This document shows positions 1 to 39,912 of a stretch of 39,912 nt of DNA, piece after piece. The notes beneath the pieces are model-generated. The model saw only the letters and a program-made list of their open reading frames with translations. It did no database searches and was not told where the DNA came from. The stretch comes from Desulfuromonas sp. TF (GTDB lineage: Bacteria > Desulfobacterota > Desulfuromonadia > Desulfuromonadales > ATBO01): assembly GCF_000472285.1 (NCBI RefSeq), contig NZ_KI421427.1:4806-44717 (forward strand), given 5' to 3'. Each line of letters opens with the position of its first letter. Within the stretch, counting starts at the first letter, position 1. The position numbers were made by a program, and so were the translations under genes.

Positions 1-438
1 GACAGGAAGGAGGAGCTGGTGAAGATATTCACCTCGGGACTGAAGAAACCCGGGATCAAGATGCGCGAACCGTACGCCCGGTCCCTGGGCCGGCTGCTGA
101 GCCGCGTCCCCCTGTACGGCGGACCGGAGACGGTCCTGCCTCCCGAGCGGGTGGAGGCCTTTTTCGAACAGGTCCGGGGGCTGGACTGGTCCGATCCCGA
201 CTTCTCTCCGCTGAATCCTCTTTTTGCCCAGGCCGCCCGCCGCACCGACCGGCGCGGTGTGGATATCGCGGACCAGGTGCGCAGAGAGATCATCGAGAAG
301 ATGAAGAATTCCGGCGCCCGTCGGGAGGAAATCCGGGTGGTCCGGGAGACCGTGACCGTGGAGTACGCCGACCGGGAGCGCCAGTTCGGCGAATCCCTCC
401 CTGCCGGGCTGATTCTGGTGAAAGAAGCGGAGAGCTGA
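1..438 (+). CDS. C-terminal part of an Hsp70-family protein (DUF3731-like), 5' end outside the window
   Basis: The reading frame is open from base 1 to the TGA at 436-438, so this is the last ~145 residues of a longer gene. A GTG at 19 is in frame but has no convincing ribosome site, and the sequence before it (DRKEEL) reads as ordinary coding. The segment SLGRLLSRVPLYGG, then VLPPERVEAFFEQV and LFAQAARRTDRRG, resembles the helical C-terminal region (DUF3731) that follows the ATPase and substrate domains in a class of bacterial Hsp70-like proteins. None of the ATPase motifs lies inside the window, so the call rests on recall of this tail alone. If right, it is a cytoplasmic chaperone relative. 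Alternative: an unrelated helical protein. Confidence 0.5.
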   Translation, partial: DRKEELVKIFTSGLKKPGIKMREPYARSLGRLLSRVPLYGGPETVLPPERVEAFFEQVRGLDWSDPDFSPLNPLFAQAARRTDRRGVDIADQVRREIIEKMKNSGARREEIRVVRETVTVEYADRERQFGESLPAGLILVKEAES

Positions 439-466
439 ATCCGCAGCAACCGAACAGGGAGTCTGC

Positions 467-1594
467 TCAGACCTCGATCGAACGGTTCTCGGTTTCGATC
501 CGGTCGACCACGCAGAAGATCCCCTCTCCCCTGAGAGCTGGGCGGAAGCAGCCGTTGCAGGAGATGCAGGTGGCGCGGCTGCTTTCGTCCTGCCGCCAGC
601 GGTTGACGAGATCGGGCTGCCGGATCAGCGGGCGGGAAAGGGAAAAGAGGTCGGCCTCGCCGTCCCGCAGCAGGCGCTGGAGCACGGCTCCGGAGCGCAG
701 TCCGCCGACGACCATGATCGGGATGCCGACCGCTTCCTTGAGCCGCCGCGCATAGAGGGCGTTGTAGGCTTCCTGCTCCGGCCTGTCGATCCCCTGCCGG
801 ACCGGCGTCTCCTTGCCCGAGGCGGCGGTGCCGGAGCTGATCTCGATGGCATCGATGCCGAGCTCCTCCAGCCGCTGCGCCACCTGCATCGCCTCGGCGA
901 ATTCGAAGCCGCCCTCCAGGTGATCGGCGGCGGTGAGCTTGATGGCGACCGGATAGTCCGGGCCGACCTGCCTGCGCACCGCGGTGCAGACCTCTTCGAG
1001 GAAGCGCATCCGGTTGGCGAGGGATCCCCCGTAGGCATCGTCGCGCCGGTTCATCAGCGGGGAGAGGAACTGGTTGATCAGATAGCCGTGGGCGCCGTGC
1101 AGCTGGACGCCGTCGAAGCCGGCCTCTTGCGCCCGCCCGGCGCCCTCGGCGAAGGCGGTCACCAGCTTGCCGATCTCTGAGATGCTCAGCTCCCGCGGCA
1201 CCTCAGGGTAGTTGGGGGCCTGCATCGCCGACGGCGCCACGGGCATCTGGCCGATGACCTTGGCGGTAGTCTGGGCGCCGGCGTGGACGAGTTGGCAGAA
1301 GATCCGTCCCCCTGCTTCGTGGACGGCACCGGTGAGTTCGGTCAGGGCCGGAAGGATCTCGTCGGTGTGGATGCCCATCTTGCCGGGAAGCTGCTTGCCG
1401 TCGGCGCGTACGAAGGTGTAGCCGGAGATGATGAGCCCGACCCCGCCGCGGACCAGATCCCGGTAGAGCCCGGCCAGCTGCGGCTTCGGCCTGCCGTCTT
1501 CTTCGCACAATCCTTCCCAGGTGGCGCTGCGCACCAGACGGTTGGGAAGGCTGAGGGAGCCGATGGCAACGGTATCGAAAAGGGTTCCTGACAT
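467..1594 (-). CDS. NADH:flavin oxidoreductase of the old yellow enzyme family with a 4Fe-4S motif
   Basis: 375 residues forming one FMN-binding TIM barrel. Visible landmarks are an N-terminal LPNRLVRSATWEG, the barrel signature HGAHGYLINQFLSPLMNRR followed by DAYGG and NRMRFLEEV, and MVVGGLRS near the phosphate-binding end. At residues 343-361 there is Cys-x2-Cys-x2-Cys-x11-Cys, the spacing used for the 4Fe-4S cluster in 2,4-dienoyl-CoA reductase and trimethylamine dehydrogenase. The protein stops about 14 residues later, so the FAD/NAD(P)H domains of those ~670-residue enzymes are missing. It probably reduces an activated C=C bond with electrons from a partner protein; the substrate is unknown. 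The start ATG has AGGAGA about seven bases upstream. It stands alone, convergent with the preceding Hsp70-like gene. Confidence 0.85.
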   Translation of the reverse strand: MSGTLFDTVAIGSLSLPNRLVRSATWEGLCEEDGRPKPQLAGLYRDLVRGGVGLIISGYTFVRADGKQLPGKMGIHTDEILPALTELTGAVHEAGGRIFCQLVHAGAQTTAKVIGQMPVAPSAMQAPNYPEVPRELSISEIGKLVTAFAEGAGRAQEAGFDGVQLHGAHGYLINQFLSPLMNRRDDAYGGSLANRMRFLEEVCTAVRRQVGPDYPVAIKLTAADHLEGGFEFAEAMQVAQRLEELGIDAIEISSGTAASGKETPVRQGIDRPEQEAYNALYARRLKEAVGIPIMVVGGLRSGAVLQRLLRDGEADLFSLSRPLIRQPDLVNRWRQDESSRATCISCNGCFRPALRGEGIFCVVDRIETENRSIEV

Positions 1595-1619
1595 GGGTTC
1601 TCCTTTCGGCAGAGGGGAA

Positions 1620-2144
1620 TCATATAATTTTTATGCAGACATTGTGATGATCCCACATCTCAGCAACAATGAAGCTTTCTAATTTATAATCGACAGATCT
1701 CGCAATTTTTTTATCTTGGGTTTTATCATGAAACAAGAAATAGGCGAAATCAAAGTCGCCAGATAATGTGTAAATCAGAGATTCTGCGATTCCTTGTTTA
1801 AGCTCATATACGTTATCACCTTCTTTGTATACGACAGCTATTAAATAAGGATCATCTATTACAAAGTCAGGGTAAGTTATTTCTCCAAATACAGGTGATT
1901 GCAAATCATCGTCTTCTGATTCTTTACCTTCCCAATTTAAAGCCTCACTAGCCTTTGTAATGACATTTTTATATCCGTCTTTCAGAAAATACTGCTCTAA
2001 ATATTCGAATATCAACCTGGCAATTATATCTTGAAATCCAAACTTAGACGATATAACTGCTTTATTGAGCAAATTGGATCGAATCTCGATAAATTCGTGC
2101 AGGCCTTCAATAAAGTGAAGCAATTTAGGGGTTTTCTTTTTCAT
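1620..2144 (-). CDS. Hypothetical protein, AT-rich, possibly PD-(D/E)xK nuclease-like
   Basis: 174 residues of no family I recognise. The gene is strikingly AT-rich next to GC-rich neighbours and uses many AAA, ATA and TTA codons, which suggests recent transfer. The protein is acidic and probably cytoplasmic. Its middle (YPDFVIDDPYLIAVVYK, then a helix with KQGIAESLIYTL) has the beta-hairpin plus Gln...Tyr helix layout of PD-(D/E)xK nucleases, but the usual Glu/Asp-x-Lys is replaced by Val-Tyr-Lys, so a working nuclease site is doubtful. The stop lies 25 bases beyond the start of the downstream oxidoreductase gene on the same strand. No second gene of a defence or toxin pair is visible. Confidence 0.6.
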   Translation of the reverse strand: MKKKTPKLLHFIEGLHEFIEIRSNLLNKAVISSKFGFQDIIARLIFEYLEQYFLKDGYKNVITKASEALNWEGKESEDDDLQSPVFGEITYPDFVIDDPYLIAVVYKEGDNVYELKQGIAESLIYTLSGDFDFAYFLFHDKTQDKKIARSVDYKLESFIVAEMWDHHNVCIKII

Positions 2145-2265
2145 ATTCCTGCCACTTCAAATTTCCATATAAAGGAGGGCTGAGAGGCGAATACTCTATT
2201 ATACCTTTTAACGGCCGGCAAGCCATTGCCTTTGTGTCAGCAGGGCTGGTTCACGGTCCCAATGA

Positions 2266-2301
2266 CAAAAAAGGCCAAGTCTTCTCGACTCGGCCCTTTT
2301 T
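2266..2301. terminator. Bidirectional Rho-independent terminator
   Basis: An A-run, then GGCCAAGTC, a short loop, GACTCGGCC and a T-run. The stem is nine pairs with one A-C mismatch. It lies 28 bases past the stop of the small minus-strand gene at 2329-2529, which it probably terminates. The flanking A and T runs would let it work in both directions. Confidence 0.75.
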
Positions 2302-2328
2302 CGTGGATCGTACCAGGCTGAAGCAGGC

Positions 2329-2529
2329 TCAGCTTCCAATATACGTATCATCCTCCGTCTCCGATGGATTCTGCTCCTCCTGCATGACCCTGATTTTCTT
2401 TTCCAGCGCGTCAAGCTGGGCAATAGCCTCGTCTCTTGATTCAGGCAACTGGTCGGCCAGTGCCTGTAGCGCGTTTATTTGTTCCCGGATTTCTTGTTTC
2501 TGTCTTTCTTGCGCTGTTTCTTCTCTCAT
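2329..2529 (-). CDS. Small hypothetical coiled-coil protein
   Basis: 66 residues from the ATG at 2529. This start is chosen because GGAGG lies seven bases upstream; the frame continues upstream but that stretch lacks protein-like composition. The product is highly charged and almost entirely helical, with heptad-like spacing of Leu, Ile and Ala (INALQALADQL, AIAQLDALEKKI) and an acidic tail (SETEDD). It has no Cys, no membrane segment and no signal peptide, and probably acts as a short coiled-coil dimer. Function unknown. It is followed by a strong terminator, so it is likely monocistronic. Confidence 0.65.
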   Translation of the reverse strand: MREETAQERQKQEIREQINALQALADQLPESRDEAIAQLDALEKKIRVMQEEQNPSETEDDTYIGS

Positions 2530-2808
2530 GACTCCGCCTCCACTTTTTTGAGGGGAATGGCTTGATTGCCTGCGCCCCAACCTATGCCCCGTCAATGGCA
2601 TTATACCAAACGAGCGGACATAGGCGGTGTCTCCGGAGGGGCATGCAGGGCACGCGGCCGGCTTTCCCCGGTGATATAATTTTCAGCACCAACACTCCAC
2701 CTCCCGACGCCGGAGCCGCCCATCCGATTCAAAGCCGAACGCATGGCGCACGGCGGAATCCATTAACGGGTTCTCCCTCCAAGGGGAGAACAGAGAGGCA
2801 TCGATCCG

Positions 2809-3330
2809 TTGGAGAGTCAAAAAATAATTCTCGTCGCCATGACCGAGGACCGGCTCATCGGGCGCGAAGGGCGCATCCCCTGGCATATCCCCGAGGAACT
2901 CCAGCTCTTTCGCGAGCTGACCGTGGGGCACGCTGTTCTGATGGGGCGCCGCACCTTCGAGTCGATCGGCCGTCCCCTCCCCGAACGGCGCAACATCGTC
3001 CTGAGCCGTACGCTGGGGCCGACCCCCGGCGTCATCGTCTGCGTCGACCTGCGCAAGGGGCTCGCCGAAGGGGCGGCGCACGGCAGCAAGACCTTCATCA
3101 TCGGCGGGCGCCAGGTCTATCGGGAGGCGCTCCCCATCGCCGACTTCATGCGCATCTCCTGGATCTCGGGGCATTATGCGGGAGACGTCTATTTCCCGCC
3201 CTTCAGCCTATCCGACTGGGAGGAAATCGATTCCCGGGACCGTACCGGATTCCGTCATGCCACCTACCGGCGACGAAACGGAGACGCGAAGCACCCGGAT
3301 CATCCCCCCTGCAGTCCGGACTTGCGCTGA
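2809..3330 (+). CDS. folA: Dihydrofolate reductase
   Basis: Reduces dihydrofolate to tetrahydrofolate with NADPH in the cytoplasm. The 173 residues show the full family pattern: IILVAMTEDRLIGREGRIPWHIPEEL (start of the fold and active-site helix), VLMGRRTFESIG, LPERRNIVLSR (NADPH site), KTFIIGGRQVY, and the C-terminal WEEIDSRDRTGFRHATYRR strands. The catalytic acid sits in IPEEL as Glu, where many bacterial enzymes have Asp. The start is a TTG with GAGAGG about ten bases upstream; no ATG or GTG nearby would keep the first strand. About 14 extra C-terminal residues overlap the convergent MFS gene by 31 bp. A possible -10 TATAAT lies at 2675-2680 but has no clear -35. Confidence 0.9.
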   Translation: MESQKIILVAMTEDRLIGREGRIPWHIPEELQLFRELTVGHAVLMGRRTFESIGRPLPERRNIVLSRTLGPTPGVIVCVDLRKGLAEGAAHGSKTFIIGGRQVYREALPIADFMRISWISGHYAGDVYFPPFSLSDWEEIDSRDRTGFRHATYRRRNGDAKHPDHPPCSPDLR

Positions 3331-4538
3331 CGCAACAGAGCGAAAAAGGCCGCGACCAGGCTCCAGATACCGAGGCTGACGAAGGCCAGTCCCCATGCGG
3401 AAACGCGTTCGTTTCCACCTGTAAAGTCGAGAACAGCTCCGAAGGCGAGAGGGGCGGAGAAGCCGGCGCCGAAACCGAAGAGGGAGTGCAGGGCCATGGC
3501 GGCCCCTTTGCGCCCCGGGTCGGCCGCCGCGACGAGCCCCGCGGTGAGCGACGCTGAATCCCCCATGACAAGGAGGAAGTAGGCGGCCATCAGGGAAAAA
3601 ACGAGGGCGATGGGAAGCGGAGCGCTGAAGCCGACAAGGCAGGCCAGCGTACCCGAACCGGCCATGCTCGCCAGGATCAACTTGCGGCGGCCTCGCTTCA
3701 CCGCCACTTCGTTCCCCATGATGCTCGCCACGGGGCCTAGGAGATTGATCCAGGCGGCCAGAGCCGCGGCGCCGAGGATGGACCCGGAGTTTGCGGCGGT
3801 GAGTCCGAGGCTGAAGGCAAAGAAGGCGGGCATCCAGGAGCGCAGTCCGAAGAGCTCCCAGCAATGAGCCGCGTAGCCGAGGATGTACCCCATGGCCTCG
3901 CGGTTTCGGAAGACCGGGCGAAAGTCGAAGAGGGCGGCCGGCCTGGCCCCCGTGGAGACGGGAGGCCGGGAGGGGAACAGGAGAAAGACGAGGGGTCCGG
4001 CGATGAAGGGTCCCGCCGCCGCGGCGGCAAAGGCCAGTCGCCAGCCGGTGGGCTCCAGGGCGCCGGCCAGCAGAAGGGATCCGGAGGTGCCGAAGCCGAA
4101 ACTGGCGGTGTAGAAGGCGATGGCGCGGCTCTGGGTGGGGCCCCGGTAGTTGTCGGTCAGAATCCTCAATCCCGGCATGTAGGTCCCGGCCAGTCCCATT
4201 CCGACCATGGTCTGGAAGAGGAGCGCCGTCACCAGTCCGTGAGAGAAGAGAGCGAAGCCGAGGCTGCCGATGCAGGCCATGGAGGTTGCCAGCAGATAGA
4301 TGCGGCGGGCGTCGATGCGGTCGGTGAGCCCCACCAGAAACGGCACGGCGGCCATGTAGCCGGCGAAAAAGATGCCGCTGACCAGCCCCGCCTCCGAATT
4401 GGTGAGGCTCCATTCGGCCCTGAGCACGGGAAGGAGCGCGGGCCAGGTTGCGAAGCCGGTCATGCTCAGGATCTCGGCCGCGCAAAGGAGCAGGACGACG
4501 CGCAGGGGTGAGGCTTCCGGTTTGGATGATAAGGTCAT
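3300..4538 (-). CDS. MFS permease, cyanate/nitrate-type
   Basis: 412 residues with about 12 predicted membrane segments. The loop between segments 2 and 3 carries GLTDRIDARRIYLLA, the MFS motif A (G-x3-D-r-x-G-r-r type). Later pairs such as GILGYAAHCWELFGLRSWMPAFF resemble NarK/CynX-like permeases and uncharacterised deltaproteobacterial MFS proteins. The substrate cannot be read from the sequence; a small anion or organic acid is plausible. The central loop (residues ~190-215) and the tail face the cytoplasm. The start ATG at 4538 is taken because the first membrane segment begins soon after it. The 3' end overlaps the convergent folA gene. Confidence 0.8.
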   Translation of the reverse strand: MTLSSKPEASPLRVVLLLCAAEILSMTGFATWPALLPVLRAEWSLTNSEAGLVSGIFFAGYMAAVPFLVGLTDRIDARRIYLLATSMACIGSLGFALFSHGLVTALLFQTMVGMGLAGTYMPGLRILTDNYRGPTQSRAIAFYTASFGFGTSGSLLLAGALEPTGWRLAFAAAAAGPFIAGPLVFLLFPSRPPVSTGARPAALFDFRPVFRNREAMGYILGYAAHCWELFGLRSWMPAFFAFSLGLTAANSGSILGAAALAAWINLLGPVASIMGNEVAVKRGRRKLILASMAGSGTLACLVGFSAPLPIALVFSLMAAYFLLVMGDSASLTAGLVAAADPGRKGAAMALHSLFGFGAGFSAPLAFGAVLDFTGGNERVSAWGLAFVSLGIWSLVAAFFALLRQRKSGLQGG

Positions 4539-4750
4539 GTCGGCATAAGGGAAGTGAGATTTAATTCAAATGACAACGAAAAGATTAAGTTAGCGGGGCG
4601 GGAGCAAAACGTCAAAGGTAAAAACAGGAGAAGAGGGACTTGATCCGGCTGGGGAGTCGAAATGATTGGCTTATTGCAATGCAGTCGGTTAATTCCTGAG
4701 AAACTCTGGTAAAGTTAAGAAATCACTAACATGCCGCGAGAGGAGGAACC

Positions 4751-5407
4751 ATGCTGACCATCGAACTGGAAGGGCGGAAAATCAAGGTTCCCGAGGGCTT
4801 GACGGTGATCGAGGCGCTCTGGGATACGGGGCATGACGTGAAGCGGGGGATCGGTTGCCTGTCGGGTCTGTGCGGCGCCTGCACGGTCGCCTACCTGGAG
4901 GCCGGGGCGCAGCGGGTCAGGTTCGGGCTGGGCTGCCAGACGGTGGTCGCCGAGGGGATGAACGTCATCATGCTCCCCTACTTCCCGTCCCGAATGGCGC
5001 GCTACGACATGGAGAGGATGACCAATCCGTTGCAGGAGCTGGCCGGTCACTATCCGGAGCTGACGGCCTGCAACGACTGCAAGGCGTGCAATATCTGTCC
5101 GGAATGGATCGACGTGGCTGGCTTCGTAAAAACCGCCAAGGAAGGAGGGTATGAATCGACCGCCGACAGGGTCATGGACTGTCACATGTGCGGCCTCTGC
5201 GCCTCCAGGTGTCCGAAAAGCATCGCACCCCAGTACGTCGGCCTCTACATCCAGCGCTCCTGCGCCCGCCAGCGGCCGCTGCCGCCCAATCTCGCCAAAC
5301 GCCTGGAGCAGATGGCCGCGCTGCCCGCGGACCGCGAATTCACGCAAGTCGCGGCGCTGAACCGGGCCGGGCTCGAGGCCTATTGCCGCAAGATTCTCGA
5401 CTCTTGA
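4751..5407 (+). CDS. Fumarate-reductase-like iron-sulfur subunit (2Fe-2S plus two 4Fe-4S sites)
   Basis: 218 residues. The N-terminal ~85 form a plant-type ferredoxin domain with Cys36, Cys41, Cys44 and Cys62. The C-terminal part has Cys107, 110, 113 and 116 (CxxCxxCxxCP) and Cys144, 147, 150 and 154 (CxxCxxCxxxCP), as in SdhB/FrdB and related proteins. The first of these quartets is one residue shorter than the standard bacterial spacing. It would pass electrons between the flavoprotein encoded 13 bp downstream and the membrane subunit after that. The start ATG has GAGAGGAGG about five bases upstream. It is the first gene of a three-gene operon. The physiological substrate of the complex is not shown by the sequence. 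Confidence 0.85.
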   Translation: MLTIELEGRKIKVPEGLTVIEALWDTGHDVKRGIGCLSGLCGACTVAYLEAGAQRVRFGLGCQTVVAEGMNVIMLPYFPSRMARYDMERMTNPLQELAGHYPELTACNDCKACNICPEWIDVAGFVKTAKEGGYESTADRVMDCHMCGLCASRCPKSIAPQYVGLYIQRSCARQRPLPPNLAKRLEQMAALPADREFTQVAALNRAGLEAYCRKILDS

Positions 5408-5420
5408 AGGAGGGGCTCCC

Positions 5421-7016
5421 ATGTATCCTGCCGATCTGTTGAAGTCTCTGGAGCTGGTGCATTCCACCCGGCAGCGGCGTAGGGCCGAGAGTTTGCCCCG
5501 GCTTGAGGAGCAGCAACGCGACCATCTGCTGAAAACCTATCATCCCGATTACAAGGATGCCGCTTTCCGAAACTTGAGGGTGGGAGCCAACAAGGGCGAC
5601 CGGGTGACCCATGAATTGGCCGACCTGCTGGAGTCCTTCAGCGACCTGGATCATGCCCGGATCAATCTTGAGCCGGAATTCACGACCGACGTGCTGGTGC
5701 TGGGAGGCGGCGGGGCCGGAGTCACCGCCGCGCTGTTTGCCGAAAGCCTGGGGGCAAGGGTTCTGCTGGCCACCAAACTGCGTCTGGGCAATTCCAACAC
5801 CATCATGGCCCTGGGAGGGATGCAGGCTTCGGTGGCGGAAGAGGATTCCCCCCTCAGGCATTTTGCCGACACCATGGTCGCCGGCGGCTTTGCCGGCAAG
5901 GCGCCCCTGGTCAAAGCCCTGGTGGAGGACGGTCCTCACATCGTCAAGTGGCTGCTCGACATCGGCGTCAACTTCGACCGTGACGCCCTGGGGAACCTGG
6001 CGACGAAAAAGGCCGGTGGACTCTCCGCACCCAGGATTCTGTCCATCGGCGACCATACCGGATTGAACATCATGAAGGTGTTGAAGGATGAGATGCGCAA
6101 GAGCGGCCGCATCGAAATCCTGGAATTCTCCCCGGCGGTGGAACTGACCACCGATGCGGCCGGGGCCTGCAACGGCGCCATCCTCTACGACCTGGGGCGG
6201 CGGCGCCATCTGGCGGTTCAGGCCAGAGCGGTCATTCTCGCCACCGGAGGGGCCGGGCGCCTGCACAACCAGGGCTTCCCCACCTCCAACAATTTCGGCG
6301 CCACCGGCGATGCGGTCGTCCTCGCCTACCGTGCCGGCGCCGGCATCGAGGGGATGGACTCCTTCCAGTACCATCCGACCGGGGTGATGTTCCCCGATCA
6401 TATGGTCGGGGTGCTGGTCACCGAGGCCATCCGCAGCCTGGGGGCCCACCTGGTCAACGCCGAGGGACGACGCTTCGTCAACGAGCTGGAAACCCGCGAT
6501 CTCGTCGCCGCGGCCATCATCCGCGAGGTCGAGGGGGGCCGGGGAGTCCGCACCCCTTCCGGCAAGGTCGGAGTCTGGCTGGATATCCCGGTATTGGAAG
6601 AGCTGCTGGAGAAGGGGATGCTGAAGAAACGCTTTCCCTCCCTTTTCAAACAGTTCAGACGGGTCCGAATCGATATCACCCGGCGGCCGCTGCTGATCTA
6701 CCCCACCCTGCATTACCAGAACGGCGGCATCCTCATCGACGAGCAGAGCGAATCGACGGTGAACAACCTCTTTGTCGCCGGGGAGGCGGCCGGCGGCATC
6801 CACGGCCGCAACCGGGCCATGGGGAACTCGCTGCTGGATATCTTCGTGTTTGGCCGCCGGGCCGGATTGGCTGCGGCGGAGCGACGCGGCGCCGTGCCCG
6901 GGCCGGTCACCCTGAACCATCTCACCCGGTATTACGACCGGCTGAAATCGCTGAGAATTTCCAGCGTGGCCAAATCCCCCACACTGTTTCCGGAGTTCAT
7001 CGTCGATAAACTCTGA
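5421..7016 (+). CDS. FAD-binding fumarate reductase/succinate dehydrogenase-like flavoprotein
   Basis: 531 residues of the SdhA/FrdA/NadB superfamily. The FAD site VLVLGGGGAGVTAALFAESLGA starts near residue 93 and the second FAD motif is near the C-terminus (NNLFVAGEAAGGIHG, GNSLLDIFVFGRRAG). Substrate-site elements of fumarate reductases are present: QYHPTGV, ETRDLVAAAI (catalytic Arg) and HYQNGG. Where FrdA/SdhA have the His that binds FAD covalently, this protein has Ser-Asn126-Thr, as in L-aspartate oxidase and soluble fumarate reductases, so FAD is probably non-covalent and the reductive direction is favoured. Residues 1-90 form a helical extension. GGAGG precedes the ATG. It likely acts on an enoate or a related dicarboxylate; the exact substrate is unknown. 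Confidence 0.85.
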   Translation: MYPADLLKSLELVHSTRQRRRAESLPRLEEQQRDHLLKTYHPDYKDAAFRNLRVGANKGDRVTHELADLLESFSDLDHARINLEPEFTTDVLVLGGGGAGVTAALFAESLGARVLLATKLRLGNSNTIMALGGMQASVAEEDSPLRHFADTMVAGGFAGKAPLVKALVEDGPHIVKWLLDIGVNFDRDALGNLATKKAGGLSAPRILSIGDHTGLNIMKVLKDEMRKSGRIEILEFSPAVELTTDAAGACNGAILYDLGRRRHLAVQARAVILATGGAGRLHNQGFPTSNNFGATGDAVVLAYRAGAGIEGMDSFQYHPTGVMFPDHMVGVLVTEAIRSLGAHLVNAEGRRFVNELETRDLVAAAIIREVEGGRGVRTPSGKVGVWLDIPVLEELLEKGMLKKRFPSLFKQFRRVRIDITRRPLLIYPTLHYQNGGILIDEQSESTVNNLFVAGEAAGGIHGRNRAMGNSLLDIFVFGRRAGLAAAERRGAVPGPVTLNHLTRYYDRLKSLRISSVAKSPTLFPEFIVDKL

Positions 7017-7056
7017 GAGTCGCGGCAGTTGGCCAGCCCGGGCAACGATTGAGAGT

Positions 7057-8763
7057 GTGAAGGCGATGCAGGTTATCGGAGAGCGAAAATCTGAGCTTCG
7101 CCACTTCCTCAAAGGACTGTACGAAGTCCTGTTCGTGGGAGGAGCGGCCTTTTATGCCTGGATGATCGGGTTGACCTGCCTGGCTCTCCTCGGCCTGGCG
7201 ACCTATGGCGCCCAGCTGCTGCACGGAATGGCCCTCACCCACATGAGCGACCATGTTTCCTGGGGGTTCTATATTTCCAACTTCACGTTTCTGGTCGGGG
7301 TGGCGGCCGCCGCGGTCCTGCTGGTGATCCCCGCCTACCTCTACCATTTCAAGGCGATCAAGAAGATCGTCGCCTTCGGGGAACTGCTCGCCGTCACCGC
7401 CGTCATCATGGCGATAATGTTCGTCCTGGTCGATGTCGGACGTCCTGACCGGCTCTGGCACCTGCTGCCGGGGCTGGGGCGGATGAACTTTCCCTCCTCG
7501 GTTCTGGCCTGGGACATCCTGGTGCTCAACGGCTACCTGCTGCTCAACCTGACGGTGGCAAGCTATATAGGCGGCTGCACCTATTTTGGCCGGGAGCCCG
7601 ACAAGCGCATCGTGATCCCGTTGATCCTGCTCTCCATCCCCTGGGCCATCGGCATTCACACCGTCACGGCCTTCCTCTACAACGGCCTTCCGGCCCGCCC
7701 TTTCTGGAACGCCTCTATTCTTGCGCCGCGCTTTCTCGCTTCGGCCTTTTGCGCCGGGCCGGCCCTGATGATCATCATCTTCCAGGTCCTGCGCAGGGTC
7801 ATGGATTTCCAGGTGCGCGACCGGGCGATTTTCAAACTGGCGGAGATCATCGCCTATGCCATGGCGATCAACCTCTTCCTGATGTTTGCGGAGATTTTCA
7901 AGGAATACTACTCGAACACGGCTCATCTGGCGCCGATGCGGTACCTGTATCAGGGGTACCACGGTTATTCCAGGCTGACCCCCTGGATCTGGACGGCGAT
8001 GACCTTCAATACCGTCGGCTTCCTGCTGTTTCTGTTGCCGCGGACCCGGGAGAGACTCCTGACCCTGAATATCGGCTGCGGGCTGATTTTCATCGGCATC
8101 TGGATCGAAAAGGGGATGGGGCTGATCGTACCCGGCTTCATTCCCGACACCCTCCATGAAATCCATGAATACATGCCTTCCCTGCAGGAGGTCATGATCG
8201 GCCTGGGGATCTGGGCGTTTGGCGGGCTGCTCTATACCCTGGCGGTGCGCACGGTGATTGCCCTGGATACCGGCCGCCTGCGGCATCCGGAAGCCCCTCC
8301 GCTGGCTCTGGACAGCGATGCGGAAGGCCCTCTCGCCCGGGACATCATGACCCGAGCGGTGAAGTCAATCGCTCCGGCCGCCCCGGTGGAGGAAGTGCGG
8401 CGACTCATGAGCGCAAGCGGCATCAGCGGATTTCCGGTCGTCGATGAACAGAACCGCGTTCTCGGGGTCGTCTCCGAGTCGGACATCATCCTCTACGAAA
8501 TCAACCCACAGCCCCACCTGGTCGCCAGGCTGAAACAGGTGATCCTGCCGAGGTCCGGGGCATCCCAAAGCCCGGGAGGGACGGCCGCGGACATCATGAG
8601 CTCCCCCGCCATCACCGCCCGGGACAATGCCCCCCTGCGGGAGCTCTCCCAGGAGCTGCTGGAAAAAAAGATCAAGCGCATCATTATCGTCGATCAGAAC
8701 CGGCATCCGGTAGGCGTGGTTTCCCGGATCGACATCGTCAAGGCTTTCGAGCGTCTTGGTTAG
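7057..8763 (+). CDS. NrfD/PsrC-type quinone-linked membrane subunit fused to a CBS domain pair
   Basis: 568 residues. Residues ~20-415 hold nine or ten hydrophobic segments with NrfD-family landmarks (VSWGFYISNFTFLVGVA, VDVGRPDRLWHLL, SSVLAWDILVLNGYLLLN). This is the type of subunit that exchanges electrons with menaquinone without haem. Residues ~430-568 are a tandem CBS module: DIMTRAVKSIAP...GFPVVDEQNRVLGVVSESDII and IMSSPAITARDN...IIIVDQNRHPVGVVSRIDI. CBS pairs bind adenine nucleotides in many proteins, so this tail may sense energy charge. The GTG at 7057 is used; an ATG three codons later (7066) is equally possible because the ribosome site is weak. It is the last gene of the operon and presumably the membrane anchor for the two preceding subunits. 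Confidence 0.85.
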   Translation: MKAMQVIGERKSELRHFLKGLYEVLFVGGAAFYAWMIGLTCLALLGLATYGAQLLHGMALTHMSDHVSWGFYISNFTFLVGVAAAAVLLVIPAYLYHFKAIKKIVAFGELLAVTAVIMAIMFVLVDVGRPDRLWHLLPGLGRMNFPSSVLAWDILVLNGYLLLNLTVASYIGGCTYFGREPDKRIVIPLILLSIPWAIGIHTVTAFLYNGLPARPFWNASILAPRFLASAFCAGPALMIIIFQVLRRVMDFQVRDRAIFKLAEIIAYAMAINLFLMFAEIFKEYYSNTAHLAPMRYLYQGYHGYSRLTPWIWTAMTFNTVGFLLFLLPRTRERLLTLNIGCGLIFIGIWIEKGMGLIVPGFIPDTLHEIHEYMPSLQEVMIGLGIWAFGGLLYTLAVRTVIALDTGRLRHPEAPPLALDSDAEGPLARDIMTRAVKSIAPAAPVEEVRRLMSASGISGFPVVDEQNRVLGVVSESDIILYEINPQPHLVARLKQVILPRSGASQSPGGTAADIMSSPAITARDNAPLRELSQELLEKKIKRIIIVDQNRHPVGVVSRIDIVKAFERLG

Positions 8764-8884
8764 AGGGGGCAGGAAGCTCCTGCACCGGTTTTGCTAGAGA
8801 AACGTCTCTTTACTCCTGAAGACCCTCCCCCCTGAGTGCCGACCGAGCCAGGATCGATTCCACAAAAAGGTGGCGTCGGCCCCG

Positions 8885-8900
8885 ATGAAATGCTATTTCT
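8885..8900. promoter_or_regulatory. Candidate IclR operator upstream of iclR
   Basis: ATGAAATGCTATTTCT, with the perfect core GAAAT-GCT-ATTTC at 8887-8899, about 80 bases before the iclR start. The same 15 bases recur in front of the bamB-like operon at 9994, which points to binding by the regulator encoded between them. No strong promoter is visible here. Confidence 0.55.
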
Positions 8901-8937
8901 TGATGGCGTCGCCATCCTCTGAGTTTTTGCGAGTGCA
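8901..8937 (-). repeat. Short internally deleted copy of a dispersed intergenic repeat
   Basis: Read on the minus strand, this 37-bp segment equals the first 27 bases of the repeat at 34033-34158 (one mismatch) joined directly to its last ten bases. The join makes a 15-base palindrome, GATGGCGTCGCCATC, at 8902-8916. It abuts the candidate operator in front of iclR. Confidence 0.65.
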
Positions 8938-8980
8938 TCATTCTTGAAACCGGACAACCGCTGGCAGGAAGGGTAGAATT

Positions 8981-9805
8981 TTGAAGATGACAAAGAGTGT
9001 GTCCCAGAAACCCGCTAAAGACGAGGACAGGTACAATATTCGGGCGATCGAAAGAGCTCTCTCGGTGCTCGATATCTTCTCCCGCGAGCGCAGAACACTC
9101 TCCCTCGATGAGCTCACCAAGGCCTCCGGTCTCTCCAAACCCACCCTCTTCCGCATTCTCTCCACCCTGCAAAGCCAAAAGTACGTCATCCAGGACAAGA
9201 ATGACGGACGCTACCGGCTCGGCTCGGTCTTCCTCGGACTTGCCTCTTCGGCGCTCGGCGCATCGGCACTCGGATCGCTCGACCTCGGGACGATAACCCG
9301 CCCCCACCTCATCGAGCTGCGCAACAGGGCTCAGGCCACGGTGCTCCTCGGCACCCTGATGGAAGACCTTCTCGTCTACCTCGACAAGCGCGAAGGGGAA
9401 GGGCCCGTGAGGCTCGCCGCCGACATCGGCTGGCGTCGGGACCCCCCCAACTACGGCATGCTTGGAATGACCCTCATGGCCCACCTTGAACCCTCCGAAC
9501 AGGAGCGTCTTCTGCGGGAGGCCCCTCTGCATGCCTACACGCGGAAATCCGTGACCGACCCCGCCCTCTTCAGCCGGAAGCTGCTCGAGATACGCGATCG
9601 CGGTCACGTGGTGGAGTTCGAAGAGGCGATAGAGGGTGTGTGGGGGGTCGCCGCCCCGGTGTGGAACTCTGCCCGCGAAGTGGTCGCAGCCGTCGGCGCG
9701 GCGCTGCCCATGACGGTGAAGAGCGAAGAGCGCATCGCCGAGACGATACGTCTCGTAAAGACGTGCGCCAAGGAAATCTCCTCCGATCTCGGCCATAGGG
9801 GATAG
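8981..9805 (+). CDS. IclR-family transcriptional regulator
   Basis: 274 residues. The N-terminal winged helix-turn-helix (residues ~18-85) reads AIERALSVLDIFSRERRTLSLDEL, then the recognition helix region GLSKPTLFRILSTLQSQKYV and the wing DGRYRLGSVFLGL. The C-terminal effector domain (~95-265) includes HLIELRNRAQATVLLG, GMLGMTLMAHL and the closing GVWGVAAPVWNSAREVVAAVGAALP typical of IclR ligand domains. IclR proteins often control aromatic-acid catabolism, and this one lies directly upstream of a bamB/bamC-like operon. The start is a TTG with AGGAAGGG seven bases upstream; an ATG two codons later is the alternative. Matching palindromes before it and before the next operon suggest autoregulation and local control. 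Confidence 0.9.
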   Translation: MKMTKSVSQKPAKDEDRYNIRAIERALSVLDIFSRERRTLSLDELTKASGLSKPTLFRILSTLQSQKYVIQDKNDGRYRLGSVFLGLASSALGASALGSLDLGTITRPHLIELRNRAQATVLLGTLMEDLLVYLDKREGEGPVRLAADIGWRRDPPNYGMLGMTLMAHLEPSEQERLLREAPLHAYTRKSVTDPALFSRKLLEIRDRGHVVEFEEAIEGVWGVAAPVWNSAREVVAAVGAALPMTVKSEERIAETIRLVKTCAKEISSDLGHRG

Positions 9806-9955
9806 CCCCAGACAGCGAGGGTCGCTCCGCAAATCGCCCATTCAAGTCTTACCGTTCCGTCCTCTTCCTTTGTTATCTTCCGGCAAATATAATCCATTGT
9901 TTTATATGAGACAAACCAGGTCAACTATCGGCTTGGCGAGGGAAAAAATATTTCC

Positions 9956-9984
9956 TTGACACGGGAGGCGAGCCCGGTTTAAAT
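9956..9984 (+). promoter_or_regulatory. Predicted sigma-70 promoter of the bamB-like operon
   Basis: A perfect -35 TTGACA at 9956-9961, a 17-base spacer and TTAAAT at 9979-9984 (four of six). The expected transcription start is near 9991, immediately before the palindrome at 9994, which is the classic position for a repressor. Confidence 0.65.
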
Positions 9985-9993
9985 GGATATAAA

Positions 9994-10020
9994 ATGAAAT
10001 GCTATTTCATGGTATGAAAT
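9994..10020. promoter_or_regulatory. Candidate IclR operator of the bamB-like operon
   Basis: ATGAAAT-GCT-ATTTCAT at 9994-10010 is a perfect 7+3+7 palindrome. A further half site ATGAAAT follows at 10014-10020. It overlaps the predicted start of transcription and shares 15 consecutive bases with the site upstream of iclR. Confidence 0.65.
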
Positions 10021-10093
10021 AAAGAACAGGGAAAGCAAAAAACGAAGCATGCAACTGGAGCACGGATCCAGGCACACGGGGAGAGAAGGACCT

Positions 10094-12091
10094 ATGAGGT
10101 ACGCAGAGACAGGGTTCAATCTGGAAGTTGACCTCACCAGAGGAAACATTGAGAGATTAAGAACCGATCCGGAACTGACCGCCCTTCATCTCGGGGGGAA
10201 TGGTACCGCCGCGGAGATCCTGTGGGACAGGGTTCCTCCCGAGGTGGAACCCTTTTCTCCCGACAATCTCCTCATCTTCAGCGCCGGTCTTTTGGATGCC
10301 ACCCCTGTTCCAGGCGCTAACCGCACCTGTATCAGCAGCATCAGTCCCCAGTCCAACCTTTATGTCAATTCAGGATTCGAGGGTTTCTTCGGGCCGGAGA
10401 TGAAACACGCCGGGTACGACAAGATCGTCATTCGCGGCAAGTCCCCCGGCCTGGTTTATCTGTGGATACACGATGACAAGGTGGAAATACGGGACGCCGG
10501 CCATCTCCAGGGGAAAAGCCCGCACGAAACCGCGGCCCTCATCCAGCAGGAGCTGAAGGACCCCAAGGTCCAGGTGGCCGCCATCGGCGTCGCCGGAGAA
10601 AACAAGGTCTACCAGGCCAGCATCGAACATGCGAACTCCAGCGCCTCTCGGGGGGTTGGCGTGATCATGGGGGATAAAGGACTGAAGGCGATCGCCGTCC
10701 GTGGAACAAAGGACATCCAGGTTGCGCGACCTGCCGAGCTTTTTCAGATATGCATCCCACGATATCGTGAAATTTACGACAACCCGTCCTGCGGGGATCT
10801 TTTTTTGAACAAAGAGGACGATTCCTGGCACGTCAATCATCTCCCCTGGAGCAATGCGAGCAAGCGTGAAAAAGGTTATTGGCTTGAAGACATGGAAAAA
10901 GAGTGGGAGGTGCGTGTTGAAAGCGAGCGTATTACCACTCAGTGGGAAAATTACAGCCAGGAACTCGAAGAGATCCGGGAGACGGTCGTTGATAAAAGCG
11001 AGCTTCTTCGAGGAACGGGTTGCTATAACTGCCCGAAGGAGTGCCATCGGTCGTTTTACCTGCCTGGCGGCCGCAAATATTTCCTGAAAAGCTACGGCAA
11101 GCTCGCCTATGCGATGTCGGCCTACGAAGATCTGAAATTCAATTACGACCTCCTTGCCGCCATGCAGGAGTACGGACTGGACGAATCCTCGATGCCGCAA
11201 GTTCTCACCTTCGCCCTTGAACTTTTCGAATCCGGCATCTTGACCGACGAGGACCTGCCGGAATTTCCAACCGATGGCGAGGACAGATTCCTCTACCTCC
11301 TTGAGAAGGTCGCACGGCGGGAGGGGGTCGGGGATGCGTTGGCCAGTGGCCTGTATCTGGCCGCCCGTCAGATAGGCAAGGGCGCGGAAGCATACGATCG
11401 CACCACAAAAAGAATCGAGCAGCTGCCTCTCAAGCGGGAGATGCCCAATTACTCTTATTTCCTCATGCATGCCACCGGCGGGACGATGGACATCACCCAG
11501 GTCGAGGGTTCCTTTCCCCAGATGCCCATTCCTGACAGGAAGGAGAGAGAAGAATTCGTAAGGAATTGGGATGCGGCTCCGGAAAAATTCAAGAAATGGT
11601 TTCTGGAATGGGAACCGGGTCAACCCCTCGCTGTTGAAGCGGCTGCCGAAATCGCTGACTGGAACGGGGCCATGCATGACGCGGATGACGCCCTGGGGAT
11701 GTGCTCCCTTCTGTCGTCGTTCCGGGGGCAGTTCGGCGGAAGGCCCCCCTATCACCTTCACAACCTGCCAAAGCTCATCTGGCTGGCCACCGGAATGGAC
11801 CTGGATTCGGACGGGCTGTTGAGAATAGCCCGAAGGAACCGGCAGCTGGTCAGAGCCATCAATGTCAGAAGAGGGCTGAGGAGACGGGATGAGAACCTGT
11901 CGGAAGACCTCTGGCCGGACAGGGACCCCGCGATGGAGCAGAAGTACCTTGAAGCATTCTATGAATTCCAGGGCTGGACGCGGGAGGGCATTCCGACCGG
12001 AGAGACGCTGGACGGACTGGGTCTGGATTACGTCCGCGAAGACCTCGTGAAGAGGGGAATTTTGACCGACAACGAAGAGGTAAAAAAATGA
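10094..12091 (+). CDS. BamB-like tungsten-dependent aryl-CoA reductase subunit (AOR superfamily), copy 1
   Basis: 665 residues of the aldehyde:ferredoxin oxidoreductase superfamily, most like BamB of class II benzoyl-CoA reductase, which dearomatises benzoyl-CoA at a tungsten-bis-metallopterin. It starts MRYAETGFNLEVDLTRG and has LHLGGNGTAAEILWDRVPPEV and MKHAGYDKIVIRGKSPGLVY. The 4Fe-4S ligands are Cys310, Cys313 and Cys317 (CYNCPKEC), with Cys537 (LGMC) in the position of the fourth AOR ligand. Compared with copy 2 it has about 25 extra residues just before Cys310. The start at 10094 matches the start of copy 2 and has GAGAAGG upstream; an ATG at 10049 is in frame but poorly supported. It overlaps the next gene by 4 bp. 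The substrate could be an aromatic CoA ester other than benzoyl-CoA. Confidence 0.85.
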   Translation: MRYAETGFNLEVDLTRGNIERLRTDPELTALHLGGNGTAAEILWDRVPPEVEPFSPDNLLIFSAGLLDATPVPGANRTCISSISPQSNLYVNSGFEGFFGPEMKHAGYDKIVIRGKSPGLVYLWIHDDKVEIRDAGHLQGKSPHETAALIQQELKDPKVQVAAIGVAGENKVYQASIEHANSSASRGVGVIMGDKGLKAIAVRGTKDIQVARPAELFQICIPRYREIYDNPSCGDLFLNKEDDSWHVNHLPWSNASKREKGYWLEDMEKEWEVRVESERITTQWENYSQELEEIRETVVDKSELLRGTGCYNCPKECHRSFYLPGGRKYFLKSYGKLAYAMSAYEDLKFNYDLLAAMQEYGLDESSMPQVLTFALELFESGILTDEDLPEFPTDGEDRFLYLLEKVARREGVGDALASGLYLAARQIGKGAEAYDRTTKRIEQLPLKREMPNYSYFLMHATGGTMDITQVEGSFPQMPIPDRKEREEFVRNWDAAPEKFKKWFLEWEPGQPLAVEAAAEIADWNGAMHDADDALGMCSLLSSFRGQFGGRPPYHLHNLPKLIWLATGMDLDSDGLLRIARRNRQLVRAINVRRGLRRRDENLSEDLWPDRDPAMEQKYLEAFYEFQGWTREGIPTGETLDGLGLDYVREDLVKRGILTDNEEVKK

Positions 12092-14037
12092 GGTACGCAG
12101 AGACCGGGATTAATTTGGAAATCGATCTCTCCCAGGGAACCGTCGAGAGGGTAAAAACCGATCCGAGGCTGACCGAACTTCATCTGGGGGGACAGGGCAC
12201 TGCCGCAAAGATCCTCTGGGACAGGGTTCCGCCCGAAGTCGACCCTTTTTCTCCCGAAAACCTCCTCATCTTCAGCACCGGCCTTTTTCACGGCACGCCC
12301 GTCCCCGGCGCCAATCGAACCTCCGTCAGCACCTTTTCCCCCCTGACGAACCTGTATGTCAATTCATTGATGGGAGGATGGCTGGGGCCGGAACTGAAAC
12401 ATGCCGGTTACGACAAGATCGTCATCCGGGGCCAGGCCTCCGGCCTGGTGTATTTATTTATACACAATGACAAAGTCGAAATCCGCGACGCCAGCCATCT
12501 CAGGGGAAAAGGGTGCCAGGAAACCGCGGAGCTTCTTCGCCAGGAGCTGAAGGACCCCCGGGTCCAGGTTGCCGCCATCGGCCTGGCCGGTGAAAACCGG
12601 GTCTATCAGGCGACCATCGAGCATGCCAACTCCAGCGCTTCCCGGCATGGAGTCGGCGCGGTCATGGGGGCCAAGGGGCTGAAGGCGATCGCGGTTCGAG
12701 GAACCCGGGACATCCATGTCGCCCGACCGGCCGAGCTGTGGGAGCTGTGCAAAAACCACTATAAGGAGATTCACGACAACAAAAATTGCGGCGACCCCAT
12801 GGCGCACGATCATAATGAAGGTTTCCATGTCGACAACTTTGCCTGGGGAAATGCGCGTACCCGGAGGAAGGGCTACTGGAATAAAGAACGTGAAGCGAAA
12901 TGGGTTGAAAAGTGGAAAGAGGTGCGGACCCGGGACTCGGGCTGCTACAACTGTCCGAAGGACTGCCATTATACGATTGCCTACCCCGGGCGTCAGAAAT
13001 ACTTCCTGAAATGCTTCAACAAGCTGACCTACTGCATGGCGGCCTATCAGGAAATCGACTTCAACTATAACATCCTCGGACTTACGAGCGCCTACGGATT
13101 GGACGGTTTCTCGACCCCTCAAGTCCTCGCCTTCGCCGTCGAGCTCTATGAAGCCGGCATCCTGACCGACGACGACCTGCCGGGGTTCCCCTCCGACGGT
13201 GCCGAGAGATTCTTCTACCTTCTCGAAAAAATCGTTCGCCGGGAAGGAATTGGAGACGTATTGGCCAACGGTGTCTACCAGGCAGCCCGTCAGATCGGCA
13301 AGGGCGCGGAAGAATTCGATCACAACACCACGAAAAAAGTCGAGCAGGTGCCTCTGAAGCTGGGAGTCATAAATTACCCCTTCTACCTGATGTACTGCAC
13401 CGGTGAAAAGATGAATATCACCCAGATTGAAGGGTCCTTTCCCCAGGCGCCCATTGCAGATTTGGAGAAGAGGAAAAACTTTGTAGAGAACTGGGATGCA
13501 GCGCCTGAAAAATTCAAGAAATGGTTCATGGAATGGGAACCCCGTGAACATATGCCGATCGAAGCGTCGGTCAATGTCTGTGACTGGAACGAGGCCATGC
13601 ATTACGTCGATGACGCCATCGGGACCTGTGCCTGGCTGTCGTCATTCAGAGGGCAATTTGGCGGGTCGCCTCCCTATCACCTTTTTAATCTGCCAAAATT
13701 CATAACGCTGGCGACCGGGATAGAACTCGACTCGGACGGACTATTGGAAATAGCCCGAAGAAACCGGCAGCTGGTGAGAGCCATCAATGTAAGACGAGGC
13801 TTAAGAAGAGTTGAAGAAAAACCGCCGGAAAATCACTGGAAGATTCGCGACCCCGAGATGGAACAGAAGCATCTTGACGCCTATTATGAATTCAAGGGTT
13901 GGTCCAGGGATGGAATACCCGCTAAACAGACGTTGGACAGCTTGGGTCTGGATTACGTGAGCGAAGACTTCATAAAGAGGGGGATCTGGACGGATGAAGA
14001 AGCCCCTCTCCTGCAAGAGACTTCGGCGGGAAAATAA
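12088..14037 (+). CDS. BamB-like tungsten-dependent aryl-CoA reductase subunit (AOR superfamily), copy 2
   Basis: 649 residues, clearly paralogous to the preceding gene (MRYAETGINLEIDLSQG) and joined to it by an ATGA stop-start overlap, so the two are translationally coupled. The cluster ligands are Cys286, Cys289 and Cys293 (CYNCPKDC), with Cys514 (IGTC) as the fourth. This copy looks closer to characterised BamB than copy 1: it lacks the insertion before the Cys motif and keeps MYCTGEKMNITQIEGSFPQ, FHVDNFAWGNARTRRKGYW and LVRAINVRRGLRRVEEKPP. It would bind the ferredoxin-like BamC homologue encoded next. Whether the two copies form one hetero-oligomer or serve two substrates cannot be told. 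Cytoplasmic and oxygen-sensitive by family analogy. Confidence 0.85.
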   Translation: MRYAETGINLEIDLSQGTVERVKTDPRLTELHLGGQGTAAKILWDRVPPEVDPFSPENLLIFSTGLFHGTPVPGANRTSVSTFSPLTNLYVNSLMGGWLGPELKHAGYDKIVIRGQASGLVYLFIHNDKVEIRDASHLRGKGCQETAELLRQELKDPRVQVAAIGLAGENRVYQATIEHANSSASRHGVGAVMGAKGLKAIAVRGTRDIHVARPAELWELCKNHYKEIHDNKNCGDPMAHDHNEGFHVDNFAWGNARTRRKGYWNKEREAKWVEKWKEVRTRDSGCYNCPKDCHYTIAYPGRQKYFLKCFNKLTYCMAAYQEIDFNYNILGLTSAYGLDGFSTPQVLAFAVELYEAGILTDDDLPGFPSDGAERFFYLLEKIVRREGIGDVLANGVYQAARQIGKGAEEFDHNTTKKVEQVPLKLGVINYPFYLMYCTGEKMNITQIEGSFPQAPIADLEKRKNFVENWDAAPEKFKKWFMEWEPREHMPIEASVNVCDWNEAMHYVDDAIGTCAWLSSFRGQFGGSPPYHLFNLPKFITLATGIELDSDGLLEIARRNRQLVRAINVRRGLRRVEEKPPENHWKIRDPEMEQKHLDAYYEFKGWSRDGIPAKQTLDSLGLDYVSEDFIKRGIWTDEEAPLLQETSAGK

Positions 14038-14064
14038 GAAAACCAGAGATAGGAGGTGGTACCC

Positions 14065-14622
14065 GTGAGCGATCGGTTGAATACGAAGACAGTTAAAGAA
14101 ATAAAGGTCAATCTTGACAAATGCATCGGTTGTCGAGCCTGCGAACTGGCCTGTTCCGCCCATCACGCCAAGCCGAAATACAGCAGCATCAACCCGGAAA
14201 GGTCCCGGATCCGGGTGGTTATGGACTTGCTGAATGATGTGTACGTTCCGATACGGGCCGGAGATTACACGCCGGCCGAATGCAGCGGCCGACATTCGTA
14301 TACGATCAACGGCAAGGAATACACCCAGTGCAGCTTCTGCAGCGTTTCCTGCCCGGCGCGTGACTTGTTCAAGGAGCCCGATTCGGGGATACCGCTCAAA
14401 TGCGATATGTGCGAGGACGACCCGACGCTCACGGAGCCCTTATGCGTCCAGGTCTGCCGCTGTGGGGCCCTGACCTACGCCGAGTGGGAAGAAGAGGTCG
14501 AAGACGTGCCAACAGCAAAGCAGTGCGAGATGGAAATCGGCCTGGAATCGCTGATCACCAGATTTGGTCAAGAAAAGGTGGCTGATGCCTTTGCGCAGAG
14601 ATTCAAAAACTCGAAACGGTAG
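14065..14622 (+). CDS. BamC-like ferredoxin subunit (multiple 4Fe-4S)
   Basis: 185 residues of the HycB/DmsB-like polyferredoxin family, closely resembling BamC, the electron-transfer partner of BamB. Cys motifs in order: CIGCRACELAC with the typical following HHAKPKYSS, then CSFCSVSCPARDLFKEP, and CDMCEDD...CVQVCRCGALTY. This suggests three 4Fe-4S clusters. The true start is the GTG at 14065, eight bases after a perfect AGGAGG at 14051-14056; an in-frame GTG at 14056 overlaps that ribosome site and is rejected. It follows copy 2 by 27 bp and completes a bamB-bamB-bamC unit. The other usual partners (BamD-I) are absent here, so its electron donor must be encoded elsewhere or be the Fe-S/flavin complex upstream. 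Confidence 0.85.
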   Translation: MSDRLNTKTVKEIKVNLDKCIGCRACELACSAHHAKPKYSSINPERSRIRVVMDLLNDVYVPIRAGDYTPAECSGRHSYTINGKEYTQCSFCSVSCPARDLFKEPDSGIPLKCDMCEDDPTLTEPLCVQVCRCGALTYAEWEEEVEDVPTAKQCEMEIGLESLITRFGQEKVADAFAQRFKNSKR

Positions 14623-14630
14623 GTGATGTT

Positions 14631-14671
14631 GTGGTAGAGTGGTTCACCCTTCCGGGGTAAAACGATACCAC
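14631..14671 (+). repeat. Intergenic hairpin after the bamC-like gene
   Basis: GTGGTA at 14631-14636 pairs with TACCAC at 14666-14671, with an inner ACCC/GGGT stem. There is no T-run, so it is not a standard terminator. It may weaken read-through into the MFS gene or protect the 3' end of the message. Confidence 0.3.
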
Positions 14672-14692
14672 GAAAAAGGTGAAAGGCTCTGC

Positions 14693-16141
14693 ATGGCTCC
14701 AAACCAGGAGAAGGCGGCGATCTCCCGAACGGCCGTCCTGTTCGTCGTCTGCACCGCGCATTTCCTCATGCCGTTCATGATGTCCGCGGTCGGCATTGCC
14801 CTGCCTTCCATCGGGCGGGAGTTCGGCGCCAGCGCCATGCAGCTGGGGCTGGTGGTGACGTCGTACGTGCTGTCGGCCTCCATCTTCCTGCTGGCCATGG
14901 GACGCCTGGCCGACCTGTACGGCCGCCGGCGCATCTTCCAGACCGGCATCGCCGTCTTCACCATAGCCGGCGGCCTCATCTCCCAGGCCTGGTCCATCGA
15001 ATCCGTGATCGCTCTGCGCTTTATGCAGGGGATGGGCGGGTCGATGGTGATGGCCACGACCGTCGCCATCGTCGTTTCCATCTTCCCGCCGCGGGAGAGA
15101 GGAAAAGCGCTGGGGATCTCCGTCGCCAGCGTCTACGCCGGCATCTCCTGCGGGCCGTTCATCGGCGGCGCACTGGTGGCCGCTCTCGGCTGGCGCTCCC
15201 TCTTCTACCTGTGCGTTCCCCTGGGGGCGGCAGTCTTTTTCATCAGCCGCGCCAAAATCCGAGACGAATGGGCGGAAGCGAAGGGGGAGCCCTTCGACTG
15301 GCTTGGGAGCCTGCTCTACGCCGGCGCCATCCTCCTCCTGATCAGCGGCGCCTCCAATCTCGACCGCGGGGTCTGGGCCGGGGTCCTGCTGGCTGGCGGG
15401 CTGGTCGGGATTTTCCTATTTCTCGCGGTGGAAGCGAGGACGAGATATCCCATCCTCGACATCGCCCTGCTGCGGAGCAACAAAGTTTTCGCGTTCAGCA
15501 ACCTGGCCGCTCTGCTGAACTACGCCGCCACCTTCGGGGTGACCTTCTTTCTCAGCCTTTATCTGCAATACGTCAAGGGGATGAGCCCATCGGCCGCGGG
15601 CAGCGTCCTCATCATCCAGCCGGTCGCCCAGACCCTGCTCTCCCCGGCCTGCGGCCGGCTGGCCGACCGCTTTCCAGCGGCCCGGGTGGCGACCGTGGGC
15701 ATGACCCTGTGCGCCATCGGCCTCGGCCTTGCCACCGGCATTTCCGAAACCACCCCCCTGAGCGTGATCATGGCCATCCTGGCCTTTCTCGGCATGGGCT
15801 TCGCCCTGTTTTCCTCCCCCAACACCAGCGTCATCATGGGCAGCGTCGAACCCCGCCAACTGGGGGTCGCCTCCGGACTCAACTCCACCATGCGAACCCT
15901 GGGCATGCTGAGCAGCATGACCATCATCACTGTCATCTTTTCCTTCCTCATGGGCGGCCACGCGGTAACCACCGCCACTCTCCCCGCCTTTCTCCAGAGC
16001 ATGCACGCCGCCCTGCTGGCTTTCTGCGCCCTGTGCGTCCTGGGGATCTTCTGCTCCTTCGGCCGCCTGCGGGAGAAGGCGACAGACGCCCCGGAGGAAA
16101 CGGTCCAGGTCCCCGCAGAAAGTCCGAATGTCGAACCCTGA
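14693..16141 (+). CDS. MFS transporter of the DHA2 (14-segment) type
   Basis: 482 residues with about 14 hydrophobic segments. MFS motif A appears as GRLADLYGRRR near residue 75, and motif C-like RFMQGMGGSMVMATTVAIVVS and GISVASVYAGISCGPFIGGALV follow, as in EmrB/QacA-type proton-driven exporters. The start ATG at 14693 is preferred because GAAAGG lies seven bases upstream and the upstream in-frame stretch is not membrane-like. Being 70 bp after the bamC-like gene on the same strand suggests co-transcription and a role in moving an aromatic acid or a toxic intermediate; this is inference. The family mostly exports drugs and amphipathic compounds. The C-terminal ~30 residues are soluble. Confidence 0.85.
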   Translation: MAPNQEKAAISRTAVLFVVCTAHFLMPFMMSAVGIALPSIGREFGASAMQLGLVVTSYVLSASIFLLAMGRLADLYGRRRIFQTGIAVFTIAGGLISQAWSIESVIALRFMQGMGGSMVMATTVAIVVSIFPPRERGKALGISVASVYAGISCGPFIGGALVAALGWRSLFYLCVPLGAAVFFISRAKIRDEWAEAKGEPFDWLGSLLYAGAILLLISGASNLDRGVWAGVLLAGGLVGIFLFLAVEARTRYPILDIALLRSNKVFAFSNLAALLNYAATFGVTFFLSLYLQYVKGMSPSAAGSVLIIQPVAQTLLSPACGRLADRFPAARVATVGMTLCAIGLGLATGISETTPLSVIMAILAFLGMGFALFSSPNTSVIMGSVEPRQLGVASGLNSTMRTLGMLSSMTIITVIFSFLMGGHAVTTATLPAFLQSMHAALLAFCALCVLGIFCSFGRLREKATDAPEETVQVPAESPNVEP

Positions 16142-16279
16142 CCCTCGGCGCCTCTCCTGACCCCTGCAGCTCTCCCCTCGGAACGGATTGCATTCAACAG
16201 GCTTTTTGACAAATATGACCGAATGGGTCCCCCCGGGATCATTGTGCTCTCAAGCATGATGCCGAACTGATTTTACTTC

Positions 16280-19200
16280 CTATCGGAGCACCCGCATGGC
16301 CACCAGGGAGACATCGTCGTTAAAGGCCTTTGTTCCGGTAAACAGCCTGACCCGGGACAACAGGGTATCGATAATCTCCTGCGGTGAAAGGTCATGGTGC
16401 TCTTCAAGCACCTCAGCCAGCCGGCTTTCTCCAAAAAAAGAACCCTCGCTGTTTTCGGCCTCGATGATCCCATCGGTGTAAAGCAACAGAAGATCCCCGG
16501 GGTGCAACTGCACCCATCTCTCCTCAAAGTCGACCCGAGGCAAGATCCCGAAAATAAGACCTTCAGCGTCCAGGAATTCCAGGCTCCGGGATTGGGCTCT
16601 CCAGATCAAGGGAGGATTGTGCCCGGCATTGGCAAAGGAAAGTTTCCGGATTTCGGTATGGTACTTCAGATAAAACATGGTAATGAAAAGTTCGGCGCGG
16701 GTCAGATCCTCGTAGAGGAAGGAATTCAGGGCGGCGGCTGTTTCGGCTGCGCTGTGAAAGCTTTCCAGCCGAGCGTGAATGAAGGTTCGGGTTTCGGTCA
16801 TGATGAGGGATGCCCCGACATTGTGTCCGGATACATCGGCGATCACCATATCCAGAGACCCGTCGCTTCGGGGGAGAAAGTCATAGTAATCCCCTCCGAC
16901 CTCTTTGGCCGGAACACAGATTCCCGCCAGGGATATCCCTTCTATTTCCGGTACGGTTGAAGGCAAAAGGCCGCTCTGGATGATCCTTGCAATCTCCAGT
17001 TCCCGCTCTTTTTCCCTGGCTTCGATAAGTCTCTCAGTCTGGCTGGCGTTGCGCCAGGCGACGCCGACCTGGCCTGCCATGCTTTGGAAAAGCTCTATGA
17101 ACTCTTCGGAAAAAATCCCTTTGGCGGACCGGGAGAAAGCCGAAAGCACTCCTACCGGGTCTCCTTCGATGGTGATGGGAGCGTGGGCGAATGCCTTTAT
17201 TCCTTCGCGGTGGACGAGCATAGCCGGGACGGGTTTCTCCATGAAATCGGTATCGTTGACCACAATGACCGAATTCATCAGAAACGCCTCTCCTACGTAG
17301 GAATCCCTATTCAGCTGCCGGTCGGACTCACCGAGGTGCTCTGAACTCATTCCCTTTTGACTTCTCACCGCCAGGACCCCTCGCTCCTGATCCAGCATCC
17401 GTATGACGCAGAGGTCGAGCTTGAACTGCTGGCGGAAGAGATGCAGGATATTGTCCAGAATGCTTTGCAGTTCGGCCCTGCCCGCCACCATGCGGGTGAT
17501 TTCATGCAGCACCCCCAGTTGCTCCCGGCCGGCTTTGCGGCTGATGGTGACGGAGCCGAAAATGTCAAAGACATCCTCCATTTTGCTCCCCCGGGTGGCG
17601 AGGTAGTTATCGACGATGATACGAGCCGGAGCCGCGCCGACCGAGCCGGCCAGAGTTTTTTCGGTAAAGCGCTTAAGGTCGGGAAGTTGGAATTCCGACA
17701 GGCTTCCCCGCTCATCGATTTCGGCATCGCCGAGATACTCTGCAATGGCTGCACGGGCCTGTTTTTCCCCGATGAATTTGGCCATGAGCTCGACAAACTC
17801 CATAACGGTCAGCGTCTTGCTGATCCTCTGGAGGTGCGGGGTTTCCTGCCGGGGGACGAAAATATCAACAAACTTGTCTGCCTGCTCCTTTTCCGCTGCC
17901 TCTGCACCGGTGAAAACGGAGAGAATCGAAAAAGCGCCGATGTTGAAGAGAAGGGTCCAGAACAACGAATGGGTCCACATATCGAAACCGTCCAGGCCGA
18001 ACAATGCCAGGGGTCGGAGCAGTTCCAGCCCGAAAGGACCATGCGCCAGGATATCGTCGGGCATCCACCCGGTGCGTACAAAGGAGGGGATGAGCAGGGT
18101 ATAAAACCAGACCACGAAGCCGAGGATCAGCCCCATGACAGCCCCCCGGCGGTTGGCCCTCTTCCAGTAAAGGCCGCCGATAAATGAGGGAGCGAACTGG
18201 GTTACGGCTACAAAGGAAGCGAGACCGATATTTATCAGCGCATAGGTTTCACCGAAAAACCGGTAGTAAAAAAAGCCCAGAAAAACGACCACCACGATCC
18301 CAAGGCGCTTGATGTTGATGAGGATTCCCGAAAGGTCTTTTGCCCCTGTTTTCAGTTTCAGGATAAGCGGCATGACCAGGTGATTGAGGATCATGTTGGA
18401 AAGGGCCACGGAAGAAACCATCACCATCCCCGCCGAAGCCGAGAATCCGCCGATGAAAATCAACATGGCCAGGACGGGATGCCCGGTTTCGAGAGGGATG
18501 AGGAGGATAAAGTAATCGGCGTAAGTGGTATCGCCCCCGTGGAGGAGGAGACCGCCCAGCGCGACGGGGATGATGAACAGGTTGATCAGAAACATGTAGG
18601 CCGGGAATCTCCACATGGCATCGATGATGTGTTCCTCCCGGGTGTTCTCGGTGACCATGATGTGGAACTGACGGGGAAGAAGCATGACACCCATCATGGA
18701 GGTGAAGGAGAGGGTGAACCAGGTTGCGTAGTGAGTCGGTTCGGTGCCGAGCCTCAGCAAATGGGTCCGATCGGGAAACACGGCGACAAAGCGGGAGAAG
18801 ATGTCGGCGGGGCCGTCGAAGAGCCCGAAGGTGACGAAAAGTCCTGCGGCGAACATGGCCGTGAGCTTCACCATGGACTCCACCGCGATTGCAGCCACCA
18901 GCCCTTCGTGGCGCTCGGAGGCATCCAGATGCCTGGCGCCGTAGAGCACCCCGAAAAGTCCAAGAAATAGGGCGACGACGATTCCCGTATCGAAAGAGGG
19001 TACCGGCGCCTGTAAGGCCCGGACCGGGCCGCCGGCGAGCGCCGTGGTGGAGAGCAATTCGAAAGATCGGGTAACGGCTTTGAGCTGCAGGGCGATGTAA
19101 GGGAGGGCTCCGAGCACCGAGAAGATGGTGACGATAGCCCCCAGAAGGACCGACTTGCCGTAGCGGCTGGAAATGAAGTCGGCAATGGTGACAATGTGCT

Positions 19201-19489
19201 GCTCTTTGCTGACCCGCACTATTTTGCGCAGCAGAAACCACCAGGTAAAGACCATCAGGCTGGAGCCCAGTTGAGGGGCAAGAAAGTCCAGGCCGCTGGT
19301 GGCGGCCCGCCCGACGTTGCCATAGAAGGTCCAGGCCGTGAAATAGACGGTCAGGGAAAGGGCGTAGATGTAAGAGTTCGATATGAAGCTTTGCCCTGCC
19401 TCCCGTTTTTTGTCGGCATAGAAGGCTACCGAAAACAACAGGCCAAAGTAGAGCAGCGTTATGGTGGCAATGATTGAGACCGGAATCAT
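16280..19489 (-). CDS. SSF symporter - STAC-like - GAF - PP2C/SpoIIE phosphatase fusion, copy 1
   Basis: 1069 residues. Residues ~1-530 are a sodium:solute symporter (SSF) domain with about 13 membrane segments. A linker at ~563-645 (FVELMAKFIGEKQARAAI...LAGSVGAAPARIIVDNYL) resembles the STAC domain that joins SSF transporters to histidine kinases. A GAF domain spans ~665-815. Residues ~830-1069 are an RsbU/SpoIIE-type PP2C phosphatase with all metal-binding acidic motifs (GGDYYDFLP at 865, ADVSGH with Asp885, YTDG with Asp1006, FNDD with Asp1058/1059). It probably senses a solute or its transport and dephosphorylates a serine/threonine target such as an anti-sigma antagonist. No STAS or kinase partner lies nearby. 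The start has AGGGA nine bases upstream. Unlike copy 2 it has no small membrane gene in front. Confidence 0.85.
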   Translation of the reverse strand: MIPVSIIATITLLYFGLLFSVAFYADKKREAGQSFISNSYIYALSLTVYFTAWTFYGNVGRAATSGLDFLAPQLGSSLMVFTWWFLLRKIVRVSKEQHIVTIADFISSRYGKSVLLGAIVTIFSVLGALPYIALQLKAVTRSFELLSTTALAGGPVRALQAPVPSFDTGIVVALFLGLFGVLYGARHLDASERHEGLVAAIAVESMVKLTAMFAAGLFVTFGLFDGPADIFSRFVAVFPDRTHLLRLGTEPTHYATWFTLSFTSMMGVMLLPRQFHIMVTENTREEHIIDAMWRFPAYMFLINLFIIPVALGGLLLHGGDTTYADYFILLIPLETGHPVLAMLIFIGGFSASAGMVMVSSVALSNMILNHLVMPLILKLKTGAKDLSGILINIKRLGIVVVVFLGFFYYRFFGETYALINIGLASFVAVTQFAPSFIGGLYWKRANRRGAVMGLILGFVVWFYTLLIPSFVRTGWMPDDILAHGPFGLELLRPLALFGLDGFDMWTHSLFWTLLFNIGAFSILSVFTGAEAAEKEQADKFVDIFVPRQETPHLQRISKTLTVMEFVELMAKFIGEKQARAAIAEYLGDAEIDERGSLSEFQLPDLKRFTEKTLAGSVGAAPARIIVDNYLATRGSKMEDVFDIFGSVTISRKAGREQLGVLHEITRMVAGRAELQSILDNILHLFRQQFKLDLCVIRMLDQERGVLAVRSQKGMSSEHLGESDRQLNRDSYVGEAFLMNSVIVVNDTDFMEKPVPAMLVHREGIKAFAHAPITIEGDPVGVLSAFSRSAKGIFSEEFIELFQSMAGQVGVAWRNASQTERLIEAREKERELEIARIIQSGLLPSTVPEIEGISLAGICVPAKEVGGDYYDFLPRSDGSLDMVIADVSGHNVGASLIMTETRTFIHARLESFHSAAETAAALNSFLYEDLTRAELFITMFYLKYHTEIRKLSFANAGHNPPLIWRAQSRSLEFLDAEGLIFGILPRVDFEERWVQLHPGDLLLLYTDGIIEAENSEGSFFGESRLAEVLEEHHDLSPQEIIDTLLSRVRLFTGTKAFNDDVSLVAMRVLR

Positions 19490-19653
19490 CCTGGATATTC
19501 CCTACCGCACCCTCGGCACTGTCAACCGGCGGCATACTGAAATTGTATTGCTTTCAGGGCATGATGTCGAACGAGCGGCGCGATTTATTCTTGCCCCAGG
19601 TCTTGCAAATGCGAGCGGCGGCAGAAGAAGCGTCTCCGAATTCAGAACGATCA

Positions 19654-19684
19654 AAGGCCACCTTATTCGAGGGTGGCCTTTTTA
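19654..19684. terminator. Rho-independent terminator between two minus-strand units
   Basis: AAGGCCACC, a nine-base loop, GGTGGCCTT and a T-run. The stem is a perfect nine pairs. It lies ~60 bp past the stop of the minus-strand membrane gene at 19743, which it probably ends, although the stronger T-run favours the + direction. The remaining bases of 19490-19742 show no gene. Confidence 0.7.
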
Positions 19685-19742
19685 TGCTCTGGAGGCAAGC
19701 GACACTCATGCATGATCAGAAAAGGGAAACCCCATCTGCTGA

Positions 19743-20654
19743 TTAGAACTCATTTTCCCCCACCCTGTTGTCTCTTGTGACGACGCTGAAGCCTTGACTG
19801 AAAATCAGCCTGCCCAACTTGACCACGCCCCATAAAAACAGAAGAGGGAGGACCATCGTACTCAAGACAAAAACGACGATGAGATCAACAATCCTGTCGA
19901 TCATTTCCAGTGCCGTCTTCTTAATCGCCTCAAGATTTTCTTTGACGTCCGACATCCCTGCTAGATTGGACATCGATTTCCACCATCTCTCCTTGTCTGA
20001 GGATTCTGGAACTCCATTCAGGCGCTGGGACTCCAATTCGGAGATGCTATGTCCCAGCACCTCAATGGACTGATCATGCCGATCTTCCAGAAACGCCACG
20101 TACACCTGGTGATTGAGGTACGCCATTGCGGGGACGGCAAACCTCAGCAATATCGCTGAGAACAGCAGAACCCTGCCGAGTTGCGTGAAATTAGCGCGTC
20201 GTTCGGCAGAGAGCCACAAACCCGCCAGGAAAGACAGCAGTGCCAACGGCAGAAGAATCTGAACACTCAACATGGGTGTGATCTGAATGAGGAATTTCTG
20301 GATCCCGAGCGAGGTCAAACTCACCAGCATGACCCAGGAAAAGCTTTCAACCAGGTCATTGACTGGATCAAGTGCCTGCCCCAGGGCCAACGACACGCCG
20401 ACGCCGGCCGGTTCCAACTGCAGTTCACTCTCCTGGACTACGGAGACGATCGCGTTAAAAGTCCGTGCCATGACAAAAGCCGTCCCCGCACGCTTCAATC
20501 CCTGATCAACGTATTCTGTCGCTGCCGAATCGACAGTACTGAAAAAATGTCTTTCGTAAAGAAGCCTTCTCGAGGCGGGGAAAAGGGTGAGGACGATCAG
20601 CACCGCAACTGCCGCCGTCCAGATTGATCTTTTGCGGTTCAGATAAAATGTCAC
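19743..20654 (-). CDS. Unknown inner-membrane protein coupled to a DUF3482 GTPase
   Basis: 303 residues with about five hydrophobic segments: one near the N-terminus (TAAVAVLIVLTLFPA), a cluster in the middle (SWVMLVSLTSLGIQKFL, ILLPLALLSFLAGLWLS, LLFSAILLRFAVPAMAYL) and one near the C-terminus (DLIVVFVLSTMVLPLLFLWG). The region between the first and second segments (YERHFFSTVDSAATEYVDQGL) is probably outside the membrane. I do not recognise the family. The start is the GTG at 20654, which overlaps the TGA of the upstream GTPase gene (GTGA) and has GGAGG eight bases before it; the frame extends further upstream only as a shadow of that gene. Tight overlap suggests translational coupling and a shared function with the GTPase. 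Confidence 0.75.
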   Translation of the reverse strand: MTFYLNRKRSIWTAAVAVLIVLTLFPASRRLLYERHFFSTVDSAATEYVDQGLKRAGTAFVMARTFNAIVSVVQESELQLEPAGVGVSLALGQALDPVNDLVESFSWVMLVSLTSLGIQKFLIQITPMLSVQILLPLALLSFLAGLWLSAERRANFTQLGRVLLFSAILLRFAVPAMAYLNHQVYVAFLEDRHDQSIEVLGHSISELESQRLNGVPESSDKERWWKSMSNLAGMSDVKENLEAIKKTALEMIDRIVDLIVVFVLSTMVLPLLFLWGVVKLGRLIFSQGFSVVTRDNRVGENEF

Positions 20655-22075
20655 TGATTTACCTCCCCTAACTCCTTCTCCATGGTCCGGATGAGGATCT
20701 GGTGCAGGCTGGGCCGCAGTTCGTTGGCCCTGTCCGGTTGCCCTTTCTGCAGGAACATCCGGAATTTCTCGAAGAGTCGGCGGCGTTCGCCGTCCCATCC
20801 CGAGGTTACCCCCCTTTTCCCTTCGGTCAGGGTGATGGAGGCCTCTTCCCGGCGGGCATGGGCCCAGTTGCTGGCGCACTGGAAATAGATCAGCGCCCGG
20901 TCAAGGAGCACGAACATCAATTGCGGATTGCGCAGGGGGCCGACCTGGATGCGGCAGCCGCCGATTTCCCGCGAAAAGGGGCCGAGATCGACCTTGAGAC
21001 GCGACAGGGGCCGGGTACCCGTCCAGCCGGCGATCCCCCCGGCCAGACCGGTGCCGACGGTGAAGACGCCAAACGTGATGCCGGCGGCCGCGCCGTCAAT
21101 GGCGGCGCCCACCGTGGCGCCGGTGGCAGCCAGGGCGATCGTCAACTGCTTGCGCGTAAGCCCCAGCACCTGCCAGGTTTCTTCAGAAAAAAGATCCTGG
21201 GCCGCCACCGTCTCGGCGGCGAGATCGGCATTGAACAAATTGTGCAGAAAGCGGCTCTTGAGTTCTCGACGGCAATCGCGTTCGAGGCCGGCGAGCTTGT
21301 CCTGAAAAGCGGCGATCAGATTGTCGCGCTGCTGTTTGTGTGCCAGGGAGTCCTCGCCCGGGCTGGTGCCGCTGAGCGAGAGGGTCAGAGCCTTGGTCAA
21401 CAGCGTGAGCATGGCGTCGGCGCAGGCATCGAGGCGACCGAGCCAGTCTTCCTTGAGAGCCGCGACAACCCGTGCCAGGGGGACGCCCCAGTCCTGTTCG
21501 ATGTGCTGCAGAGACTGCAGCAGGGCGATACGCTGCAGGAAGGTGGCGCGGTGGGCGTTGAATAGCACGGTGACATTGAAGGTTTTGCCGAAGGCCGCCT
21601 TCCACTGCTGAATATAGGCAGTCTCGTCAACCTTCGGGTTGATTACCGCCAGCCGCGGCCGGCCGGTGAGGCGCAGAATCTCCATCTCCGCCTCGTCATT
21701 GGGGCGCAGGGGCCGCGAGCCGTCCACCACGTAGACGATTCCGGCGTCTTTTGCCACCGGCCGCAGCAGTTCGCAATCGTCCTTGAAGCGGGGATCGCCC
21801 CGGTGGGTGCGGATGAATTCCTCGACCATGCGCTCGGCCGGGCCGCTGAAGTCCCGCATCCAGCGCAGGGTCTGCAGCGGCATCTGAAATCCGGGGGTAT
21901 CGACGAAGCGCACAAGGGTTTCACCATCGACCGTGATGGCATAGGTGACGCATTGGCGCGTCTCGCCGGGCACGGCGCTGATCGGTACGCTATCGTCTTC
22001 CGTCAGGGTGGACACCACCGAAGATTTGCCTTCGTTTGGATGGCCCACCACTGCAAATACAGGCACGTCACTCAC
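20651..22075 (-). CDS. GTPase with C-terminal DUF3482 domain
   Basis: 474 residues. The N-terminal G domain has the P-loop GHPNEGKSS (residues 11-19), a switch with Thr in GETRQCVTY, and the G3 motif DTPG; the G4 motif is degenerate (NPKVD in place of NKxD), so nucleotide specificity may be relaxed. The C-terminal half matches DUF3482: long helices followed by a glycine/alanine-rich membrane-like hairpin (AATGATVGAAIDGAAAGITFGVFTVGTGLAGG). It is probably a membrane-associated dynamin-like or Era-like switch. It starts at the GTG at 22075, eight bases after GGGAAGGG, and overlaps the upstream DUF2868 gene by 8 bp. The DUF2868/DUF3482 pair is a conserved neighbourhood in proteobacteria; its role is unknown. 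Confidence 0.85.
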   Translation of the reverse strand: MSDVPVFAVVGHPNEGKSSVVSTLTEDDSVPISAVPGETRQCVTYAITVDGETLVRFVDTPGFQMPLQTLRWMRDFSGPAERMVEEFIRTHRGDPRFKDDCELLRPVAKDAGIVYVVDGSRPLRPNDEAEMEILRLTGRPRLAVINPKVDETAYIQQWKAAFGKTFNVTVLFNAHRATFLQRIALLQSLQHIEQDWGVPLARVVAALKEDWLGRLDACADAMLTLLTKALTLSLSGTSPGEDSLAHKQQRDNLIAAFQDKLAGLERDCRRELKSRFLHNLFNADLAAETVAAQDLFSEETWQVLGLTRKQLTIALAATGATVGAAIDGAAAGITFGVFTVGTGLAGGIAGWTGTRPLSRLKVDLGPFSREIGGCRIQVGPLRNPQLMFVLLDRALIYFQCASNWAHARREEASITLTEGKRGVTSGWDGERRRLFEKFRMFLQKGQPDRANELRPSLHQILIRTMEKELGEVNQ

Positions 22076-23726
22076 TGGCAGACCCTTCCCAGTTGTGAAC
22101 CCGCAGCCAGGGATCGCCGAGCGCCGCCAGACGACTGCGCCATACGGCGAATTCAAGTTCGGGTGTTGGCTCTCGCCAGCGCTCGCTGTTTTCCCGCCCG
22201 ACCAGGGCCACTACCAGTAACCGGTCCTTGCCCAGCAGGCGGCGCAGGGCCTTGAGATATTCGAGGGTGGCCGTGATGCAGGGTTGCCAGCCTTCCAGCA
22301 CCAGTAGTACGGCAGCTTGATCTGACTCCCCGCTCAGAGGTCGGAGCAGGCCGGCGTCCTCCTCCTCATCAAGCTTCACGGGGGCGATCGCCTCGACGGA
22401 GGCATTGAATTCCCGCTGAATTTCACTCTGCCAATGCTCCGAAGCGGCTCCCGCGAGGAGCTCTTCGGGCACCAGGGCGCGCAGCCGGGTCATATCCTGT
22501 CGGATTTCGTCGGGCAGAATCAGCTCCTGCGCGTGTTCTTCCTCGGATAACCGGTCATCTTTGCCGATCTGTATCTGCGGATGCTGCATGCGGCGGATGA
22601 GAGCCTCGCAGCGGACATCCTGGAAGGACAGCCGCCGTCGGGCATGACGGCCGCCGAACAGAGCGGCGCCCAGCAGCAGAAGACGGGGCAGCACCGTGTA
22701 GATCACGATGGCCCAAAGAAGAAAATACCACCAGGACTGAAGGTCGGCGCTGGACAGATGCTGCAGCCCTTCCTTGAGATAGACGCGGGAGCCCGCCACC
22801 TGTTCGAAGGTGGGATGGGACAGAGGCGGCTCCGCCAGAGCGGCCCAGGGGCGAGCCATCGCCTCGACAAATCGGTGGAGCTGTTCGACAGACAGACGGG
22901 TGGTGGTCTGCCAGCTGAAGGCGAGATCGGCGATCCAGCCCCGAAGCAGCACGGTGAGCAGCACGCCCAGGGAAAACCCCAGGGCGGCAAACTGCATCAG
23001 ACCAAAAGCCAGCCAGCCCATGATGCCGGAATACAATCCGCTACGTCCGCGCAAGTTGCCCCACCCCTGGGCCAGGGCCAGTCGGCTCCGGCCGTTATCG
23101 CGATCGCCGAGCAGGGCGCAGGCCAGGCGGCTGAAACGGTTCAGCAGCTCTCCGGCCAGCCAGCCGCCGAAGAGGCCGGAGGGATTGCCCCGCATCGCCA
23201 GGCGCCAGACCGGCAGTACGGCAGAAAGGAGCGAAAAGAATAAAGGAAGGGCAACCAGCAGGCCGAGGGCAGTAAACAGATTGATGGGCCGATCCCCGGA
23301 ATAGCTCAGAACCCCCCAGGCCAAGCCGACACCGAGCAGACCGCCCAGGACAAACAACAGCAGAGTCGTTGTTCGCAGAACAGAGGGCACCCATTCGCTG
23401 GGCAGCGGTGCCGTCCGCCCGGTGCGGACCGCTTCGCGTCGCAGATCAAGCCAATGCCGCAGCAGATCGCGACGCGATCTTGGAGCAGTATCTGCCAGCC
23501 CGGTCCGATAGATCTCCCGATCTCTGCGGGTCAATATCGCCTCATCGACCTCGGCATCCTGAACGAGAAAATATTCAAGATCGAGCAGATCGGCGATGGC
23601 CCAGTCTTTTCCCTTGCGGTTCGGCATGGTTGTGACGTGGAAGTAAGAGGAGAATTCAGCGAAGAAACACATCCGGCGTTCGGCTCGAGACAATATAAAT
23701 TCTACCTTTTTGGGCGCCATCCGCAT
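22068..23726 (-). CDS. DUF2868 membrane protein, partner of the DUF3482 GTPase
   Basis: 552 residues from the ATG at 23726, chosen because it follows GGAGGAG closely; an ATG at 23720 is nearly as good, and family comparison would also allow 23627 (MPNRKGKDWAIADLL), which lacks a ribosome site. It has two hydrophobic pairs around residues ~105-180, another at ~235-275, and one at ~345-375 (WWYFLLWAIVIYTVLPRLLLLGAALFGG), then a soluble C-terminal domain of about 180 residues ending in an alpha/beta unit (QAAVLLVLEGWQPC, LLVVALVGREN). This layout matches DUF2868. It is first in an overlapping three-gene operon with the GTPase and an unknown membrane protein, so a joint membrane-bound complex is likely. 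Confidence 0.8.
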   Translation of the reverse strand: MRMAPKKVEFILSRAERRMCFFAEFSSYFHVTTMPNRKGKDWAIADLLDLEYFLVQDAEVDEAILTRRDREIYRTGLADTAPRSRRDLLRHWLDLRREAVRTGRTAPLPSEWVPSVLRTTTLLLFVLGGLLGVGLAWGVLSYSGDRPINLFTALGLLVALPLFFSLLSAVLPVWRLAMRGNPSGLFGGWLAGELLNRFSRLACALLGDRDNGRSRLALAQGWGNLRGRSGLYSGIMGWLAFGLMQFAALGFSLGVLLTVLLRGWIADLAFSWQTTTRLSVEQLHRFVEAMARPWAALAEPPLSHPTFEQVAGSRVYLKEGLQHLSSADLQSWWYFLLWAIVIYTVLPRLLLLGAALFGGRHARRRLSFQDVRCEALIRRMQHPQIQIGKDDRLSEEEHAQELILPDEIRQDMTRLRALVPEELLAGAASEHWQSEIQREFNASVEAIAPVKLDEEEDAGLLRPLSGESDQAAVLLVLEGWQPCITATLEYLKALRRLLGKDRLLVVALVGRENSERWREPTPELEFAVWRSRLAALGDPWLRVHNWEGSASE

Positions 23727-23796
23727 CACTCCTCCGAAAAGATACCGGTGAGTTGGTGAAGATCGTACCTTTTTCGTCCGATCGGAGTTCTGCAAA

Positions 23797-24166
23797 TTGA
23801 AACCAGGGACTCCTGTGGTAAATGAATATCAAGCAGCGTACAAAGAAGACATGGAGCTCGGTATGGAGAAGGAGAGCGCCATAAGAGACTGGATTCCTCT
23901 CATCACCAAACTCGTCTGGCCCGTTTTTATCGTCATCCTGCTACTGGTGTTCAATAAATTACAGTGAACTCCGGAACAGAATCATCGGCGTAAATCACAA
24001 TACCGCCAACGCTGATGATTCTGTGCGACAAGTACTGGAGAAGATGCAGAAATTCCACCTTGACTCTCTCCCGGTGGTGGATTCGGGCGGAAAATGGTTG
24101 TTTTTTGCCAACCGGGAAGAGATTCTCGCTCGCCTCATGACCACCATCATCATTCCAGCCAAGTGA
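23797..24166 (+). pseudogene. Broken gene: membrane-anchored N-terminus and CBS-like C-terminus in different frames
   Basis: A TTG at 23797, nine bases after GGAG, opens a 56-codon frame reading ...EKESAIRDWIPLITKL, then a membrane segment VWPVFIVILLLVF, and stops at TGA 23965-23967. About 15 bases later, in the next frame, the sequence encodes RNRIIGVNHN...DSVRQVLEKMQKFHLDSLPVVDSGGKWLFF...EEILARLM and stops at 24166. That tail is a convincing CBS-like half domain. Together they look like the two ends of one longer protein with its middle deleted and a frameshift at the join. I believe intact relatives of several hundred residues occur in this lineage, but cannot verify that here. The remnant lies between two minus-strand genes. 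Confidence 0.6.
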
Positions 24167-24190
24167 ATTCCAGTTCAAAACGCACCGCTG

Positions 24191-27100
24191 CTATTCTTCC
24201 ACCCGCATCGCCACGAGGGTGAGATCGTCCTTGAAAGAGCTTCCCCCCGTAAAGCGACGAACACTTTCCAACAGCCTCTCGATGAGTTGCGGCGGCTCCA
24301 GGTCCCGATGCTCCCGCAGCAGGACGCAGAGCCGCTCCTCGCCGAAGAAGTTGCCGCCATGGTCTTCGGCCTCGGTGATGCCGTCGGTGTAGAAGAGCAA
24401 AACGTCCCCTTGGCGCAGCCGCACCTTCTTCTCCTCAAAATCGACAATGGGCTTGATTCCCAGAATCAGCCCTTCCGCATCCAGCCGCTCGCAGGTGTCG
24501 GCAGCTTTTCGCGAGAGGAGAGGAGGATTGTGACCAGCGCTCGCGAAGAAAAGGGCCCTGCTCGGGGCATGGTATTTGGCGTAGAACATGGTGATGAACA
24601 ACTCGGCCCGGGAGAGGTCCTCGTAGCTGAAGGCGTTGAGGGCGCTCAAAATGGCGCAGGGCCTGGCCAGTTCCTGCGCCCTGGCCCTGATAAACGTACG
24701 GGCCTCGGTCATGATGAAGGCGGCGCCGACCGTGTGCCCGGAAACGTCGGCGATGAGCAGATCGACGGAATCGGGCCCGGTGGGGAGAAAATCGTAATAG
24801 TCGCCGCCGACCTCCTGAGCCGGAAGACAGGTGCCGGCCAGGGAAATTCCACGGATATCCGGCGTCCGGGTCGGCAGAAGGCCCTGCTGAATATCCCGGG
24901 CGATTTCCAGCTCCCGGTCCCGTTCCCTGGCGGCAATGAGCCTTTCGGTCTGGCGGGCATTGCGCCACGCCACTCCGACCTGTCCCGCCAGATTGGCGAA
25001 GAGTTCCATGAATTCACCGACAAAGATGCCCTTTACCGACTTGGAAAAGGCCGAAAGCACTCCGATCGTTTTCCCCTCGACGACAATCGGGGCATGGGTG
25101 AAAGCCTGGATCCCTTCCCGTCGGACCGCCTGAGCGGAAACCGCCTTGTCGAGAAAGTCGGCGTCGTTGACCACAACAGTCGTCTGGTTGATAAAGCATT
25201 CGCCGACATAGGTCTCCATGCTCGGTTTCCGGTCGACAAGACCCAGCCGCTCCGAACCCACCCCCCTCCAGCTGCGCACTGTAAGGGTCGCCCTCTTTTC
25301 GTCCAGTATGCGGATCACGCAGAGGTCGAGCCTGAACTGCTGTTGCAGGAGTTCGAGGATGCTGTCAAGAATGCTCTGCAGGTCGCCGCCGCTGGCGACC
25401 CGGCGGGCCGCCTCGTGGAGCACTCCGAGCTGTTCGCGCCCCGCACGGTGGCTGATGGTGACCGACCCGAAGATGTCGAATACCTCCTCCATCCGGCTGC
25501 CCTTGCTCGCCAGGTAGTTGTCGATGATGATCCGGGCCGGCGCAGCCCCGACCGAACCGGCGAGGGTCTTTTCGGCAAAGCGCTTCAGGCGGGAGAGCTC
25601 TCCTTCGCTAAGACTTCCCCTGGCGTCGATCTCCTGATCCTCCAGAAAGTCCGCTATGGTTTCGTGGGTCCGTTTTTCCCCGATGAACTTGGTCATCAGA
25701 TCGACGAATTCCACTACGGAAGGGGCCTTGGCGATCCGCTGGAGCGTTTCGGGCCTCGCGAGCGGCGCGAACACATCGACGAACCTGTCCGCCTGCTCTT
25801 TTTCCGCCTCACTCGGTTCGCTCAGCAGGGAAAAGGCCAGAAAGGAACAGACGTTAAGCAAGAGAGTGCAGAAGAGGACATAGGGAAGCCACGGCAATCC
25901 CTCGAGACCGAACAGGGTTGCCGGACGGAGCCAGCTCAGCCCAAAGGGGCCGTTTTGCAAAATGGCGCCTTCGAGCCAGCTCCCTGGGGCCATGGTGGGA
26001 AGGACCATCAGGTAGAACCACGTCGACAAACCCAGCAACAAGCCGGCAAAGGCCCCCTTGAGGTTGGCCCGCTTCCAGAACAGGCCGCCCAGCAGAGCAG
26101 GGGCGAACTGGGCGGCGCCGACAAAGGAAATGATCCCGATGTTGACCAGAGCCATTTCCCCCGCGACCCGGTAGAAAGCATAGGCCAGAAGGATTACGAC
26201 GACGATTCCGAGCCGTTTGAGGTTGAGAAGCGTTCCGGAGAAGTCCTCGCCGGGAAGGCGAAGACGCAGGAAGAGGGGCATCAGGAGATGGTTGAGAATA
26301 AGGGTCGAGAGGGCCACGGCCGAGACGATCACCATCCCCGTCGAGCCGGAAAAGCCCCCGAGAAAGACCAGAAGGGCCAGCCAGGGGTGGTCCTCCTGGA
26401 GGGGGATGAGAATGGGGAAGTACTCGGCCCGGCTGGTATCCCCGCCGCTCAGGATGAGGCCGCCCAGGGCGATGGGCAAAATGAAGAGTTCGATCACGAA
26501 CATGTAGAGGGGAAACCCCCACATGGCGCTCCTGATATGTTCTTCCTTCGAATTTTCGACGACCGAGAGATGAAAAAGGTGGGGCAGGCAGACGAACGCC
26601 ATGGCGCAGACGCTCCCCAAGGCGAACCAGGAACTGTAGGAAACCCTTTCGGTGCCGAGAAGGAGAAGTTCCCTGCGTTCGGGGTACTCGGCCAGGAATC
26701 GCTGGAAAATGTCGCCAAAACCATCGAAAAGCCCGTACACGAAGAACAGGCCGACCGTCCCCATGACGAAGATCTTCAGCAGCCCCTCGAAAGCGACAGC
26801 CGCGACCAGCCCCTCATGCCGGTCGGAAGGGTCGAGACGCCTGGCCCCGAAGAGGATGCTGAAAAGACAGAGCAAGGCGGCAACCATAAAGGTCGAGTCG
26901 ATCGGCGGCGCGGTGGCCTGGGCGTATGGGCCCTGGTTGGAGCCGATGAGCAGGTTGAAGGTATCCGATATCCCCTTTAGCTGCACGGCGATATAAGGCA
27001 GGGTTCCCGCCACGGCTCCCAGCGCCGCCAGTGCCCCGATAGCGGTCGAGTTGCCGTAGCGGCTGGCGATGAAATCGGCGATGCTGACCAGATTTTGATT

Positions 27101-27382
27101 TTTGCTGATGCGAACCATCTTGCGCAGCAGGAACCACCCGGAGAAAAACACCAGGGTGACGCCGAGATAGATGGCGATATAGTCGATGCCGACTGTCGCC
27201 ACCCTGCCGACGTTTCCGTAAAAGGTCCAGGAGGTGAACCATACCCCGAAGGAAAGGACATAGACCGCCGGATTCGCGATGATGCTGCGACCGCGCCTGC
27301 GCCTGAAGTCGGCGTAAAACGCCACGCAAAAGAGGAGCGCCAGAAAAAGAAAGATGGCCGTGAAGACGGTTTCGACGGTCAT
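24191..27382 (-). CDS. SSF symporter - STAC-like - GAF - PP2C/SpoIIE phosphatase fusion, copy 2
   Basis: 1063 residues, co-linear over its full length with the protein at 16280-19489. It has an SSF transporter (~1-530), a STAC-like linker (FVDLMTKFIGEKRTHETI...LAGSVGAAPARIIIDNYLASKG), GAF (~660-810) and a PP2C phosphatase with intact motifs (GGDYYDFLP at 859, ADVSGH, YTDGITEAED, FKDD). The extracytoplasmic loops and transporter core differ more between the copies than the linker and phosphatase, which would fit different ligands feeding a common output. The start ATG overlaps the stop of a small membrane-protein gene (ATGA), so the two are coupled. The copies are in direct orientation ~4.7 kb apart (end to start) and could recombine. 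Confidence 0.85.
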   Translation of the reverse strand: MTVETVFTAIFLFLALLFCVAFYADFRRRRGRSIIANPAVYVLSFGVWFTSWTFYGNVGRVATVGIDYIAIYLGVTLVFFSGWFLLRKMVRISKNQNLVSIADFIASRYGNSTAIGALAALGAVAGTLPYIAVQLKGISDTFNLLIGSNQGPYAQATAPPIDSTFMVAALLCLFSILFGARRLDPSDRHEGLVAAVAFEGLLKIFVMGTVGLFFVYGLFDGFGDIFQRFLAEYPERRELLLLGTERVSYSSWFALGSVCAMAFVCLPHLFHLSVVENSKEEHIRSAMWGFPLYMFVIELFILPIALGGLILSGGDTSRAEYFPILIPLQEDHPWLALLVFLGGFSGSTGMVIVSAVALSTLILNHLLMPLFLRLRLPGEDFSGTLLNLKRLGIVVVILLAYAFYRVAGEMALVNIGIISFVGAAQFAPALLGGLFWKRANLKGAFAGLLLGLSTWFYLMVLPTMAPGSWLEGAILQNGPFGLSWLRPATLFGLEGLPWLPYVLFCTLLLNVCSFLAFSLLSEPSEAEKEQADRFVDVFAPLARPETLQRIAKAPSVVEFVDLMTKFIGEKRTHETIADFLEDQEIDARGSLSEGELSRLKRFAEKTLAGSVGAAPARIIIDNYLASKGSRMEEVFDIFGSVTISHRAGREQLGVLHEAARRVASGGDLQSILDSILELLQQQFRLDLCVIRILDEKRATLTVRSWRGVGSERLGLVDRKPSMETYVGECFINQTTVVVNDADFLDKAVSAQAVRREGIQAFTHAPIVVEGKTIGVLSAFSKSVKGIFVGEFMELFANLAGQVGVAWRNARQTERLIAARERDRELEIARDIQQGLLPTRTPDIRGISLAGTCLPAQEVGGDYYDFLPTGPDSVDLLIADVSGHTVGAAFIMTEARTFIRARAQELARPCAILSALNAFSYEDLSRAELFITMFYAKYHAPSRALFFASAGHNPPLLSRKAADTCERLDAEGLILGIKPIVDFEEKKVRLRQGDVLLFYTDGITEAEDHGGNFFGEERLCVLLREHRDLEPPQLIERLLESVRRFTGGSSFKDDLTLVAMRVEE

Positions 27383-27633
27383 GGCCTGTTCCGCCCCTCA
27401 TCTGCTTTGGGGCTTTCCTCGCCTTCATCCCTGCCCAGGTTGCGGACGATGAGGAAGATGACGACGATGAACAGCAGCCACCCCCCCAGAAGATGGAGAA
27501 TCACCAGGGGGATGCCGAAAACCGGGGTGGTCCGGTTGAAGGCCAGAACCAGGGGATAGTTGAAGACGAGCAGGAAGAGCAGGGAAACGAGGAGGCACCG
27601 TTCCCTGCTCTGGTTGCGCTTTGCTGCTTTCAT
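27379..27633 (-). CDS. Small two-segment membrane protein partner of the SSF transporter
   Basis: 84 residues from the ATG at 27633, seven bases after GAGGAG; the frame runs further upstream but without support. Two hydrophobic segments (CLLVSLLFLLVFNYPLVLAF and LHLLGGWLLFIVVIFLIV) flank a short loop, with a charged tail ending EESPKADEGRNRP. Small two-segment proteins of the DUF485/DUF4212 type are commonly encoded directly before SSF symporters and are thought to be accessory subunits; this has the same layout and a 4-bp overlap with the SSF-phosphatase gene. Membership of a specific family is not certain. A possible -10 (TATACT on the minus strand) lies at 27689-27694, without a good -35. 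Confidence 0.75.
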   Translation of the reverse strand: MKAAKRNQSRERCLLVSLLFLLVFNYPLVLAFNRTTPVFGIPLVILHLLGGWLLFIVVIFLIVRNLGRDEGEESPKADEGRNRP

Positions 27634-27996
27634 CGGGCGCTCCTCGCGATGGGCGCATTGTCCAGGCGACGTCTCTTCCCGATAAAAAGTATACACCATG
27701 CCATCCTGCTCTCGTTATCGGCTGCAGAGTATGAAAGAGGCCATAAAAATATAAGTTCCTTCCCCTTTTATTTATATTGGTGACCAATTCCAAAAATCTG
27801 TATTATGGCCCCGGGAATTGCCCGATAAAGGCCCCCCCGGCTCAACAGGGACAATTATCCATTTCCTTCTGAGGCAAAACAGCCGGCGATCGCCAGGAGC
27901 TGGGTAAAAAGATTTTGATCAATTTCCAGGATGTGCGATCCTGACTCCATCCAAAGAACAGAATCCCAGGAAAAATTGCACCCACCCGGAGGGAAT
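27634..27996. other. 363-bp divergent intergenic region
   Basis: This AT-rich gap separates two divergent transcription units, so it should hold promoters for both. I see a perfect small palindrome TTGGTGACCAA at 27777-27787, a TATTAT that could be a + strand -10 about 18 bases after it, a minus-strand TATACT near 27690, and an inverted repeat CAGGAT/ATCCTG at 27927-27943 before the nuclease gene. No coding sequence is convincing. Confidence 0.4.
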
Positions 27997-29427
27997 GTGA
28001 ACTTATCGCCCCAGCTGTATTTACTGGACGGGTCCAGTTACATCTACCGCGCCTATTATGGAATCCGGGACCTGGCCACTTCCGGCGGACTACCGACCAA
28101 CGCCGTCTTCGGTTTCACAAAGATGCTCCTGGGCCTCCTTCAGGAGAACCGCCCCGATTATCTGGCCGTCGTATTCGACCGGCCGAGGGAAGAGACGTTC
28201 CGCAGGGAAATCTATCCCGAATACAAGGCCAACCGGGACGCCGTACCCGAGGATCTGGCCTCCCAGATTCCGTACATCAGGAGGATCCTGGAGGCTCTCA
28301 ACATCCCTGCCCTGGAGGCTCCCGGATTCGAGGCGGACGATGTCATCGCCACCCTGTCCCGCCGGTATGCCGCCGAAGGGATGGAGGTCACGGTCGTCAC
28401 CGGAGACAAGGATCTGATGCAGATCGTCGGAGACGGGATCGGCCTGCTGGACACCATGAAGGACAAGCGTTCGGGGCCCCGGGATGTCCTCGAGCGCTTC
28501 GGCGTCCCTCCGGAGAGGGTGCCCGATGTCCTTGGGCTGGCCGGCGATACGTCGGACAATATCCCGGGAGTTCCCGGAATCGGAGAGAAAACCGCGGCCG
28601 AGCTGGTGAATCGGTTCGGCTCCCTCGAACGCGTCCTGGAATGGAAAAACCTGGTCAGCGGAAAGAAACGCCGGGAGAACCTGCAGTCCCATGAAGATCA
28701 GGCCCGGCTCTCGAAGACTTTGGCCACTGTCCGCTATGACGTGCCCCTGGAGGTTTCCCTGGCCGCCCTGCGGCGGCGGACGCCGAACCTTCCGGAAGTG
28801 ATTTCTCTGCTGCGCGAGCTGGAATTCGGGGCTCTGGAGATCGCCTTCACCCCACCGGCACCGGGCGTGGTGGAGATCTACAGCGACGGCTCGGGAAGGG
28901 CATCGGGGCCGGGAGGATATGGGGTGGTCCTGCGCTACGGGGAGCATGAAAAAGAGTTGAGCGGTTTTGAGGCCGCGTCCACCTCGCAGCGCATGGAACT
29001 TCTGGCGGCGATCAGGGGGCTGGAGGCCCTGACAAACCCGAGTACGGTGCGCCTCTTCAGCGATTCACAGTACCTGGTCCGGGGGATGAGCGAATGGATT
29101 CACGGCTGGATCCGCGACGGCCGGCTGGAGACTCCGGACACTCTCGCCAACCAGGACCTCTGGCAGCAGCTGCTTGCCCTTTCCGGCGAACATGAGATCA
29201 CCTGGAACTGGGTGCGGGGGCATGCGGGGCACCCCTTCAATGAGCGGTGCGACAAGCTGGCAAAGCGGGCGGCGGATGAGGGCATGCGGGAGACGGAGGA
29301 GAGATTGCGGAAGGCCGACCGTCCCGGGTCGACCGCGAAGGAAGAGAAGCTCATCCCCTCCCCTGTCGCACCCCGGGAAGATTCGGAATTCGATGCGGAT
29401 GAGGATGGCCAGCTGCGGCTGTGCTGA
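27997..29427 (+). CDS. 5'-3' exonuclease (FEN-like) fused to ribonuclease HI
   Basis: 476 residues. Residues ~1-285 are the 5'-nuclease domain of DNA polymerase I: LYLLDGSSYIYRAYYG, VVFDRPREETFRREIYPEYKANRD, GFEADDVIATLSRR, VVTGDKDLMQIV and the helix-hairpin-helix segment GLAGDTSDNIPGVPGIGEK. Residues ~290-430 are RNase HI with all four catalytic acids (Asp297 in YSDGSG, Glu334 in SQRMEL, Asp356 in FSDSQY, Asp419 in NERCDKLA) plus His409. There is no polymerase domain. The combination would cut RNA in RNA-DNA hybrids and trim 5' ends or flaps, as needed for Okazaki primer removal. The acidic C-terminal ~50 residues look disordered. GTG at 27997 is chosen because the family starts here and GGAGG lies four bases upstream. 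Confidence 0.9.
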   Translation: MNLSPQLYLLDGSSYIYRAYYGIRDLATSGGLPTNAVFGFTKMLLGLLQENRPDYLAVVFDRPREETFRREIYPEYKANRDAVPEDLASQIPYIRRILEALNIPALEAPGFEADDVIATLSRRYAAEGMEVTVVTGDKDLMQIVGDGIGLLDTMKDKRSGPRDVLERFGVPPERVPDVLGLAGDTSDNIPGVPGIGEKTAAELVNRFGSLERVLEWKNLVSGKKRRENLQSHEDQARLSKTLATVRYDVPLEVSLAALRRRTPNLPEVISLLRELEFGALEIAFTPPAPGVVEIYSDGSGRASGPGGYGVVLRYGEHEKELSGFEAASTSQRMELLAAIRGLEALTNPSTVRLFSDSQYLVRGMSEWIHGWIRDGRLETPDTLANQDLWQQLLALSGEHEITWNWVRGHAGHPFNERCDKLAKRAADEGMRETEERLRKADRPGSTAKEEKLIPSPVAPREDSEFDADEDGQLRLC

Positions 29428-29490
29428 CCTCTGAGGCATTACTCACAAAACGAGCAAATTGCTGATCCTGCCTCTAAGGGATTTACCTTC

Positions 29491-30006
29491 ATGAAAATAC
29501 AGAAAGTGACGAAAGAACATCACGCCAAGGTCTACGCCCTGTTGCGCCGCGCCTTTCCCGGGAGTGAATACGAAGCCGGGTTGGTTCAGAAATTCCACGA
29601 AAATGGCAGACCCGTCCATGAATGGGTTTGTATTCATACCAATAAAGTCATCGCCTACATCGCCTTTTCCAATGCCTATCACGGCAAGGAGAACTGCGGA
29701 CTGCACCTGGCGCCCATGGCCGTGGCGCCTGAATTTCAAAAGCAGGGGGTGGGTTCGGAACTGCTCAGATTTGCCTTAAGACAGGAACCGATCAAAAACC
29801 GGCCCCTGTTTGTCTTGGGCGAACCCGGCTATTACAAAAGGTTTGGCTTCGAACCATGCAGTTTGCCCGTTTGCCCTTTTGATAAAAACAATTCCCATTT
29901 CCTGAGCCTTCGAAACGATACCACCACCCCCTTCATTGTGGGCTACGAACCTGAGTTTAAAACGGCTGTCAATATTCGCCGCTCCCAGGGCAGGAAGCGC
30001 CGCTGA
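29491..30006 (+). CDS. GNAT-family N-acetyltransferase (YhbS-like)
   Basis: 171 residues. The acetyl-CoA-binding motif A is clear: HLAPMAVAPEFQKQGVGSELL, followed by the conserved VLGEPGYYKRFGFEP of YhbS-type acetyltransferases. The N-terminal region (VTKEHHAKVYALLRRAFPGSEYEAGLVQKF) is the usual substrate-side helical pair. It transfers acetyl from acetyl-CoA to an unknown amine in the cytoplasm. The ATG has AAGGGA about nine bases upstream. It lies 63 bp after the nuclease gene on the same strand and may be co-transcribed, though the lower GC content of this gene suggests a separate origin. Confidence 0.85.
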   Translation: MKIQKVTKEHHAKVYALLRRAFPGSEYEAGLVQKFHENGRPVHEWVCIHTNKVIAYIAFSNAYHGKENCGLHLAPMAVAPEFQKQGVGSELLRFALRQEPIKNRPLFVLGEPGYYKRFGFEPCSLPVCPFDKNNSHFLSLRNDTTTPFIVGYEPEFKTAVNIRRSQGRKRR

Positions 30007-30085
30007 GTCGGCCTCCGAACGGAAGCGGATCCAGCCTTGTATTAATGAGCCAACTAGCCGATTAATAGCCGGAAAAAGGGAATAA

Positions 30086-30097
30086 TGTTTGCAAACA
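30086..30097. repeat. 12-bp perfect palindrome in the gap after the GNAT gene
   Basis: TGTTTGCAAACA, self-complementary, in the 235-bp AT-rich gap 30007-30241. It could be a regulator site for the TPR-like gene downstream. No convincing promoter or terminator is visible around it. Confidence 0.3.
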
Positions 30098-30241
30098 ATC
30101 CCCTCATCCAGTTATTAATAGTGTGGCGATTCTTTAAATCCGCCACCTTGGATGAGGAATTTTATCCTGCCCCTGCAGCGCTGTCCGTGAAAAGGCCTGA
30201 TCGCCTTCTGAAAAAGGCCACATCTCGCGAGGAGGAATTGA

Positions 30242-30655
30242 ATGTCGCATCCCGATTGCGCCCCCCAAATAAACTCACTGGAATCGTCGAATCTCTTCCA
30301 CTACTCCGTTCCGAGGATTGTGCCGGCCGAATCTCTTTCTGTTCTCGGCCTCTCCACAGCAAGAGATAAGGGAGATCTCCTTCAGGGGATTGCTCTCTGC
30401 CGTGAAGCGATCCGCCGCGCTCCCGAAGACCCCCTCCACTATTTCCATTTAGGCAAGGTCTACCTGCTGGCCCGCAAAAAACACCTGGCGCTTCACACCT
30501 TTCGCAAAGGACTAAAATTCGGCGACCATCGTGGCCTGGTCCGCGAGATACAACGCCTCGGCTTCCGCCACCCGCCTGTCTTTCCCGTCCTCGGTCGCAA
30601 GCATCCTCTGAACCGATGGGCCGGTATTCTTTTTTCCTATTTGGGATGGCGATAG
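30242..30655 (+). CDS. Short TPR-like protein
   Basis: 137 residues. The middle (residues ~45-95) reads as one to one and a half tetratricopeptide units: GIALCREAIRRAPEDPLHYFHLGKVYLLARKKHLALHTFRKGLKFG. The C-terminus, HPPVFPVLGRKHPLNRWAGILFSYLGWR, matches a tail I associate with small TPR proteins of Geobacter relatives. There are no catalytic motifs and no signal peptide. It probably acts as an adaptor. The ATG is preceded by GAGGAGG at an ideal seven-base spacing, one of the strongest ribosome sites in the window. Spaced from both neighbours, it is probably monocistronic. Confidence 0.75.
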   Translation: MSHPDCAPQINSLESSNLFHYSVPRIVPAESLSVLGLSTARDKGDLLQGIALCREAIRRAPEDPLHYFHLGKVYLLARKKHLALHTFRKGLKFGDHRGLVREIQRLGFRHPPVFPVLGRKHPLNRWAGILFSYLGWR

Positions 30656-30843
30656 GGAAGAGGATATGAAGGGGGCCACCTCGCCTGCAACGGGCTCTAA
30701 CAAGGTGGTGAGTAAACAGAAGCGGGGAAAGGGAAACGGCAAGATCTGATCCACGACGGGAAATCCTGGAAGTCTATCCACTGAAGAACAAATGTCAAAG
30801 CCGAGATTGAAAAGGTACTGACTAGCGGCTAGACTTAAGGTTT

Positions 30844-32475
30844 ATGACACCCAACTTTTCTACAGGTTCAATCCCTAGACAGAGAGATCCTCAGCGCCTC
30901 GCGAGACAACGCTACGATGTGATGATCATCGGCGGCGGCATCAACGGCGCCGGCATCGCCCGGGACCTGGCGCTGCGGGGACTGAGAGTGGCCCTGGCGG
31001 ATAAAGGGGACTTCGCTTCTGGAACTTCCAGCGCTTCGACCAAGCTCATCCACGGCGGATTGCGCTACCTGGAACGGTTCGACCTGCGCCTGGTCTTCGA
31101 ATCGTGCCGGGAGCGGCAGATCCTCCAGTCCATCGCTCCGCACCTGGTGCGTCCTCTTCCTTTCTTCATCCCCGTCTACAAGGACGATCCCCGCTCTCTG
31201 CTTACCATCCGCGCCGGAATGACCTTATACGATCTTCTGTCGCTCCTTCGCAATAACCGTAACCACAGCATCCTGTCCGCTGCCGAAGGGCTGGAACGCG
31301 AACCCGCCCTTCGGAAGACCGGGCTGCAAGGGGTCGCCCTTTACTGGGACTGCCGCATGGACGATGCCCGCCTCTGCCTGGAAAACATCCAGGCTGCCCG
31401 TGAGGCGGGGGCGGAGGTGGTCAACTACCTGGAGGTCACCGGCTTCAGCAAAAAGGGAGAACGGGTCCATGGGGTCCGCTTATGCGACCGTGAAACCGGG
31501 GAGGAGCTTGAGGTGGAGGCGGAGGTGGTGGTCAATGCCGCCGGCCCCTGGCTGGACAAGGTCTGCGCCCTGGACGGCGAGGCCGAGCCCAAACTTCGAC
31601 CGACCCGGGGCACCCACATACTCGTTCCCCGCCTCACCCGGGGGCGGGAAGCCCTGTATCTCACCGCCGGTCGGGACGACCGGCTATTTTTCGTCATCCC
31701 CTGGGGAAATCTCTCCCTGATCGGAACCACCGATATCGACGACCGCGGCGACCCCGACACGGTCGCCCCCACCACCGAGGACATCGATTACCTGCTGACT
31801 GAGACCGCGCGGCGCCTGCAAACCGCCCCGCTCAGCCGCGGCGACGTCGTCGCCGCTTTCGCCGGGCTCAGGCCGCTGGTGGACGAAACCGGGGCACAGG
31901 CGTCCCGCGTCTCGCGCGAGCACAGGATCTTTGAATCGGCAAGTGGTCTGATCTCCATCGGCGGGGGTAAATACACCACTTATCGGGCGGTTGCCTCCGA
32001 AACGGCGGCGTTGGTCTGCAGCCGACTGGGCCGGGGCCAGGGGCGCAGCATCACCCACCGCATCCCCCTGCCCGGTGGCGCCACCGGAGATTACGCAGCC
32101 TTTGTCCGGCGCTTGCTGCCGGAACTTTCCGGGGAGTACGGCCTGCCACCGGCCCGGCTGGAGAGCCTCCTCCGACAATACGGCTCCCGCACTCATCGGC
32201 TACTTGCCCTTCTGAAGGACGATCCCGGCCTCATTCGTCCGGTGGTTGAAGACTCCCCGCTGCTGGCCGTTCAGGTGGTCTATGCCGTCGAAACCGAGTT
32301 GGCCCGCACTCCCGAGGATGTGCTCCGCCGCCGCACCCAGTTGGCTCTCGGCACAGGCCGCGGGCTCGATGAACTGGCGGCAGTGGCCGCCCTGATGGCC
32401 AGCCGTCTGCAGGTCCCGGCCGAGCGCGCGAATCAATGGCAAAAAGACTACCGAAAGAAATATTCCACCCCATGA
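30844..32475 (+). CDS. glpD: Glycerol-3-phosphate dehydrogenase (FAD, quinone-linked)
   Basis: 543 residues. Oxidises sn-glycerol 3-phosphate to dihydroxyacetone phosphate at the membrane face, passing electrons to quinone. The FAD-binding Rossmann motif YDVMIIGGGINGAGIARDL lies at ~25-43, followed by GlpD signatures GDFASGTSSASTKLIHGGLRYLE and VVVNAAGPWLDKV, then GNLSLIGTTDID, AAFAGLRPLV and ISIGGGKYTTYR. The C-terminal helical domain extends to ~540. An N-terminal 24-residue extension precedes the fold; the ATG at 30844 has TAAGG four bases upstream. No glpK or glpF is adjacent. It lies 11 bp before pepA and is probably co-transcribed with it. Confidence 0.92.
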   Translation: MTPNFSTGSIPRQRDPQRLARQRYDVMIIGGGINGAGIARDLALRGLRVALADKGDFASGTSSASTKLIHGGLRYLERFDLRLVFESCRERQILQSIAPHLVRPLPFFIPVYKDDPRSLLTIRAGMTLYDLLSLLRNNRNHSILSAAEGLEREPALRKTGLQGVALYWDCRMDDARLCLENIQAAREAGAEVVNYLEVTGFSKKGERVHGVRLCDRETGEELEVEAEVVVNAAGPWLDKVCALDGEAEPKLRPTRGTHILVPRLTRGREALYLTAGRDDRLFFVIPWGNLSLIGTTDIDDRGDPDTVAPTTEDIDYLLTETARRLQTAPLSRGDVVAAFAGLRPLVDETGAQASRVSREHRIFESASGLISIGGGKYTTYRAVASETAALVCSRLGRGQGRSITHRIPLPGGATGDYAAFVRRLLPELSGEYGLPPARLESLLRQYGSRTHRLLALLKDDPGLIRPVVEDSPLLAVQVVYAVETELARTPEDVLRRRTQLALGTGRGLDELAAVAALMASRLQVPAERANQWQKDYRKKYSTP

Positions 32476-32486
32476 AAGGACGTCCC

Positions 32487-33998
32487 ATGGATTTGAAGGT
32501 CAAACGAGGAGAACCGCTGAAACAGAAAACCCCTTGTCTTGTGCTCAGTGCCTTGGAGGGCAAGCTTCGCACTCCGCTTCTCAAGGAGCTCGATCAGGTT
32601 CTCGATGGCGCGCTCACCCGCGCGGTGAGGGATAAAGAATTTTCCGGCAAACAGAAGGAAACCCTCCTGCTTCATCCGGGCAAGCGCCTGCCGGCCGAGA
32701 GAGTGCTGCTGGTAGGGCTGGGAAAGGAAAAAGGCGCCGGACTGGAGCGGTTGCGGCAAGCCGCAGGGACGGCGGCGAACTTCCTTCAGAACCGCAAGGT
32801 CACCTCCTTCGTTTTCGATCTCCCCTCCCTGCCGCTGCGGCGTATCAGCCCTCAGGATCTGGCTCACGGGATCACCGAGGGAATCACCCTGGCTTCGTAT
32901 CGTTTCGACCGCTACCGGACGGAAAAAAGAGAAGAGCTTCCGCCCCAGCTTCAGGAGAGCTGGCTTCTGGTCGATAAACAGGCTCAGGTCAATGACATGG
33001 AACAGGGCATCGCCCGGGCTCTCGCCATCTGCCGGGGGGTCATGCTCGCCAGGGACCTGGTGAACATGCCCGGGAATGTCAAATCTCCCGATTTTCTCGC
33101 TCAGCAGGCTCGGGCCATCGCAGAGGAAACGGGCCTCAAGTGCACGGTCCTGGAGCAGAAGGAGCTGGAGGAGGAAGGTCTCGGCGCCATGCTCGGCGTG
33201 GCCCAGGGAAGCGTCAGGGAACCCCGGCTCATTATTCTTGAATACCGCGGCGGCAACAGTGATGCCCGCCCAGTGGCGCTTATCGGCAAGGGGGTGGTCT
33301 TCGATGCCGGGGGGATTTCCCTGAAACCCGCAGAAAAGATGGATGAAATGAAGATGGACATGGGTGGTGGGGCCACCGTCCTGGGCACCATGCTTGCCGC
33401 CAGTCTTCTCAAGCTTCCGGTCAACCTGGTGGGGATCGTTCCCGCCGTGGAAAACCTCCCCTCCGGCAGCGCCATCCGTCCCGGCGACATCCTGACCTCG
33501 CTCTCCGGCCGAACGATAGAAGTTCTCAATACGGATGCCGAAGGACGCCTCATCCTGGCCGACGCACTGACCTACGCCAAGCGATTTGATCCGAGGGTCG
33601 CCATCGACCTGGCCACGCTCACCGGCGCCTGCGTCATCGCCCTTGGCCACCACGCCACCGCCATCCTGGGAAATCATGAAGGCCTTATCCGGCAGTTGAT
33701 CAGCGCCGGAGAACAAACGGGCGAACGCCTCTGGCAACTGCCTTTGTGGGAGGATTATGCCGCCCAGATCAAAAGCGACATCGCCGATCTCAAAAACATC
33801 GGGGGTCGTCCCGCGGGAACCATTACAGCCGCCGCCTTCCTGCAAAAGTTCGCCGAGGAGTTTACCTGGGCTCACCTCGACATCGCCGGAACGGCCTGGG
33901 AGGAAAAGGGGCGGCCCTACACACCGAAGGGCGGTACGGGAGTGGGGGTACGGCTGCTGGTTCATTACCTGAGGCAAAGCATGCCCCCGAGGAGCTGA
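32487..33998 (+). CDS. pepA: Leucyl aminopeptidase (M17)
   Basis: 503 residues, the same length as the E. coli enzyme. A two-metal exopeptidase removing N-terminal residues from peptides in the cytoplasm. Metal and catalytic residues are in place: Lys268 and Asp273 in GKGVVFDAGG, the following SLKPAEKMDEMKMDMGG, and Asp350/Glu352 in NTDAEGRL, two residues off the E. coli numbering throughout. The N-terminal ~170 residues are the less conserved hexamer domain. The start at 32487 has AAAGGA six bases upstream; ATGs at 32472 and further upstream overlap the end of glpD and have no ribosome site. Confidence 0.93.
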   Translation: MDLKVKRGEPLKQKTPCLVLSALEGKLRTPLLKELDQVLDGALTRAVRDKEFSGKQKETLLLHPGKRLPAERVLLVGLGKEKGAGLERLRQAAGTAANFLQNRKVTSFVFDLPSLPLRRISPQDLAHGITEGITLASYRFDRYRTEKREELPPQLQESWLLVDKQAQVNDMEQGIARALAICRGVMLARDLVNMPGNVKSPDFLAQQARAIAEETGLKCTVLEQKELEEEGLGAMLGVAQGSVREPRLIILEYRGGNSDARPVALIGKGVVFDAGGISLKPAEKMDEMKMDMGGGATVLGTMLAASLLKLPVNLVGIVPAVENLPSGSAIRPGDILTSLSGRTIEVLNTDAEGRLILADALTYAKRFDPRVAIDLATLTGACVIALGHHATAILGNHEGLIRQLISAGEQTGERLWQLPLWEDYAAQIKSDIADLKNIGGRPAGTITAAAFLQKFAEEFTWAHLDIAGTAWEEKGRPYTPKGGTGVGVRLLVHYLRQSMPPRS

Positions 33999-34032
33999 CC
34001 GGGCAGCTATTTCCCGACCAAGCACCCGGTAA

Positions 34033-34158
34033 TGCACTCGCCAAAACTCAGAGGATGGCCCTGCTACAAGGCCTTGTGGTTTTTCAGGGGCGAAGGCGTG
34101 CATATGGTATATCGAGGCCGGGAAAAACGAGTTGGGCGGACTTTTTGCGACGCCATCA
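34033..34158 (+). repeat. 126-bp dispersed intergenic repeat, longer copy
   Basis: Its first 27 and last 10 bases recur, joined together and inverted, at 8901-8937. The ends resemble each other as imperfect inverted repeats (about 11 of 16 positions when one end is complemented), as in miniature mobile elements. It fills most of the gap between pepA and the zinc-ribbon gene. I recall similar sequence in other Desulfuromonadales intergenic regions, but that is memory and not checked. Confidence 0.6.
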
Positions 34159-34161
34159 CCC

Positions 34162-34189
34162 TTGACATGTTCTTCTTCCATGATAAATT
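34162..34189 (+). promoter_or_regulatory. Predicted sigma-70 promoter of the zinc-ribbon gene
   Basis: TTGACA at 34162-34167, a 16-base spacer and TAAATT at 34184-34189 (four of six). It lies immediately after the dispersed repeat and 33 bases before the TTG start of the 54-codon gene. Confidence 0.55.
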
Positions 34190-34222
34190 ACAACGAATTA
34201 ACCCTTTTCAAGAGGAGTCTTC

Positions 34223-34387
34223 TTGCTAAGGTACTGCGCATGGTGCGGCGAATACCAGGGCGCGACCACGGGGGAAGGGCACCAGATTCGTAAAAATGTC
34301 TGTGAAATCGACACGGCGACGATCTGCCCCTCCTGCATGACGGACCTTGTAGGTGAGGTCGTCGAAGAACCGGTCCTCCAGTCCTAG
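34223..34387 (+). CDS. 54-residue zinc-ribbon-like protein
   Basis: A short gene starting with TTG, preceded by AGGAG at a six-base spacing. The product begins [13 protein letters not shown] and continues to [12 protein letters not shown], giving Cys5-x2-Cys8 and Cys35-x2-Cys38 with another Cys at 27; the two CxxC knuckles are the pattern of a zinc ribbon. The C-terminus is acidic (EVVEEP). Function unknown; such small proteins often bind nucleic acid or act as adaptors. It has its own predicted promoter and lies upstream of two cold-shock genes on the same strand. A clear ribosome site and paired CxxC motifs make it more than a chance frame. Confidence 0.6.
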
Positions 34388-34424
34388 CCGCTCAGAAACA
34401 TGCATTTGTACTGTTACAGAACCG

Positions 34425-34452
34425 GGTGAGACCCGGCGGGGGACGTCTCACC
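34425..34452 (+). repeat. Stable hairpin upstream of the first cold-shock gene
   Basis: GGTGAGAC and GTCTCACC form a perfect eight-pair stem around a 12-base GC-rich loop, followed by an A-run. The A-run rules out a + strand terminator. It may be the 3' end structure of the zinc-ribbon message or a regulatory RNA element. The rest of 34388-34617 is AT-rich non-coding sequence holding the csp promoter. Confidence 0.4.
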
Positions 34453-34518
34453 AAAAAAAATGGGGTTGCCTCTTCCTTTGAATCTAAATTTCGATATGAA
34501 TTTTTTAACTGGATACGG

Positions 34519-34546
34519 TTGATTTTTTCTCATCAGCCGATAAAGT
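34519..34546 (+). promoter_or_regulatory. Predicted promoter of the first cold-shock gene
   Basis: TTGATT at 34519-34524, a 16-base spacer and TAAAGT at 34541-34546. The same TTGATTTTTT block forms the -35 region of the second cold-shock gene. The leader would be about 65 bases and contains a hairpin, TCCCGAA/TTCGGGA. Confidence 0.45.
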
Positions 34547-34617
34547 TTTCTAGTCGGAGTTTTCCCGAAGACATTCGGGAGTGGGGTAAGCTATCCAAAT
34601 CACAGGAGAGTATGGAG

Positions 34618-34818
34618 ATGGAAAAGGGTACGGTTAAATGGTTCAATGACGCAAAGGGTTTCGGATTCATCGAGCAGGAGGGAGGACCGGACGTTTTCGT
34701 TCACTTCTCCGCCATAGAAATGGACGGGTTCAAAACCCTGGCCCAGGGAGACCCTGTTTCCTTTACGGTCATCCAGGGTCCCAAGGGTCCACAGGCTCAG
34801 AACGTATCGCGGGCATGA
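34618..34818 (+). CDS. Cold-shock domain protein, copy 1
   Basis: 66 residues, a complete CspA-type OB-fold. RNA-binding motifs: RNP1 KGFGFI and RNP2 VFVHF, with the usual start [15 protein letters not shown]. It binds single-stranded RNA/DNA and melts RNA structure. The ATG at 34618 gives the same length as the second copy and sits nine bases after AGGAG; an ATG two codons upstream (34612) is possible. It is followed closely by its own strong terminator, so it is monocistronic. Confidence 0.93.
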
Positions 34819-34849
34819 ATCAACACATGCAGCCCCATCGGTGCCCAGA

Positions 34850-34879
34850 AGAGCCCCTCTCTTTAGCGGGGCTCTTTTT
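34850..34879 (+). terminator. Rho-independent terminator of cold-shock copy 1
   Basis: AGAGCCCC, a short loop, GGGGCTCT and a T-run. A perfect eight-pair GC-rich stem 31 bases after the stop codon. Confidence 0.85.
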
Positions 34880-34914
34880 CAGCACAAAAATCTATTCTGA
34901 CTGAAATTTAATGC

Positions 34915-34944
34915 TTGATTTTTTACATTTACGCATGCTATAGG
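34915..34944 (+). promoter_or_regulatory. Predicted promoter of the second cold-shock gene
   Basis: TTGATT at 34915-34920, an 18-base spacer and TATAGG at 34939-34944. It implies a leader of about 135 bases, long as is typical for cold-shock mRNAs. Confidence 0.5.
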
Positions 34945-34978
34945 TTCGGCAAGTTCCGGTAAAGTTTGGGTCACCTCG

Positions 34979-35012
34979 AACCGCAGAGACCCCGATGGGC
35001 TATGCGGTTTTT
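34979..35012 (+). promoter_or_regulatory. Hairpin with T-run inside the leader of cold-shock copy 2
   Basis: AACCGCA at 34979-34985 pairs with TGCGGTT at 35003-35009, with an inner CCC/GGG pairing, followed by a short T-run. It looks like an intrinsic terminator but lies between promoter and gene, so it may work as an attenuator or as a temperature-sensitive leader structure. Confidence 0.45.
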
Positions 35013-35086
35013 GTATAGGATGCGGCAACCGGAGCAAACATTTTCCAGACCGGCTTGACCGGAAAGCAAAAGGAGCAAGGGGAAAA

Positions 35087-35287
35087 ATGGCAGAAGGCAC
35101 TGTTAAATGGTTCAACGACGCCAAGGGATTCGGTTTCATCCAGCAGGACGATGGTCCCGATGTTTTCGTTCACTTCTCGGCAATAAGCGGCGAAGGTTTC
35201 AAATCCCTGGCCGAAGGCGACCGGGTCAGCTTCGAGGTTTCCCAGGGGCAGAAAGGCCCCCAGGCATCGAACGTGCGCAAGCTGTAA
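35087..35287 (+). CDS. Cold-shock domain protein, copy 2
   Basis: 66 residues, co-linear with copy 1: [15 protein letters not shown] (RNP1 KGFGFI) and DVFVHFSAI (RNP2). It is an RNA chaperone of the CspA family. The ATG is preceded by AAGGAG and further purines. The two copies differ mainly in the C-terminal half ([20 protein letters not shown] against the more hydrophobic version in copy 1). It has its own long structured leader and its own terminator, so the tandem genes are independently controlled. Confidence 0.95.
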
Positions 35288-35316
35288 ACCCAGAAGTTCA
35301 AGGTTCGATCAATTTC

Positions 35317-35351
35317 AAAAAGCTCCGCGGCGTGCCGCGGAGCTTTTTTTT
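35317..35351 (+). terminator. Strong Rho-independent terminator of cold-shock copy 2
   Basis: AAAAAGCTCCGCGG, a four-base loop, CCGCGGAGCTTTTTTT. A perfect ten-plus pair stem with A and T runs, probably active in both directions, about 30 bases after the stop. Confidence 0.92.
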
Positions 35352-35433
35352 GCGCCACCAGGGATGTTCACCTTTGCGGGATACTTCCGAACATGGCTCC
35401 CTCCGCCGCTGACCGGCTTGGTCGGCTTTGGTC

Positions 35434-35462
35434 TTGACAACCCGACCTCCCGTTGCTAACGT
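35434..35462 (+). promoter_or_regulatory. Predicted promoter of the serA-like operon
   Basis: A perfect -35 TTGACA at 35434-35439 and a 17-base spacer to a weak TAACGT at 35457-35462. It lies 65 bases before the start codon; no strong ribosome site is visible there. Confidence 0.45.
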
Positions 35463-35526
35463 ACTTTTTTGGTGAACGTGTGCTGATTTTACTCATTATC
35501 CCGCTCCCGCGAGACGCCAAACTTCG

Positions 35527-37110
35527 ATGAAGGTGCTGGTTTCCGATAAATTTTCCTCCGAGGGCCTCAAGGTTTTCGAAGAGGCTCCAGGGATCGAAGT
35601 GGATTACCGGCCGGGCCTTTCCGTTCGGGATCTCCTCGAGGCCGTCGCCGATGCGGACGCGCTGGTTGTCAGAGGAGGGACCCTGATCACGGAGGAAGTC
35701 TTCAAGGCGGCCGAGAAACTGAAAGTCGTGGGCCGAGCCGGAATCGGGGTGGAAAACATGGACCTGGCCGCCGCCAACCGCAAGGGGGTGGTCATCATGA
35801 ACACTCCTTTCGGCAGCACCACGACCACCGCCGAACATACGATCGCCATGCTGATGGCCCTGGCCCGGCAGATTCCGGCGGCCAGCCAATCGACGAAAAG
35901 CGGCCGATGGGAAAAAGATCGCTTTCTCGGGGTGGAGATTGCAGGCAAAACCTTTGGCGTCATCGGCGCAGGCAAAATCGGACGCCTGGTTGTGGAAAGG
36001 GCGATCGGTCTCAGAATGCGGCCCATCGTCTTCGACCCCTACCTTGCAGAGGATGTCGTACGTCAGATGGGGGCCGAGCAGGTTGAATTCGACGAACTCC
36101 TGAATCGAGCCGACTTCCTTTCCCTGCACATTCCCCGCAATCACGAAACGGAAGCCCTGCTGAACGAGGAGGCCTTCGATAAGATCAAACCCGGCTGCCG
36201 CGTCATCAACTGCGCCATGGGAGGGCTGATCGACGAGGCCGCTCTCGCCCGAGCCCTGGCGGACGGCAGGGTGGCCGGCGCCGCTTTGGACGTTTATGCC
36301 AAGGAGCCGCCGGAGAAGGACAATCCTCTTCTATCCATGGAGCAGGTCATCTGCACTCCGCACCTCCGCGCGGCGACGGTGGACGCCCAGGTCAATGTCA
36401 CCGTCCAGGTGGCTCATCAGATCGTCGACTTTCTGCAGAGAGGCGTGATCACTAACGCTCTCAACGTCCCTTCGATCAGCGCCGAACTGCTCGCCTCCAT
36501 CCGCCCCTACCTGGAGCTTGCCGAACGGCTCGGATCCTTCCTGACCCAGCTTTCCCCCCGAGGCCTGCAGAGCATTACGGTGGAATACGCCGGCAGCGTG
36601 ACCGAGCACCCGACCGAACCGCTGACTCTGGGTCTGCTCAAGGGCCTCCTTACCCCTATTGTCGGTTCCATGGTCAACTATGTGAACGCTCCCCACCTTG
36701 CCAGGGAGCGGGGCATCCATGTGCTTGAAACCCGGAGCAACACGGCCGAGGGTTTCTCCAATCTGATCCGCCTTACGGTGCAGGGAAGCGGGGGAAAAAG
36801 ATCGGTGAGCGGCGCCCTTTTCGGACAGGACGATTACCGCATCGTGAGGGTGGACGGCTATCAGGTCGAAGCGGTCCCCCACGGTCACATCCTTGTGCTG
36901 CACAACGACGACCGGCCGGGGGTCATCGGCTTTATCGGACAGATACTTGCCGAGGCCAAAATCAATATCGCCATGATGAACCTGTCGCGCCACAAGATCG
37001 AAGGTAAAGCCGTGTCTCTGATCAATGTGGACAGCAAGATCCCTGAAAAAACCCTCGATGCCATACGGGCGAACGAGCACATCCTCTCGGCCGTTCAGAC
37101 CAGGCTCTAA
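35527..37110 (+). CDS. serA: D-3-phosphoglycerate dehydrogenase-like protein, catalytic Arg replaced
   Basis: 527 residues, the long form with intervening and ACT domains. Family role: oxidation of 3-phosphoglycerate to 3-phosphohydroxypyruvate, the first step of serine synthesis. NAD site GVIGAGKIGRLV at ~146-157; catalytic Glu260 in KEPPEKDNP and His279 in TPHLRAAT are kept. The catalytic Arg of the usual N-x-x-R-G-G loop is Met231 here (INCAMGGLIDE), and GVDNVD is GVENMD. The C-terminal ACT domain (VLHNDDRPGVIGFIGQ) is complete. Either the enzyme is altered in activity, a different Arg serves, or a base change (ATG for AGG) is involved. It is followed by hisZ at 54 bp and purA, suggesting an operon. 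Confidence 0.8.
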   Translation: MKVLVSDKFSSEGLKVFEEAPGIEVDYRPGLSVRDLLEAVADADALVVRGGTLITEEVFKAAEKLKVVGRAGIGVENMDLAAANRKGVVIMNTPFGSTTTTAEHTIAMLMALARQIPAASQSTKSGRWEKDRFLGVEIAGKTFGVIGAGKIGRLVVERAIGLRMRPIVFDPYLAEDVVRQMGAEQVEFDELLNRADFLSLHIPRNHETEALLNEEAFDKIKPGCRVINCAMGGLIDEAALARALADGRVAGAALDVYAKEPPEKDNPLLSMEQVICTPHLRAATVDAQVNVTVQVAHQIVDFLQRGVITNALNVPSISAELLASIRPYLELAERLGSFLTQLSPRGLQSITVEYAGSVTEHPTEPLTLGLLKGLLTPIVGSMVNYVNAPHLARERGIHVLETRSNTAEGFSNLIRLTVQGSGGKRSVSGALFGQDDYRIVRVDGYQVEAVPHGHILVLHNDDRPGVIGFIGQILAEAKINIAMMNLSRHKIEGKAVSLINVDSKIPEKTLDAIRANEHILSAVQTRL

Positions 37111-37164
37111 ACCCTTCCATCAAGACCGTGCAGAAAACGGATCCGGAAAGGACCGGATGAAGTG

Positions 37165-39772
<2,608 letters not shown>

Positions 39773-39825
39773 ATTTTAAACGCGTTACCCGGTCGCCCCC
39801 CGTTGCAAAAACTGAAAAAAGGGGG

Positions 39826-39854
39826 TTGACTTGCGCGGCGGATTCCAGTATAAA
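39826..39854 (+). promoter_or_regulatory. Strong sigma-70 promoter of tRNA-Lys
   Basis: TTGACT at 39826-39831 (five of six), a 17-base spacer and TATAAA at 39849-39854 (five of six), ending 12 bases before the mature tRNA start. Confidence 0.8.
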
Positions 39855-39866
39855 TTGCAACTCGTT

Positions 39867-39912
39867 GAGCCGGTAGCTCAGTTGGTAGAGCATCTGACTT
39901 TTAATCAGATGG
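39867..39912 (+). tRNA. tRNA-Lys (anticodon UUU), 3' part outside the window
   Basis: The sequence starts GAGCCGGTAGCTCAGTTGG (acceptor strand, D stem and loop) and continues through the anticodon arm: stem TCTGA/TCAGA around loop CTTTTAA with anticodon TTT at 39900-39902, reading AAA/AAG. The variable loop, T arm and 3' acceptor strand lie beyond the window edge. Confidence 0.93.

Follow-up and report, generated by a model that had tools for sequence, protein, structure and literature searches.

The closest described system is the Geobacter metallireducens class II benzoyl-CoA reductase, BamBC / Bam[(BC)2DEFGHI]2 (PDB 4z3w-4z40). In the complex that has been solved, BamC proteins are in mutual contact, one BamB is bound per BamC, and the BamB proteins do not touch one another. 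The original prediction described class II benzoyl-CoA reductase as one BamB with one BamC. This is incomplete: a 2007 publication already shows, for Geobacter strain FRC-32 (Geotalea daltonii), a second cluster in which two bamB homologues precede bamC-I (PMC1924859), and other species are on record with bamB paralogues. The accessible text of that report gives the gene order only; the loss of a cysteine, the regulator and the 26-bp site described below are not mentioned there. Desulfococcus multivorans likewise has two BamB paralogues (BamB1 and BamB2), on whose joint action on benzoyl-CoA the authors speculate, and differs from the present locus in having two copies each of bamB-D with bamOP between (PMC5109826). 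bamB paralogues were also described for Desulfotomaculum gibsoniae. A study of G. daltonii measured genes that it names bamB1, bamB3 and bamB4, and 'bamB2' is absent from its main text (PMC13119186). Nothing on the tandem was found in the accessible text of PMC6129605, PMC13101534 or PMC11497800. The tandem order has thus been known since 2007; for the cysteine loss, no mention was found in the accessible open-licence literature.

The window (the whole stretch of DNA analyzed, 39,912 nucleotides of Desulfuromonas sp. TF) shares with the G. metallireducens system the large-subunit fold, the 4Fe-4S site and the BamC partner, and BamB2 keeps the tungsten cysteine together with His255, Glu257 and His260 (G. 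metallireducens numbering). It differs in encoding two unlike large subunits per bamC, in a BamB1 that lacks the tungsten cysteine, in the absence of Glu251 from both copies and in having no adjoining bamD-I. The bamB-bamB-bamC order is that of FRC-32, where bamD-I follow, unlike in the window (PMC1924859). The same order adjoins a canonical bamBC in the Chloroflexi MAG co234_bin78 (L087), which differs in being an independent duplication with the tungsten cysteine in both copies.

Gene organization and distribution

Features of the locus are listed in Table 1. Open reading frame coordinates and homology bore out two full-length BamB-like genes followed by a single bamC, with an overlap of 4 bp (ATGA) between the first two. 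The start of bamB1 was set at 10094 despite an in-frame ATG at 10049, because homologues begin MRYAETG. For bamC the alternative GTG lies directly 3' of AGGAGG and is also plausible. Operon membership of the MFS gene is unsure, as it is not conserved with the tandem; the stretches examined around other tandems contained no relative of this gene or of the window's flavoprotein and NrfD-like genes.

Table 1. Features of the tandem bamB locus (positions in the window)
Feature	Positions	Strand	Remarks
IclR-type regulator gene	8981..9805	+	Pfam IclR_C 102.7 bits, HTH_IclR 52.9 bits
26-bp site TRAAAYNNNNTTTCAYNNNRTGAAAY	9995..10020	+	three half-sites; probable IclR operator (predicted binding)
bamB1	10094..12091	+	ATG to TGA; diverged BamB paralogue without tungsten-ligand cysteine
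BamB1 insertion, residues 273-309	10910..11020	+	~25 residues longer than G. metallireducens BamB; QWENYxQ..EE motif
Ser333 codon of BamB1	11090..11092	+	place of tungsten ligand Cys322, G. metallireducens numbering
bamB2	12088..14037	+	ATG to TAA; tungsten-ligand cysteine present; likely catalytic subunit
Cys309 codon of BamB2	13012..13014	+	counterpart of Cys322
bamC, polyferredoxin subunit	14056..14622	+	GTG to TAG; start 14056 or 14065
MFS transporter gene	14639..16141	+	MFS_1 219.8 bits; directly downstream of bamC

Searches covered 277 genomes of the class and 395 genomes sampled from the phylum; of the phylum-level matches, 30 loci were examined, one of them the window's own. A named scan of the best 80 of 148 relatives used two short peptide patterns; it missed G565, G566 and G627, which came from the class search. 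The bamB1-bamB2 pair was present in the window genome and 10 other genomes of the same class and was adjacent in 11/11, with bamC next in 10/11. In the genome SKS3.bin71 (G532) the contig ends within bamB2, and another contig of that genome carries bamB2-bamC-bamD-I. The draft of Geotalea toluenoxydans (genome G568, locus L057) has bamB2 split across two frames. In G566, BamB1 has lost ~100 internal residues and its C-terminus while bamB2 and bamC are intact, so it is doubtful that BamB1 is strictly required in that genome. The two genes appear not to have travelled together in every case, since BamB2 of G565 is far closer to that of Geobacter argillaceus (dN 0.036) than is BamB1 (dN 0.225). 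Tandem carriers are some soil and sediment bacteria. They include the cultured species Geobacter argillaceus, Geotalea toluenoxydans and probably Geotalea daltonii.

No bamD-I were found within the window at an E cut-off of 1e-12. Their absence, as originally predicted, therefore holds for the window; it does not hold genome-wide, as the search of other contigs that had been proposed located one complete bamBCDEFGHI set on another contig (C10). BamD of this set is the sole close one in the genome (100%, versus at most 40% for 7 other matches). An additional bamBC pair is also present outside the window contig.

Family placement

The top PDB match of both large subunits was G. metallireducens BamB (4z3w_A), with 845.9 bits for BamB2 and 685.4 bits for BamB1; an aldehyde oxidoreductase (AOR) ranked second, with 209.3 and 201.6 bits respectively. 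The fold of BamB1 superposed on 4z3w_A with Z 50.2 and rmsd 1.6, for a model of BamB1 only that was built from a BamB alignment. BamC matched 4z3w_E with 220.1 bits, and all 12 cysteines of the alignment were matched (12/12, counted by eye), which fits three 4Fe-4S clusters.

Two trees were calculated, both midpoint-rooted. In the first, from which BamB1 of G568 and G565 fell out, both copies lay among 113 BamB rows and three AOR-like rows lay far outside. In the second, which omitted G566 owing to its BamB1 deletion, BamB1 and BamB2 formed sister clades (support 98/91), each supported at 100/100. A few BamB1 rows in the second tree and in the selection analysis carried an untrimmed upstream stretch. 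BamB1 and BamB2 are, judged by their sequences, the products of one old tandem duplication.

Membership of both genes in the BamB family, as originally predicted, was thus upheld by the PDB matches and the trees. That the pair instead belongs to the aldehyde-oxidising AORs is almost certainly wrong and was rejected: the Pfam domains AFOR_N and AFOR_C are present, a superfamily common to BamB, but BamB is the best PDB match by >450 bits for both copies, and under midpoint rooting neither copy branches inside an aldehyde-oxidising clade.

Tungsten ligand and active site

Position 322 was compared across 139 distinct BamB proteins, collapsed from 181 open frames of at least 300 residues after three weaker AOR-like frames had been dropped. 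It is cysteine in all 128 proteins other than BamB1 (128/128) and in none of the 11 BamB1 proteins of the tandem genomes (Ser in 7, Asn in 4). The alignment agreed with the predicted 4Fe-4S cysteine quartet in both copies (C310/C313/C317/C537 in BamB1, C286/C289/C293/C514 in BamB2), and these cysteines are present in 11/11 BamB1 proteins.

Checking of the tungsten and zinc residues, as had been proposed, divided the two copies. BamB2 has the tungsten ligand and three of the four residues of the zinc/proton site (3/4). BamB1 of the window lacks the ligand and keeps only His260 of the four, a residue found in 9/11 BamB1 proteins. Among the 128 other BamB proteins His260 alone is invariant (Glu is found at position 251 in 76, His at 255 in 68 and Glu at 257 in 99), so the complete four-residue site is not general in BamB.

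All 10 full-length BamB1 proteins preserve 91 of the 138 columns that are ≥98% conserved elsewhere. Changes seen in at least two BamB1 proteins were enriched in residues 251-272 and 318-330 (7/10 versus 24/128, p = 0.0012), sequence ranges that approximate the active-site shell and were partly chosen after viewing the alignment. Two residues of the GLD motif (Gly and Asp) and the leading Asp of DDxxG are retained in BamB1; we take them to be pterin anchors from their role in Pyrococcus AOR. As these residues and His260 (9/11) are kept, BamB1 could hold a redox-active cofactor and support some chemistry.

The QWENYxQ..EE motif of the BamB1 insertion is conserved and lies immediately before the CxxC. 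Twelve positions of the insertion are invariant in 11/11 BamB1 proteins, and model confidence there is low (pLDDT mostly 50-80). Selection was analyzed over 36 pairs from 9/11 genomes, G532 and G568 being omitted for their cut or split bamB2. The median dN/dS, taken from the 24 pairs of each gene with dS <2, was 0.157 in BamB1 and 0.063 in BamB2. Mean dN was 0.239 versus 0.096. BamB1 evolves faster, yet under purifying selection.

Regulator and upstream site

An iclR orthologue (58-74% identity) lies upstream of bamB1 in 9/10 other tandem loci; the remaining one (L060) has only a 25% relative. The 26-bp site was spotted by eye in the upstream regions, and its pattern was written from 9 of 10 site sequences, leaving out L057. 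The window holds a single match to it (none in 100 shuffles), as does this 4.4-Mb genome as a whole (reversed control 0); each of the 9 other loci with an iclR orthologue gave one match and L060 none. Regulator and site thus accompany the pair in 10/11 loci, and the site is likely the operator to which the IclR protein would bind.

Discussion

As one protein has lost the tungsten cysteine, the pair is read as one working subunit and a remodelled partner and not as equal catalysts. On balance we favour an asymmetric module in which ring reduction would be the task of BamB2, and BamB1 would be a partner with altered catalysis that uses the same BamC. The operon would then encode an alternative catalytic module of class II (tungsten) aryl-CoA reductase, probably switched by its dedicated IclR regulator. 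BamB2, with its tungsten cysteine, 4Fe-4S cysteines and proton-donating histidine all kept, would serve as the working ring-reducing subunit. BamB1 would have arisen from the common ancestor by the tandem duplication, losing the tungsten-thiolate ligand and drifting around the active site while retaining the fold, the 4Fe-4S site and the putative pterin anchors. With ligand and surroundings altered, it most likely does not perform the known reaction, the reduction of benzoyl-CoA to the 1,5-dienoyl-CoA. A mixed pair is plausible because BamC contacts BamC in the solved complex while the BamB proteins stay apart; we infer a (BamB1·BamC)(BamB2·BamC) unit, which would most likely replace the symmetric (BamBC)2 on a BamDEFGHI electron-bifurcating base supplied by the canonical cluster on the other contig. 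In that unit BamB1 would be the half that does not reduce the ring, with a structural or electron-buffering role and a link to BamB2 by way of the BamC clusters. BamB2 lies outside the G. metallireducens BamB clade and lacks Glu251, so the pair may possibly act on an aryl-CoA other than benzoyl-CoA.

Several other roles for BamB1 were weighed. It might be a separate active tungsten enzyme, Ser- or water-ligated, that catalyzes a different reaction, either with BamC only or as the other half of the complex. The kept fold and 4Fe-4S cysteines, the purifying selection, the conserved BamB1-specific insertion and the aldehyde-oxidising relatives that function without a protein ligand to tungsten all speak for this, but a position 322 that is Ser or Asn and variable residues 255, 257, 264, 267 and 270 are unlike a site fixed for one reaction, and we regard it as doubtful. 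It seems unlikely that BamB1 holds a thiolate-free, redox-active tungsten-pterin center running a different (e.g. oxidising) half-reaction, wired to BamB2 through the BamB/BamC clusters, such that an asymmetric two-site enzyme would feed or gate ring reduction. The position of bamB1 ahead of bamB2 in the operon and its conserved extra segment would suit a factor that assembles BamB2, inserts its cofactor or regulates it and stays outside the final complex; since an entire catalytic-subunit fold with its 4Fe-4S site exceeds the needs of a chaperone, this is decidedly improbable.

The two-catalytic-subunit reductase of the original prediction, with both copies reducing one or two aryl-CoA substrates, draws on their full length and complete 4Fe-4S quartets. 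It was not supported and is very unlikely, given the lack of Cys322 from BamB1 in 11/11 genomes and the relaxed active-site loops. Decay of BamB1 as a functionless duplicate could be read from its faster evolution and the shortened protein of G566, but the frame is open in 11/11 genomes (one shortened), dN/dS is ~0.16, and an old duplication has kept its own conserved insertion, making this reading scarcely credible.

The tungsten-bound cysteine has been regarded as diagnostic of all BamB proteins; the BamB branch described here is old and conserved, lacks this cysteine and, where found, always stands beside a normal BamB. A further caution is that counts of bamB genes overstate the number of ring reductases. 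If the mixed complex is real, it would be an asymmetric benzene-ring reductase with a single working half, and would allow the contributions of the thiolate ligand and of the second BamB site to be examined in a natural variant, for a reaction at the lowest potentials that biology reaches. The cultured relatives among the carriers make the system open to testing.

Tandem genes and the genomic bam set

Open reading frames at 10094-14622 of the forward strand bore out the predicted 4-bp overlap of two bamB genes, bamB1 and bamB2, followed by a single bamC. AFOR_N and AFOR_C domains were found in both BamB proteins. The closest solved structure to each was 4z3w_A, the BamB of Geobacter metallireducens (BamB2, 845.9 bits; BamB1, 685.4 bits), and BamC matched the BamC of the same species, 4z3w_E, at 220.1 bits with all 12 cysteines of the alignment matched (counted by eye). 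Chance is no concern for matches with such scores.

Features of the tandem locus
Feature	Position	Strand	Description
iclR gene	8981-9805		directly upstream of tandem
26-bp site TRAAAYNNNNTTTCAYNNNRTGAAAY	9995-10020		upstream of bamB1
bamB1	10094-12091	+	ORF
bamB2	12088-14037	+	ORF; 4-bp ATGA overlap with bamB1
bamC	to 14622	+	ORF

The Desulfuromonas sp. TF genome (4.4 Mb, 17 contigs) encodes nine AFOR_C proteins, of which four are BamB: the tandem pair, one on contig C10 and one on contig C12. The C10 copy sits in a complete bamBCDEFGHI cluster (read from locus L009), for which we take the subunit names from gene order, size and the usual Bam gene order. The C10 BamD is the sole close BamD of the genome (100% against at most 40% for 7 other matches). 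The original prediction of missing bamD-I holds for the window, where bamC is followed by an MFS gene; the complete set of the genome was located on C10. The tandem, if a class II reductase, would have to borrow the C10 subunits or use others. The C12 bamB is paired with its own bamC. This stand-alone bamBC (L010:9045-15802) lies near a large protein that by eye resembles the xanthine dehydrogenase/4-hydroxybenzoyl-CoA reductase family, and two neighbors have counterparts (78-82% identity) next to the bamBC of locus L063.

Around the other tandems, bamC is followed by complete bamD-I in L058 and L062, by bamD-G or beyond up to the stretch edge in L055 and L059, by bamD up to the contig end in L054, by bamH and bamI in L052 and by canonical bamBCDE in L053. 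L061 carries a complete canonical set upstream of the tandem, L057 stops at bamC, and no bamD-I were found within the fetched stretch of L060.

Three genes in a row at 4751-8763 of the window encode a 2Fe-2S/4Fe-4S protein, an FAD protein resembling fumarate reductase TfrA/SdhA and an NrfD membrane protein of the DsrP family (417.7 bits, above cut-off) fused to two CBS domains; no relative of the three was found in the fetched stretches around other tandems. A single 498-residue frame at 27931-29427 joins a PolI-type 5'-3' exonuclease (28-302) to an RNase HI part (314-455) that exceeds the NCBIfam cut-off, with no polymerase match. Long paralogues of ∼1065 residues, 58% identical, lie at 16280-19489 and 24191-27382; in the latter, the N terminus resembles a monocarboxylate permease and the C terminus a protein phosphatase of the SiaA type, both below cut-offs.

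Loss of the tungsten ligand in BamB1

One feature of the BamB pair would come as a surprise to specialists. In the available text of a 2025 review, tungsten is bound via BamB Cys322 (G. metallireducens numbering), a residue shared by every predicted BamB sequence, and the active-site zinc is held by Glu251, His255, Glu257 and His260 (PMC12096430). The counterpart of Cys322 is Cys309 (codon 13012) in window BamB2 and Ser333 (codon 11090) in BamB1. Among 139 distinct BamB proteins, drawn from every locus fetched up to then, cysteine was present in 128/128 outside the BamB1 group and in 0/11 within it (7 Ser, 4 Asn). The original prediction of a possible two-catalytic-subunit reductase was thus supported as to the BamB family, by the 4z3w_A matches and trees, and not as to two catalytic subunits, BamB1 being without the tungsten cysteine.

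His260 was the only zinc ligand invariant among the 128 non-BamB1 proteins, Glu251, His255 and Glu257 being variable, so the zinc ligands are less general in BamB than the available text of PMC12096430 describes. Window BamB2 keeps all but Glu251 and window BamB1 keeps His260 alone, which is replaced by Gln in 2/11 BamB1 proteins. All four 4Fe-4S cysteines are kept in 11/11 BamB1. Across 129 other BamB sequences (the 128 and G. metallireducens BamB), 138 columns were at least 98% conserved, of which 91 are kept by all ten full-length BamB1. Changes in at least two BamB1 were enriched in residues 251-272 and 318-330 (7/10 columns against 24/128 elsewhere, p = 0.0012), ranges picked partly after the alignment was seen. 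The insertion before the CxxC in BamB1 is conserved, with 12 invariant positions.

The AlphaFold model of BamB1 (pLDDT 84, pTM 0.88) was weak at residues 231-340. Its superposition on 4z3w_A had a Z of 50.2 and an rmsd of 1.6 across 629 residues, as expected of a model built from a BamB alignment. The BamB2 model gave pLDDT 86.8 and pTM 0.91.

Distribution, origin and selection

In 277 genomes of the class, which is Desulfuromonadia by the NCBI lineage of two named cultured members, BamB1 orthologues (63-72% identity) were found in nine further genomes and a shortened BamB1 in a tenth, G566. BamB2 follows BamB1 in 11/11 genomes and is 81-86% identical to window BamB2 in the ten others. In the draft of Geotalea toluenoxydans, bamB2 is divided between two frames; in genome G532 the contig stops within bamB2, and a second contig has bamB2, bamC and bamD-I. 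No BamB1 was found among 29 fetched loci of other genomes from a phylum sample of 395. A scan of an 84,980-species collection gave at least seven BamB1 among 80 of 148 relatives, those listed being from a Desulfuromonadaceae MAG, Geobacter sp. UBA698, a Geobacteraceae MAG, an uncultured Geobacter, Geobacter argillaceus ATCC BAA-1139, MAG SKS3.bin71 and Geotalea toluenoxydans JCM 15764.

In a careful tree of 54 proteins, excluding G566 BamB1, BamB1 (10 rows) and BamB2 (9 rows) each formed one clade (100/100) and were sisters (98/91), which we attribute to a single tandem duplication predating the spread of these species. Both tandem proteins grouped within BamB, set apart from the clade in which the C10 copy joins G. 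metallireducens BamB. A quick tree of 116 rows gave the same picture of the pair.

Mean dN was 0.239 for BamB1 and 0.096 for BamB2 (36 pairs from 9 genomes). Median dN/dS was 0.157 and 0.063, respectively (24 pairs each with dS < 2), ratios that are rough because many of the pairs approach saturation at synonymous sites. BamB1 is clearly under constraint. In G566 (L061:12968-14524), BamB1 has lost ∼100 internal residues and its C-terminal part with bamB2 and bamC intact, which counts against a strict need for BamB1. BamB2 of G565 (locus L059) has dN of 0.036 and 0.033 to Geobacter argillaceus and MAG R2F, and its BamB1 0.225 and 0.236, which suggests that one of the two genes was replaced or converted.

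Upstream regulator and 26-bp site

An iclR orthologue (58-74% identity) occupies the same place in 9/10 other tandem loci; L060 has just a 25% relative. The 26-bp site matched once in the window (0 in 100 shuffles), once in the whole genome (0 for the reversed control) and once per locus in the 9 other loci having the iclR orthologue, and was absent from L060. The pattern was built from 9 of its 10 site sequences, with L057 unused, so matches in those nine are by construction; this does not apply to the genome uniqueness, to the L057 match or to the lack of the site where no iclR orthologue is present.

Relation to published work and possible arrangement of the pair

The bamB-bamB-bamC order, which the original prediction had set apart from the known one-BamB arrangement, is already in print: the available text of a 2007 paper gives two bamB homologues ahead of bamC-I in Geobacter strain FRC-32 (PMC1924859). 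No mention of a BamB without the tungsten cysteine was found there or in the other available text from searches of an open-licence library, a scope outside which most subscription papers fall. Available portions of other papers report bamB paralogues in Desulfococcus multivorans (PMC5109826), Desulfotomaculum gibsoniae (PMC4148979), G. metallireducens (PMC1924859) and Geobacter bemidjiensis (PMC2996986). A 2026 classification, as far as its available text goes, places these Class IV enzymes in clades 62 and 63 of 92, the former containing the G. metallireducens reductase (PMC13328260), and in the accessible part of a 2026 study trace elements regulate G. daltonii bamB homologues differently (PMC13119186). 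An independent bamB-bamB-bamC tandem lies beside a canonical bamBC in a Chloroflexi MAG (L087:8017-12529); the order is that of the window, but both copies keep the tungsten cysteine where window BamB1 has serine. Locus L037 holds a further bamB-bamB tandem, and there too each copy has the cysteine.

The alternation of Ser and Asn and the variable loops speak for a probable loss of the known reaction in BamB1. On a bolder reading, BamB1 may still hold a redox center, given its kept 4Fe-4S cysteines and presumed pterin anchors. According to the available text of PMC12096430, the solved partial complex has one BamB per BamC, with a BamC-BamC and no BamB-BamB contact, and its two tungsten sites are connected by eight 4Fe-4S clusters in a chain; the holoenzyme is given as Bam[(BC)2DEFGHI]2 in that of PMC11971306. 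The presence of a single bamC beside two distinct bamB genes is consistent with a mixed (B1·C)(B2·C) unit. We infer that BamB1 and BamB2 would each sit on a BamC in such a unit, with ring reduction falling to BamB2 and the BamB1 half being either silent or retuned.
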